Assembly: GCA_020721965.1 (NCBI GenBank)
Contig: DYLS01000018.1
Coordinates: forward strand, 1 to 53,283
Origin: Blastopirellula marina
GTDB taxonomy: Bacteria; Planctomycetota; Planctomycetia; Pirellulales; Thermoguttaceae
DNA: 53,283 nt
Reading direction: 5' to 3'
Position 1 is the first letter of the stretch. Every line of letters begins with the position of its first letter. The notes below the pieces were generated by a model. It saw only the letters and a list, made by a program, of their open reading frames with translations, was not told the DNA's origin and ran no database searches. This document shows positions 1 to 53,283 of the stretch, piece after piece. A program made the translations under genes and the position numbers.

Positions 1-184
1 CAACGCATATATCCAGCATATCCATGACCTGCCCTTTGTAATCATCACCATTTGCTGAAATGTCTCGGCGATCGTGCCGCGGCTAACGCGACATATAGTT
101 GAAGTAGTCTCGGGGATCGAACACGCCCGCCGCGGAAAGTTAGGCGGCCGCCGCGAATGTCGATGACTGAGGAGGCAGAGGTTG

Positions 185-1047
185 ATGAGTCCCACAGTGA
201 CAGGCGAAAGCGCACTCGATGTCTTTGTTCGTCGAGTCCATGACATTTCAACTATTCCGGCCATTGCGTTAAAAGTTCTTCAGGTCGCCAATGACCCGAA
301 GTCTGGCGCAGCCGATCTCAAAGAGCTTATGGAAAGCGACGCGGCACTGAGTGCCAGGGTCCTCCGCTGTGTCAACTCGTCGGCATACGCGGTGCGAACC
401 AAGATCACGAATTTGCAGCAGGCGATCGCGTACCTGGGACTCAAACAGATTCGCAATCTTGCCTTGACGGCCAGCGTCTCGGAGATGTTTCGAACGGAGG
501 TCGACATCGAACCCTACTGCCGAACCGGATTATGGCGTCATCTGGTCGCGGTCGGAGTCTGCGCTCGGCTGATCGCGAAAAGGCGGCGACTCGCCAATTT
601 CGAAGACGCCTTCCTCGCCGGTCTGTTGCACGATATTGGCATCATTCTCATCGACCAATACAGTCATCCACGCTTTCGGGAAGTTATTTGAAGGATTGGA
701 GACAACAAACCTCTAGCTGACCTGGAACGGCAGGTATTGGGGTTCGATCACTGCCAGTTGGCGAGGCCGTCGCCAAGTCATGGCGGTTTCCAGAGAATGT
801 TCGCGCAACAATTGCGCATCATCACAACGGCAGCTTATATCGTGGTGAGGACATCGACATCATCCGTTGCGTAGCCGTTGCCAACTTGATCTGCTCGCTA
901 CGCGGTTATACGTCCGTAGGAGCAAGCTTGGTTCAGTTGCATCTTTGGGCAATTCAAGGGCTAGAACTAAGCAAGAACGATGTCATCGTATTGGTGCAAG
1001 ACTTGGATGGCGAAATCAATGGCAATCAAGTCCTGTTCGAGTTGTAG
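185..1047 (+). CDS. HDOD-domain signalling protein, frame interrupted in this sequence
   Basis: HDOD proteins are HD-superfamily signalling proteins usually found beside two-component systems. The start is ATG 185, nine bases after AGGAGG (170-175). The segment up to 688 matches the HDOD family, ending with LLHDIG (His149-Asp150), so the HD pair is kept here. An in-frame TGA lies at 689-691. Coding sense continues in the same frame to about 760 (PLADLERQVLGFDHCQ), then moves one frame to give EAVAKSWRFPENVRATIAHHH and ends at TAG 1045-1047. The whole product would be about 287 residues. The TGA disappears if ATTTGAAGG is read as ATTGAAAGG, and the frameshift disappears if TTGGCGAG is read as TTGGGCGAG; both are homopolymer changes. 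It is the first gene of the operon with the kinase and two response regulators. The alternative is a true decaying gene. Confidence 0.75.
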
Positions 1048-1123
1048 ATTACGGAATGCGCCCCCCACATGCGGCAATAGCCGAGTCAGTATATCCACGA
1101 TGACGAGACGATGAGGTCGAGCC

Positions 1124-2622
1124 ATGCAGGGACCCGCGGATTTACGAAGTGCACTTTCCGCAGCGGAACGGGAATGGATTGCCATCTTGGAATCTAGTTC
1201 GGTATGTGCTGTTCAGCCGGACGAAGATCGCCGCCAGGCCGCGCCAGCATGTTCCTCGGAATCGTTGGCTGAAGTTCGCGTTCAGCAGTTGCTGAACGAG
1301 CTTGCCACATTGAAGGAATCGCACGCCGAGGCCGTGGCCACCGCTGTGGCCGAACGTGAGGCACGCCTGGCGGAACGCGAGGAGCACTTCCGGCAGATTC
1401 ACGCCTTGTTGCGTCAAGCGGCGGATGCCCTTCTGACCTTCGACACCGAGAGCGTCATCCGGTCCGCAAACGACGCCGCGGAGCGGATGTTGGGGCACTG
1501 CGAATGTGAGTTGGTGGGACGCTCCCTGAGCGACATCATGGATTCCCACGGTTCCCAGGCAACGCAAGGCGTGTTGCAGTTGTTAGATCATGCGGTTCAA
1601 TGCAAAACACCCGTGGAAGTGACCTTGCTCCGCGCAGACGGCCGCCCGTTTACGGCCGAGATGGCCGTGAGCCGCGTGCTCCTCGGCGAAGAGTCTCTCT
1701 ATTTCGCCAGCTTTCGTGACACCTCCGAGCGGCGGATGCTGGAGGCCCAACTGCGGCAAGCCCAGAAAATGGAATCCATTGGGCAGCTTGCCTCTGGAAT
1801 CGCTCACGAGATCAATACGCCGGTTCAATACATTGGCGACAATACAGCCTTCGTGCTCGATGCCGTCCAAGAGATGGAACAGATCGTGAGAATCTGCCTT
1901 GAGCTGCGAAACTCGGAAAGCGACGTGGCGGCTAGGAAAGGAATCCTTGGGCGGTTGTTTCAAAAAATTCAGACCGCCGATCTGGAATATCTGTTCGAAG
2001 AGGTCCCCAAGGCGCTGCGTGAAACCTTGGACGGAGTCAAACGGGTTGCCAACATCGTCCACGCCATGAAGGAATTCGCGCACCCGGGAGGCGGCGCGAA
2101 ACAGGCAGTCGACTTGAACCGCGCGGTACAAAATGCCGTCACGGTTGCCCGCAATGAATGGAAGTACGTGGCTGATGTCGAATTGCAACTCGACTCGGCG
2201 GCTCCGCCGATAAAGTGCTATCCGGACGACATGAATCAAGTCATTCTCAATTTGATTATCAATGCCGCGCACGCCATCGGCGAAAAGATCGGTGCAAACT
2301 CCGAGGCCAAGGGGAAGATCACGATCGTGACGCGGCGATGCGGCAATGATTTCGAGCTGCGTGTCACGGATACCGGTACGGGCATTCCCAAGGCCATCCG
2401 CTCGCGGATTTTCGACCCTTTTTCACGACGAAGCCGGTCGGCAAGGGAACGGGCCAAGGACTGGCCATTGTACATGCCGTGGTCGTGCAGAAGCATGGCG
2501 GGACAATCCATGTGGAGAGCGAGACTGGCGTAGGAAGCGAGTTTATCGTGCGAATACCGTATCAGGAGGATTGTACCAAGGACGCCTCAACCCACAGGGA
2601 TCCAACGCGGTCGGCGACCTGA
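1124..2622 (+). CDS. PAS-domain sensor histidine kinase, one-base frameshift near the end
   Basis: Soluble-looking histidine kinase of about 499 residues once the frame is repaired; no membrane segment is visible. In order: a charged coiled coil (about 55-90), a PAS domain (about 90-205), a dimerisation/H-box with GIAHEINTP (phospho-acceptor His228), the N-box [13 protein letters not shown], the G1 box DTGTGIP and the F-box IFDPF. Then the frame breaks at the T5 run 2419-2423. With one more T the protein continues [14 protein letters not shown] (G2 box) to TGA 2620-2622; without it, a meaningless tail runs to 2533. The match after the break is to an essential ATP-binding motif, so the short form would probably be inactive. 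ATG 1124 has a weak GAGG upstream (1113-1116). It likely phosphorylates the two receiver proteins downstream. Confidence 0.85.
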
Positions 2623-2642
2623 CTTGAGTGGGGAGGGCACGC

Positions 2643-3944
2643 ATGCAGCGAAAAATCTTTTTCGTCGACGATGAGCAGCGCGTCGTGGATGGGTTGCGGC
2701 GCATGTTGCGCTCCATGCGCAACGAGTGGGATATGCAGTTCTTCGAGTCCGGACCTGCCGCGCTGGAGGCCATGACCGACGTTCAGCCGGACATCGTGAT
2801 TTCGGACATGCGGATGCCCGGCAGGGATGGCGCACAGTTCCTGGAACAGCTCCGTCGTCGCTGGCCGGCAACGATTCGGCTCATACTTTCCGGCCAATGC
2901 GAGCGAGCCGCGGTTCTAGATGCCGCGGGGCCAGCCCATCAATTCCTCTCCAAGCCTTGCAACGCGGAGGAACTCCGACGAACGATTTGCCGCATTTTCG
3001 AAATCCGTGATCAACTTGCCAATGCAGAGATTCGCACGATTGTCTCGCAAGTTACGGCCCTGCCCATCAGCCGGTACCGTAGGCAACAGATGGCGGAGCT
3101 TCTCACGCAGCCTAAGATTCCCGAGGCCACTCTGATCGAGTTGATCCATGCCGATGTGGCTCTTTTGAGCAAGTGTCTCCAGTTGATAACCGGCGGATTC
3201 CTCGGCAGCCAGCAAGAGCTGATCCCGGTTGCGGATATGGTCCGGATGATCGGCGCGGATTCCCTCCGCAGTCTGATTTTAGAGCGTAAGACCCTCCCCA
3301 GCATGCCCAATGATCCCCTGATCATGAGCTTGGATGCGCTTTTCCATAAGGTTTCCAGGGTAACGGGCGAGGTAGCCAGGCAAATCTTGGCGGAAGAAAA
3401 GGCGTCCGAACAGGCTCAACTGGAGGCAGAATTCGGCGGTCGCTTGGCTCGTATCGGCGTGGCCCTGCTAGGTTTGATCGATCCCTTCAAGTATCTTCAC
3501 GTGTGGAGAATAGCAGCGGCTCAAAAGGTTGCTCGAACCGAGCTCGAGATGCGTATCTACGGAGTGCACCGCGCGAATGTGGGGGCTTATCTGCTCGGGC
3601 TTTGGGGTGTGCCCTCGCGACTCGTTGATGTGATACTGAACGCGCCCTGGCCCGGCAGGTACAACGAAGCCGAAATGTCCACCGTGACGGCCGTGCACGC
3701 AGCCTGCGCCCTTGTCGATCAAGCTTTGTTTCACGAGACCGAGCCAAGCTATCGGCTGGATTTGGATCATCTGCGACGCATCGGAATGGAGGGGCGGCTT
3801 GTCCGCTGGCGGGAATTGGCCCAGACCATGGCCCAGTCCGTATCAATCACCCCGGCGGAAACGCTTTGGGGCACGGAAAACGTCCCAACGGTACCCGGAG
3901 AATCTGCCACGAACGTGATGGTGCTACAGGAGATGCCCTCATGA
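2643..3944 (+). CDS. Response regulator with REC and HDOD output domain
   Basis: 433 residues. The N-terminal receiver domain (about 1-125) has the acidic pair Asp9-Asp10, the phospho-acceptor Asp55 in VISDMRMPG, Ser83 in the switch position and Lys104 in FLSKPC. The rest, from about 140, resembles an HDOD domain (TALPISRYRRQQ, then an alpha-helical region with IGADSLRSLIL and IGVALLGLIDP). The usual HD catalytic pair is not seen, as is common for HDOD. ATG 2643 is preferred over GTG 2628 because GGGAGGG (2630-2636) lies at the right distance and the receiver begins directly after ATG 2643. It follows the kinase by 20 bases and overlaps the next gene by four bases (ATGA), so translation is probably coupled. 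The output target is unknown. Confidence 0.88.
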   Translation: MQRKIFFVDDEQRVVDGLRRMLRSMRNEWDMQFFESGPAALEAMTDVQPDIVISDMRMPGRDGAQFLEQLRRRWPATIRLILSGQCERAAVLDAAGPAHQFLSKPCNAEELRRTICRIFEIRDQLANAEIRTIVSQVTALPISRYRRQQMAELLTQPKIPEATLIELIHADVALLSKCLQLITGGFLGSQQELIPVADMVRMIGADSLRSLILERKTLPSMPNDPLIMSLDALFHKVSRVTGEVARQILAEEKASEQAQLEAEFGGRLARIGVALLGLIDPFKYLHVWRIAAAQKVARTELEMRIYGVHRANVGAYLLGLWGVPSRLVDVILNAPWPGRYNEAEMSTVTAVHAACALVDQALFHETEPSYRLDLDHLRRIGMEGRLVRWRELAQTMAQSVSITPAETLWGTENVPTVPGESATNVMVLQEMPS

Positions 3945-5107
3945 GTCGCAAGGTGCTGTGTGTGGACGATGACCCGAACGTCCTGCGTGCCTACTCGCGG
4001 ACATTGCGAAACAAATTCGAGCTGGATACAGCCACTGGCGGCGAGGAGGCGCTGCGGCTCACGCGGGAGAAAGGACCATACGCTGTGGTCGTCTCCGACA
4101 TGCGAATGCCTGGCATGGATGGCGTGGAGCTGCTTTGCCGGATCCGAGAATTGTCGCCCAACACTGTACGCATGATGCTGACGGGAAATGCCGATCAACA
4201 GACCGCGATCGACGCCGTCAACGAGGGGCAAATCTTCCGATTCATCACCAAGCCCTGTCCGCCGGAAGTCCTTGCCCAGGTCATCGAGACCGGCATCGAA
4301 CAGTATCGACTGATCACGGCCGAACGGGAACTCCTGTCGAAGACGCTGGCTAGAGCTATTCGCGTTCTCACAGAAATCCTCACTATCGCGGCTCCCGAGG
4401 CCTTTGGCCGGGCGACCCGGGCACGCGAATTGGTACGACAACTGTGCGAGATTCTCGCCGTCAATCCCAGTTGGCCGTTCGAAATCGCCACTATGCTGGC
4501 CCCGATCGGCTGTCTGGCCGTGCCGCAAGAGATTCTCAAGAAATCGATCTCAGGACGACCCCTCAAAGAGCAAGAAACAATGCTGCTCGACTCTCATCCG
4601 CGGATTGCCAGAGAGCTTCTCTCTAAGATTCCCCGCATGGAGGTGATCGCGGAGATAGTGGCATATCAAGGAAAGCTCTTCAACGGTCAAGGCTATCCAC
4701 CAGACTGGACGGCCGGGGAGGATATCCCGCTCGGTAGCCGGATCATTAAATTGGCGTTCGATTGGGATGATCTGGTTCAAGCCGGATTAAGCTCCGATCT
4801 GGCTTTGGCGGAAATCGCCGATCGTCGAGGTTGGTACGATCCGCAAGTCGTTGCGACATTGCGAAAGATTCTGGACATCCAGGAAGAATACATTGTCCGC
4901 GAAGTACGAGTCTCCGACCTCGTTGATGGGTGGATTTTGGCGGATAATATCCACTCCGTGCACGGCACGTTGCTCTGTAGCAAAGGCCAGCCGATTACCC
5001 CGCCCATTCGCTTGCGGCTTCGAAATTACGCTGTGAACGTTGGTATCGGCCGCCCGATTCGCGTGTTTGTGCCGCTGTCTCAGGCTCCTCAACAGATGGA
5101 AGCATGA
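3941..5107 (+). CDS. Response regulator with degenerate HD-GYP domain
   Basis: 388 residues. A full receiver domain comes first: Asp9-Asp11, phospho-acceptor Asp53 in VVSDMRMPG, Thr81, Lys104 in FITKPC. From about residue 140 comes an HD-GYP-like domain, but the metal-binding HD pair is missing: the segment where active enzymes show HDIGK reads TMLAPIGCLAVP. The later GYP-type motif is kept as GQGYPPDW. Such a domain should not hydrolyse cyclic-di-GMP by the known mechanism and may act as a binding or protein-interaction module; this is inference. A C-terminal segment (VSDLVDGWILADNI onward) is of the type often found after HD-GYP domains in REC proteins. The ATG overlaps the stop of the previous gene (ATGA). 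It is the last gene of the four-gene operon. Confidence 0.87.
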   Translation: MSRKVLCVDDDPNVLRAYSRTLRNKFELDTATGGEEALRLTREKGPYAVVVSDMRMPGMDGVELLCRIRELSPNTVRMMLTGNADQQTAIDAVNEGQIFRFITKPCPPEVLAQVIETGIEQYRLITAERELLSKTLARAIRVLTEILTIAAPEAFGRATRARELVRQLCEILAVNPSWPFEIATMLAPIGCLAVPQEILKKSISGRPLKEQETMLLDSHPRIARELLSKIPRMEVIAEIVAYQGKLFNGQGYPPDWTAGEDIPLGSRIIKLAFDWDDLVQAGLSSDLALAEIADRRGWYDPQVVATLRKILDIQEEYIVREVRVSDLVDGWILADNIHSVHGTLLCSKGQPITPPIRLRLRNYAVNVGIGRPIRVFVPLSQAPQQMEA

Positions 5108-5511
5108 CCCGCTCTTCACTCTCGCCGGGATAGCCAGTGATGCTTGGATGTGCTTCCGGCGGGGTCCTCGCAGGCTGGCCGGGGGCGCCGATGATAAGAA
5201 ATGCCTGCAAAAAAGGGACCGGTTGCCCAGATTTTCTTTTCGATTCCGGATAGAATTCAAAAGATCGTCGGTAACCGTTCACGGAACAGTCGGGCCGTCA
5301 GGCCGCGTTGCCCACAACACCTTGTGGCCGCCTTGAGCGATCGGCGGCCGCGAGCGCGGGGTTTTTGCCAAACGGCTCGTGCGAACACCGCGTTTTCCGC
5401 ATGATTCCACCCGTGAACGGTTACGATCCCCGGGATCGACGCAGCGCCGGGGCCAGTGCTTGGATGCAAGTGAGTCTTTCCCGTCCCATAGTGAACTCCA
5501 TAGGTGATCTT
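5108..5511. other. Intergenic region with a MITE-like element
   Basis: 404 bases without a convincing gene between the regulatory operon and the cupin gene. The main content is the inverted-repeat element at 5271-5424. A weak AGGTG (5502-5506) just before ATG 5512 is the likely ribosome site of the cupin gene. I see no clear terminator for the operon. Confidence 0.6.
5271..5424. mobile_element. MITE-like element, family 1, copy A
   Basis: About 154 bases bounded by a perfect 14-base terminal inverted repeat: GTAACCGTTCACGG at 5271-5284 and CCGTGAACGGTTAC at 5411-5424. It has no coding capacity. A diverged copy without clean ends lies at 22633-22781; the segment CACCGCGTTTTCCGCATGA is identical in both, and spacing is conserved along about 149 bases. 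I could not define a target duplication. It may be a non-autonomous transposable element or a structured intergenic repeat. Confidence 0.7.
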
Positions 5512-5898
5512 ATGAAGGTAGCAGCGGCGGAGAGTATCGATTCGCAAAAGGTGGTCATGGAGGGTGCGGAAGGGTGTGTAATGCGCGTATTGATCGGGCC
5601 AGATGACGGTGCGCCGAACTTCACCATGCGACAATTCGAGGTCGCACCCGGCGGTCATACGCCACTGCATACGCACCCCTACGAACATGAGGTGTACATT
5701 CTCGCGGGGGAAGGCTTTGTAATTCGAGATGGCCAGGCGCAACCGCTGCGACCGGGGATGATCGTGTTCGTGCCGCCTGGGGCGATTCACCAATTTCGAG
5801 CCAGTGATACGTCGTCGCTCACGTTCCTCTGCCTCATCCCAAATGCCATGCGGGGAGGAGGGGTGATCAGTTGCGTCGCCGCCTGCTCGTGCGACTGA
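5512..5898 (+). CDS. Small cupin-domain protein
   Basis: 128 residues forming a single cupin beta-barrel. Motif 1 is visible as GGHTPLHTHPYEHEVYILAGEG, with metal ligands His53, His55 and Glu60; motif 2 contains PPGAIHQF with His93. The four expected ligands are therefore present, so a metal-binding barrel is likely. Family members are small sensors, isomerases or dioxygenase-like proteins, and the substrate cannot be told from sequence. The C-terminus ends with an unusual cysteine cluster, Cys121, Cys125 and Cys127. ATG 5512 is chosen because the domain starts directly after it; the open frame extends upstream to 5308, but that part runs through the MITE-like element. It stands alone and converges on the DUF1559 gene. 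Confidence 0.85.
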   Translation: MKVAAAESIDSQKVVMEGAEGCVMRVLIGPDDGAPNFTMRQFEVAPGGHTPLHTHPYEHEVYILAGEGFVIRDGQAQPLRPGMIVFVPPGAIHQFRASDTSSLTFLCLIPNAMRGGGVISCVAACSCD

Positions 5899-6016
5899 AT
5901 TCGAGGCCAGGCCAGCGTCTCATTCGGCCAGCATACGGGGCCGTAGTGTTTACTCCCCAAACTGCCACAGCCAACGTTCACGCTGCCAACGCTTGCGCTG
6001 CGGGAGATATGAGCCT

Positions 6017-6042
6017 GCCCCTTTGGAAAGTAGCTAAAGGGC
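6017..6042. terminator. Possible hairpin between convergent genes
   Basis: GCCCCTTT and AAAGGGC can pair around a short loop between the convergent cupin and DUF1559 genes. There is no clear T-run, so it is at best a weak bidirectional terminator. Confidence 0.3.
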
Positions 6043-6097
6043 GGGATGTTGTACGAGGGTAAAGGACGCTGCGTGCGGTCGGCAGAAGTTGGGCAGA

Positions 6098-7147
6098 TTA
6101 CTCCGTCGGGATTTCACCTTCGTCCCGCGTGCCCAGCGCACGCCATGCCGCAAGCGTAATCGTTTCCCTGACAAAACGGCACGAACCGTCCACGAGGGCG
6201 ACATTCACACCACCCGGGTGAAAGCTCCGCGAAGTGATGATTGCGTAAGTGGGGACCCCAGCCACCCCATTCTTTCCCTCTTGCCATGAGTTGTAATCGC
6301 AGTCGTACTCGAAACCACCAGACGAGCACGGCACACGCGTATTGGGCACGAGACAGGCTGTGAAGCCAGTGTGGTGGACGCGACCGTCGGGCCACTCGGT
6401 GTGCCCTGTGTTCTTGAACTCTGAGGCTTCAGCGGTAATCGATGCAGCCTGATCCGCGGTCTCGGGCGCACTGGTAACGCTAGGACCACCGTTGCGGCGA
6501 TACGGTTGCCACGCCCGCACATCAGCAGCCAACAGGGTGTTGCTTGTACCGTCGGTGACGCCGCTCCAGCTCACTGACGAATTGGGGTAAGAAACCCCCT
6601 GACCGCCTCGGCGGCTCTGTGGATCATACACGAAGTACACGCCTAAGTTGAAGCCATAAGAGGTCGGGTACAACCTCGGCTTTCCGCCGCCGGGATCACG
6701 GACCTCAAGGCTCTTGGGATCGCTGGGACAGCCAAACACCTCAATGCGGACGGCATCGATGACCACCTGGGCATCCCAGGCCGCGGAGAGGTCGACTCGA
6801 TCAGCCAACGGCTCCTGTTCGATATAGGGGAGTAGCCGACCGTGCACACCCCAAGACACGTTATTCGCAGTCAAGTTGGTCGCAAAGTCGATGATGGCGC
6901 TGCTTGGAAAGCACCGCCATGAATCGGCATAGTTGTGATTTGCCAAACCCAATTGCTTGAGGTGGTTGAGGCATTGCGATCGTCTTGCGGCCTCACGTGC
7001 GGCCTGAACGGCGGGAAGGAGCAGAGCGATCAAGATGCCGATGATCGCGATGACGACGAGAAGCTCGACAAGCGTGAAAGCCGACCGCCGTCGCTCATCT
7101 ACTATGCAAATGTACCGGGACTCCTGGCTGCCACATCCGTTTGACAT
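6098..7147 (-). CDS. DUF1559 prepilin-like protein
   Basis: 349 residues. The N-terminus has a type IV prepilin/pseudopilin signal: basic residues then SAFTLVELLVV, with expected cleavage between Ala23 and Phe24, Glu28 at mature position +5 and one hydrophobic helix (about 24-46) leading into AVQAAREAARRSQC. The C-terminus has the DUF1559 hallmark FHPGGVNVALVDGSCRF. This family is greatly expanded in planctomycetes, where members are thought to be exported pseudopilins of the type II secretion/type IV pilus kind; the individual role is unknown. ATG 7147 is supported by CGGAGAG a few bases upstream on the minus strand. It is a single gene convergent with the cupin gene and divergent from pstS. 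Confidence 0.93.
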   Translation of the reverse strand: MSNGCGSQESRYICIVDERRRSAFTLVELLVVIAIIGILIALLLPAVQAAREAARRSQCLNHLKQLGLANHNYADSWRCFPSSAIIDFATNLTANNVSWGVHGRLLPYIEQEPLADRVDLSAAWDAQVVIDAVRIEVFGCPSDPKSLEVRDPGGGKPRLYPTSYGFNLGVYFVYDPQSRRGGQGVSYPNSSVSWSGVTDGTSNTLLAADVRAWQPYRRNGGPSVTSAPETADQAASITAEASEFKNTGHTEWPDGRVHHTGFTACLVPNTRVPCSSGGFEYDCDYNSWQEGKNGVAGVPTYAIITSRSFHPGGVNVALVDGSCRFVRETITLAAWRALGTRDEGEIPTE

Positions 7148-7777
7148 TGCACTCTCCGAATTCCCTCAGTTCGGTGACCCAGTTCAAGAACGACTGTCTG
7201 ACAACATGATCGCAATTCCCCTGTGCATACTCCGTGCCGGATTGAGTTTTGGGGAGAAACAATCGCAAGTTACTATTTAGCCGATGGTTATGGCGAAGAC
7301 ATCAGGAAAACCGGAGGGGGAATCCTGGGCCAAAGCAGTGACAAGATGTCGCATCTATCGCCAGCGTGCCAAAAACAACGACATCCCAGCCTGGAATGGG
7401 AAACGCGATGTGCCGCTTCATCGAAGGATCACGCGACGGGGGCGGCCTTCTCAGCCTACCGTCAAATTCACTGTTTCGAGAATACTTTGCTTGACTGCAC
7501 AGCTTTCAGATTTCGGGAAAACTTCTCTCAGCAACGCTCGATGAAGAGATGCGAACCACCAAGAGATTTTCTTGGTGGGCGAAGAAGGCGGGCGTAAACG
7601 CAGGCTTGCCGAAGCAATAGCAAACCCAACCAAAAGCCTCGTTGCCGCCTCATGACGCAGCCTACGCATCACCCCGGGGTGACGCCAGTCGGTTTCAAAC
7701 AAGCTATCCCCTGGCGGCTGGAACGCCGGAAAGACCACCGCTACCCACGATCACAGCAGATATACCACTCTATAGTA

Positions 7778-7790
7778 TGGTATCATACCA
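7778..7790. promoter_or_regulatory. 13-base palindrome upstream of the Pho-type array
   Basis: TGGTATCATACCA is a perfect palindrome around a central C, 20 bases upstream of the first TTAACA. It could be a second operator for pstS. Function is inferred only from symmetry and place. Confidence 0.35.
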
Positions 7791-7809
7791 GCCGAAATAC
7801 TTGCTTTTC

Positions 7810-7863
7810 TTAACAAAACTTTAACAATTCTTTAACAGTACGTTAACAATCGGTTACTACAAT
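7810..7863 (+). promoter_or_regulatory. Pho-type box array and -10 element of the pst operon
   Basis: TTAACA occurs at 7810, 7821, 7832 and 7843, each exactly 11 bases apart, with a weaker fifth copy TTACTA at 7854. An 11-base period of TTAACA-like units is the known binding pattern of Bacillus PhoP, and E. coli PhoB uses the same period with another core. TACAAT (7858-7863) fits a -10 box and lies nine bases after the last perfect unit, so the array takes the place of a -35, as in classic Pho promoters. Strong inference: phosphate starvation activates pstSCAB through a PhoB/PhoP-type regulator, which is not in this window. Confidence 0.8.
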
Positions 7864-7959
7864 GCGGCAGAGTCAGGTGGAGCAGCACATTCGACGAATC
7901 AGCTCCCAGACGCTGCTCCAAGGGTTGTCACGAGGTTCTAGCTGAAGGAGACATCTAGG

Positions 7960-8955
7960 ATGAGGATGCATTGGAGTGGCCTATGGGGCCCGTGTGTGAC
8001 GTCGCTGTTGTCATTTGCAGTGGTGAGCGGTGTCGCCCTCGCCCAAGTGCCCCTCGATCCCGCCCTACCCGACTACAAGCCGGTGCAAGGCGTCTCGGGG
8101 AACATCAAGAGCGTCGGTTCGGATACCATGAATAACCTCATGACGCTCTGGGGTGAAGGATTTAGAAAGTTTTACCCGAACGTTCAGATCGAGATCGAGG
8201 GCAAGGGTTCTTCAACCGCGCCTCCCGCGTTGATCGCGGGTACGGCTCAGTTTGGGCCGATGAGCCGGAGCATGAAAAAGGCCGAAATCGATCAGTTCGA
8301 AGCGAAGTTTGGTTACAAGCCCACCGAACTCCCGACGTCACTGGATATGTTGGCCGTGTATGTTCACAAGGACAATCCGATCCAGGGACTGACCCTCCAG
8401 CAGGTGGACGCCATCTTCTCCAAGACGCGAAAAGGTGGTTATCCGAAGGACATTCGCACTTGGGGGCAAGTCGGCTTGACTGGGCCATGGGCTTCGCGTC
8501 CGATCAGTTTGTACGGTCGTAATTCGGCCTCTGGAACCTACGGCTACTTCAAGGAGCACACACTGTTCAACGGAGATTACAAGGATCAAGTTAAAGAACA
8601 GCCGGGTAGCTCTTCCGTAGTGCAGGGTGTGGCGAGCGATCGATACGCCATCGGTTATAGTGGGATCGGCTATAAGACCGCCGACGTTCTGGCCGTTCCA
8701 CTCGCGCACGATACCAATTCGCCATTTATCCCGGCCGATCCCGCTCATGCTTACACGGGCGAATACCCCCTGGCTCGGTACCTGTACTTGTACGTCAATT
8801 ACAAGCCAGGAACACCACTTGACCCTGTGCGGGCCGAGTTTATCAAATTCGTGTTCAGTAAGCAGGGTCAGGCAGAGGTAATCAAGGATGGGTACTTCCC
8901 ATTGACGGCGGCTATCGCCAAGAAAGCCTTGGCGTCGGTCGGTCTTTCCGAATAG
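7960..8955 (+). CDS. pstS: Phosphate ABC transporter substrate-binding protein
   Basis: 331 residues. A signal peptide with a basic start and hydrophobic core ends at VSGVALA, cleaved near residue 28; there is no lipobox cysteine. The mature protein is the PstS type of periplasmic phosphate binder: IKSVGSDTMNNLM near the start, IEGKGSSTAPPAL, FGPMSRSMKKAE, SLYGRNSASGTYGYF (the phosphate-binding loop region) and the late segment FIKFVFSKQGQAEV. ATG 7960 follows GAAGGAG (7944-7950). It is the first gene of pstSCAB behind the Pho-type box. A hairpin after it may make its level higher than that of the permeases. Confidence 0.95.
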   Translation: MRMHWSGLWGPCVTSLLSFAVVSGVALAQVPLDPALPDYKPVQGVSGNIKSVGSDTMNNLMTLWGEGFRKFYPNVQIEIEGKGSSTAPPALIAGTAQFGPMSRSMKKAEIDQFEAKFGYKPTELPTSLDMLAVYVHKDNPIQGLTLQQVDAIFSKTRKGGYPKDIRTWGQVGLTGPWASRPISLYGRNSASGTYGYFKEHTLFNGDYKDQVKEQPGSSSVVQGVASDRYAIGYSGIGYKTADVLAVPLAHDTNSPFIPADPAHAYTGEYPLARYLYLYVNYKPGTPLDPVRAEFIKFVFSKQGQAEVIKDGYFPLTAAIAKKALASVGLSE

Positions 8956-9067
8956 CCGACACGAACTGACAGCCTTGCTGTGCAGAAGCGTGGTATAAAT
9001 ATTGCGTTTGGGAGTGGACGGGCAATCTAGTTCCCAACGCTGGTGATCACTGCTAGGCTCCCGATGA

Positions 9068-9120
9068 CCTGCCGCCTTCGAGATCATGCCCGTCCTCTCG
9101 TTGGCGGCAGGTGCCTTTTC
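9068..9120 (+). terminator. Hairpin between pstS and pstC (attenuation or mRNA stabiliser)
   Basis: CCTGCCGCC (9068-9076) and GGCGGCAGG (9103-9111) form a perfect 9-bp stem around a 26-base loop, followed by TGCCTTTTC. It may be a partial terminator or a 3' end protector of the pstS message. The right arm covers GTG 9111, which argues against that codon as the pstC start. Confidence 0.5.
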
Positions 9121-9143
9121 AAGGCTTGAATCGAGACGCTCAG

Positions 9144-12059
9144 ATGCATTCCGGCGATAAAGAAACGGTTCCAACGACCGGTGCTGTTGAAAACTCTGGT
9201 CCTGCCACGACGCTCAATCGCTCGGTTACTGGTAACAGCTCACAGCAGCGTTCAGCTCGCCGGGTTCTGCGGAACCGACTCTGGGTGCGTTTCGCGGATG
9301 GACTAGCACGGTTGTTCATTACAACCGGTGGGGTCGGCACGATCGTCGCCGTTACTGGCGTATTCGTGTTCTTGACTTGGGTTGCGATTCCCCTCTTTCG
9401 TGAGGGTACCTTGGCGCTAGTGTCGGAAGTGCCTCTGGAACTGCAAGCCACGAGCGAAGCACCCGTGGCGGGCGGTGAATCAGGCGGGGCGAACGCGGGT
9501 GATGAACAGATCGAGAAGCAATCAGACGAGATTCAACAGGGAAAAACGAATCGGTCTGCGAATGGTTCTCAGGCCTCGCAAGATAGCGAACCCGACCGGC
9601 GGGGAGTGTCGGAGACGTCCCGGCTAGCTGAGCAGTCTCCTGCCTCGCTCATGGTGGTAAGTGAATACGGCACTTGCTTTTGGACTCTGAGTGGTGATGG
9701 CCGGGTGAGTTTGTACGGCATCCAAGGGGACGCCCAAGGTCATTTTCTTCACTCCACACGCCTCTGGGAGGAGGGCGAGTCACCCTGCTGGGCGTTTGAT
9801 GAGCGCTCAGGCCGGGGCGTCCTGGGATATGAAAATGGCAAAATTCGCTTCTTCTCCTTGCAAATCGCAGCTTCCATCAGCGAGCTTTCGCAAGGCCCGC
9901 CCAGTATCGCGTCCGCTCCTGCGGACACAGTTGTACGATTCGCGGACGGCGTGGCCCAGAAGACTGCTGAAGGCCAACTCCGTGTGGAACGGCTAGAACT
10001 TGAGGTCTCGCCGCCAAACGATCTCAGCCAGTCGCCAATCATCGCTATCGACCTCAGTTTGCGTGGGGAAGACCCCACTTTTGCGGCGATGACCGCTGAT
10101 GGAACGCTCTACGTCGAATCGGTGCGTAAAACAACGAACCTCTTGACCGGTGAGGAGAATGTTAGCTTGACCGGGGGCTCCATTGTTCTGGAGAATTACC
10201 GGGAAAAAATTCGCAAGGAGAGGCCCCGCGTTCTTCTGACCGGGGCCTTGGACAACGTGTTCGTTCTCTGGCGAGACGGCCAGCTCTTACGGTTCGACGT
10301 CCGCAATGTCAGTTCCCCTCAGCTCGCGGAAGAGATTTCACTTCTCGGGGAACAGGTAGGCGCGGTCACAGTAGCGCGTTTCCTGATCGGAAAAACAACC
10401 CTTCTCGTTGGGGATGATCGCGGTCGTATCAGCGGATGGTTCACGGTCAAACGCTCGGCGGAAAAGGCCGCGAAAGCCGGCTCCGAAACGGCACCAAGCG
10501 AAACGGGCGATGGCGGCGGAGGGCGATTGCTTCTTGCCCACACTTATCCGCAGGGAAACGCTGCTGTAGCCGATATTTCGGTGTCGCAGCGCTCGCGAGT
10601 CTTCGCCGTCTCCCACGCCGATGGAACGGTTCGGCTTTTGCACGGCACAGCGGAGCAGCTCGTCGCACAAACGCAACTCTCCCTGGATCGCGGGGCAAGG
10701 CTCTCCTTGACGCCCAAGGAGGACCTCCTGGTTGCCATTCAGCCAGAAAAGTTATCCGTGCTCCGGGTAAATGCCCCTCATTCAGGCATCACGCTGCAAA
10801 CCGTCTTCGGGAAGGTTTGGTACGAGGGGATGCCACGGCCTGAGTTCGTGTGGCAATCCTCTAGCGGGACGGACGAATTCGAGCCTAAGTACAGCCTGAT
10901 TCCCTTGATATTCGGCACGCTGAAGGCGACCTTCTTCGCAATGTTGTTTGCTATTCCGGTGGCGTTGCCAGCCGCCGTGTACTCCAGCGAATTCGTTCAC
11001 CCAGTCTGGCGTTCCCGAGTCAAGGCGACCATTGAATTGATGGCCGGTCTGCCAAGCGTTGTGCTAGGCTTTATCGCCGCATTAGTCCTGGCGCCTTGGA
11101 TCGAGTCACGGCTGTCGTTCGTTTTGGCCGTACTGTTCTGTGTTCCGGTCACCTGTTTGATAGGGGGGCACCTCTGGTCATTTCTGAGCCGGTACTGGGT
11201 GGTGCGATTAGAACGGTTTCGGTTTGGCTTTGTGACCTTGTTCGCCATTTTGGGCGTCGTATCGGCTTCTTGGCTCGGTCCGTGGGCCGAGAAGTTGCTT
11301 TTTCCGGACGGTTTCCGACAATGGCTCGACAGCGGCAAGGGAAGCGGGACAGCGGGGTGGATGATCATCCTTTTACCAGCGAGTTCACTCTTAGCCGTTT
11401 GGCTCATTTCGCGAGCTGTCATGAGACCGCTCGGTTCGGTTTGGGCCCAGCGATCTTCGACCTTCTGGGCAGGGGTAAGGCTGATCGCCTTTCTCGCCGG
11501 AGCTATTCTGGCTGTTCTTCTGGCCTGGTGTGCCGGATGGTTCTTGGCCACGGTTCTGGGCCTGGACCCTCGCGGTTCGCTGATGGGCACCTACATCCAG
11601 CGCAATGCCTTCGTGGTTGGGCTTGTGATGGGATTCGCGATCATCCCGATCATCTATACCATTGCCGAGGACGCCATTTCCGCCGTACCTGGGCATCTGC
11701 GGGCGGCTTCGCTCGGCTGCGGCGCAACCCCTTGGCAGACGGCCGTCCGGGTTGTCATCCCTACGGCCACGAGCGGCCTTTTTTCGGCTATCATGATCGG
11801 GCTAGGACGCGCCGCCGGGGAAACCATGATCGTTTTAATGGCTGCCGGAAATACCCCCATCTTGGAATGGAATATCTTCAACGGGTTTCGTACACTGTCT
11901 GCGAACATTGCGGTGGAATTACCCGAGGCGGTCCAAAACAGTATCCATTACCGGATGCTGTTCCTAGCCGCTCTCAGCCTTTTCGTGATTACCTTCATCG
12001 TCAATACCGCGGCGGAAACGGTTCGATTACGCTTCCGCAAGCGCGCAGCCCAGTTGTGA
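9144..12059 (+). CDS. pstC: Phosphate ABC transporter permease PstC with very large extracytoplasmic domain
   Basis: 971 residues, about three times the usual 300-320. After a cytoplasmic N-terminus there is one membrane helix (about 57-85, TIVAVTGVFVFLTWVAIPL), then an acidic low-complexity linker (about 100-165) and a beta-rich region to about 580 with propeller-like repeats (VSEYGTCFWTLSGDGRVSLY, CWAFDERSGRGVLGYENGKI, VSHADGTVRLL). The permease proper starts near 585 (SLIPLIFGTLKATFFAM) and has the EAA-type loop LGRAAGETMIVLMAAGNTP. Long PstC forms with such domains are known from some other bacteria. The insert topology (periplasmic) follows from the flanking helices. ATG 9144 is preferred; GTG 9111 in frame is possible but lies in a hairpin. 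It forms the channel with PstA. Confidence 0.92.
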   Translation: MHSGDKETVPTTGAVENSGPATTLNRSVTGNSSQQRSARRVLRNRLWVRFADGLARLFITTGGVGTIVAVTGVFVFLTWVAIPLFREGTLALVSEVPLELQATSEAPVAGGESGGANAGDEQIEKQSDEIQQGKTNRSANGSQASQDSEPDRRGVSETSRLAEQSPASLMVVSEYGTCFWTLSGDGRVSLYGIQGDAQGHFLHSTRLWEEGESPCWAFDERSGRGVLGYENGKIRFFSLQIAASISELSQGPPSIASAPADTVVRFADGVAQKTAEGQLRVERLELEVSPPNDLSQSPIIAIDLSLRGEDPTFAAMTADGTLYVESVRKTTNLLTGEENVSLTGGSIVLENYREKIRKERPRVLLTGALDNVFVLWRDGQLLRFDVRNVSSPQLAEEISLLGEQVGAVTVARFLIGKTTLLVGDDRGRISGWFTVKRSAEKAAKAGSETAPSETGDGGGGRLLLAHTYPQGNAAVADISVSQRSRVFAVSHADGTVRLLHGTAEQLVAQTQLSLDRGARLSLTPKEDLLVAIQPEKLSVLRVNAPHSGITLQTVFGKVWYEGMPRPEFVWQSSSGTDEFEPKYSLIPLIFGTLKATFFAMLFAIPVALPAAVYSSEFVHPVWRSRVKATIELMAGLPSVVLGFIAALVLAPWIESRLSFVLAVLFCVPVTCLIGGHLWSFLSRYWVVRLERFRFGFVTLFAILGVVSASWLGPWAEKLLFPDGFRQWLDSGKGSGTAGWMIILLPASSLLAVWLISRAVMRPLGSVWAQRSSTFWAGVRLIAFLAGAILAVLLAWCAGWFLATVLGLDPRGSLMGTYIQRNAFVVGLVMGFAIIPIIYTIAEDAISAVPGHLRAASLGCGATPWQTAVRVVIPTATSGLFSAIMIGLGRAAGETMIVLMAAGNTPILEWNIFNGFRTLSANIAVELPEAVQNSIHYRMLFLAALSLFVITFIVNTAAETVRLRFRKRAAQL

Positions 12060-12075
12060 CGTTGAATTCGGATGA

Positions 12076-13845
12076 ATGTCTATGGCCATCTTGACGGAAG
12101 AACCGAAATCCACGTTAAAGGCATCCCAGCGGTGGCCCCGATCCTCCGGTGCCGCTGGTGCGTCGGCTGCCAGGGGCGAACCGCTTATCTGGATTAGTGG
12201 CGGCGCGTTGGCGGTGTCTCTTGCCATGATCGGAGGATTGCTGGTTCTGGTCGCATACCATGCGGTTCGGACCTTTTGGTCTGTCCCGGTCATCCGCGTG
12301 GAACTTAGGGACGGGACCATCGTGATGGGAGAGGTCACCCGTTACGACCGTTTCAAGCCAGATAAGATGACTCTGGCCGACCTGCCTGAGGAAACACGGG
12401 CAGCGTTCGAGAAGACGATGCAGAAGGACGACGGTTGGGTGTCGCGGCGTCTGGTCAGGACCGGTAATTACGAATTGACCAACGAACATTTCCGCTGGGT
12501 CGCGCAGCCTGAGGTCGTCCCCGATTCCGAGACCCGGCCCGAATGGGCCTTGGTTCTGGAACGCATGGCCTGGGGGCGGTTCTACGGTTTCCCCGAAGCG
12601 ATGGTCATCGACGACAAAGTCGTGGCGAATAAGCCGGATGAGGTCTGGAATGCATTCCAGCAGCATTTCCCCAAGGTTGTGGAAGACCGGAATGAAGTCC
12701 GCCGGTTGGAGAAAAGGACGCTGGGAGACATCAATCATGATATTGAGCAGTCGCGACTTCGGCTCCGAGAGGTGGAGCTGAAACACGGCAAACAATCGTC
12801 AGAGTACCAAAAAGCGCAAAAGGCATTTGATAAGGAGGAGGCACGACTAACCGCGGAATACGAAAAGGTTGGCAAGCGCATCGAGGATCTTCGCGAACAG
12901 ATGTCCCGCTATCTATTGAAGATGAAAACGGCGGACGGAGTCGAGACGGATATTAAGCTAGCGGACATCGTTCGCGCCTATCCAGCCAATAAGCTCACCC
13001 TTGCCGGAAAACTCCAGGTTTACCTCTCGCGAATTTGGGAGTTTCTGGCTGACGAGCCTCGTGAAGCGAACAGCGAGGGCGGCGTATTTCCGGCCATTTT
13101 CGGGACCGTCATGATGACCCTTATCATGAGCCTGGCGGTCGTCCCCTTAGGCGTGCTGGCTGCACTCTACTTGCGGGAATATGCGAAAAGTGGAGCGATG
13201 GTCAGCGCCGTGCGGATAGCCATCAATAACCTGGCTGGTGTTCCGAGTATCGTGTTTGGCGTTTTTGGCCTCGGATTCTTCTGCTACATCGTGGGCGGTG
13301 GCATCGATCACTTGTTTTTCGAAGCTCGATTGCCCAGTCCCACGTTTGGGACGGGCGGTATCCTCTGGGCGTCGCTGACCTTGGCCCTGCTGACTCTGCC
13401 CGTGGTAATCGTGGCTACGGAAGAGGCATTGGCTTCCGTTCCCAACTCTATGCGCGAGGGTTCGTACGCCTGCGGCGCCGGGAAGTGGCAGACCCTGCGG
13501 CGCGTGGTCCTGCCGCAAGCCATGCCGGGCATCCTGACAGGAACCATTCTGGCGATGGCGCGTGGGGCTGGTGAGGTTGCCCCCCTGATGTTGGTCGGGG
13601 CGGTGAAGCTTGCCCCGGAACTCCCCTTTGATCATCGTTTTCCGTTTATTCATTTGGAACGCAGCTTCATGCATCTCGGCTTTCATATTTACGACTTGGG
13701 TTTCCAAAGCCAAAACAGCGAAGCCGCGAAGCCCATGGTGTATGCCACTACCTTGCTGTTGATTATGGTCATCCTCGTATTGAATCTAAGCGCGATCTAC
13801 TTGCGGAATCGCTTGCGGAAGCGGTTCGAGGTAGGCAGCTTCTGA
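12076..13845 (+). CDS. pstA: Phosphate ABC transporter permease PstA with large extracytoplasmic insert
   Basis: 589 residues, about twice the usual length. One helix near 36-60 (SGGALAVSLAMIGGLLVLVAY) is followed by an insert up to about 330 that contains a long charged coiled coil (about 205-290). The permease domain (about 340-585) is typical: FPAIFGTVMMTLIMSLAVVP, YLREYAKSG, NNLAGVPSIVFGVFGLGFF and the EAA-type loop MARGAGEVAPLMLVGAV. It starts 17 bases after pstC; ATG 12082 is an alternative start. The insert has no clear similarity to the PstC insert that I can see. Partner of PstC in the inner-membrane channel, energised by PstB. Confidence 0.93.
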   Translation: MSMAILTEEPKSTLKASQRWPRSSGAAGASAARGEPLIWISGGALAVSLAMIGGLLVLVAYHAVRTFWSVPVIRVELRDGTIVMGEVTRYDRFKPDKMTLADLPEETRAAFEKTMQKDDGWVSRRLVRTGNYELTNEHFRWVAQPEVVPDSETRPEWALVLERMAWGRFYGFPEAMVIDDKVVANKPDEVWNAFQQHFPKVVEDRNEVRRLEKRTLGDINHDIEQSRLRLREVELKHGKQSSEYQKAQKAFDKEEARLTAEYEKVGKRIEDLREQMSRYLLKMKTADGVETDIKLADIVRAYPANKLTLAGKLQVYLSRIWEFLADEPREANSEGGVFPAIFGTVMMTLIMSLAVVPLGVLAALYLREYAKSGAMVSAVRIAINNLAGVPSIVFGVFGLGFFCYIVGGGIDHLFFEARLPSPTFGTGGILWASLTLALLTLPVVIVATEEALASVPNSMREGSYACGAGKWQTLRRVVLPQAMPGILTGTILAMARGAGEVAPLMLVGAVKLAPELPFDHRFPFIHLERSFMHLGFHIYDLGFQSQNSEAAKPMVYATTLLLIMVILVLNLSAIYLRNRLRKRFEVGSF

Positions 13846-13993
13846 TCGTGGCAATTTGGTGTTGAGATACGTTACAATCAAGTGAGACAACTCCTGGTCA
13901 AGGGATCGCTCCATACCACATAAAGCCCATGACCAGCGTGATTGCCTCTCCCATGCAGCAAGGCGAGGTGCAGCAATCCAGAGGAGATAGAAT

Positions 13994-14944
13994 ATGCGAA
14001 ACGCTTCCGCTTCCGCTTCCGAAGACAGCCGCCAAGGTCTGTCAGGGTGGCAGGCGGTGGATAACCGTCACGCCCGTTTGCCGCAATCCCAAGACGTTGT
14101 CCGAAACCTGGAGGATGGAGCTTCCCGGCTCAAGGCGGTGGCCAGGGGCGAATGGATTCCAAGCGAAGTTCACGAAGAGTTAAAGCACCAGGACTGTGTC
14201 CTGGAAATCGAGTCCTTCTCTTTCTGGTATGGCAACAAGCAAGCCCTGTTCGATATTTCGATGGTCATCCCACGCGGCAAAGTGACGGCCCTTATCGGCC
14301 CCAGTGGATGCGGGAAATCCACCTTGCTGCGATGTATCAACCGCATGAACGACCTCATCGAAGGCATTCGTGTCAGCGGTGATATGCGATTGAACGGTCG
14401 GTCCATCGTCGGGCCGTCCGTGGATGTCATCGAACTGCGCAAGCGGACGGGAATGGTCTTTCAAAAACCGAACCCCTTTCCCATGAGCATATTCGAGAAT
14501 GTTGTCTATCCCTTGCGGATCGACGGCGTTTCAAATCGCCAGGTCCTGAACGATGTGTGTCAGCAAAGCCTGCGATCAGCCGCTTTGTGGGACGAGGTAA
14601 AAGATCGGCTGCGTGAGAATGCGCTGCGTCTCTCCGGCGGACAGCAGCAGCGTCTTTGCATCGCGAGGGCGATCGCGGGTTCTCCCGACATTTTGCTCTT
14701 GGACGAACCGTGCTCAGCACTGGACCCTCTCGCAACGAATAAAATCGAAGAACTGATTTATTCGCTGCGAGAGGAATTTACTGTGGTCATTGTAACTCAC
14801 AACATGCAGCAGGCAGCGAGGGTCAGCGACTACACGGCCCTGTTCTATTTGGGGCGTCTAATTGAATATGGACCCACGACCGCCATCTTCAGCAAGCCCC
14901 ACCTGGCCGAAACCGAGTCGTATGTCACCGGCCGTTTTGGTTGA
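13994..14944 (+). CDS. pstB: Phosphate ABC transporter ATP-binding protein
   Basis: 316 residues. ABC ATPase with Walker [10 protein letters not shown] (102-110), the Q-loop region [15 protein letters not shown], signature LSGGQQQR (from 213), Walker [14 protein letters not shown] and the switch VTHNMQQA. The spacing and the CINRMNDL segment are typical of PstB. There is an N-terminal extension of about 65 residues compared with the usual 250-260 residue protein. ATG 13994 follows GGAGA (13981-13985) well, so the extension is probably real, though a later start cannot be excluded. It ends the pst operon, 148 bases after pstA; no phoU follows. Provides ATP hydrolysis for phosphate uptake. Confidence 0.95.
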
Positions 14945-15166
14945 GACGGCGTTTCCTGCCGCCCAAGCGATTTGGGACGGGGCATTTTCGAGTCAACGGC
15001 AAGAGTTCACCTTGTAGCACAGCCCCGAAGCAACGCCCCACATTTCGCCCGACAGCCCGCGGTGCCTTCCTGCTGCTGAAGACACCGCCTCATCAGTCGG
15101 TCCGCGCAATCTCAACGCTTTGCCCGAGTCGGCCGTCCCGCCTGGAACCCGCCGCGGACCGTCACA

Positions 15167-17056
15167 TTAGCGAATTATCTGTTTGAGCTTTGCTTCTAGT
15201 TCCGTAACAACCACGTTGCGATCCACAACCCGGCCTTGACCATCCAGCAGAATAGTCGTCGGCACCGTTAGAATGCCTAGCTCCAGGGCAGGTCGGCTCT
15301 CCATGCCACCCTGTTCGTGAATCTGCGGCCAGGGAAGTCTGGCCTCGCGTAGGTAGGCCGTCATGTCGGCGGCATCCGAATCGACATTCACACCAACGAC
15401 CGCAAGCTGGTTGCCATAGCGAGACAGGAGGTCCTTCAAGATTGCCACCTCCGCCTTGCAAGGCTCGCACCAGCTCGCCCAATAATGTATCACGACGGCC
15501 TTCCCCCGGTAGGTTGCCACATCTACTGTGCCACCTTGAGGATCCTTGCCCTTGAAATCGAGAACTTGCCCCTCCATAGTCAAACGTTTGAGGGCGCCAC
15601 GGGCACGGACGCCTTCCGGCGTCTCGGGGAATCGACTGACCAAAACCTGGTATTGTTGGCGTGCCCCCTCTTCATCACCGAGGTATTCCTTTCCGACGGC
15701 AATTTGCATGATTGCCTCGGAGGCATCCGGGGCATCTGGGAAATCCTTCAAGAACTGCTCCAGGTTTCCGATCCACGCCGTCATAACCTGATTGTAGTTG
15801 GCGTTCGGCGACTGCAAGCTGAGACCGTAGTCCGCGGCCAATTGGCGGAATCGAACATAGGCGGCGAGCGACACTTGCGAAGGATTGCTTGCGATCTCAT
15901 CGTACAGCGCCTTGAGGCGAGCAGCTCCCTCTGGAAAGGCTCCGCTCTGCGCCATGGCGGAGAGCGTGTCAGCCAGTTGTCGCAGCCAGTTAACGCGGTC
16001 TTCGGGGCGCGTGGCTGCATCCGCGAGCGCTTTCAGCAGATCGGCACGCTTGGTGTTGCCCGCCTTCTGTTCGTCGAGAGATCGCGACTCCGCCAGCGTC
16101 TTCTCCACTTGCTCCAACTCGGCCAACAATCGCTGCATTTCCTCGGTGGGCGCTGCCTCGGAAGGAGAGGCCGGAACCTCCGGCGTCGGCGGCCGGAAGA
16201 AGAGGCCTCCTGCCAAGGAATCCGCGGCCTTGTCGTCTAGAATGAACGGCGTATCCACCAGACGCCACGCATTCTCGGTCCGGATCATGGCCCCTAGATA
16301 TATCTGAATTGTGCCGTTTTGCGATTCAGCAAAAGCGACAGCATTATCGTAAACCAAGGCGTCGCGTGCGATGCCCGATGTGCCTGCCGGGACCACCCCT
16401 GGCCGATGACCGGCGAACTGGATCCATTTTAGCGTCCCAACCTCGGGAACTTTGGCCGCGTTCTCGGAAAATCGGCTTTCTGCACTCTTCAGCGACTCGT
16501 TGATTGCCTGCTCATAGGTCGGTCCGATTTCCAGGGCATTAAGCTCAGCCGGCGTTACCAGCAAAGCACGAAAGCGGGACCAGTCCTTCGTCAGAAGAGA
16601 CTGGACCGCCTCCTCCGCCGCCTCTTCCGCCGAAATCTGTCGCCACTGATCGATAACCCCGTCTTCATTCACGTCGACGCCCCAGCGGCTGCCACCAGTG
16701 TTGAACCAGCGACATTGATCTACCTTGCCGTTACCATTCGTATCGATGTCCCTGTATACCTCGAGCCCGCCTTGGAAATAGCACCACGAATCGACTCTGT
16801 TGTCGCCGTTGGTGTCCAAAAACCGCCGCAAGACGTAGCCCTTCCCGTCTATTACCGTCCAGCCAGTCGCCTGGCCGATTTTTTCAGCCTGGACTTTACA
16901 TTGGCCCAATTGATCTGCGGCCGGCGTATCGACGATCACGCCTTTCTGTACCGGTTGAAACCGCAGGGTTTGCTCCACCGGAGGCGGGGCTGCGATGGCC
17001 CTACCCAACAGGACAACCGCTGACAGAGCCAAAAACCTTGTGAGACGCACCAACAT
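15167..17056 (-). CDS. Exported protein with EF-hand-like loops and C-terminal thioredoxin-like domain
   Basis: 629 residues. Signal peptide MLVRLTRFLALSAVVLLGRA with cleavage after AIAA. Near residues 75-135 are three calcium-loop-like motifs, DTNGDNRVD, DTNGNGKVD and DVNEDGVID. A helical middle part (about 310-500) includes a TPR-like stretch (DASEAIMQIAVGKEYLGDEE). The C-terminal domain is of the TlpA/AhpC-TSA type: VVIHYWASWCEPCKAE with redox pair Cys530 and Cys533, then the cis-proline loop LTVPTTILLD. It probably acts as a disulfide reductase or thiol protein outside the cytoplasm. ATG 17056 is chosen because AGAGGAGAG lies seven bases upstream and the signal peptide begins there; an upstream in-frame start at 17101 is less likely. 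Single gene, convergent with pstB. Confidence 0.85.
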   Translation of the reverse strand: MLVRLTRFLALSAVVLLGRAIAAPPPVEQTLRFQPVQKGVIVDTPAADQLGQCKVQAEKIGQATGWTVIDGKGYVLRRFLDTNGDNRVDSWCYFQGGLEVYRDIDTNGNGKVDQCRWFNTGGSRWGVDVNEDGVIDQWRQISAEEAAEEAVQSLLTKDWSRFRALLVTPAELNALEIGPTYEQAINESLKSAESRFSENAAKVPEVGTLKWIQFAGHRPGVVPAGTSGIARDALVYDNAVAFAESQNGTIQIYLGAMIRTENAWRLVDTPFILDDKAADSLAGGLFFRPPTPEVPASPSEAAPTEEMQRLLAELEQVEKTLAESRSLDEQKAGNTKRADLLKALADAATRPEDRVNWLRQLADTLSAMAQSGAFPEGAARLKALYDEIASNPSQVSLAAYVRFRQLAADYGLSLQSPNANYNQVMTAWIGNLEQFLKDFPDAPDASEAIMQIAVGKEYLGDEEGARQQYQVLVSRFPETPEGVRARGALKRLTMEGQVLDFKGKDPQGGTVDVATYRGKAVVIHYWASWCEPCKAEVAILKDLLSRYGNQLAVVGVNVDSDAADMTAYLREARLPWPQIHEQGGMESRPALELGILTVPTTILLDGQGRVVDRNVVVTELEAKLKQIIR

Positions 17057-17821
17057 CAATCGCTCTCCTCTAGAAACGGAAAATCTCCGCGTGTCTGACA
17101 TGAGTCACTCGCATCATGACAATGCCCGTAGCCGTTCACAGGGGTTCTCGTCACTGCAAAAAAGGTTCCTCCCCTTGTCATTTCGAGTGAAGTGAGAAAT
17201 CTTGCGAAGCAAGAAAGCGTCTGGGCAGGCGTTAAGGTTTCTCCTCGATAGCGTTCGTCGAAATGACAGCCCATTCCAGACGGTGGGAACCACTAAACAA
17301 CCCTCCGGAACTTCTAGCCCTCGTTGTTGCACAAACCTTTTTTGGTTACAGCCAGCCGCGAACAGTTACCAATACCGGTTGTCTGTCAGGCAGCCCCACG
17401 CGACGCTTTTCCCTGTGGCGAACCCTAGTCTGCCAAGCATTCCAATCGCAATACCGCGAGGGTGTCGAGCTTGTCCAGCTACGCCCCCCGTTCATCGCTG
17501 GCCTGCGACCTGCCGCGGCTGTTTTCCACTCGTGTAGCTCCCCGACTTTACAGAGCGTCATATTAGGATACAATAGCAGTTCGCGTGGCTTTGATGCGAT
17601 TTCCGGATCGCCACGGAGCCGCATCTTAGCAGCAAGGGCGACCTGCTCTAGACAAGCAGGATAAATAAGACAGGCAAAAAAGCTAACATTGATCGTGCCG
17701 ATCGCGGTAATTTACACCGCCCGAGGAATTGGGGTAGGTTAAGTTTGAATAAGGCATGACGGCGGTCAGCGGGCAAGAGTTACGCGTGAGCCAGCCGTTG
17801 CGGCGAAGAGTGGTGGAATAC
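17057..17821. other. Intergenic region upstream of the thioredoxin-like gene
   Basis: 765 bases without a supported gene. It contains the palindromic element at 17176-17268 and should contain the promoter of the minus-strand thioredoxin-like gene and of the tRNA. The short open frames here have no recognisable protein features. Confidence 0.55.
17176..17268. mobile_element. Palindromic repeat element with TGTCATTTCGA ends
   Basis: About 93 bases bounded by a perfect 11-base inverted repeat, TGTCATTTCGA (17176-17186) and TCGAAATGACA (17258-17268), with GAGAAATCTTGCG inside the left arm. From memory, sequences of this kind (TGTCATTTCGA followed by a GAGAAATC motif) occur as dispersed palindromic repeats in several bacterial phyla. 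Only one copy is in this window, so mobility is inference. Confidence 0.6.
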
Positions 17822-17895
17822 GGGCGCATAGCTCAGTTGGTTAGAGCGCGTCCCTGATAAGGACGAGGTCCGTGGTTCGAATCCACGTGCGCCCA
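17822..17895 (+). tRNA. tRNA-Ile (GAT anticodon)
   Basis: A full cloverleaf: acceptor arms GGGCGCA and TGCGCCC with discriminator A at 17895, D arm GCTCAGTTGGTTAGAGC, anticodon stem TCCCT/AGGGA-type pairing with loop CTGATAA giving anticodon GAT, and T arm GTGGTTCGAATCCAC. The CCA end is not encoded. It stands alone; no rRNA genes are near, unlike the tRNA-Ile(GAT) often found in rRNA spacers. Confidence 0.96.
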
Positions 17896-18023
17896 CTTTG
17901 TCGTTTGCGCCAGGATGCACGATCTCGCACGGAGCTTTATTTAACGGGTTTTCTTGATGTCCCTTCATCTCCGTGCAATCTGTGCGGTGGACGGAGGAAA
18001 CTGGAGAGTCCGGTAAGGTATAA

Positions 18024-18184
18024 CTGGACTTTTGCAGACTGCTCGATCCCTCTCCGAGAGAGGGCTTCAAACTGGAGTGATGGGCAATTCCGGGAAAGAA
18101 GGCTATTTTCGTGGGAACTAGCCTTTGCCCTACCATTTCCACTGGGAAGGGGGAGCTTGTGCCCCCAAATTGCAAAAGTCCAGG
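18024..18184. mobile_element. MITE-like element, family 3, with target duplication
   Basis: 161 bases bounded by a perfect 13-base inverted repeat, CTGGACTTTTGCA (18024-18036) and TGCAAAAGTCCAG (18172-18184). It is flanked on both sides by GTATAA (18018-18023 and 18185-18190), which fits a 6-base target-site duplication. There is no open frame for a transposase, so it would depend on one elsewhere. The transposase family cannot be assigned from the ends alone. Confidence 0.78.
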
Positions 18185-18271
18185 TATAACGACGTTGCAG
18201 ATGCCATATCAGGAGGTTCGGTGCATGAGCGGGAAGCGTCGTGGGTTCATCCCGGCGTTTAGGCCAAACTT

Positions 18272-18504
18272 CCCCTCGCGAACTATGGGGATGCTAATTG
18301 CAAGTAATTGCGAGAAAACGATGTACGACAATTGGGCGCCCGATTCTCCCACCGTTTTCCGAGCACAAGGCGAATCGCGCAGCGCATTACAAGATAAGAA
18401 CTTACGAAAACCAATACATGACTAGAGCAAGCAGTACCAATCAACAGGAAGTCGTTACGCAGTAAGGGTTTACGTAAGAATACGTCCAGACGGTTTGGTT
18501 TAAG
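18272..18504 (+). repeat. Long dispersed repeat, copy 1 (uninterrupted)
   Basis: About 233 bases similar to 51726-52074. Shared blocks in order include CGCGAACT.TGGGGATGCTAAT, GGCGAATCGCGCA, GAAGTCGTTACGCAGTAA and TTTACGTAA.AATACGTCC. By eye about three quarters of positions agree outside the insertion in copy 2. It is non-coding, with internal palindromes such as TTACGTAA. It may be an old mobile element or a conserved structured repeat. Confidence 0.7.
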
Positions 18505-18541
18505 GCCAAGGTGGCCTTGGCGGCGGTTCGCGGGGCCAAGA

Positions 18542-19348
18542 TCACTGCCTTCCGGTCGACTGACAGGATATGGGGCGCAAATTCAGGTTCAGCGGCCCGC
18601 GCCCGTGCCCAAGGCCGGGGGATTGGCGGATCGCCTCGGTCACGAAACCCTTGGCAATCTCCACGGCATCACGAAGCCTCATTCCCCGTGCCAGGCAGGC
18701 CGTAATCGCCGCCGCATACGCGCACCCCGAACCGTGCGTGGACGACGAGCGGATCCGCTCCGTTCGCAAAAATGCCGCTCCCTCTCCAGTCCACAACAAA
18801 TCGGCGGCATCCGCGTCGCCGCCAGGACTCTTCACGAGAACGTGCCGCGGTCCCAACCTGGTCAGGGCCTCGGCGGCGCGGATCATGCTTCGTTCGTCCC
18901 AAACGCGAACACCGGATAGCACTTCTGCCTCAAAGACGTTCGGTGTTATCAGCCAGGCCTGGGGTAATAAGTGCTTGCGAATCGCCTCCTGCCCCTCATC
19001 GTCGATCAGGCGGTCTCGGCTCTTGCTGACCATGACCGGATCAACCACCAGTGGGAAAGCAAATCCTCGCGCTCGATCCGCAATCAATACCACAAGCTCT
19101 GCATTCCCCAAGGCGCCGGTCTTGGCTGCCAAGGGCGCAAGGTCCTCCAAAACGGCGTCCAATTGCGCGGCGACGAAAGCGACAGGACAAGGCATCACCT
19201 CTCGAACGCCGACAGTGTTTTGAGCCGTAAGAAGCGTGACTACGCTGGTTCCAAACACGTCGAATTGCTGAAAGACCTTCAAGTCGGCCTGGATTCCCGC
19301 CCCGCCCGAGGGATCCGATCCTCCGATCGTCATGGCCACCGGCATCAT
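18542..19348 (-). CDS. thiD: Hydroxymethylpyrimidine/phosphomethylpyrimidine kinase
   Basis: 268 residues, normal for ThiD. It phosphorylates HMP and HMP-P in thiamine synthesis, in the cytoplasm. Ribokinase-fold features visible: the N-terminal TIGGSDPSGGAGIQADLK, VVDPVMVSKS.D in the middle, LITPNVFEAEVL, HVLVKSPGG, and the anion hole THGSGCAYAAAI near residue 210 followed by the late AKGFVTEAI. ATG 19348 has GGAAGG about ten bases upstream; the next codon is also ATG. It stands alone, divergent from the hypothetical-mrp pair, with no thiE or thiM next to it. Confidence 0.94.
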   Translation of the reverse strand: MMPVAMTIGGSDPSGGAGIQADLKVFQQFDVFGTSVVTLLTAQNTVGVREVMPCPVAFVAAQLDAVLEDLAPLAAKTGALGNAELVVLIADRARGFAFPLVVDPVMVSKSRDRLIDDEGQEAIRKHLLPQAWLITPNVFEAEVLSGVRVWDERSMIRAAEALTRLGPRHVLVKSPGGDADAADLLWTGEGAAFLRTERIRSSSTHGSGCAYAAAITACLARGMRLRDAVEIAKGFVTEAIRQSPGLGHGRGPLNLNLRPISCQSTGRQ

Positions 19349-19506
19349 GACTGCCGCATCCTTCCCCTCAAATGCTCGAACGCGGAAAGTTTGTTACCAC
19401 CACACAGTTATTCTATCGAGGCTCCGGTTTCCTTGCCGCCCAACCCGGTTCGTCCTACGATGAAGTACTGGATCAAGCCACCCCTCGAAGGCGTGACGTG
19501 TCCTCA

Positions 19507-20145
19507 ATGAAGAGCCAAGCCGCCCATCCGGGAATCGGCCAATTTCGGCCAAGGGATGTTCGGTTGGAGCCGTATGATTGTCCCGGAGAGCCAAACAAGC
19601 TGCAAAAGATGCGTGAGAATCCTCCCCCGGTCCCGAACGATCGGCTCCCCCCCGCTGTCTTCATTTACGAAACCAGCGGTTTGTGGTCCCTAGCGCTACG
19701 GGCCTTCTGGTTGGAGTTTTATGCTGAGCGCAGCGATAGCCCGGTCTTCGCATGGATTCGTTACGGCAAGATATCGGCGACGCGGGCCTTGGCCGCCGCA
19801 CGGCCGGGATCGTTCGTCGTGATCGAGTCACGCTCCGGTCGGGAAAGGCGAATCGGCGAGGAGATTGCATTTGTCCGGCATTGGTGTCCGTACACCCAAA
19901 TAGCCGTGGTTTCGGAAAACGCCAAGACCTGGGAGGCTTTCTATCGTGAAATCGGCGCTGTTGCGGTGGTGGATCGGGTGGTTCGGATAAGATCGCTTGC
20001 AGCGATGATCCACAGTCACTTTCGGTCGCTACCGCAACACCTACTGGACCCATGGCCGGCAGCCTGGGACATCATCCCGTGGCGAGAATTCGCAACGACG
20101 AATCTGCCGGGCGGATGTCTTGCTGAGAACAATGAAAACGTTTGA
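19507..20145 (+). CDS. Hypothetical protein upstream of mrp
   Basis: 212 residues, not recognised. It has alternating strands and helices of a Rossmann or receiver-like kind (SFVVIESRSG, PYTQIAVVSE, IGAVAVVDRVV), but no phospho-acceptor Asp or other catalytic motif that I can identify, and no signal peptide. The C-terminal part has the segment AAWDIIPWREF. The frame is open from 19372; ATG 19507 is chosen because the earlier part has low coding quality and overlaps the thiD promoter side; ATG 19609 is also possible. It ends 35 bases before mrp and is probably cotranscribed with it. Confidence 0.65.
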   Translation: MKSQAAHPGIGQFRPRDVRLEPYDCPGEPNKLQKMRENPPPVPNDRLPPAVFIYETSGLWSLALRAFWLEFYAERSDSPVFAWIRYGKISATRALAAARPGSFVVIESRSGRERRIGEEIAFVRHWCPYTQIAVVSENAKTWEAFYREIGAVAVVDRVVRIRSLAAMIHSHFRSLPQHLLDPWPAAWDIIPWREFATTNLPGGCLAENNENV

Positions 20146-20180
20146 TGAGAACAAAGGACACGAAAGGAGATGAAAACACG

Positions 20181-21257
20181 ATGAGTTCGGTCTCGCGTGA
20201 AGACGTGCTTCGGGCCTTGGCAGACTTTCGGGACCCCGAGACAGGCCGTGATCTGGTTCGACTCAACCAAGTCCCCAATATATCTATTCATGACGGCCTC
20301 GCTGAAGTCACGCTGGGTCTCACCACCTTGTCAGCGCCGCTCTGGCCGGAGTTGCAGGAAGAGGCCGAATCGCTGCTGGCGTCTCATCTTCCTCCCGATA
20401 TCCGAGTGCGTGTCAGAATTGTCGAGCACCACCGTCCCGCCGAAAAACTGGGAGCGATCGGTCTGACCGCAAAGGCCGTGGTGGCCGTGGGATCCGGCAA
20501 GGGTGGCGTGGGAAAGAGCACGGTTGCCACGGCATTGGCTTTAGGACTGGCCCGCTGTGGCTCCCATGTCGGCTTGATGGACGCGGACGTGTACGGCCCC
20601 AGCGTGCCGCATTTGTTGGGCACGACCCAACGACCCACCCTATATGAAGGCAAAATCCAGCCGATCGAAGTCGAGAACCTGCGGGTGATGTCGATGGGAT
20701 TTGTCGTCCCCAAGGACGAGGCCGTCATTTGGCGAGGTCCGATGTTGCATGGCGTCGTGCAACAATTCCTGAAAGATACGGCATGGGGGGAACTGGACTA
20801 TTTGATCGTGGACATGCCGCCTGGAACTGGCGACATCGCCTTGAGCCTGTCGCAACTCTTGCCGGTGAGCGGCGCGATCGTCGTCTGCACGCCCCAGGAG
20901 CTGGCGCTTCTCGATGCCGTCAAGGCCGTGGCGATGTTTCGCAAGGTGAATATCGATGTGCTCGGTATGGTGGAAAACATGAGCTGGTTTATTTGCCCCA
21001 GTTGCAATGCTCGGCACGAGATCTTCGGCACCGGAGGGGCAAAGCGGAAGGCGGAAGAGTTGGGAGTTCCATTCCTTGGTGAAATCCCTCTGAACGTGTC
21101 CTTGCGGATTCAAGGGGATATCGGCAGACTTTCCGAGTGTTTCTCCGATCCGATAAGCGCCCCCGCTATGGAAACGGTGTGCCGCAACCTGGTGCGCACA
21201 CTGGTCTCCAAGCGGCGATCGGAGCCGCAGTTGCCCTCGCTTTCGGTTCTCGGATAG
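20181..21257 (+). CDS. mrp: Mrp/ApbC-type iron-sulfur cluster carrier ATPase
   Basis: 358 residues. The N-terminal domain (about 1-90) is of the MIP18/DUF59 type. Then a P-loop ATPase domain with the deviant Walker A GSGKGGVGKST (106-114 core), DADVYGPSVPHLLG, VDMPPGTGD (Walker B region) and the paired cysteines Cys272 and Cys275 in FICPSCNAR, which bind a bridging iron-sulfur cluster between two subunits in this family. Role: transfer of Fe-S clusters to target proteins in the cytoplasm. ATG 20181 is chosen after AAAGGAGA (20163-20170); in-frame ATG 20142 would overlap the previous gene. Confidence 0.94.
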   Translation: MSSVSREDVLRALADFRDPETGRDLVRLNQVPNISIHDGLAEVTLGLTTLSAPLWPELQEEAESLLASHLPPDIRVRVRIVEHHRPAEKLGAIGLTAKAVVAVGSGKGGVGKSTVATALALGLARCGSHVGLMDADVYGPSVPHLLGTTQRPTLYEGKIQPIEVENLRVMSMGFVVPKDEAVIWRGPMLHGVVQQFLKDTAWGELDYLIVDMPPGTGDIALSLSQLLPVSGAIVVCTPQELALLDAVKAVAMFRKVNIDVLGMVENMSWFICPSCNARHEIFGTGGAKRKAEELGVPFLGEIPLNVSLRIQGDIGRLSECFSDPISAPAMETVCRNLVRTLVSKRRSEPQLPSLSVLG

Positions 21258-21387
21258 AGGGAAGGCATTGGCCGCGATCACCGCCCGCCTCCATACGGCC
21301 GGCCTTCAAACGTCGGATGCGTCGAACGTGGCAGGTCTTGGCAAGTGGCGGCGCGGCTCGGAGGCAGCCTTCGCCCTCCCAATACGA

Positions 21388-22335
21388 TCACTCCTGCCGG
21401 ATATTGCCGGCGGGAGTCTCGGCCCTCAGCTCGGCGATCATGTCGCGGGTGGCGGCCTCGATGGCTTCCTGCCATCTCCGCGAGCCGAAACGTTCATATT
21501 CTTTTCGGCGAAAGGCAAAGATGATTGCCCGAGAGTTGTTGATGATAGCTCCCCGCCCCCGTGGATCGAATGCGGGAGCGACATCGACCGCCGTGGCGCC
21601 CTGGCTGCCGTATCCGGGCACCAGAAGCCAAGTGTGCGGCATCGCCTCGCGTAGCTCGGCAAGCTGCTCGCGGTAAGTCGCGCCCACGACCCCACCCACG
21701 TCCCCATAACCGCACCTGCCGATCTGTTTTGCGGCGAGTTGCTCTACCATTGCGGCCACATGCCGATAGATGGGTTTTCCTTCAGCGACCAGATCTTGGA
21801 ATCTTCGCCCACCGGGATTGGAGGTCTTGACCAGCACGAACATCCCGGCCCGGCGCTGATTGGCCGTCTGAACGAACGGCTCCAGTGAGTCATCGCCGAG
21901 ATACGGATTGACCGTCAGGGCATCGCCGCCCCAGGGACTGGATTCACCGGCCCCGAGCATTCCCTCCGCATACGCCAGAGCCGTGGAACCGATATCACCG
22001 CGTTTCCCGTCGAGGATGACCAGGAGACCAGCGTCATGGGCTTGCCGCACCAGGTCGGACAAGACGAGAAGTCCTGGGGGGCCAATTTGTTCGAAAAACG
22101 CCAATTGAAACTTGACCGCTGGCACGAGGCCCGATACCACGTCCAGGACTCCGCGGCAAAACGTCCACAAAACGGCTGCCACCTTCTGAAGATCTCGTAC
22201 ACCTGAATCGGTTGCGGCAAGCCCAGGCGGCAGGATGCTCTCCGGAAACAGCGGCAAGTGGGGATCGATGCCCACGACAACCGGCGTGCCTCGCCGCACA
22301 ATACTTCGCTCCAACCGATCGATAAACTGCTCCAC
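21388..22335 (-). CDS. pyrF: Orotidine 5'-phosphate decarboxylase, subfamily 2
   Basis: 315 residues, the longer type 2 form of PyrF. It converts OMP to UMP, the last step of pyrimidine synthesis. The catalytic Asp-Lys-Asp network is seen in ILDGKRGDIGSTA (about residue 105), with VVGIDPHLP near the N-terminus, DALTVNPYLGDDSL, VLVKTSNPG, GVVGATY, LLVPGYGSQG and the late IINNSRAIIFAF. The start is GTG 22335, six bases after a perfect AGGAGG on the minus strand. It lies 501 bases downstream of pheT in the same direction, with repeats between, so cotranscription is doubtful. Confidence 0.94.
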   Translation of the reverse strand: MEQFIDRLERSIVRRGTPVVVGIDPHLPLFPESILPPGLAATDSGVRDLQKVAAVLWTFCRGVLDVVSGLVPAVKFQLAFFEQIGPPGLLVLSDLVRQAHDAGLLVILDGKRGDIGSTALAYAEGMLGAGESSPWGGDALTVNPYLGDDSLEPFVQTANQRRAGMFVLVKTSNPGGRRFQDLVAEGKPIYRHVAAMVEQLAAKQIGRCGYGDVGGVVGATYREQLAELREAMPHTWLLVPGYGSQGATAVDVAPAFDPRGRGAIINNSRAIIFAFRRKEYERFGSRRWQEAIEAATRDMIAELRAETPAGNIRQE

Positions 22336-22342
22336 GATCGCC

Positions 22343-22591
22343 TCCTAATACGACAGTGCAAGACTGTTTGCTTGGCTCAACGTCTCCGCGTGGCCCACTC
22401 TCGTTGCACACGCCCATTGAGGCACACATATAGCGTTGACAGTAACTCCTAGATGCACCAAATAGTGGTCTGGGATGGCGGTGGGGCACCACACAACGTC
22501 TTGTGGTGATGGGATATCTCGCCTCGCAAGATGTGGTGGGCACATCATGCAATCAGGCGGACTTTGTGCCGTAGGATTCCATGCCTCGTCC
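22343..22591 (+). repeat. Family 4 dispersed element, copy 1, interrupted
   Basis: The outer parts match the copy at 53155-53272: TGTTTGCTTGGCTCAACG on the left, and GCATCATGCAATCA-like CACATCATGCAATCAGG plus GACTTTGTGCCGTAGG on the right. The core forms a hairpin (CGTCTTG ... CAAGATG). The middle is split by about 108 bases (22386-22493) flanked by CAACGTCT on both sides (22378-22385 and 22494-22501), which suggests an insertion with an 8-base duplication. Confidence 0.62.
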
Positions 22592-22632
22592 TATGTCCTC
22601 CAATGTTATCGGCGGATTCCATCGACACTCCC

Positions 22633-22781
22633 GTAACCGTTTCCGGAACATTCAGGGGCTCACGGTATGGCGACCCCAACAGTTTGCCGTTCCCTGGAGC
22701 AATCGGCGACCACGAGCGGTGCGTTTTGGGCATACGGTTCGTGAAAGCACCGCGTTTTCCGCATGACTCCACACGTGCACG
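22633..22781 (+). repeat. MITE-like element, family 1, diverged copy B
   Basis: Co-linear with 5271-5419 over 149 bases without a net length change. Both begin with GTAACCGTT and share GCACCGCGTTTTCCGCATGA-like sequence near the end. Its right terminal repeat is decayed, so it appears to be the older, inactive copy. Confidence 0.6.
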
Positions 22782-22836
22782 CCTGGACAACGTCCAACCG
22801 CAAGAACAACCGACCAGGCCCGGCCCCCCAGGCCGC

Positions 22837-25221
22837 TTATCGCAAGGCAATCCCATGCGATTCCAGATGCCGAAGGAATTCACTGCGGAAGGCGTCGATC
22901 TCTTCCGCAGAAAGCGTATGGTCCGCGGCAGCCAAGTGATAACGGAAGGTGTAGCTGCTCTTTCCCGGCGGCAGGCCTTTGCCTTTGAACCGGTACACAA
23001 AGTCGCGCCGGGAAACGAGGGGATGCCGAAAGGCATTCAGCACGGCTTCCAGTGCCGCGAACCCCCGGTCCGAGTCCCACAATAGCGAGAAGTCTTGCCA
23101 CGATCCCGGATAAACGGGAAGTTGGGCAAACTTGATCGCGGGATGGACGACGATAGGGACAGCTTCCAGATCAAGCTCGAACCACACTACCTGCCCGTCC
23201 GGCACCACCGTTTTCAAAATCTTCCCGGTCAGCAAACCAATCCCGCCGATTGGCCCTGCGTCGCCGTGAATGACGAGCGAGACGCCACGCTTCTGCCAAG
23301 GGGAGACATCTTCTGAGCAGGGTTCGAAACCAAATCCCTTCCCGCACAGACTGACGCCCAAATCGTCCAAGGCGCTGCGGATTACGCGGACATGCTCTTC
23401 AGCGTCCGCCCGTGACGGCTGATAGGTGACGCCGGCCAAGAACGTGCGTTCGTGTTGCCCCTCCTCCGCGTTCCCAAAGACACGACTAATTTCGAACAGC
23501 CGAAAACTGTCGCAATGCGTCCGATTGGGACGGACGAGCGCCAGTAAATTTGGAACCAGCGTGGTCCGCAAGCAGCCATTGTGCTGCGACGGTGGGTTCC
23601 GAAGACGCAAGCACTCCTGCGGCTGCCAACTTAGCTCCTGGAGCCAGCGGCTATCGAACCAGATGTAGTTCTGAACCTCGATGAATTGATGCGCCCCGGC
23701 GAGAACCCGCCGCGTGCGATGTTCTCGCTGCAAGCTCTCATTGACGGGCAGATGCCGCAGCGGGGCGATCGGAAGCCGCGGCTCGATCCGACCGTAACCG
23801 TAGAGTCGCAGGATTTCCTCCACAATGTCGGCCGGGATCGACAGATCGCGGCGACTGCGGTGGGGAGGTATGCCCAGTTCCAACAATCCGTCGCGAGTGG
23901 CCACTTGAAAACCCAGCCCGGTCAGGATTCTTCGGGCCTCCTCGCGAGGCACTGCGACACCCGCCATACGATCGACCTGCTCCCACTCCACCAGCAAGGG
24001 GCGGTGATAGGAATCTGGATCTCCGGCGAGGGTGAATTTGCTGAGCGCCTCGAAAGTTTCTCCAGAAAGGATCAGACATTGCAGGATGCGGCCCACCGCT
24101 GTAATGACGTTACCCGGCGGTTGACTTTTCTCGAAACGTTGTGCCGCCTCGGTTCGCAAATCCAGCCGGAGAGAGGTCCGCCGAACGCGATCGGCCCGAA
24201 AGTTCGCGCTTTCCAGTAGGACGTGGGTTGTATCGAGGCTGACCTCGCTATGCAATCCGCCCATGATCCCGGCCAAGGCCACCGGCTCACTCTCATTCCA
24301 AATGAGCAGGTCATCGGGCAACATGCGCCGCTCCTGGCCGTCGAGGGTAACGAAGCCACTCTCTTTGCCCATAGGCGCGACGCGTATTTTGCGTAAGCGG
24401 TCCCCGTCGAACGCGTGAGTGGGCTGCCCCAGCTCCCACATTACGTAGTTCGTTACATCTACCGCGAGATTGAAGGTTCGCTGTCCCAAGGCGTGAAGGC
24501 GACGTTGCATCCACAGGGGGGAGGGAACTCCCGCGCGAAAACGCAAGTCGAGGCAACCGTAACATGGACAATCTTGAAACGACTCCACCTCCAAGGGGTA
24601 GCCCGGGAGCGACTGGAACTCGGAGAGATCGTAGCTCGCGAGCGGTTTCAAAGGACGGTCGAGAATCACCGAGATCTCGCGTGCGAAGCCATAATGCCCC
24701 CACAAATCCGGTCGATGGGTGAGACTCTTGTTGTCGATTTCAATAAGGACATCTTCAACGGGGACCAGCGCGTCCAAAGGCGTCCCTAGCAGGACGCTGT
24801 TAGGAATCTCAAGGACGCCCTCGTGCCAGTGGCTCATCCCCAGCTCCGCGGCGGAACACAAGATCCCTTCGCTGCGACAACCGGCGATGGTTTGCTCCGT
24901 GATCAGCGTACCGCCGGCCAAGGAAACCCCGGCCGGTGCAAAGGCCGATACCAGCCCCACCCGCACATTCGGCGCGCCGCACACACTTTGGTAGCGTTGC
25001 GAACCGCAATCGACCTCAACCCGATGCAATCGTTGCTCGCCCGGCCCATGCAGAGCCTCGCAGGCGATGATCCGCCCCACCACCACCCCTTGCGTAAACC
25101 GGCGGAGGATGTGGATTTGTTCCACCTCGGCCGTAGCAAGCGTCAGCCGCTCCGCCAATTCTTCCGGTGGAACGCCTTCGAGGTTGACGAAATCGGATAT
25201 CCAATCGAGCGAGATTTTCAC
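22837..25221 (-). CDS. pheT: Phenylalanine--tRNA ligase beta subunit
   Basis: 794 residues, normal for bacterial PheT. It forms the alpha2-beta2 enzyme with PheS that charges tRNA-Phe. Visible parts: N-terminal VKISLDWISDFV, an EMAP-type tRNA-binding domain (about 40-150, VVGRIIACE, CGAPNVRVG), the B3/B4 region with RFRAGVPSPLWMQRRLHALG and NLAVDVTNYVMWELGQPTHAFD, the B5 domain, the catalytic-like core domain (LRNPPSQHNGCLRTTLVPN) and a C-terminal FDX-ACB anticodon-binding domain ending YTFRYHLAAADHTLSAEEID. The start is GTG 25221, since GGGAGAGG lies six bases upstream and the family begins with KISLDW; the open frame extends to 25251. It follows pheS by 126 bases. Confidence 0.95.
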   Translation of the reverse strand: MKISLDWISDFVNLEGVPPEELAERLTLATAEVEQIHILRRFTQGVVVGRIIACEALHGPGEQRLHRVEVDCGSQRYQSVCGAPNVRVGLVSAFAPAGVSLAGGTLITEQTIAGCRSEGILCSAAELGMSHWHEGVLEIPNSVLLGTPLDALVPVEDVLIEIDNKSLTHRPDLWGHYGFAREISVILDRPLKPLASYDLSEFQSLPGYPLEVESFQDCPCYGCLDLRFRAGVPSPLWMQRRLHALGQRTFNLAVDVTNYVMWELGQPTHAFDGDRLRKIRVAPMGKESGFVTLDGQERRMLPDDLLIWNESEPVALAGIMGGLHSEVSLDTTHVLLESANFRADRVRRTSLRLDLRTEAAQRFEKSQPPGNVITAVGRILQCLILSGETFEALSKFTLAGDPDSYHRPLLVEWEQVDRMAGVAVPREEARRILTGLGFQVATRDGLLELGIPPHRSRRDLSIPADIVEEILRLYGYGRIEPRLPIAPLRHLPVNESLQREHRTRRVLAGAHQFIEVQNYIWFDSRWLQELSWQPQECLRLRNPPSQHNGCLRTTLVPNLLALVRPNRTHCDSFRLFEISRVFGNAEEGQHERTFLAGVTYQPSRADAEEHVRVIRSALDDLGVSLCGKGFGFEPCSEDVSPWQKRGVSLVIHGDAGPIGGIGLLTGKILKTVVPDGQVVWFELDLEAVPIVVHPAIKFAQLPVYPGSWQDFSLLWDSDRGFAALEAVLNAFRHPLVSRRDFVYRFKGKGLPPGKSSYTFRYHLAAADHTLSAEEIDAFRSEFLRHLESHGIALR

Positions 25222-25347
25222 CGAAAGCCTCTCCCAACGGTTGAAAAACAATAGCGGCTATGTTTCGACCCGTGCAATCCGCTGGACTCTGCTGAACTCC
25301 ATTCCTGCGAAGCACGATCACGTGACATCCATTTCCAGGCCATTTCG

Positions 25348-26373
25348 TTACATGGAGACCGGAAACTGTTCGTAAAAGCGAATGTCCCCTGAATTGAACA
25401 GCCGAATGTCGGGAATCCCGAACTTCATCATGGCCATTCGGGTCAAACCCATCCCAAAGGCGAACCCGCTAAAGATGCGTGTATCGACGCGACCAAACTC
25501 CAAGACCCGCGGATGGACCAGCCCGCACGGGATCAGCTCGATCCACCCGCTTCGCTTGCAGGTCGCGCAGCCGTTCCCGCCACAAATGAGGCACTGGACA
25601 TCCAATTCGAATCCCGGTTCGACGAACGGAAAGAATCCCGGACGCAATCGCACCGTCACTTCGCGATGAAAGACCGCCGACAACAGCGTCTTCATGACCC
25701 CGATCAGATGCGCCACAGAGATGTCACGATCGACCAGCAGTCCCTCTAATTGGTAGAAAGTGTTCTCATGGCTAGCGTCGATTGCCTCGTTGCGGAAACA
25801 CCGCCCGGGAAAAATTGCTCGAATCGGCGCGCCGTATCGTTCCAATGCCCGAACTTGGTTCGCAGAAGTGTGCGTCCGCAATAGCCGTCCGTCGTCCAAC
25901 CAAAACGTATCCTGCATGTCGCGTGCGGGGTGGTCGGGCGGGATATTGAGTGCGTCGAAGTTGTAGTACTCGGTCTCAACCTCGTATCCGCTCAAGACAC
26001 GGAAACCCATGCCCTGGAAAATCTCCTCCAGCTCCCGTTGGATCAAGGAAATCGGATGCATCGCTCCGAACCGCCGATCCGAGCTGGGAAGCGACAGGTC
26101 CGCCCCACTCCATACCATTCCCAAAGAGGCCCCTTGCTGCGCCAATCGCTGCTGGGCCTCCTGAATGGCCTCCTCCGCCCGGTTCTTCAAGGCGTTGAGT
26201 CGCTGACCGAAAGACCGCTTTTCATCCGGCGAAAGCCTACTGAAATCCGTATTCTTGGCGAGAAGTGTAATACTCCCCTTGCGGCCGAGATACTTGACGC
26301 GAAGCTGCTCTACTTCCGGAAGGGTCTTCGCCTTGGCCAGATCAGCTTCTAACTGCTGCAATATCTCTTCCAC
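25348..26373 (-). CDS. pheS: Phenylalanine--tRNA ligase alpha subunit
   Basis: 341 residues, normal length. An N-terminal coiled-coil arm (1-90; VEQLRVKYLGRKGSITLL) is followed by a class II aminoacyl-tRNA synthetase core: HPISLIQRELEEIFQGMGF (motif 1 region), HPARDMQDTFWL and LLRTHTSANQVRAL, GRCFRNEAIDASHENTFYQLEG (motif 2), and the late FAFGMGLTRMAMMKFGIPDIRLF (motif 3). It binds ATP and phenylalanine. The start is GTG 26373 with GAGGGG upstream on the minus strand. Two CxxC-like pairs (CLICGGNGCATC) lie near residue 255. First gene of the pheST pair. Confidence 0.96.
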   Translation of the reverse strand: MEEILQQLEADLAKAKTLPEVEQLRVKYLGRKGSITLLAKNTDFSRLSPDEKRSFGQRLNALKNRAEEAIQEAQQRLAQQGASLGMVWSGADLSLPSSDRRFGAMHPISLIQRELEEIFQGMGFRVLSGYEVETEYYNFDALNIPPDHPARDMQDTFWLDDGRLLRTHTSANQVRALERYGAPIRAIFPGRCFRNEAIDASHENTFYQLEGLLVDRDISVAHLIGVMKTLLSAVFHREVTVRLRPGFFPFVEPGFELDVQCLICGGNGCATCKRSGWIELIPCGLVHPRVLEFGRVDTRIFSGFAFGMGLTRMAMMKFGIPDIRLFNSGDIRFYEQFPVSM

Positions 26374-27090
26374 CGTGCACCCCTCTTCTGGCTGCGACTC
26401 TTGTTTTCACATGCTATCCGCGGGAGATACTCCGAGCCTGGTCCTTGCAAAACCGGCCCGGCTTTCAAACAGCACCTAGTTCAGACTCTGCCGATTGTTA
26501 TGCACTCGCGGCAAACGCAAACAATCAATTTAGCTCAAGCCTGCCGGATTGAGTATCCCGCACAGGATAAAGCAGGGGCTTTCCGATCACAAGGAAGCGG
26601 AGGGTCGGCGGCGAATGCCGGAGAACACCACTATCATGGGTACAATAATGCCACCATATTTGATGGATTTCATGTGTCTCCATCACGTCCGGGAGATAAC
26701 GACGTGGCAAATCCCGCATCTTCGCCATTTTCCAAACTGCCAGTAAATTCGCGGAACTCGACACAAATGTTATGCGTCTAAACGCTGAGGCGGAGGAAAT
26801 TGCGCGCCGTGATTACCAAGATTCATTGTGATCGCACGGACAAGGCCCAGGACGACGAGCCGCGACGGCTCCGGCAACGGCGGCCACTGCCGCTTACAAT
26901 CGATGCTTATTGGACTAACGAATCCGGACAAACTAGGCAATATGCGCGGTTTGGCGTTGATTTTTCGCGGATGCCTGATTTCAATGGTTACTAACGGACT
27001 GTTCGCCTCCGTCAATGGCCGTGGGGGCGCTTTCATCTTAGCGTCAATTGGCAATTCTGCCGTTCGTTCTTGCCTGAGGGGACACACTCG
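26374..27090. other. Intergenic region between pheS and the giant gene
   Basis: 717 bases between two genes transcribed away from each other, so it should carry both promoters. Short open frames here, for example 26401-26781, have no recognisable features. GAGGGG at 27075-27080 serves ATG 27091. I could not place -35/-10 pairs with confidence and see none of the dispersed repeats. Confidence 0.5.
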
Positions 27091-30000
27091 ATGAGGTTTT
27101 GGGATTCGATTCGGCATCTTTCTTCCTTCGGCAACTCCTCGCGTCCCAAGAAGGGTTCGAATGGGAGCGTGGCCCGCGGTCGCAAACCGAAATCCCGACG
27201 ACATCGCGGGTTACGGCTGGAGAAATTTGAGGACCGCGTCCTACTCAGCGTGGCTCCCACCAACCCGGATCGGGTGTTCGAGGACACGCTTCAACGGGCC
27301 ATCGAGGCGGCTGCCGATTTGAATCAATATTCCGTTCAGCAGCTCCAAGCCAGCCATCAATGGGTGGTGGGGCTTGCGGACGGACTCAATCCGCAGACTG
27401 TGGCCTCACTGGTTGGTGGCGAGCAACTTGCCGTGGCAAGCGGCATCAAGGGCGCGTACGTTTTTCAATTCCCGGCGCAAATCTCGTGGGAGACCATCGT
27501 CTCTCGGCTGGATCAAGTCGACGGCGTTCAATTCCGCTTTCCGCTCGCCCCGCAGCAGATCGATCGCAAGTTCATCCCCAACGATCCGCTCTTCACGCAG
27601 CAATGGCACTTGCTGAATACAGGACAGTCCGGGGGCACACTCGGCCAAGATGTCCGCGTCACCGGCGTCTGGGACAACTATCAAGGCGATGGAGTCGTCA
27701 TCGGCATCGTGGATGATGGAATCGAGACGACTCATCCCGATTTGGTGGCCAACTATCGCGCCGATTTGAGTTATGATTATTTTGCGGGGGATGCAAACCC
27801 TCAAGCAGAGGTAGGGGACTTCCACGGTACTTCCGTGGCTGGTGTGGCTGCTGCCGCTGGTAACAACAACACGGGTGTCACCGGCGCCGCGTTCGACGCG
27901 CAATTGGCGGCCTTGCGCCTCATCGGCGGTTCCATAAGCGACTTGCAAATTTCCCAGGCGATTGGGCATCGGACCGACGCCATCCAAATTTACAACAATA
28001 GCTGGGGGCCACCGGACGCCGGCGGCGGGTTGCCTTTCTCGATCTTGTCAGGCCCCGGCCCCTTGAGCCTGGCCGCCTTGCAGCAGGGCGTTACGACCGG
28101 TCGTGGCGGTTTGGGATCGATCTACGTCTGGGCCGCCGGTAATGGCCTCCAGGGCAACGACAATTCCAACTATGACGGCTGGGCTAACTCCCGTTACACC
28201 ATCGCTGTCTCCGCCGTCGACCATGACGGGCGTCAGGCATGGTATTCCGAGCCGGGAACCAACATTCTTGTCAGCGCCTATTCCAACGGCCTCGTGTCGG
28301 GAATCTACACGACCGACCGTTTGGGAGAGGAGGGTTACAACGCCACCGGCACGGCCGACGGTGATCCCCTGCCGGACATCGACTACACGTCCCAATTTGG
28401 CGGGACATCCTCTGCTGCCCCGTTGGTGTCGGGAATCATCGCCCTGATGCTTCAGGCCAACCCGAACCTAACCTATCGCGATGTGCAGTACATCTTGACC
28501 GAAACCGCCCGGATGAACGATCCCGCCGATCCCGGCTGGACCACGAACGCCGCCGGGTTTCACGTGAATCACAAATATGGTTTCGGCGTGGTCGATGCCG
28601 CCGCGGCTGTAGCCGCTGCTCAGAGTTGGAAGAATGTAGGCCAGGAGCTGGTGCTCGACTCCGGCAACATGACCGAGGGTCGGGTCATCCCGGACAACAA
28701 TCCTGCGGGGATCTCTTCGGTAGTCAGCATGGCCCCCACCATCAACCGGGTGGAATGGGCCGAGGTCACCGTCGATATTACCCATCAAAGCCCGGGAGAC
28801 TTGGAGGTCGTTCTCGTATCTCCCTCGGGAACGCAGTCCGTCCTGGCGGAACCCCACGTCCACAATCCGTCCGACAACGGGATTCGCTGGACCTTTACGA
28901 CCGCCAGGAACTGGGGTGAGTCTTCGGGCGGAGACTGGACCCTGATCGTCCGCGATCGGGTCTCCGGCACCATCGGTCAGTTGAATTCCTGGCGATTGGC
29001 CGTTTATGGGCAGCAAATTCCCAGCGTACCGCCGGACCTCGTGGCCGTGATACCAAATGAGGGTAGTTTGATCGAGGAGGGGACCGAGCTGAACGTCGCG
29101 CCACGCGAGCTGGTCCTGCGATTCAATGAGGGTCAGCAGCTCAACCCGAATACGCTGGGTGCCATTCAGTTCGTGAGGGCGGGTGGCGATGATTCGTTCG
29201 CCGAGGGCAATGAGGTCGCAGTGCCGATCGGTTATATCGGCATCGGCGACAAGCCAAACGAAGTGATCGTGCGCTTCGCGGAGAACCTCCCTGACGACAA
29301 GTACCATTTGATCATCAAGGGGACAGGCGCCAATCCGCTCACGAATATGGACTCGCCGCCTGTGCCCTTCCGTTTCAATCCCGATCTGGGTGTGGGTCAA
29401 GACCTGACGCTGGAATTCGATGTCAACATTGGTCCCCAGATTCTCGCCGTCGTCCCGCAGCCGGTTTATCGCGGCGACCTCCGCGTTACCGTGCCGGCCG
29501 GCAATCAGATCGCGGATGGGCAAACTTTCGTCGTCGGTGACGGGACACTCCAGGTCACTTTCGAATTCGAAAACCAAGACTTGAATAATGGCGTTCAGAC
29601 CGGCCGCATAGCCGTGCCGTTCCGAAGCACAGACTCGGCTGCGACTGTCACCTCCAACGTCGCGGCGGCTATCATCGGGCAGGGGCTGAACCTCTCGGTG
29701 ACCGCGGACCCGCTCAACGCCCTGATTACCCTGAGCGGCGCGGCGGCAGCCTTCGATCCGCGAACCAGCAACCTCCAGGTGCGCAGCCTCGAACAGTTGC
29801 GCAATATCATCGAAGTCTATTTCAGCAACGATCGCCTGGATAGTGACGCGGCGACCAAGCCGGACTTCTATCAATTGATCTTTACGCAAGAAACCGCGCG
29901 GCCTGACGACGACACGGTGGTTCTACCTGTTTCCGTGACCTACGATCCCGCTGCGAATAAGGTCACCCTGGATTTCGGCCAAGACTTGGCGAATTTGGGG

Positions 30001-33000
30001 ACCGGCGCGGCTCGACTCCGAGTCGGAAGCCGTTATCAAACGGTCCAGACCTCGAATATGAACGAAGGCGCGGATGCGGGTTCTTCGTTCTATGATTCTT
30101 TGCTTGTCTCGAATCTTGGCACTGGCGGGACGCCACAAAGGGTCATCATTTCGGGGGCCATCATCCCGCAGACCTACAACTTGGAATGGCCGGGCGCCAT
30201 CGACGAACCTGGACACCGAGATCTCCCGAACTATGACAGCATCCTGATTGAGGATCACTACTTAACGGGTGAGTCCTCACCGGACGGTTCGACCGACATT
30301 CCCCGCATACCGTTCTATTTCCCAACTGGCAGTTTCAACCTCATCACCGAGGCACAAAAGCAGCGCACGCGTGAAATCTTCGCCATTTATGGCCAGTATT
30401 TGGGGGTCCAGTTCTATGAGAGCGAGTCGGGTGGACTCGCTATCATCACCGGCGACTTGGCGATGATGGGGCTGCAATCGGCGCCGGGCGGTATGGGCGG
30501 CGTGGCCGGTGGCGGCGTTGCCGTCATGGACTTCGCCGAAGACTGGGGGGCCAGCGAATTCGGTGGCGGTTGGTTCCAGGTCGCCATGCACGAGATCGGA
30601 CACCTGCTGGGCTACGGTCACAGCTACGATCTGTCCCCATTCGTCATCATGGGAAGTTCCGAGGATGCCACCACGGCAACAGGCGATTTTGAACCTGTCT
30701 TCCCCGGCATGGCCGACATCGTTCACGGCCGTCACATGTACCGGCCGGACAGCATGGACGTGGACATGTACCGCTTCGAACTGCAAGAGGGCGGCGTGAT
30801 TAACGCCGAGGTTCTAGCCGAGCGGATGGCCAACTCGAGTATGCTGGATGCCACGATCACGCTCTATCGGCAGGTCGATACCCTTCGCAAATACGTCGTC
30901 ATCGAAAATGGTGTACCGGTCGACAAAGAATACGTCGAGACCACTTACGAGGTCGTGGCGCGAAACGGCGACTTCTATAGCGAAGACTCCGCGCTCGATG
31001 TCTATCTACCGGCCGGTACGTATTTCATCGGCGTCAGCGCCTCGGGAAATACGCAATACGATCCGAGCATTGACGACTCTGGCATCGGTGGAGTGACACA
31101 GGGTGCTTACAAGCTGCGACTGAACTTCACCCCGGGCGGCGTCGATCCGAACAATCCGACGACCTTCCGCGATCCGAATCCCGCCAACCCGGCGATGCTC
31201 ATCGACTCGACCGGTGTGTATCTCGATGGCGATTTGGACGGCGTTCCCGGCGGCGAGTACAACTTCTGGTTCAACGTTCAGTCGGAAACCAACACCCTCT
31301 TCGTGGACAAATCGTCCTTCAACACCTCGCCGGATGGTTCGCTCAGCAAGCCCTTCCGGACCATCTCGGGGGCCTTTGCGGCCGCTCAACCCAACCAGAT
31401 CGTGCGGATTGTGGGCAACAATTTCGCCAATGACGATCCGAATACGCCCGACACGCTGCGCGACAACGTCCCGTACGAAATTGGACGGCGCCTGCTGGAC
31501 AATGCCCCCTTGGCGGACGGTGTCCGTATGGAAGTGCCGCAAGGCGTGACTGTCATGGTCGATGCCGGGGCCATGATCAAGCTCTTCCGCTCCAACATCA
31601 CCGTCGGCAGCCTGGCGGAAGGTATTGACCGCAGCGGCGGCGCGCTTCAGGTACTGGGCATCCCGGGGTTGCCTGTGTACTTCACCTCGTATTACGACGA
31701 ATCGCTCGGCCGTGATCCAGAGCCGACCAACAACACGACTCCAGCTTCCGGCGACTGGGGTGGCATCGTATTCCGCAACGATCTCGACTATCAGTACATT
31801 CGGAACTACGATCCCGCCTCGGGCCTGTCGCCACGAGACGTGCTGGAGGATCAGGGCATCTTCCTCAATTACATCAGCAACGCCGATATCCGCTATGGCG
31901 GTGGAGAAGTCATCGTAAACGGCGTGCGGTCGATCTACAACCCGATTCACATGGTCGAGGCGCGTCCCACGATCGTTTTCAATCGTGTTACGCGCAGCGC
32001 TGATGCCGCCATGTCCGGGGACCCCAACAGCTTCGCCGACACCAAGTTCGAAAGCTGGGATCCCGCTCAACCGTACACCGTGGAATACGACCGCGTCGGT
32101 CCGGTCATCCACGGCAACTATGTCGTGGACAACACGATCAACGGTCTCTACGTCCGTATCAAGACTCCGGCGGGGGGCGCCACGAAGAAGCTGACGACCT
32201 TCGCACGCTGGGACGACTTGGACATCGTGCACTATGTTCCCGAGAACTTGGCTATTTTGGGCACGCCTGGCGGGGCCATCCAGCATGCGTCCACTGCCCC
32301 GGCCGCGACCCTGGCCGACGAGTTTCAGATTCGGGTCTCCCCGGCAAGTGTGGAATTGGACGGCCAGTACTTCGCGTTATTCGACGGCCGGACCCGCGTC
32401 GTCTTCGAGTTCGATAACGGCGACGGCATCGTTTCGGGTCGGGTCGCGGTGCCGTTCAGTTTGTCGGATTCCGCGGATCAGGTTGCGGCATCGCTGGCCG
32501 CGGCTATCAATGCGGCGGCGGTGTCCCGCAGTCTGGAAGTAGTCGCCACCGCGGCCGGCGGCAGCGTGGATCTCACGCAGCGCGGGGCGCAGTTGAAGGT
32601 CGAGGGGCTCGGAAACCTAGAATCCCGCATCGATGCCCGTTTGCAGGTAGACCCCGGCCTGATCGTCAAGTTGCAGGGTAGCCGGATCGAGACCGAGATC
32701 GGCGCGCAACTGATTGCCGAGGGCCGTCCGGGCTTCGCAGAGACCGTGCCAGGCTATAAGGTGGTCTTCACCTCCATCCTCGACAATCGTTTCGGGGCGG
32801 GGGGGACCTTCAACACGGCGCAAAACACGAGCGGCCAGCAGCCCAATAAAGGCGATTGGGGCGGCATCGGATTCGCTCCGCTCTCGGAAGGGAGTATCGA
32901 TCAGGCGATCATCGCCTACGCCGGTGGACAGACCGCCATCGAGGGCGGGTTCGCCGGCTTCGATCCCGTCGAAATCCGCCAAGCCCACGTTCGCGTAGCC

Positions 33001-36000
33001 AATACGCGGTTCGAGCATAACGGCGCGAACAATGCGGGTGATAGGAACGGTCGCGGCTTTATCACTCCGGCTACGATCTATGTGCGGGGTGCTCAGCCCG
33101 TCATCGTCAACAATCGTTTCGTGGATAACGACGGGCACATCGTCTCCGCGGACATCAATGCGCTGAACGCTTGGGAGGTGCCAGACTGGGGGCGAAGCAC
33201 CGGGGAAATCGATCGCTTCTCGCAATTCGACGCCAACCACGGGCCGTTGGTCGCGCTCAACCGCATGACCGACAACCAATTCAACGCCATGGAAGTTCGC
33301 AAATGGGAGCTTACAACCCAGGGCATTTGGGATGATACAGACATCGTCCACGCGGTGTACGGCGAGATCGTGGTCGGCAATTATCACCACGAAGGTGGCC
33401 TGCGATTGCAGAGTTCCCCGACGCAAAGCCTGGTGATCAAGCTGTGGGGGCAAGATGCGGGCTTCACGGCCTCCGGTCGGCCGTTGGAGTATGACGATCG
33501 CATCGGGGGGATCATCCATGTGGTGGGCCAGCCCGGTTATCCCGTGGTCCTCACCTCACTGGCCGACGACACGGTCGGAGCCGGGCTCGATACCTTTGGC
33601 AACCCCCAGTACGACAGCAACGGTGACGGCACGAGTAGCGCCGCGCCGGGACAGTGGCGGAGCGTGCGATTCGACCGCTACAGTCACGATCGCAATCTGG
33701 CGACGATCATCGAGCGCGAAACGGCCACCAGTAGCGTCATCGATTTGAATGCCTACCCGCAATCCGCTCAATCCATCGGTCAACTGGCACCGAACGAAAA
33801 AGCGGGGGACGACAACCTCCGTTTGGGATTCGATATCCACGGGTCCGTGCGTTACGACGAACGGACCGATTCGGACGTGTACAGCTTCGACGCCGCAGCC
33901 GGCACCGAAATCTGGATCGACGTTGACCGCACCACGTTCGCCCTGGACAGCATCATCGAGTTGATCGACGCGGACGGCAACGTCCTGGCCCGCAGCGACA
34001 ATTCGCTGACCGAGACCCCGCAAGGATCCACGACCACGCTCGCGTACCCGATGAATCGTGATCCTTGGATCCGCTCGACCTCCAGTGGCGCCGGCGAGCA
34101 GGGCGACTTCTACAGCATCAACCCGCGCGATGCGGGCATGCGGTTGGTTCTGCCTGGCCCGGCGGGTGAAGTCCACACCTATTACGTCCGCGTGCGAAGC
34201 GTCATCGCTATTTCGGAAATCCCGGCCGGCAATGCGGTTGCGGACGGGGCACAGTTCATCGTCTCCGACGACTTCCAGAGCATCGTCTTCGAGTTCGATA
34301 AGGACGGAACGCTCAGCGATCCCTCCGCGGTCTCCGTCTCGATCAACGATGCCATGAGCGCCGATCAGGTGGCCAACGCAATCACGGCCGCCATCCAGGC
34401 GCAGAAGACGGCTCGGAACTTCGAACTCTCGGCTCGATACGCCAACGGCAAGATTTTCCTGGATGGCGTCCACGCGCGGTTCAATCCACTGACTTCGCCG
34501 TTACGCTTGTTGGCCAACACGGCCGGCAACTACCAAGTGCAAATCCGGCTCCGCGAAATGCAGGAAGTGGCGGGATCGACGGTCAAGTACGCCGATGTCC
34601 GCTATGCCACCAACGGCATCGAAGTGCTGGGCTTCCCGCAGCATCACCCGCTGTTGGGCGAATCCGCCGAGACCACGGCCAACAACGACGCTTTCGGCAA
34701 TGCGCAACCGCTTGGCAATTTGCTCCGGATGGATCGCAACGCCATCTCCGTAGCCGGCTACTTGAGCGGCCGGACGGATGTCGATTGGTACAGCTTCCAG
34801 GTCGACCTTCAGGGCATCCAATCCATTGGCGGCCTAAATGACTTGGGGAGCATCTTTTCTACCATCTTCGACATCGACTACGCGGATGGTATGGGGCGGC
34901 CAGACCTGGCCATCTGGGTCTTCGACAGCCAGGGACGACTGATCCTCCGCAGCAATGACTCCAATATCGCCGACGATATGGCCTTGGTGGTGGGGAACGC
35001 CATCGAGGATTTGAACCGTGGGTCGGTGTGGCCTCGTGACCCGTACATCGGCCCGGCGTACCTGCCGGAAGGCACCAATACTACCTATTACGTGGCCGTG
35101 ACTTCCGCCCTGGCGACGCCCCAGGTTTTGTCTTCTGTGATCGGCGGTACGTGGAGCGCGGATTCCACCGCCAACCCCCTGGTCCGTATCGAGCCGGTCA
35201 ACTCCGTGGCGCGGATCGTGGAAGAGCACATCGATCGGGGTGCCGCATCCGGCGTGGCTGCCGAACAGAGGCTCAGCCTCGTGCCCGACGAGTTCAAGCT
35301 GGGCGACGTAACCTTTTATACCCTCACCGGGAGCGACCTATTCACGGTCGATCCATTCACGGGCCAGAGCGAAACCGACGTGACCGATTGGTCGGATTCC
35401 GATCTGCCCGGTAGCCCGAATATCTCCTACCACGACATCGCCATGCGGAACGATGGGCGACTGATGACCGTCAGCCAAGGCCCGGGCCCGGACTTCAATC
35501 CCCACTATCGCGAGTTCGATACCGGCAACGCGAATAATCTCCTCGTGGATGTCGACACCGGAATCAACATCATTCGGCGGGATCCGAACAATCTAAACAA
35601 TCTGCAAAACGATCCGTTTAACAGCCTGCGCGTAGAGGCCATGGTGCACAACCCGGCCAATACGGGTGATCTGGGGCGGCAGGTGATGATCGTAGGGAAC
35701 GTGCCCAATCCCGATCTGGGAACTAATTCAGGCATCACCTCTGGAAACAACTTGGTGTGGATTTTGTCCCCCTCGGGCACGGCCATTAACCACCCGAAGA
35801 TCAACGATGGGACATTTGCAAGTGGTGATCGCCTCTTTAGCAACATCGTTCCAGTTGGGCAGTTGTTCACCGCACCTACACTGATTGCCAATCCTGCGTC
35901 GCAAACCGAGCCGATCTATTCATTCGGAAATGTGGTGCAACCTCGCGATTTTGCGGATGGCGACTGGTTTGCGGTGACCAGCGCCGGCGGGACGACAAAG

Positions 36001-39000
36001 GAGTTCGAATTCGATCTGGGTCTCGACGTCCACATGGATCCCCAGGGTGCGGCTGCCTTCCGCGATGGCCAAACATTTAGCCTTCGCAATGTCAACAACG
36101 GAGTGACCTACACCTTCGAGTTTGATAGCGGGCCGGTAATTGTCCTGCCGGCATCCGCGACAGCCTCACTGGACGGTGTAAGGGTTAGCGTCTCCGGAAC
36201 GGCTCCCGGCGGTGGAAGTGCGACCGTCACCTTCGAATTCGACAATGACAACAATTTGACCAATAGCGCGAACGTCCGCGTCGGCTTCAATAATGGTGAC
36301 TCTGGTGCCGTCCTGGCCAATGCACTAGTCAGTGCCATCAACGCCCAGGGCGCGTTTACGGTCGTGGCAATCGCGAACAACAACCGCGTGACGTTGGTCA
36401 ACGACTCCACGGCGGCCGCCCCGGTTTCCAGCGACCCCAGCCAGGTAGCCATTGAAGGCGCGCACGGAGTGGGTTTCGGACGTGTCCCGGTGTCATTCGA
36501 AGAAAACTGGACATCGCTGCAGTTGGGACAACAAATCGAGACGATCGTCGATGCCAGCCAAGTAGGCGTGTTCCCCGCGGGTGATCGCATCGATCCGAGT
36601 TATGCCTTGCGCACTACGACGACATCCAACCCCAATAGCCCTGGCGATCGTCTCACGTTCTCGAACGCGGATTCCTTCAGCAGTACGGCACCGCTGACTC
36701 TGATAGCAGGGACATGGGGTGTCTCCGCGGGGCGTGAACGCGTTGTGATCGGCGCCGGCTTCACGCCGCAGGAGGTTGCCCAAGCGATGGCGCAGGCCAT
36801 CAATAGTGCGGCGTATGGCGTCACCGCTAACGTGGCTGGGGCTACGGTCGCCTTGACCGGCGTGAATACGACCAATCCCGTAGATATCCAAAACGCTCCC
36901 CAGCTCGATTTCGCTGGCGCGGGGGCTGGCGGTTCCATCACCGGATTGGCTTACGTCGGCAACACGCTTTACGCCGTGTCGGACTCCGGCGGACTGTATT
37001 TCATCGACAACATCTCGGCATACGCACAGGGAGGCTCATGGGGCTTCTGGCCGGTGGATCCTCAAAGTGGCCCGCGATACTTCACCCGCGTGCCTGGTGC
37101 GGGGCCGCAACTGCACTACATCGGGCAGGTCGTCAACCCAGCGACGGGCCAACCCATCCACTTCTCCGGCCTGGCCGTAGGTCCCCAGAATGCAGAGGCA
37201 GGCAAGTATGCCCAGACGCTATTCGCCTCCGATACCACAGGGAATGTGTACGCCTTTACCACGACGGGTACCTTGCTTGGCGTCTTCCAGGACGGCGCAA
37301 CCAGCATCAATCCAGACTCGGTGGGCAATATTTACGGCATCGACTTCTCCCCCGTCGACTACAATCTGTGGCACGGGACCACTCGGCGCCGTGACGATCA
37401 GGGACATGGCCTTTATCAGACCTACGACGATACACGTGTGCCGGCAGAGGGGTACAATTCCTTGTTCGAGGGAAATGCGAGCTACTACTTTGGCTTGGAC
37501 GATCCCAACGACGGCGATCCCAATCAATCGCAACCGGGCGCGGTCAATTTCACGACCGATCAGAATAGCGACGGTAGCCGTCTGCTCACCTACGATCTTC
37601 CCGGCGGCGCTCACGGCAGCTTGACCAGCGGCACCTTCAGCCTGGCCGGGTACAGTGCGGACGACAAGCCTACCATGTACTTCAATTACTTCGCGGAAAC
37701 AGAAGACAGCAACGATTTCGATGGTGCCCGGGTCTTCATCTCCAACGACGGAGCAAATTGGACGCTATTGGCCACCAACACGGACCTCAACGATGCGAAT
37801 CTTATCGCTCCGAGTCGCGATCAAGGTCCGTACGGCGGGTACATCCGAGAAGTCATCGACCTGGGAGGAAATTGGCGGCAGGCTCGGCTGGACCTGAGCC
37901 AATTTGCTGGTTTGGACAACCTGCGCGTCCGTTTCGATTTCAGCACGGCCAGCGACATGGACGTCGGCAATGTTACGACGGCTGGCGAGTATCTCACCGC
38001 CCCTGCCGCCGCCAAGATGCACGACGGCGACACCTTTGTCGTCGATGGCACCACGTTTGAAATCGACATGGGCTACGCTCTGTGGCTCCCCAACGCGGCC
38101 GGTGTACGGATCGCGGATGGTGAAACCATCAGCCTTGGCGACGGCTCCACCACCCAGACGTTGGAATTCGACAAAGACGGCACCGTTCTGCCCGGCAACG
38201 TGGCCGTGCCCATCAACGACGCGATGACCGCCAGGCAAGTGGCGGACGCTGTGGCCGGGGTTGTCAATGGTCTGGGAATGAACCTCAGCGCCTTCGTTCC
38301 CGATGACGCCTTCTTCGCCGGCGGCAATGGTAACCGGGTCTTTCTGATCGGCGCCCAGTCGGTCACGGTGGGCGCGGCCCAAATCCTGTTAGAAGGGAGT
38401 GCCCCCGGGCAGGTCACCGCGGGCAATGTACCGGTGTACCTGCGGCCGGATCTGACGCAACGGGAGGTCTCCCTCCTCATCACGGATGCTGTGAATCGCC
38501 AATTTCGCGGTACGCCGAACGCGATCACCGTTCCAAACAACGCCACCGCTGCGAATCTGGATCAAACGGCGGTAACCATCACGACCCTTGACGCTCGCAA
38601 TGTGCCAACTTACAGCTTGTTGGCTTTCACGACATCGCTCCCTTGGCCGATGATAGTCGATCCCAACAGTCTGCCCGTCACCATCCCGCCGCAAATTCGC
38701 GCCGAACACGCGGTTCTCGTAGGCTTGCAGGGCGCAACCACACCGCAAGCCATCGCAAGCCGGATCGCGAATGCCTTGCTTTTGTTGAACACGAGCGCTG
38801 GGCTGCAAATCTCGGCGACGACGGTAAATCAAACCGTGCAGCTCGCCGGGCCGCAAGCCGCCTTGGACGTCATCCTGGCCGTACTGCTGAACAGCCCGCT
38901 TAAGGCCTCCGACCTCAACCAGACCACGATCAAGCTGGATGAGCTGCTCGATCCCAACGAGCAGACCGAACCGCTGATGCGCGTCTTTGGTCATTCTGTA

Positions 39001-42000
39001 GCGGACCCTGGCCCGCTCGCGTGGAGTGCCGAATTGCAGGGGGATTCCACATCGAAAAACTATGGCATCACAGCCCGTGGCAACAATCGTTTCTACGACT
39101 TCCGTCGCGGACAGAAAAACAATTTCGAGGGCTTCTACATCGACGACATTATCGTCGGTTTCGCCGAGCGAGGTGAGATGATCACCAACGCACCCGCTGG
39201 GAATAGCGCATTCGATTTCATGCGGGCGTCTCTCATCGACGAACCCGTAGTGGTCACCGGCAGCTATCAGCTTGAAATTCGCCGCGGCGATGAGTTCGGC
39301 ACGCTGGTCCTCGATCCCTACCGTGTCGTCCCACTCGCGGCGCAAGCCAATACCAATGACCGCTGGACGACGGGCTACACCCTCCAGTTCCCTGCGGCCT
39401 CGAATATAGGGCACGGGGACCGATTCTGGATCGACGACGGTGTGCATCAACAAACCTTCGTGTTCCTGGATAGCGCGTTGGGAACGAGCGTGCCTTTGAC
39501 GCCCCCCTTGAACGGCAGTGAGCTCCCCGTTTACTTCGAGGCGGGGTGGAACGCCGGGGAAATCGCGCATGCAGTGGCGGCAGCCGTCAATGCCGCGCGC
39601 GACGCTGGGCGGCTACTCGTCTCCGCGGCTTCCATCTCCACCAGCGAGCGCGTCGACCTCTGGGGCGTGACTTTCGTCGGAGGCAATATCGGTGGATTCT
39701 CGCCTCAACCGCTGGCGCATACCTCGTACGGCATCGTAGAAGGAACCGGCCTGCCGAATGAGACGGTGAAGTTTTCGAATTTCGCAGGCAACCCGGTGAT
39801 CGGCGACCGGAACGCATTCCGCGAGAAGGGCCAGATCATCGTGGATAACACCTCCGTGTTCCGTGCGTCGGAGTACGGAATCCGCGTCGAGCCGGCCGCG
39901 CGTGAACCCGGTTCCAGCGCGCCGCACCCGGCATCCGGCCGCACGATGAACGCCCCCAATCAATTGGTGGCAGGAGTTACACTCCAAAACAACTTGGTCG
40001 CATTCAATACCCAAGGCGGTATCCGGATCAGCGGCGAAGTGGGACAGCCCACCGGCGCCATCCCATTCGTTCGCGCCGTAAACAATACCGTTTACGGGGG
40101 TGTATCGCCTACCGGAGTGGGTATCGAGGTTGTGAACAGCGCCGGCCCCACGATTCTTAACAACGTGGTGGCCAATCTCAATACCGGCATTCTGGTCGAT
40201 GCCAGCTCCAATCCCAACACGGTATTGGGTGGGAATGCCTACCAGGGCAACAACGTCAACGTGCAGGGCCGCGGTCTCGGCAGCTTCGACCGGGTATTGG
40301 CTGCCGGCGCTCCGTTGTTCGTCGATCCGGCCAACTACAACTTCATACCGGATCATGGCTCCGAGATCATCGACAGCTCGATCGATGCGTTGCAAGAGCG
40401 ATTCGGATACTACAACTCGGTACTGCAACCGGTGGGTATCGCGGCATCGCCGATCATCGCGCCGGAGACGGACTTGTACGGCCAATTGCGGAAGGACGAT
40501 CCGGCCGTCAACCCGCCGCCGGGTGGCGGACTCAGCGTTTTCAAGGATCGCGGCGCCGTGGATCGTGTGGACTTCCGCGGCCCGACCAGCGGTTTGATCG
40601 AACCGCTGGACAATGATGGAGCGGGCGTGGATCGCGACCCCCGCCTGAACGACGTGTTTGTCGCCGGGCAGCGAGTCTTCCGTTTCGCGGTCAAGCTGTC
40701 GGATACGGACGGTGTGGGAATCAATGACCGGACGGTGACGCCCGATACCGTCTCCCTCTACCGCGGCAACGTCCTACTGGAGGAGGGGAAGGACTACTTC
40801 TTCCAATACCAGCCGGTGGACGACATCATCTATTTGGTGCCCGCCCCGGGGGTCTGGTCGATCGGGCACATCTACAACATCGTGTTGGACAATCAGGCGA
40901 TCCGAGACCTGGCCAATAACCCGCTGCAAGCCAATCGCGGCAACGGCAGGACGTCTTTCACGGTCAATGTCGCGGGCATCGACTTCGGCGACGCGCCAGA
41001 TGGGCCGTATCCCACAACGCTGAAAAACAACGGTGCCAGCCACATCATCGTCCCCGATCTTTACCTCGGGAGTGGGGTGAGCAGCGAGGCAGATGCCCGC
41101 ACCAATGCCACGGCGACCGGCGATACCTTCGACGACGGCATCCTGTTCGACGCCGGATTGCTGATCGGCGGTGGAACGCAGATTCGCGCCATCGCTTCGG
41201 CCGAGGGCTACCTCGATGCCTGGATCGACCTGAACATCGACGGCGATTGGGATGACGCGGGCGAAAAGGTCTTCGATTCCGTCTTGGTTCAGCCGGGCGA
41301 GAACCTGTTGACGATGACTCTCCCGGCGGGCTTGACTCCCGGTCAAACGTTCGCTCGCTTCCGCTTGAGCAGTAGCGGCGGCTTGGCGTCCACCGGCGTG
41401 GCGCAGGATGGCGAGGTGGAAGACTATCTCGTCGAGATGGTGCCCTTCCACGAAGACTTTGGGGACGCACCCGATTCCTACGGCACGTCACGCGGTGGAG
41501 ACGGGGCAAGACACCGCTTGGGTTCCGGCTTGTACTTGGGAGACGCGGTGGACGCCGATCTGAACGGCAAGCCGACCGTCTTGGCCGACGGCGATGATAG
41601 GACCGGCATCGACGATGAAGATGGCGTGTTGTTCTTGGACGCGCTCGTGCCCAGTAGTCCCGTCGAGGTTGTGGTCACCGTGTCTCAGCCCAACGCTTAC
41701 CTGCAAGGCTGGGTCGACTTCAATCGTGACGGGGACTTCACGGACGTCGGCGAGCAAGTCCTCGTGGATCAATTGTTGCCCACGGCCGGTACGCACAACG
41801 TGTTCTTCACGGTTCCGAGCGATGCCCTCTTGGGGACCACGTATAGCCGATTCCGGATCAGCACTCAGGCCGGCATCGGTCCCACAGGCTCCGCCATCGA
41901 CGGCGAGGTCGAGGATTACCGGACGGCCGTTGTGGACGCCCCTCTCGATTTCGGGGACGCGCCCGCGCCGTATCCCACCCTGGCCGCAGACGGCGGCGCC

Positions 42001-45000
42001 CATCACCGCGTGGTCCGCGGCTTCCACCTTGGCCAGGCCGCCGATTACGAGCTGGACGGGCAACCCAACGCCACGGCCACGGGCGACGATGATGCCGATC
42101 AGCCGGACGAGGATGGCGTGACCTTCAACACGCCGTTGCTGACGGGCGAGTTGGCAACCGTCACGGTCAACGCCTCGCAATCCGGTGGTTTCCTCAACGC
42201 CTGGATCGACTTTAATGCAGACGGGGATTGGAATGACCCCGGCGAGCAGGTCTTCGCGGATAAACCGCTTGTGGCAGGCGACAATGTGCTGCAATTCCGT
42301 GTCCCGCGGGAACTGGTGTCCACGGATACGTTTGCCCGATTCCGTTTCAGCCACACCCCAGGCCTGCTGCCGTACACGCCTTCGGGGTCGTCCGTCCTCC
42401 CCGATGGGGAAGTCGAGGACTACTTGGTCCGGGTGATCGCGGGGACATCCACGATCAGCGGCTACAAATTCAACGATCTCAACGCGAACGGCATCTGGGA
42501 CCACCAGCCCAGCGATCAAATCCCGACTGTAACCATTTTGCCGCCAGGGGCAGGCACGATCGTCATCCCCGCTGGTGACGAGATGGTCAGCGGCGCCACA
42601 CCGTTGGGATTCGATTTCGAGTTCTTCGGCAAAGCCTACAACCAGATTTACGTCTCCACGAACGGCATCGTCACGTTTGCCAATCCGGTGAGCGCCTTCT
42701 CGGCCTCCGGGTTCCCGCAAGGAGAGCCGATGCTGGCGCCGTTCTGGGCGGATGTCGATACTCGAGGTGTCGGGCAGATTCGGATGCAGCAGGGTACAAG
42801 CTCCCGCGGCAACTCTGTCGTCCAAATCGACTGGATCAATGTCGGCTATTACAACCAGCACAACGACAAGCGGAACACGTTCTCGCTGTACATCGAGGAC
42901 GATCCCGGCGGCGACATCGTGGCCTTCTATTACCACAACATGGAGTGGACGACGGGCGACGGTTTCGGGGTCAATGGTTTCGGGTCGCCTGGAGCCCAGA
43001 TCGGATACGACGCCGGCGACGGCATCAACTATCTGAGCGTCGCCAGGCCCGCCACTTCAGCAGACCTCACGGACTTGCTCGCTCAGCGGCAATATGCCTT
43101 CCGCTTCGACCCCAACACAGGACGGCCGTTTGGCGTGGAACCTGGCCTGCCGGGCGTCCAGGTCTATGTGGACTTGAATAACAACGGTAGCCTCGATCCG
43201 TTTGAACCGGTCGACGTCACCCAATTGGATGACCCATCCACGCCCACGGTGGACGAAACGGGTTTTTATCAGTTCACGGGACTGTTTGCCGGGTCTTATA
43301 CGGTCCGCGAAATCGTCCCCAATGACTGGATGCAGACCTATCCTACCACGGGCGTGGTACTACCCGACGGACAGACGCGCCATTTGCGTCTGCCGACGGG
43401 GGCGTCCATCACGGATGGGCAGACGTTCTCCATCTCCAACGGCACCACTCTCGTCACCTTCGAGTTTGACGCCAACAGCACCGTTACCGCGGGAAATCGG
43501 CGGGTGCCCTTCAACTCCACGGATACGGCAACGGTCGTGGCGGCGTCCGTCATGAACGCGATCAACGCCGTGGCCGGCTTCGGTATCACGGCAACAGCCG
43601 AGGCCGACGTCGTCCATCTGGCTGGCACAACCGTGGTCTTCGACCCGCTCACCAGCCCCGTCGTGGACACCACCACGCGAAGCAACAGCGATGGTTCCTA
43701 CAGCGTCACGCTGGCGACGGACGAGGACCTTACCGATGTGAACTTCGGCAATTACAAACTGGCAAACGTTGTGATCGATGACGTGGCCGTGGCCGAGGGG
43801 AACAGCGGGCGGACCCGAGTGGCCGTCACGGTGGAAGTCTCCGACTCGTTCGGCGCGCCCATCGCGTTCCAATATCAAACCGCGGATGGCACAGCGACGG
43901 TCCCCGACAACGACTACCTCCCGGCCTCCGGACAGTTCGTCTTCACGCCGCAGGGTATTCCCACACCCACCTGGAAAACGGAACTGCTGACGCTCAATTC
44001 GGTCAACGATTACGACTTCAGTGTCTGGCAAGACCGGGTGGTCTGGGAGACGTTCGACGGGCAGGATTGGGAGGTCTATCTCTTCGACGGCAATGCCACA
44101 CGGCGATTGACCAACAACACCACCGATGATCGCTTCGCGGCGATCCATGGCCGGTATGTCGTTTGGTCGGGCTTCGATGGCAACGACTATGAGATCTATC
44201 TCTACGACATCGACACCGACACGACTCGTAAACTCACCGACAATGATTTCGACGACAAGGATCCGCAAACCTCGGATGAGTTGATTGCTTGGTGGGGCAC
44301 GCCCAGCGACACACAACAGATATTCGCCTACGACATCGCGGGCGGTGGCGATCCTATCAACATTTCAAACAACGCCTTCGACAACTACTTGCCAGTGGTG
44401 TCCGGTCGCAACGTGGCCTGGTATGCCTTCGACGGCTTCGACCATGAAATTTACGTCAATGCCTACGGGACGACGCGCCGCGTGACGAACAACACGTTGG
44501 ACGATCGCTTCCCGCGAATCGACGGCAACAACGTCGTCTGGCAGCAGCACGACGGCGACGATTGGGAGATCGCGCTGTACGACATCGCCACGAGCACCAC
44601 GACTTTGCTTACCTCCAACTCGCGGGATGACTCGCACCCGGACATCTCCGGCAACAATGTGGTCTGGGAAGGCGACGATGGCGTGGATCTCGAGATTTAC
44701 TTCATCAATCTGAATCTCGGAACGCCGTCGCTGCGCAAGGTAAGCGACAATTCCGTCCCGGACGAGCTGCCGCGCGTTCACGGCGACCAATTGGTATGGC
44801 ACTCGTTTGTCAACGGCAATTGGGAGGTATATCACACTGATTTGAGCACTGTCGGAATCCCGCGGAATATCTCCAACAACGCGGGCTACGACTGGTATCC
44901 GGAGATCAGTGACGAACTGGCCGTCTGGCGCCGATTCGAAGGTGGAAACTACGAAATCGTCGTCGCGCGGCAGCAGCCCGCAACGGCCAAGGCCACGATC

Positions 45001-46962
45001 GAATTGGAAATCGTTGGCGATACCCGGATCGAGCCGGACGAGAATTTCTACCTCAACATCAGCAGCCCGCAGCTTGCCGTCATCGACGACCCGCAAGCTC
45101 AAATCTGGATTCTCAACGACGATGGGAACTTGGATTACGGCGATGCACCGAGTCCATATCCCACCTTGTTGGCGGACAACGGTGCCCGGCACCTCGTCGG
45201 TTCGCTGCGGCTAGGGACCCGACTCGATGCCGAAGGAAACGGTCGTCCAAGCGTGGCCGCCGATGGAGATGACACCTTCATCTCGGATGACGAGGAGGGA
45301 GTGGTATTCGGCTCGCAGCTCTTGCTTGGCGGCACGGCGACCATCGACGTGACCGCTTCCGCGACAGGCAAGTTGGATGCCTGGATCGATTTCAATCAGG
45401 ACGGGGACTGGGACGACGCTGGCGAGCGCATTTTCAGCGGTCGCGCCCTGGCAGCCGGGGTGAACACCCTCACCTTCGATATCCCCTCTGACGCCCGAAT
45501 CGGTGATACATATACCAGGTTCCGTCTCAGCTCTCAGGGCGTGGATGCCCCCACGGGCTACGCACCTGACGGCGAAGTCGAGGACTACCGCGTCACGCTA
45601 GCCGCCTCGACCGCTCAAGTCGTTCGACAAGGTGGGACCGTCTTCATCATCGGCGGTAGCGGCGAGGATCAGGTCAGCATCAGCACGGCTGGCACAGTGC
45701 ACACCGTCATCGTGAATGGCACATCTTACAACTACGCGACAGCGGACGTGAATGAGATCCGCTTCGACGGAGCCGGCGGCCGCGATACCGTCACGTTCAG
45801 CGGTACTCCCGCGGATGAGCTATTCCGACTGCAACCCACGGCAGGCACGCTGACGCGATCCGGCTTCATGGCCCTGGCCGAGAACGTGGAAAGATTCATC
45901 GCCTTCGGAAACGGTGGCGCCGACGCGGCCCAGTTGTACGACAGCCTGGGCGACGACTACCTGGAAATCCGACCGGGACGTGCCACCATGACTGGGCCGG
46001 GGTATTCGTACGAGGTCAATAGCGTGGACTTTGTCCACGGCTATGCCTCGGCAGGCAACGACCGAGCCGATCTGTACGACACGGCAGGCGACGACACCTT
46101 CACGGGCGATGGCCACCAGGCGCGACTCGCCGGAACGGGTTACCTGGCTCGTGCCAAGCAGTTTGACGCAGTTCAGGCATTCTCCTCGGGGGCTGGCGCC
46201 GACACGGTCACCATCTCCGGCGATTCCGGTGATGACATGATCCGCACCACGCCGACCTCGGCCGAGGTAAGCAATCCTCGCTTCCAGATATCAGCCTACT
46301 CCTTCGATCAGGTTACCATCGAAGGGAATGGCGGCAACGACGTTGCCCAACTCTACGATTCGGCGGGTAACGATTGGTTCATCGCTCGTCCCGGACAGAG
46401 CACCTTGACAGGTCCGAATTACGCTGTGACGGTCAACAATGTGGGTACCGTCCACGCATACGCCAGCGTCGGATTGGACGTGGCACAAGTGTACGACACG
46501 GCGGGCGACGACACCTTCGTCATGACGCCGGACTATGTCCGCGCTATGGGTACCGGCTACATGGCCCGGGCCAAGGCATTTGACTACGTCCATGCGTATT
46601 CGCTCGGAGAATTCGACACGGCCAAGATGTACGGCTCCGCGGGAAACGACGACCTGATCGCTACCACCGAATACTCGCGTTTGAAGGGAACCGGCTACTA
46701 CATGCGAGCCAAATTCTTCGAGCGTGTGGAGGTGCGGGGTGGCAACGGAAACGATACCGCAAATGTGTACGACTCGCCGGGAATCGACCATCTCCAGGCC
46801 TCGCCGGATGAGTTGCTACTGCAAAACTCCGCCCTGCCCTATTACGTGTGGTTGACGGAGTTCGAGAAGGTCAAGGCTCGGGCGAACAGCCCCTACAACA
46901 CCAAGCACGTGGAAGGCGTTGTGGATTACCTCATCGCGAAAGGATCCTGGACCGACATCTGA
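27091..46962 (+). CDS. Giant multidomain surface protein with subtilisin-like and metzincin-like protease domains
   Basis: 6623 residues in one intact frame. N-terminus basic with LRLEKFEDRVLLS (about 42-54), a planctomycete export-protein type. Then a kexin-like S8 domain with Asp208, His245, oxyanion Asn351 and Ser440 (GGTSSAAP), a P/homoB-type domain (about 541-640), HEIGHLLGYGH (His1167, Glu1168, His1171, His1177) with Met1187 in VIMGS, and a PPC domain (about 1224-1347). Two beta-helix regions (about 1404-1980 and 4217-4414), further PPC domains and propeller-like parts follow. Four GEVED domains start near 4630, 4790, 4953 and 6010; an SdrD_B-like and a Calx-beta domain are split by inserts; eight 46-residue repeats end the protein (6227-6598). 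A DGQTF/FEFD module recurs about seven times. Likely a cell-surface or secreted adhesive or degradative protein; substrate unknown. ATG 27091 follows GAGGGG. Confidence 0.93.
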   Translation: MRFWDSIRHLSSFGNSSRPKKGSNGSVARGRKPKSRRHRGLRLEKFEDRVLLSVAPTNPDRVFEDTLQRAIEAAADLNQYSVQQLQASHQWVVGLADGLNPQTVASLVGGEQLAVASGIKGAYVFQFPAQISWETIVSRLDQVDGVQFRFPLAPQQIDRKFIPNDPLFTQQWHLLNTGQSGGTLGQDVRVTGVWDNYQGDGVVIGIVDDGIETTHPDLVANYRADLSYDYFAGDANPQAEVGDFHGTSVAGVAAAAGNNNTGVTGAAFDAQLAALRLIGGSISDLQISQAIGHRTDAIQIYNNSWGPPDAGGGLPFSILSGPGPLSLAALQQGVTTGRGGLGSIYVWAAGNGLQGNDNSNYDGWANSRYTIAVSAVDHDGRQAWYSEPGTNILVSAYSNGLVSGIYTTDRLGEEGYNATGTADGDPLPDIDYTSQFGGTSSAAPLVSGIIALMLQANPNLTYRDVQYILTETARMNDPADPGWTTNAAGFHVNHKYGFGVVDAAAAVAAAQSWKNVGQELVLDSGNMTEGRVIPDNNPAGISSVVSMAPTINRVEWAEVTVDITHQSPGDLEVVLVSPSGTQSVLAEPHVHNPSDNGIRWTFTTARNWGESSGGDWTLIVRDRVSGTIGQLNSWRLAVYGQQIPSVPPDLVAVIPNEGSLIEEGTELNVAPRELVLRFNEGQQLNPNTLGAIQFVRAGGDDSFAEGNEVAVPIGYIGIGDKPNEVIVRFAENLPDDKYHLIIKGTGANPLTNMDSPPVPFRFNPDLGVGQDLTLEFDVNIGPQILAVVPQPVYRGDLRVTVPAGNQIADGQTFVVGDGTLQVTFEFENQDLNNGVQTGRIAVPFRSTDSAATVTSNVAAAIIGQGLNLSVTADPLNALITLSGAAAAFDPRTSNLQVRSLEQLRNIIEVYFSNDRLDSDAATKPDFYQLIFTQETARPDDDTVVLPVSVTYDPAANKVTLDFGQDLANLGTGAARLRVGSRYQTVQTSNMNEGADAGSSFYDSLLVSNLGTGGTPQRVIISGAIIPQTYNLEWPGAIDEPGHRDLPNYDSILIEDHYLTGESSPDGSTDIPRIPFYFPTGSFNLITEAQKQRTREIFAIYGQYLGVQFYESESGGLAIITGDLAMMGLQSAPGGMGGVAGGGVAVMDFAEDWGASEFGGGWFQVAMHEIGHLLGYGHSYDLSPFVIMGSSEDATTATGDFEPVFPGMADIVHGRHMYRPDSMDVDMYRFELQEGGVINAEVLAERMANSSMLDATITLYRQVDTLRKYVVIENGVPVDKEYVETTYEVVARNGDFYSEDSALDVYLPAGTYFIGVSASGNTQYDPSIDDSGIGGVTQGAYKLRLNFTPGGVDPNNPTTFRDPNPANPAMLIDSTGVYLDGDLDGVPGGEYNFWFNVQSETNTLFVDKSSFNTSPDGSLSKPFRTISGAFAAAQPNQIVRIVGNNFANDDPNTPDTLRDNVPYEIGRRLLDNAPLADGVRMEVPQGVTVMVDAGAMIKLFRSNITVGSLAEGIDRSGGALQVLGIPGLPVYFTSYYDESLGRDPEPTNNTTPASGDWGGIVFRNDLDYQYIRNYDPASGLSPRDVLEDQGIFLNYISNADIRYGGGEVIVNGVRSIYNPIHMVEARPTIVFNRVTRSADAAMSGDPNSFADTKFESWDPAQPYTVEYDRVGPVIHGNYVVDNTINGLYVRIKTPAGGATKKLTTFARWDDLDIVHYVPENLAILGTPGGAIQHASTAPAATLADEFQIRVSPASVELDGQYFALFDGRTRVVFEFDNGDGIVSGRVAVPFSLSDSADQVAASLAAAINAAAVSRSLEVVATAAGGSVDLTQRGAQLKVEGLGNLESRIDARLQVDPGLIVKLQGSRIETEIGAQLIAEGRPGFAETVPGYKVVFTSILDNRFGAGGTFNTAQNTSGQQPNKGDWGGIGFAPLSEGSIDQAIIAYAGGQTAIEGGFAGFDPVEIRQAHVRVANTRFEHNGANNAGDRNGRGFITPATIYVRGAQPVIVNNRFVDNDGHIVSADINALNAWEVPDWGRSTGEIDRFSQFDANHGPLVALNRMTDNQFNAMEVRKWELTTQGIWDDTDIVHAVYGEIVVGNYHHEGGLRLQSSPTQSLVIKLWGQDAGFTASGRPLEYDDRIGGIIHVVGQPGYPVVLTSLADDTVGAGLDTFGNPQYDSNGDGTSSAAPGQWRSVRFDRYSHDRNLATIIERETATSSVIDLNAYPQSAQSIGQLAPNEKAGDDNLRLGFDIHGSVRYDERTDSDVYSFDAAAGTEIWIDVDRTTFALDSIIELIDADGNVLARSDNSLTETPQGSTTTLAYPMNRDPWIRSTSSGAGEQGDFYSINPRDAGMRLVLPGPAGEVHTYYVRVRSVIAISEIPAGNAVADGAQFIVSDDFQSIVFEFDKDGTLSDPSAVSVSINDAMSADQVANAITAAIQAQKTARNFELSARYANGKIFLDGVHARFNPLTSPLRLLANTAGNYQVQIRLREMQEVAGSTVKYADVRYATNGIEVLGFPQHHPLLGESAETTANNDAFGNAQPLGNLLRMDRNAISVAGYLSGRTDVDWYSFQVDLQGIQSIGGLNDLGSIFSTIFDIDYADGMGRPDLAIWVFDSQGRLILRSNDSNIADDMALVVGNAIEDLNRGSVWPRDPYIGPAYLPEGTNTTYYVAVTSALATPQVLSSVIGGTWSADSTANPLVRIEPVNSVARIVEEHIDRGAASGVAAEQRLSLVPDEFKLGDVTFYTLTGSDLFTVDPFTGQSETDVTDWSDSDLPGSPNISYHDIAMRNDGRLMTVSQGPGPDFNPHYREFDTGNANNLLVDVDTGINIIRRDPNNLNNLQNDPFNSLRVEAMVHNPANTGDLGRQVMIVGNVPNPDLGTNSGITSGNNLVWILSPSGTAINHPKINDGTFASGDRLFSNIVPVGQLFTAPTLIANPASQTEPIYSFGNVVQPRDFADGDWFAVTSAGGTTKEFEFDLGLDVHMDPQGAAAFRDGQTFSLRNVNNGVTYTFEFDSGPVIVLPASATASLDGVRVSVSGTAPGGGSATVTFEFDNDNNLTNSANVRVGFNNGDSGAVLANALVSAINAQGAFTVVAIANNNRVTLVNDSTAAAPVSSDPSQVAIEGAHGVGFGRVPVSFEENWTSLQLGQQIETIVDASQVGVFPAGDRIDPSYALRTTTTSNPNSPGDRLTFSNADSFSSTAPLTLIAGTWGVSAGRERVVIGAGFTPQEVAQAMAQAINSAAYGVTANVAGATVALTGVNTTNPVDIQNAPQLDFAGAGAGGSITGLAYVGNTLYAVSDSGGLYFIDNISAYAQGGSWGFWPVDPQSGPRYFTRVPGAGPQLHYIGQVVNPATGQPIHFSGLAVGPQNAEAGKYAQTLFASDTTGNVYAFTTTGTLLGVFQDGATSINPDSVGNIYGIDFSPVDYNLWHGTTRRRDDQGHGLYQTYDDTRVPAEGYNSLFEGNASYYFGLDDPNDGDPNQSQPGAVNFTTDQNSDGSRLLTYDLPGGAHGSLTSGTFSLAGYSADDKPTMYFNYFAETEDSNDFDGARVFISNDGANWTLLATNTDLNDANLIAPSRDQGPYGGYIREVIDLGGNWRQARLDLSQFAGLDNLRVRFDFSTASDMDVGNVTTAGEYLTAPAAAKMHDGDTFVVDGTTFEIDMGYALWLPNAAGVRIADGETISLGDGSTTQTLEFDKDGTVLPGNVAVPINDAMTARQVADAVAGVVNGLGMNLSAFVPDDAFFAGGNGNRVFLIGAQSVTVGAAQILLEGSAPGQVTAGNVPVYLRPDLTQREVSLLITDAVNRQFRGTPNAITVPNNATAANLDQTAVTITTLDARNVPTYSLLAFTTSLPWPMIVDPNSLPVTIPPQIRAEHAVLVGLQGATTPQAIASRIANALLLLNTSAGLQISATTVNQTVQLAGPQAALDVILAVLLNSPLKASDLNQTTIKLDELLDPNEQTEPLMRVFGHSVADPGPLAWSAELQGDSTSKNYGITARGNNRFYDFRRGQKNNFEGFYIDDIIVGFAERGEMITNAPAGNSAFDFMRASLIDEPVVVTGSYQLEIRRGDEFGTLVLDPYRVVPLAAQANTNDRWTTGYTLQFPAASNIGHGDRFWIDDGVHQQTFVFLDSALGTSVPLTPPLNGSELPVYFEAGWNAGEIAHAVAAAVNAARDAGRLLVSAASISTSERVDLWGVTFVGGNIGGFSPQPLAHTSYGIVEGTGLPNETVKFSNFAGNPVIGDRNAFREKGQIIVDNTSVFRASEYGIRVEPAAREPGSSAPHPASGRTMNAPNQLVAGVTLQNNLVAFNTQGGIRISGEVGQPTGAIPFVRAVNNTVYGGVSPTGVGIEVVNSAGPTILNNVVANLNTGILVDASSNPNTVLGGNAYQGNNVNVQGRGLGSFDRVLAAGAPLFVDPANYNFIPDHGSEIIDSSIDALQERFGYYNSVLQPVGIAASPIIAPETDLYGQLRKDDPAVNPPPGGGLSVFKDRGAVDRVDFRGPTSGLIEPLDNDGAGVDRDPRLNDVFVAGQRVFRFAVKLSDTDGVGINDRTVTPDTVSLYRGNVLLEEGKDYFFQYQPVDDIIYLVPAPGVWSIGHIYNIVLDNQAIRDLANNPLQANRGNGRTSFTVNVAGIDFGDAPDGPYPTTLKNNGASHIIVPDLYLGSGVSSEADARTNATATGDTFDDGILFDAGLLIGGGTQIRAIASAEGYLDAWIDLNIDGDWDDAGEKVFDSVLVQPGENLLTMTLPAGLTPGQTFARFRLSSSGGLASTGVAQDGEVEDYLVEMVPFHEDFGDAPDSYGTSRGGDGARHRLGSGLYLGDAVDADLNGKPTVLADGDDRTGIDDEDGVLFLDALVPSSPVEVVVTVSQPNAYLQGWVDFNRDGDFTDVGEQVLVDQLLPTAGTHNVFFTVPSDALLGTTYSRFRISTQAGIGPTGSAIDGEVEDYRTAVVDAPLDFGDAPAPYPTLAADGGAHHRVVRGFHLGQAADYELDGQPNATATGDDDADQPDEDGVTFNTPLLTGELATVTVNASQSGGFLNAWIDFNADGDWNDPGEQVFADKPLVAGDNVLQFRVPRELVSTDTFARFRFSHTPGLLPYTPSGSSVLPDGEVEDYLVRVIAGTSTISGYKFNDLNANGIWDHQPSDQIPTVTILPPGAGTIVIPAGDEMVSGATPLGFDFEFFGKAYNQIYVSTNGIVTFANPVSAFSASGFPQGEPMLAPFWADVDTRGVGQIRMQQGTSSRGNSVVQIDWINVGYYNQHNDKRNTFSLYIEDDPGGDIVAFYYHNMEWTTGDGFGVNGFGSPGAQIGYDAGDGINYLSVARPATSADLTDLLAQRQYAFRFDPNTGRPFGVEPGLPGVQVYVDLNNNGSLDPFEPVDVTQLDDPSTPTVDETGFYQFTGLFAGSYTVREIVPNDWMQTYPTTGVVLPDGQTRHLRLPTGASITDGQTFSISNGTTLVTFEFDANSTVTAGNRRVPFNSTDTATVVAASVMNAINAVAGFGITATAEADVVHLAGTTVVFDPLTSPVVDTTTRSNSDGSYSVTLATDEDLTDVNFGNYKLANVVIDDVAVAEGNSGRTRVAVTVEVSDSFGAPIAFQYQTADGTATVPDNDYLPASGQFVFTPQGIPTPTWKTELLTLNSVNDYDFSVWQDRVVWETFDGQDWEVYLFDGNATRRLTNNTTDDRFAAIHGRYVVWSGFDGNDYEIYLYDIDTDTTRKLTDNDFDDKDPQTSDELIAWWGTPSDTQQIFAYDIAGGGDPINISNNAFDNYLPVVSGRNVAWYAFDGFDHEIYVNAYGTTRRVTNNTLDDRFPRIDGNNVVWQQHDGDDWEIALYDIATSTTTLLTSNSRDDSHPDISGNNVVWEGDDGVDLEIYFINLNLGTPSLRKVSDNSVPDELPRVHGDQLVWHSFVNGNWEVYHTDLSTVGIPRNISNNAGYDWYPEISDELAVWRRFEGGNYEIVVARQQPATAKATIELEIVGDTRIEPDENFYLNISSPQLAVIDDPQAQIWILNDDGNLDYGDAPSPYPTLLADNGARHLVGSLRLGTRLDAEGNGRPSVAADGDDTFISDDEEGVVFGSQLLLGGTATIDVTASATGKLDAWIDFNQDGDWDDAGERIFSGRALAAGVNTLTFDIPSDARIGDTYTRFRLSSQGVDAPTGYAPDGEVEDYRVTLAASTAQVVRQGGTVFIIGGSGEDQVSISTAGTVHTVIVNGTSYNYATADVNEIRFDGAGGRDTVTFSGTPADELFRLQPTAGTLTRSGFMALAENVERFIAFGNGGADAAQLYDSLGDDYLEIRPGRATMTGPGYSYEVNSVDFVHGYASAGNDRADLYDTAGDDTFTGDGHQARLAGTGYLARAKQFDAVQAFSSGAGADTVTISGDSGDDMIRTTPTSAEVSNPRFQISAYSFDQVTIEGNGGNDVAQLYDSAGNDWFIARPGQSTLTGPNYAVTVNNVGTVHAYASVGLDVAQVYDTAGDDTFVMTPDYVRAMGTGYMARAKAFDYVHAYSLGEFDTAKMYGSAGNDDLIATTEYSRLKGTGYYMRAKFFERVEVRGGNGNDTANVYDSPGIDHLQASPDELLLQNSALPYYVWLTEFEKVKARANSPYNTKHVEGVVDYLIAKGSWTDI

Positions 46963-47020
46963 TCGCAAACCGCGATCGCCCGCCGACGGGGAATGGTCCG
47001 AACGCCGGCGCGAATAAAAC

Positions 47021-47065
47021 GCAGGGATTCGTTTGCTGCGGCAGACGAATCCCTGCTTTCTTCTT
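47021..47065 (+). terminator. Strong rho-independent terminator of the giant gene
   Basis: GCAGGGATTCGT (47021-47032) pairs perfectly with ACGAATCCCTGC (47045-47056) over 12 bp around a 12-base loop, followed by TTTCTTCTT. It lies 59 bases after the giant gene's stop, before the end of the convergent nrdR gene. Confidence 0.88.
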
Positions 47066-47154
47066 CCACCGGGCGAGAAGGTCTCGGGAATTCATTGCCA
47101 AACGAGTGATTTGCTGCCGCGAAGAAGCTTCGTTACAAAGGCGGCGGGATCCGA

Positions 47155-47640
47155 TCACTCGGGCGAAAGAGGGGGCCGCAAACCATCATCACGCCGCAGC
47201 ATGGGCCGGATCTCCTCCACGAAGTCCTCCGCATCTTCGAAACGACGATACACGCTGGCAAATCGCACGTACGCCACCTGGTCCAATCCGCGCAAGAGTT
47301 GCATTGCCAATTCGCCGATGTGGCGGCTCTCGACTTCGCATTCGAAGTCGGCCTCGATCTCTTGTTCGATGCGGTTAACGATTTGCTCCAGGTCGACGTC
47401 GCTCACGGGCCGCTTCCAGCAAGCCTTTTCCAGGCCCAACTTGAGCTTGTTTCGGTCAAAGGGCACCCTCGTCCCATCGCGTTTGACCACTTTCATGGGC
47501 CGCCGCTCCAAGCGTTCGTAGGTGGTGAAACGCCGTCCACAGACGTTGCACTCCCGACGTCGGCGGATCGCCTCGCCGTCCTCTACGACCCGGCTGTCGA
47601 TCACGTGGTCATTGTCATGCTTACAGTAGGGACATCTCAT
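47155..47640 (-). CDS. nrdR: Transcriptional repressor NrdR
   Basis: 161 residues, normal for NrdR, the repressor of ribonucleotide reductase genes. The N-terminal zinc ribbon has Cys3, Cys6, Cys31 and Cys34 (MRCPYCKHDNDHVIDSR, ECNVCGRRFTTYE). The ATP-cone domain follows (about 46-140): VVKRDGTRVPFDRNKLKLGL and VAYVRFASVYRRFED. It senses ATP/dATP levels through the cone. ATG 47640 has GGAGGG upstream on the minus strand. No reductase gene is in the window. The DUF309 gene lies 109 bases upstream in the same direction. Confidence 0.96.
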   Translation of the reverse strand: MRCPYCKHDNDHVIDSRVVEDGEAIRRRRECNVCGRRFTTYERLERRPMKVVKRDGTRVPFDRNKLKLGLEKACWKRPVSDVDLEQIVNRIEQEIEADFECEVESRHIGELAMQLLRGLDQVAYVRFASVYRRFEDAEDFVEEIRPMLRRDDGLRPPLSPE

Positions 47641-47749
47641 GGGCTGGGCCCTCCGTGTCAGCGAATCCGCTGTTCTATTGAAGCAAGGCCGCTCTTCCGC
47701 TTATCTCTTAGTATGCCGTGATCATCCGCTTTCCGCCTAGTGGTGGGAA

Positions 47750-48196
47750 TCACAAGCGGTCCTCGCCTTCGGATGCCGGGGTTCCATCCGGGCGGCATTC
47801 GGTAACCAAACGCGGCCAGGGCAGTGCGGACCACTCCTGTTTCGTGAGGCAACCTCGCCCCTTCGCTGAATCGCGTGCGAGCATCATTTCCTCCCCTCGC
47901 CTGATGCAGTCATCGACATGCTCCAACAGGTCCTCGCAATCGACTCCGCAATACCGCGACGGCAGGCCCGCACAATGCCCCTTGGCGCGTTCCGCCAGCA
48001 TCCAGGCGCCGCGCAGGTTGCCGCGACTGAGATGATGCAGGGCCACTGCGACCTGGATCAAGCCCTGCAAGAATTCTCGCAGCGGTCCGTCCGCCCCTCG
48101 CCAAACACATTCCCAGATCTCGTGAGCCTCAAAGAAATCGCGGCGGTTGAAAGCGTCCGCGCCAGATGCGAACCCTTTTTGTTGCTCCTGATTCAT
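47750..48196 (-). CDS. DUF309 family protein
   Basis: 148 residues from ATG 48196. The DUF309 helical bundle is visible: GADAFNRRDFFEAHEIWECVW, then REFLQGLIQVAVALHHLSRGN and GAWMLAERA. Function of the family is unknown; conserved His and Glu residues in FFEAHE and ALHH suggest a buried polar or metal site, which is inference. The frame is open upstream to 48295; GTG 48226 could give a longer protein, while ATG 48196 fits the family start better although its ribosome site is weak. The C-terminus has a short tail after the domain. Confidence 0.82.
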   Translation of the reverse strand: MNQEQQKGFASGADAFNRRDFFEAHEIWECVWRGADGPLREFLQGLIQVAVALHHLSRGNLRGAWMLAERAKGHCAGLPSRYCGVDCEDLLEHVDDCIRRGEEMMLARDSAKGRGCLTKQEWSALPWPRLVTECRPDGTPASEGEDRL

Positions 48197-48654
48197 GGCA
48201 AGGGCTTTCTTCCGATAGGTCAACACGTCACCCCGTCCTGAACGATCCCTCGGTGTATCGTGCGATTCTCCGCGTCGGCTACGTCCTGTCAGCAATCCTA
48301 TTCACCGCAACCCCACACGCCAAGCCCAGAACAGGCTCCCGGCCACCCGGATGATTGCCGATGGAGCTGGGGCAGTGGCCGATGAATAGCCAGCCAGTCC
48401 TATTGCTGGGATGGTCGACCGCGGATCCATTCCGCGCACAATGGCCTCATGGCCCCAAACGCCCCGGCAGGATAGCATGATTCATATTGGTCCACTGTTT
48501 CCACCGGGAACAGTGCATCAAGACGAGATGGTATGAATTGAGTCCCGCTGCCAGGGAGCTCCGGGAAAGTGGAGTCTCCTGGAGTTCTCCTGGAGTAGAC
48601 AGATCACGGGCTATATTGTGCGGTTGAGGTGTTGACCTCGCAGAGGATGTGCCC
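48197..48654. other. Intergenic region upstream of the glycosidase-like gene
   Basis: 458 bases without a supported gene. It holds a hairpin, CACTGTTTCC (48493-48502) with GGGAACAGTG (48506-48515), and a tandem 11-base repeat at 48575-48596. AGAGGA (48642-48647) is the ribosome site for ATG 48655. Confidence 0.55.
48575..48596 (+). promoter_or_regulatory. Tandem palindromic 11-mer, possible operator
   Basis: TCTCCTGGAGT occurs twice head to tail (48575-48585, 48586-48596). Each unit contains the symmetric core CTCC-T-GGAG. It lies about 60 bases before ATG 48655, with a TATATT (48612-48617) between that could be a -10 box. This would suit an operator, but there is no further support. Confidence 0.35.
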
Positions 48655-51585
48655 ATGAGAGACATGTCTCGCAGTACTGGCAAATCCGATAGCTTGCAAA
48701 ACCGTCTTGTCCATGAGTTGGTCGCGCTGCTTGCTCTGGTTTTCGGAGTCGTTTGTGCCAGCAGCGCTTCCGAAAACTCAAAAGACGTTCCCATGACGCA
48801 GCGTATCGTACTAACGCCGTCCATGCTCGGGGTGGAGAGTGAGGCGGCGGGAAACGTCACGGTCTTGGTAGACGAGCAAAGCTTGGTGGACGATCCCCCA
48901 GTCGCCGGTAAGCCTTCGAAGGGGTGGGATTTCGACTACCGTAACATCAAAACCTTGCCGCATCGCGTGGTGATCGATCTGGGACAAGAGCGTCCCGTGG
49001 CCCGTTTCTGATTTTTCGATACGTACAACATTGGGCGTTTGCAATTGGAAGTGGGAGAACCGGGGAAATGGGAGGAGGTCGCGGTCATACGAACCGAGCC
49101 ATTTCAAAAATGGGTGGCCATTCCCGTTGATCGTACGTGCCGTTACCTGCGGTTATCGCGGCTGGACGCCAGCGCGAACATCGCCGAGATCGCGATTGAC
49201 GAATACACAGCGGCGGGGTTGACCGAGCTGGAGGCTCGGCGGGAGGCGGCACGACGTCGGGAAGCCGCCCTCCGCGCGGCCCGGGAAGAGGCCGGGCGAC
49301 GGCCCCAAATCGACCTCGGACCGCCCTTTGGCGAACTGACTCTAGTCGACGAAATTGACTGCGGCGCTACTGCGCCAAGTCACGACTTTAGGGAAGACCC
49401 GCCTGGCGTCTCCGAGGTGCGTCCCATTCTTGGGCGTGCGTGTCGCGTACTGCGTCCCCTTCCCGATCAGGCAGGTTATATCGCATACCGGGTGGGTCGG
49501 TTCAAGCTCCTGCAACCCGGCGTGACTTATCTGCTGGTCATCGACTTTCCCGAAGACGCGCCGCGGCATTGGATCGTGATCCATGGGGGATGCGAGACAC
49601 GAACCGGTTTTCACACCGGCCCTACGCTGCCCGACGCGCTACATGCAAAATACGTCGATTCTTTGCCGGAGTCCGTCCGCTTTCCGCTTTCCGCGGAATA
49701 CCGTCAATGGAAGATGCTTTTTCGTCTGCACGACCGCTTTCCTGAATGGGGCACGCCACGCGGTGAATCGCCGAGGCCGCTCCTCCCTGAAGACGGCTTC
49801 CCTCTCATTATCGGCCAATTTTCGGCGCCCAACGTCCCGTTGTCGGCCGGAGCAGCCGTCAGCCGGATCCGGTTGTTCGAGGTACCGGACGAGGCAGGGC
49901 TGGAGTGCTCCCTCCGTCTCCCTCCGGATCCCTTACCGCGGCGGCACATTTTCTGGCGAGAGGAGATGGCCGACGGCGTGATAGCGTCGCGTGTGGAAGA
50001 AAACCGTGGGCTTCGCGATCCCTTGGACTGGTACCGCTTCAAATTGTCCACCATGAAGTTCCTCGGAATATCCACGTATTGCAAGGATCTGCTCGAATTC
50101 GGAGCTTGCCAAGGTTGGGATCCGACGCCCTACGGTGGCAACCGTTGGGTCCATTTCGACAGCTTCCACAAGGATCTCTGGAATCAGATTGTGGAGATGA
50201 TGGAGCAAGCAGGAAAGGAAGTGTTGCCGTACTACGAATACGCGGGCAGCAAAGGCGATCAGGGGCTAGGCTATCAGCGCCGCGCGAAGCCGTTGACCAG
50301 GGACGACGCGTACACCCACATCTCCTGGGTAGAGAGCGCCAATGCCGATCTCACGGACCCCGAAACCTGGGAAGATTTTCGCAAGATGCTTCAACTGACC
50401 GTGATCAGGCCCTCCGATAAAGCGCGCTTTATCGGGGTATGGCTCCGATCTCGCGGCCAACTGCCCATCGGTTTCGGTGATGCCACACGGCGCCGTTTCG
50501 CCCAGGACACTGGCCGAAGCGTCGCACCGCCTCGTGAGGAACTGCGAAACAACACCGCCCTGCTGAATGAGTACTACGATTGGTGGTTCGGAAAACGGCG
50601 CGAGTTTTTGATTCGTGTCCGCGACTACCTCCGAGCCAATAACGCCCTGCAAGACGCCGTGGTCCTCTACACTTCGATCATTGCCGAATCCGGTCCGTCG
50701 TTTCCCACGTGGGATAAAATCCTGGTGACCGACGATCCCAAGACTTGGGAAGAAATCTTCCAATCACCGCTCCATGCGCAAGATAAAAAGTGGAACATCC
50801 TATCGCCATCTGAAGTCGTCGCACGCGGCCTTTATCTGAAAGCACTGCTATCGCCGCCCTTGAATTGGGGCGGGTGGGAATGGCACCATGCTCATCCCGC
50901 GCCAGACCCCCAGCGATACACCACGACGCAGGGCGTTTTGATGACGCACGCCTTCAATCGCTTTTATACCGCCCTATCCGAGCAGACGTTCGACCGCTTC
51001 CGCGGCCCAAGCGGATTGGCCATCGTCCGTCACTATCCCTTGAATGAGGACATGATGTTCGATCCCCAGGACAAACCCAAACTGGACTATTTTACGGCGG
51101 ACATCGAGCACGCAGGGCCTTTTTGCATGGCTGAGGAGGCTCTGGCCGTAGCAAACGGCGACCCCTGGTACATCGGTTATTTGACCGGCAGCTCGCTCGC
51201 CCGCGGATTCCCCGAAACCGTGCGCGCGTTCCATCAAGCTTTTTTGTCGTTACCTGCGATGCCAAGCGAGTTGGTTTCCGGTTTGACGTCTGACCGCGAG
51301 ATCGTCGTGCGCCGCATCCTGGCCGGCAACTTCGGCACGTATTACGCGCTGGTCAACACGAGCTTCAGCACCAAACGCGGGGTCACGGTGCGTTTCCCCG
51401 AAGGGAACTATGAAGATGCCGTTTCGGGAAAGCCCTTCCAGGCAACATCAGCGGGGTATCGTCGCGATTTTACACCGTTTCAACTTTGGACGGCCCGCCG
51501 TCTTCCAAATGCTCCGGAGCAGGCCACCGCTCATCGCGCGGGCCTAGTCCCTGATCGAAAGCAGGCCAACGGTGTGGCGCCGTGA
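48655..51585 (+). CDS. Exported discoidin-like/glycosidase-like protein, interrupted by an in-frame TGA
   Basis: About 976 codons including TGA 49009-49011. The N-terminus has a signal-like segment (LVALLALVFGVVCASSA). Residues about 45-180 look like an F5/8 type C (discoidin) beta-sandwich, split by the TGA: HRVVIDLGQERPVARF before it, FFDTYNIGRLQLEVGEPGKW after it. A charged helix (about 190-215) follows, then a beta-rich part and from about 430 a large region suggestive of a (beta/alpha)8 glycosidase-type barrel (HIFWREEMADGV, VLPYYEYAGSKGDQG, FIGVWLRSRGQLP), then a beta-rich C-terminus. I cannot assign a glycoside hydrolase family or catalytic residues. Reading CGTTTCTGATTTTTCGAT as CGTTTTCTGATTTTCGAT removes the stop and gives RFLIFDTYN. 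ATG 48655 follows AGAGGA. If the stop is real, only 49039-51585 would be made. Confidence 0.75.
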
Positions 51586-51725
51586 AACCGCTACCACGAG
51601 ACGCCAATATGGGCGGGTGCAAATCGGCAAGTCAACGCAGGCCGCGACGCGAACCCATCGTGCCAGAATTCCGCCGCAATCGTCGCTAGCATCACGGGCG
51701 GTCTCGCGGTCCTGTCTTGTCCAAG

Positions 51726-52074
51726 CCCCCCGCGAACTGTGGGGATGCTAATCCTACAGCGCAAAGTCGGTGTGCCTGCATGATGCGCCCACCATACGTT
51801 CCAATGCGTGATTTCCCATCACCGCAAGATGTTGAGAACAACCCAGCGCTGTAGTGCTAATGGCAAGTGATTGCAAGAACATGATTTACGTCCATTGAGT
51901 ACCCGGATCCCCCATCCCTCCCGTTTTCTGAGTATGAGGCGAATCGCGCAACTCATTACAGGAAAAGAACTTGCGAAAAATTGTTACCTGAATGCAGTAA
52001 GCCGCGTCAATCAACGGGAAGTCGTTACGCAGTAATGATTTACGTAAAAATACGTCCCGGGAGTTTGGGCTAGA
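51726..52074 (+). repeat. Long dispersed repeat, copy 2, interrupted by a MITE
   Basis: Matches 18272-18504 on both sides of an insertion: CGCGAACTGTGGGGATGCTAAT to the left (ending 51752), and GGCAAGTGATTGC through GAAGTCGTTACGCAGTAA to AATACGTCC on the right. Removing 51753-51854 and one copy of TGCTAAT restores the arrangement seen in copy 1. Confidence 0.72.
51753..51854 (-). mobile_element. Family 4 MITE inserted in the long repeat, with 7-base target duplication
   Basis: About 101 bases with perfect 9-base terminal inverted repeats, CTACAGCGC (51754-51762) and GCGCTGTAG (51846-51854), flanked by TGCTAAT on both sides (51746-51752 and 51855-51861). On the minus strand the interior reads CAACATCTTGCGGTGATGGG and GCGCATCATGCA, matching the copies at 22343-22591 and 53155-53272. 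There is no coding capacity. The empty site is seen at 18287-18296, which has a single GATGCTAAT. Confidence 0.85.
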
Positions 52075-52121
52075 GGGTACCATCCCCCACGAAGACCCCA
52101 TCGCCGGACGCAGCGGGGAGA

Positions 52122-52925
52122 TTATGAGAACGCGTTCTCCGGCCCCGGAAAACGGCCGGTTTGCACGTCCTCCGCGTAACGTTGAACGGCGTCCGAGATC
52201 ACGGAGCGAAGGTCCGCGTACTTGCGGGAGTGTTTAGGAAGGCGTTCGTCGGGCGAGTAACCCAGCAAATCGTGAAATACCAGGATTTGTCCATCCGTAT
52301 CGGCCCCCGCTCCAATTCCGATGGTCGGGATGTCCAGTCGCTGTGTGATTTCCACGGCAATGGCGGCTGGAATGCACTCGAGAACCACGGCAAATGCTCC
52401 CGCCTCTTGCACCGCATCGGCGTCGGCAAGCAGACGGTCCCGATCGCGTTCTACTCGATATCCTCCCCTCACCCGCACGCTTTGTGGTCGCAACCCCAAG
52501 TGGGCCATCACGGGGATACCGGCATCGACAAGCGCGGCGATCAATTTCGCCTGTTCACTTCCTCCCTCCAACTTGACGGCCTGTGCCGCCGTCTCCTTCA
52601 GTATCCTGCCGGCGCTTTCAATGGCCTTGCTTGCCCCCAATTGAAATGTCAGGAATGGCAGATCGACTACCACCAGGGCGTGCCGCACGGACCTGGCGAC
52701 CATCTCCGCGTGATATATGACGTGATCCAGGGTAACGGGTAAGGTATTACTCCTGCCCTGGACGACCATCCCAAGGCTGTCACCTACCAGTATCCCGTCC
52801 ACTCCAGCCCGATCCACGATTGCAGCCGACGGATAATCGTAGGCCGTCAGCATGATGATCTTGCGCCCGGAGTTCTTGAGCTTGGTAAATCGTGGTACCG
52901 TCAGTGGCTCCCGCTCGTCGGCCAT
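52122..52925 (-). CDS. panB: 3-methyl-2-oxobutanoate hydroxymethyltransferase
   Basis: 267 residues, normal length. It makes ketopantoate from alpha-ketoisovalerate and methylene-tetrahydrofolate, first step of the pantothenate branch. A TIM-barrel enzyme; visible signatures: IIMLTAYDYPSAAIVDRAGVD, LVGDSLGMVVQG.SNTLPVTLD (Asp for Mg2+), VVVDLPFLTFQLG, VKLEGG, GIPVMAHLGLRPQSV, AVVLECIP (catalytic Glu region), PTIGIGAGADTDGQILVFHDLLG. ATG 52925 has only a weak ribosome site (GGAATTGGG). No panC or panD nearby. Confidence 0.95.
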   Translation of the reverse strand: MADEREPLTVPRFTKLKNSGRKIIMLTAYDYPSAAIVDRAGVDGILVGDSLGMVVQGRSNTLPVTLDHVIYHAEMVARSVRHALVVVDLPFLTFQLGASKAIESAGRILKETAAQAVKLEGGSEQAKLIAALVDAGIPVMAHLGLRPQSVRVRGGYRVERDRDRLLADADAVQEAGAFAVVLECIPAAIAVEITQRLDIPTIGIGAGADTDGQILVFHDLLGYSPDERLPKHSRKYADLRSVISDAVQRYAEDVQTGRFPGPENAFS

Positions 52926-53283
52926 GGCCCAATTCCGAAATGTGTTTTATCTACGTACTGAGGGCACCTCCATTCCATGGTAGATGACCATTTGGGTGCC
53001 TCGATTCCGTTCACGATAACGCTGGCCCTGCCAGGCTGGCAAGACCGCCTGAGAACCGACGCGGCTGAGCCGGTCGCACAGCGGGGCCGGGCCAATCAGA
53101 GAAATTCAACGCAACTTGCGGCATCCCCTCTTGCACATCCTACGCGAGGGAATCCCAATACCCCATCGCATGATTGTTTGCTTCGCTCAACATCTTGTGG
53201 TAATAGAACATATCACCTCGCAAGAGATGCTGCGCGCATCATGCAATCAAGCGAGCTTTGCGTTGTAGGGCTATTCTGTGGTG
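52926..53283. other. Region upstream of panB, cut by the window end
   Basis: 358 bases with no supported gene. It should contain the panB promoter (minus strand), which I could not place. The right part is a family 4 element (53155-53272). Confidence 0.5.
53155..53272 (+). repeat. Family 4 dispersed element, copy 3
   Basis: Contains TGTTTGCTTCGCTCAACATC, CTTGTGGTAATAG, CACCTCGCAAGAGATG, CGCATCATGCAATCAAG and the end GCTTTGCGTTGTAGGG. The order matches copy 1 (22343-22591) and the reverse complement of 51753-51854. The left terminal repeat is not clear. Confidence 0.62.

Follow-up and report, generated by a model that had tools for sequence, protein, structure and literature searches.

About 20% of multidomain proteins have one domain interrupting another (PMC13114784). 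Among the systems closest to the one described here, the flagellin hook IN motif (PF07196) occurs more often than any other domain in the hypervariable regions of flagellin (PMC5595980), and phage tail sheaths have a lateral domain, a seven-stranded beta-sandwich with a helix, that is common to sheath, nozzle, FliD and flagellin (PMC12846349). Our search of the open-licence literature found no account of the corresponding module in planctomycete proteins.

This module, of about 100 residues, recurs in a giant protein encoded in the 53,283-nucleotide stretch of Blastopirellula marina DNA analysed here (the window). With a probability of roughly 0.9, it is an autonomously folding domain that entered a giant secreted planctomycete protein by insertion into surface loops of its unrelated beta-domains. 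The open reading frame (27070-46962, plus strand; 6630 aa) has TTG as its listed start, with ATG at 27091 the likelier one, and carries the planctomycete N-terminal motif LEKFEDRVLLS at 27211-27249. Following this motif are an S8 subtilase, a P-domain, an M10-like domain, beta-helices, PPC, four GEVED, NIDO, Calx-beta and SdrD_B-like domains. The sheath core is absent from this domain content, so the product is not a contractile sheath protein, nor is a protein of this S8/PPC/beta-helix type a flagellar one, although a related copy of the module does occur in FlgE.

The original prediction, made from the sequence alone, had described about seven related segments. All seven are present, in one open frame, and constitute a single family: when a profile was built from six copies and used to search for the seventh, each left-out copy was recovered at 19-58 bits (i-E 4e-8 or better), whereas the full seven-copy profile scored at most 4 bits against 50 shuffles of the protein. 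The count itself was slightly low, as the protein holds seven clear copies, an eighth that is complete yet divergent, and several partial ones (Table 1). Upstream of copy 4 lie two half-modules (residues about 2960-3031 of the reading frame), comprising the N-terminal hairpin DGxxF..FEFD only.

Table 1. Module copies, host segments and empty slots in the window
Feature	Positions	Strand	Core match	Context or basis
Module copy 1, site 1	29470-29784	+	29497-29754	In hairpin VVPQPV..R / RNIIEVYF of Ig-like (Big_5-like) domain
Slot NFWF..TLFVDK, empty in window	31249-31311	+		Module present in about ten relatives
Slot PFRTISGA..QIVRIVGNN, empty in window	31351-31422	+		Filled in L105, L131, L132, L135, L142, L148
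Slot VRIVGNNFAND..YEIG, empty in window	31399-31491	+		Filled in G001, G020, G021, G022, G026, G027
Module copy 2, site 2	32311-32610	+	32344-32592	Beta-helix turn, VHYVPENLAI..GTPGG / RLQVDPGLIVKLQG
PPC host domain, first part	33766-34203	+		Ends TYYVRVRS at 34177-34200; PF04151 match and model
Module copy 3, site 3	34204-34506	+	34225-34482	In last hairpin of PPC domain; predicted structure
PPC host domain, last strand GNYQVQIRL	34525-34551	+		Empty-site comparison and predicted structure
Module copy 4	36118-36435	+	36157-36405	Profile matches
Eighth module copy, full, divergent	36586-36897	+		40 bits with deep profile; partial with shallow profile
Module copy 5	38059-38391	+	38098-38364	Profile matches
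Partial or degenerate copy directly 3' of copy 5	38359-38580	+		25 bits, iterated profile
Partial or degenerate copy	38674-38865	+		27 bits, iterated profile
Module copy 6, site 6 (NDRxxxx..P)	39361-39678	+	39394-39675	Site conserved most widely
Slot VWSIGHIYNI..NNPLQANR, empty in window	40846-40941	+		Filled in L099, L128, L143
SdrD_B-like host, first part (WMQTYP..)	43159-43371	+		PF17210, 23.3 bits, below 29.7; unsplit orthologues
Module copy 7, site 7	43372-43665	+	43396-43641	In last hairpin of SdrD_B-like domain
SdrD_B-like host, last part (DGSYSVTLATDEDLTDVNFGNYK)	43690-43758	+		Reading-frame translation; unsplit orthologues

Three of the hosts had been predicted to be split by the module, and each split was borne out. 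In the PPC domain, a match to PF04151 (26.7 bits against a cut-off of 25.9), the break falls between TYYVRVRS and GNYQVQIRL; in the SdrD_B-like domain it falls between WMQTYP.. and DGSYSVTL..FGNYK; and in the beta-helix it separates VHYVPENLAI from VDPGLIVKLQG, an unsplit cousin being found at 33337-33450. The SdrD_B-like assignment covers positions 6-78 of the 112-position PF17210 profile at a score below the cut-off of 29.7.

Modelled alone with AlphaFold from copy 7 (43357-43680), the module is confidently predicted to fold autonomously as a small beta-sandwich with one helix (pLDDT 95.5, pTM 0.89). Its best solved counterparts are tail sheaths (Z 8.5-10.9; 9cba Z 10.9, 8kee Z 9.8, 9khy Z 8.7), joined by the outer-domain folds of flagellin (4nx9, Z 8.3) and FliD (6iwy, Z 7.3) and by 5fhy (Z 6.8), which belongs with them. 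A Z near 8 is modest, and many flagellar and phage rows concur on the module fold. Closure of the host was modelled for one host, the PPC domain, together with its module. Over model residues 1-262 the host aligned with the PPC/collagen-binding domain 1nqj, matching every one of the 96 residues of that target (Z 10.0, rmsd 2.2), and residues 145-251 by themselves aligned to the tail sheath 8kee (Z 8.5) and to FliD (Z 6.8); stretches 100-112 and 267-277 have low pLDDT and are uncertain. The PPC domain is thus predicted to close around the inserted module, with both halves forming one domain. Foldseek by itself found nothing in the PDB at E<=0.001 with either the module model or the PPC-module model, and the fold assignment is based on the second pass of the structural aligner and on sequence links.

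These links connect the module to flagella and to phage tails. Flagellin_IN (PF07196) matches 11 of 82 related module copies at E<=1, the best at 1.2e-6; at the curated cut-off it matched neither the giant reading frame nor window copy A3. A further match is to the phrog tail sheath (phrog_165, E 8.2e-6), and in FlgE, the flagellar hook protein, of another planctomycete (L163, 955 aa) the module occupies residues 437-513, between FlgE D1 and D2, at 44.5 bits. Searches with the module consensus by tblastn gave no match in phage and plasmid records, and NCBIfam gave only scattered weak matches. The module is distantly related to the flagellin hook-IN domain and to the phage tail-sheath lateral domain, and the faint resemblance to hook-IN motifs remarked upon in the original prediction was right as a distant relationship, given the fold, the sequence links and the FlgE copy.

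Naturally empty sites were scored in about 100 planctomycete relatives, related loci having been gathered with the host region that lies between sites 2 and 3. Site 3, the PPC hairpin loop, is filled by the module in 13 and empty in 69 of the 82 relatives assessed, while site 1, an Ig-like loop near 29,500, holds the module in 12, an unrelated domain in 4 and nothing in 52. At site 2, a beta-helix turn near 32,400, the module is present in 15 relatives, one to three FN3-like domains in 33 and another domain in 1, with the turn empty in 37. Site 7 is filled in 11 and empty in 6, the unsplit orthologues aligning across the module gap in the SdrD_B-like host. Because the same loops are empty in relatives and the PPC model closes round the module, the segments are best understood as insertions in the loops of unrelated beta-domains, as had been proposed. 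Findings that might have spoken against that proposal were looked for as well; the segments proved to be one fold, the modelled PPC host one domain, and the position of the module variable among homologues. The hosts of the copies at 36157 and 38098 are poorly characterised; empty homologues of these sites, 4 and 5, are almost never seen among the relatives, and these copies could be fixed parts of their hosts.

It might be argued that the modules are nothing more than rod domains, in tandem or interspersed, and the split hosts chance look-alikes, and tandem arrays of the module do run in the main chain of some relatives (L099, L107, L143). We regard this as very improbable, since the orthologous loops, where empty, join up without a seam (as in TYYVRVRSQDGASSGGYQLQIRLR) and the model builds one PPC domain from both halves. 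Improbable, if less starkly so, is the proposal that the module was ancestral in the loops and mostly lost, the pattern then reflecting deletion rather than insertion. Site 3 is empty in most proteins assessed, with its filled states confined to a single region of the tree; the module is missing from the solved PPC domains used in our alignments; and unrelated domains occupy sites 1 and 2 in other lineages. In favour of loss, site 6 is occupied in the bulk of the phylum, and the second tandem copy there is cleanly absent in the window yet present in two genomes of the same genus (G087, G088) and in other genera; likewise, the site-1 modules appear to be orthologous among G005, G085 and Thermogutta despite empty nearer lineages. 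In favour of insertion, filled states do not form one clade (AU p 0.003 at site 3, 1e-37 at site 1). Gain and loss are not always separable, and loss may account for several of the patterns at sites 1 and 6. The site-3 copies of G001, G013 and G040 have site-6 copies as their nearest ones; an independent site-3 insertion in these genomes is conceivable, at scores too low for a firm claim.

The occurrence of the module at many sites and in several proteins, along with its doubling in tandem at site 7 of G005 and G006, could also suggest that the module is copied between loops by a genetic cassette that is still mobile, whether a DNA element or something akin to retrohoming. This we find barely credible: the window copies share just 47-58% DNA identity, their GC resembles that of the host gene, composition and repeats are unremarkable, and neither a DNA-level mobile element nor long direct repeats were seen at their junctions. 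The nearest relative lies within the same protein for only 15 of 333 copies; instead, it lies at the same site in another species for 9/10 copies at site 1, 13/14 at site 2, 10/13 at site 3, 47/48 at site 6 and 10/13 at site 7. As nearly every copy is closest to a same-site copy elsewhere, the insertions are old and vertically inherited, with occasional loss, and the module is not currently jumping. The original idea of a module that spreads therefore holds in an evolutionary and ancient sense; the copies descend vertically at each site, and no signs of movement, whether recent or at the DNA level, were seen. Another proposal, which we consider unlikely though far from negligible, is that the loops evolved as acceptor slots in which one adhesive domain can be swapped for another, giving a changeable ligand repertoire. 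One position accepts three unrelated families at site 2 and two at site 1, and within a genus the modules evolve faster than their flanks (61.6% against 70.9% identity), but tolerant surface loops could take any domain neutrally, the ligands are putative and exchange looks slow.

According to the insertion reading that we favour, the module entered hairpins of PPC, SdrD_B-like and Ig-like domains and a turn of a beta-helix over long evolutionary time, probably through illegitimate recombination of the ordinary kind or through domain shuffling. As its two ends adjoin, the host closes around it, leaving a side-arm rather than a lengthened chain. An inserted copy then passes on vertically, changes more quickly than the host around it and can undergo doubling or clean loss. 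Other domain families occupy some of the same loops. The inserts may be exposed decoration, a binding, shielding or recognition surface that projects sideways from an extracellular fibre, like the related domains of flagella and phage tails, a role that we advance tentatively with the odds somewhat against it. Rather doubtful, though possible, is the broader notion that giant planctomycete surface proteins hold dedicated acceptor loops for unrelated small domains, including a decoration domain of the flagellum and phage-tail type, evolutionary exchange altering what is displayed sideways while the backbone is kept. The loops themselves offer ready-made, evolution-tested positions for domain insertion into beta-scaffolds. 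The empty, single, double and replaced states form a rare natural series in which domain insertion can be followed, loop by loop, through a whole phylum. The findings also link a large, so far unnamed domain family of giant planctomycete proteins to flagellar and phage-tail decoration domains.

Like the flagellin hook IN motif, the module has the fold of the flagellin/FliD outer domain, carries a helix with an AINA-like motif and sits in a surface-exposed insert of its host; unlike it, the window module has a DGxxF..FEFD hairpin and resides in a giant protease/beta-helix protein. The additional lateral domain of tail sheaths (phrog_165; PhiTE, Mu, Milano) provides the best solved fold matches, yet belongs to another protein, organism and assembly. 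The planctomycete FlgE contains the same module and is the closest sequence bridge to flagella, differing from the window protein in being a flagellar protein with one copy. Compared with domain insertion in general, the present case is set apart by one module residing in several unrelated hosts of a single protein, and by single loops that hold different domain families across species.

The recurrence of the DGxxF..FEFD module (~100 residues) within the giant secreted protein, put at about seven copies in the original prediction, proved to be real. Leave-one-out profiles recovered all seven segments at 19-58 bits, as against at most 4 bits for the full profile in 50 shuffles of the giant protein, and the segments are homologous to one another. 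A deeper profile was then built from 82 module copies, and further complete and incomplete copies are collected in the table; half-copies resembling the two half-modules also occur in other genera. Pfam domains of the giant open reading frame (ORF) include S8 subtilase, P-domain, matrixin-like M10, PPC, four GEVED, NIDO and Calx-beta, with SdrD_B matched below threshold, and the host region has its closest named relatives in Thermogutta MAGs, at 90% and 77% identity. A search of the window's own assembly found no module beyond this ORF. In some planctomycetes one contig encodes a pair of giant paralogues bearing module arrays (the protein pairs L100/L124, L114/L125 and L102/L148).

Giant ORF and additional module copies in the window
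Feature	Position	Strand	Remarks
Giant ORF	27070-46962	+	6,630 residues counted from TTG; likelier start, ATG at 27091
Two half-modules	about 35950-36165	+	ORF residues 2960-3031; DGxxF..FEFD N-terminal hairpin only, before complete copy 4
Eighth full copy	36586-36897	+	deeper 82-copy profile
Partial copy	about 38359-38580	+	iterated profile
Partial copy	about 38674-38865	+	iterated profile

Orthologous giants were sampled from the family and from the phylum, the host loops of copies 1-7 (sites 1-7) were located by flank profiles in up to 103 proteins and their contents were counted on a non-redundant set. The Ig-like hairpin of site 1 holds the module in 12 proteins, is empty in 52 and holds another domain in four; the corresponding counts for the beta-helix turn of site 2 are 15, 37 and one, an FN3-like domain being present there once in 23 proteins, twice in nine and three times in one. 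The PPC hairpin of site 3 is filled in 13 and empty in 69 (empty form TYYVRVRSQDGASSGGYQLQIRLR), with one divergent module-like insert in the relative G116, while the SdrD_B-like hairpin of site 7 contains one module in nine, two in two, another insert in one and none in six (empty form WIQTYPNASIVLPDGSHGNNDGSYSVFVSEGEVVPNVTFGNYK). Most of the phylum has the module at site 6; sites 4 and 5, assessable in near relatives only, are almost always filled. Four more slots are filled in relatives and empty in the window. When every copy is considered, 192 of the 299 modules that could be assessed can be paired with one or more empty counterparts, a figure inflated by tandem arrays.

The module is an autonomous domain lodged in a loop, where the path of the host backbone is kept and a side-arm is added; two copies in one loop give a longer arm. 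PPC, the sole host modelled, was predicted together with its insert (pLDDT 82). Residues 1-262 of the model align with the collagen-binding/PPC domain 1nqj over its full 96 residues (Z 10.0, rmsd 2.2), the region matches the Bacillus collagenase PPC 5sv5 (Z 9.3), and inserted residues 145-251 align separately to tail sheath and FliD. Because the flanks align as a whole PPC and the insert aligns independently, the two flanks are predicted to form one domain from which the module projects.

The same loops receive other domains. The FN3-like domain of site 2 (~115 residues, AGTYxYRVTFVD..RRIYRS) is single, double or triple in other planctomycetes (L144, L094, L130, L127, L140, L100), and its constructed consensus reached no Pfam family at cut-off. 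A second, unnamed cassette (GGTFTLTFNGQTTGPI..AAEIQTALEAL..GAGNVEVTGG), with 27 copies in 11 of the examined proteins, lies at site 1 in L100, L109, L125 and L148 and at site 2 in L142. At site 7, the relatives G019 and L091 have a different insert of 128 residues (NDVEVIFVDDVSSGAETAVYND..), without Pfam match. That one loop is used by several domain families suggests that the loop, rather than the insert, is the constant element; it may be a selected display slot or, alternatively, reflect neutral tolerance.

On an 86-protein host tree the fewest changes required are eight, 11 and five for sites 1, 2 and 3, and holding all filled proteins together was rejected for site 1 (p 1e-37) and site 3 (p 0.0033). 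For nearly every module copy the nearest relative occupies the same site of another species; it lies in the same protein for only 15 of 333 copies. This shows insertion to be old, with vertical descent thereafter. A second site 6 copy, found in G087 and G088 (same genus), G005, G006, G026 and G027, is cleanly absent from the window genome. DNA identity among the window's seven copies is 47-58%, and their GC content is host-like; direct repeats are short and confined to the modules' conserved motif or to GEVED repeats. Within the genus, modules are less conserved than their flanks (61.6% versus 70.9% identity, p 5e-5). The proposal that the module spreads by insertion into loops of unrelated beta-domains is upheld as to insertion, and as to spreading in the sense of ancient domain shuffling, not of present mobility.

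Kelch-repeat proteins of ~1,800 residues whose N-terminus is lipoprotein-like (L160, L161), from genomes of family f25, also contain single module copies. In the same family, the flagellar hook protein FlgE of a planctomycete (L163) has a copy (44.5 bits; BLASTP E 5e-6 against window copy 7) that lies outside the D1 and D2 domains.

The AlphaFold model from 82 aligned copies (pLDDT 95.5, pTM 0.89) has four strands, a helix and three strands. By VIA-align it resembles phage tail-sheath lateral domains (Z 8.5-10.9), Pseudomonas flagellin (Z 8.3), FliD (Z 7.3), T7 gp12 (Z 7.1) and T4 gp11 (Z 6.0), and phage baseplate and tail proteins are among its matches in BFVD (best E 2.8e-7, TMq 0.79). Sequence profiles agree with these structural relatives: Flagellin_IN (1.2e-6 in the best module member), the tail sheath family phrog_165 (8.2e-6) and FliD in PDB (E 0.0023). 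The module was not classed as Flagellin_IN, since the copies in the window do not match that profile; it shares the fold but is only distantly related. No domain is commoner in the flagellin hypervariable insert than Flagellin_IN (PMC5595980), and a 2025 phage paper gives sheath, nozzle, FliD and flagellin as one fold, that of the module (PMC12846349). Since related domains are borne on flagella and phage tails, the side-arm may likewise be a surface-exposed decoration.
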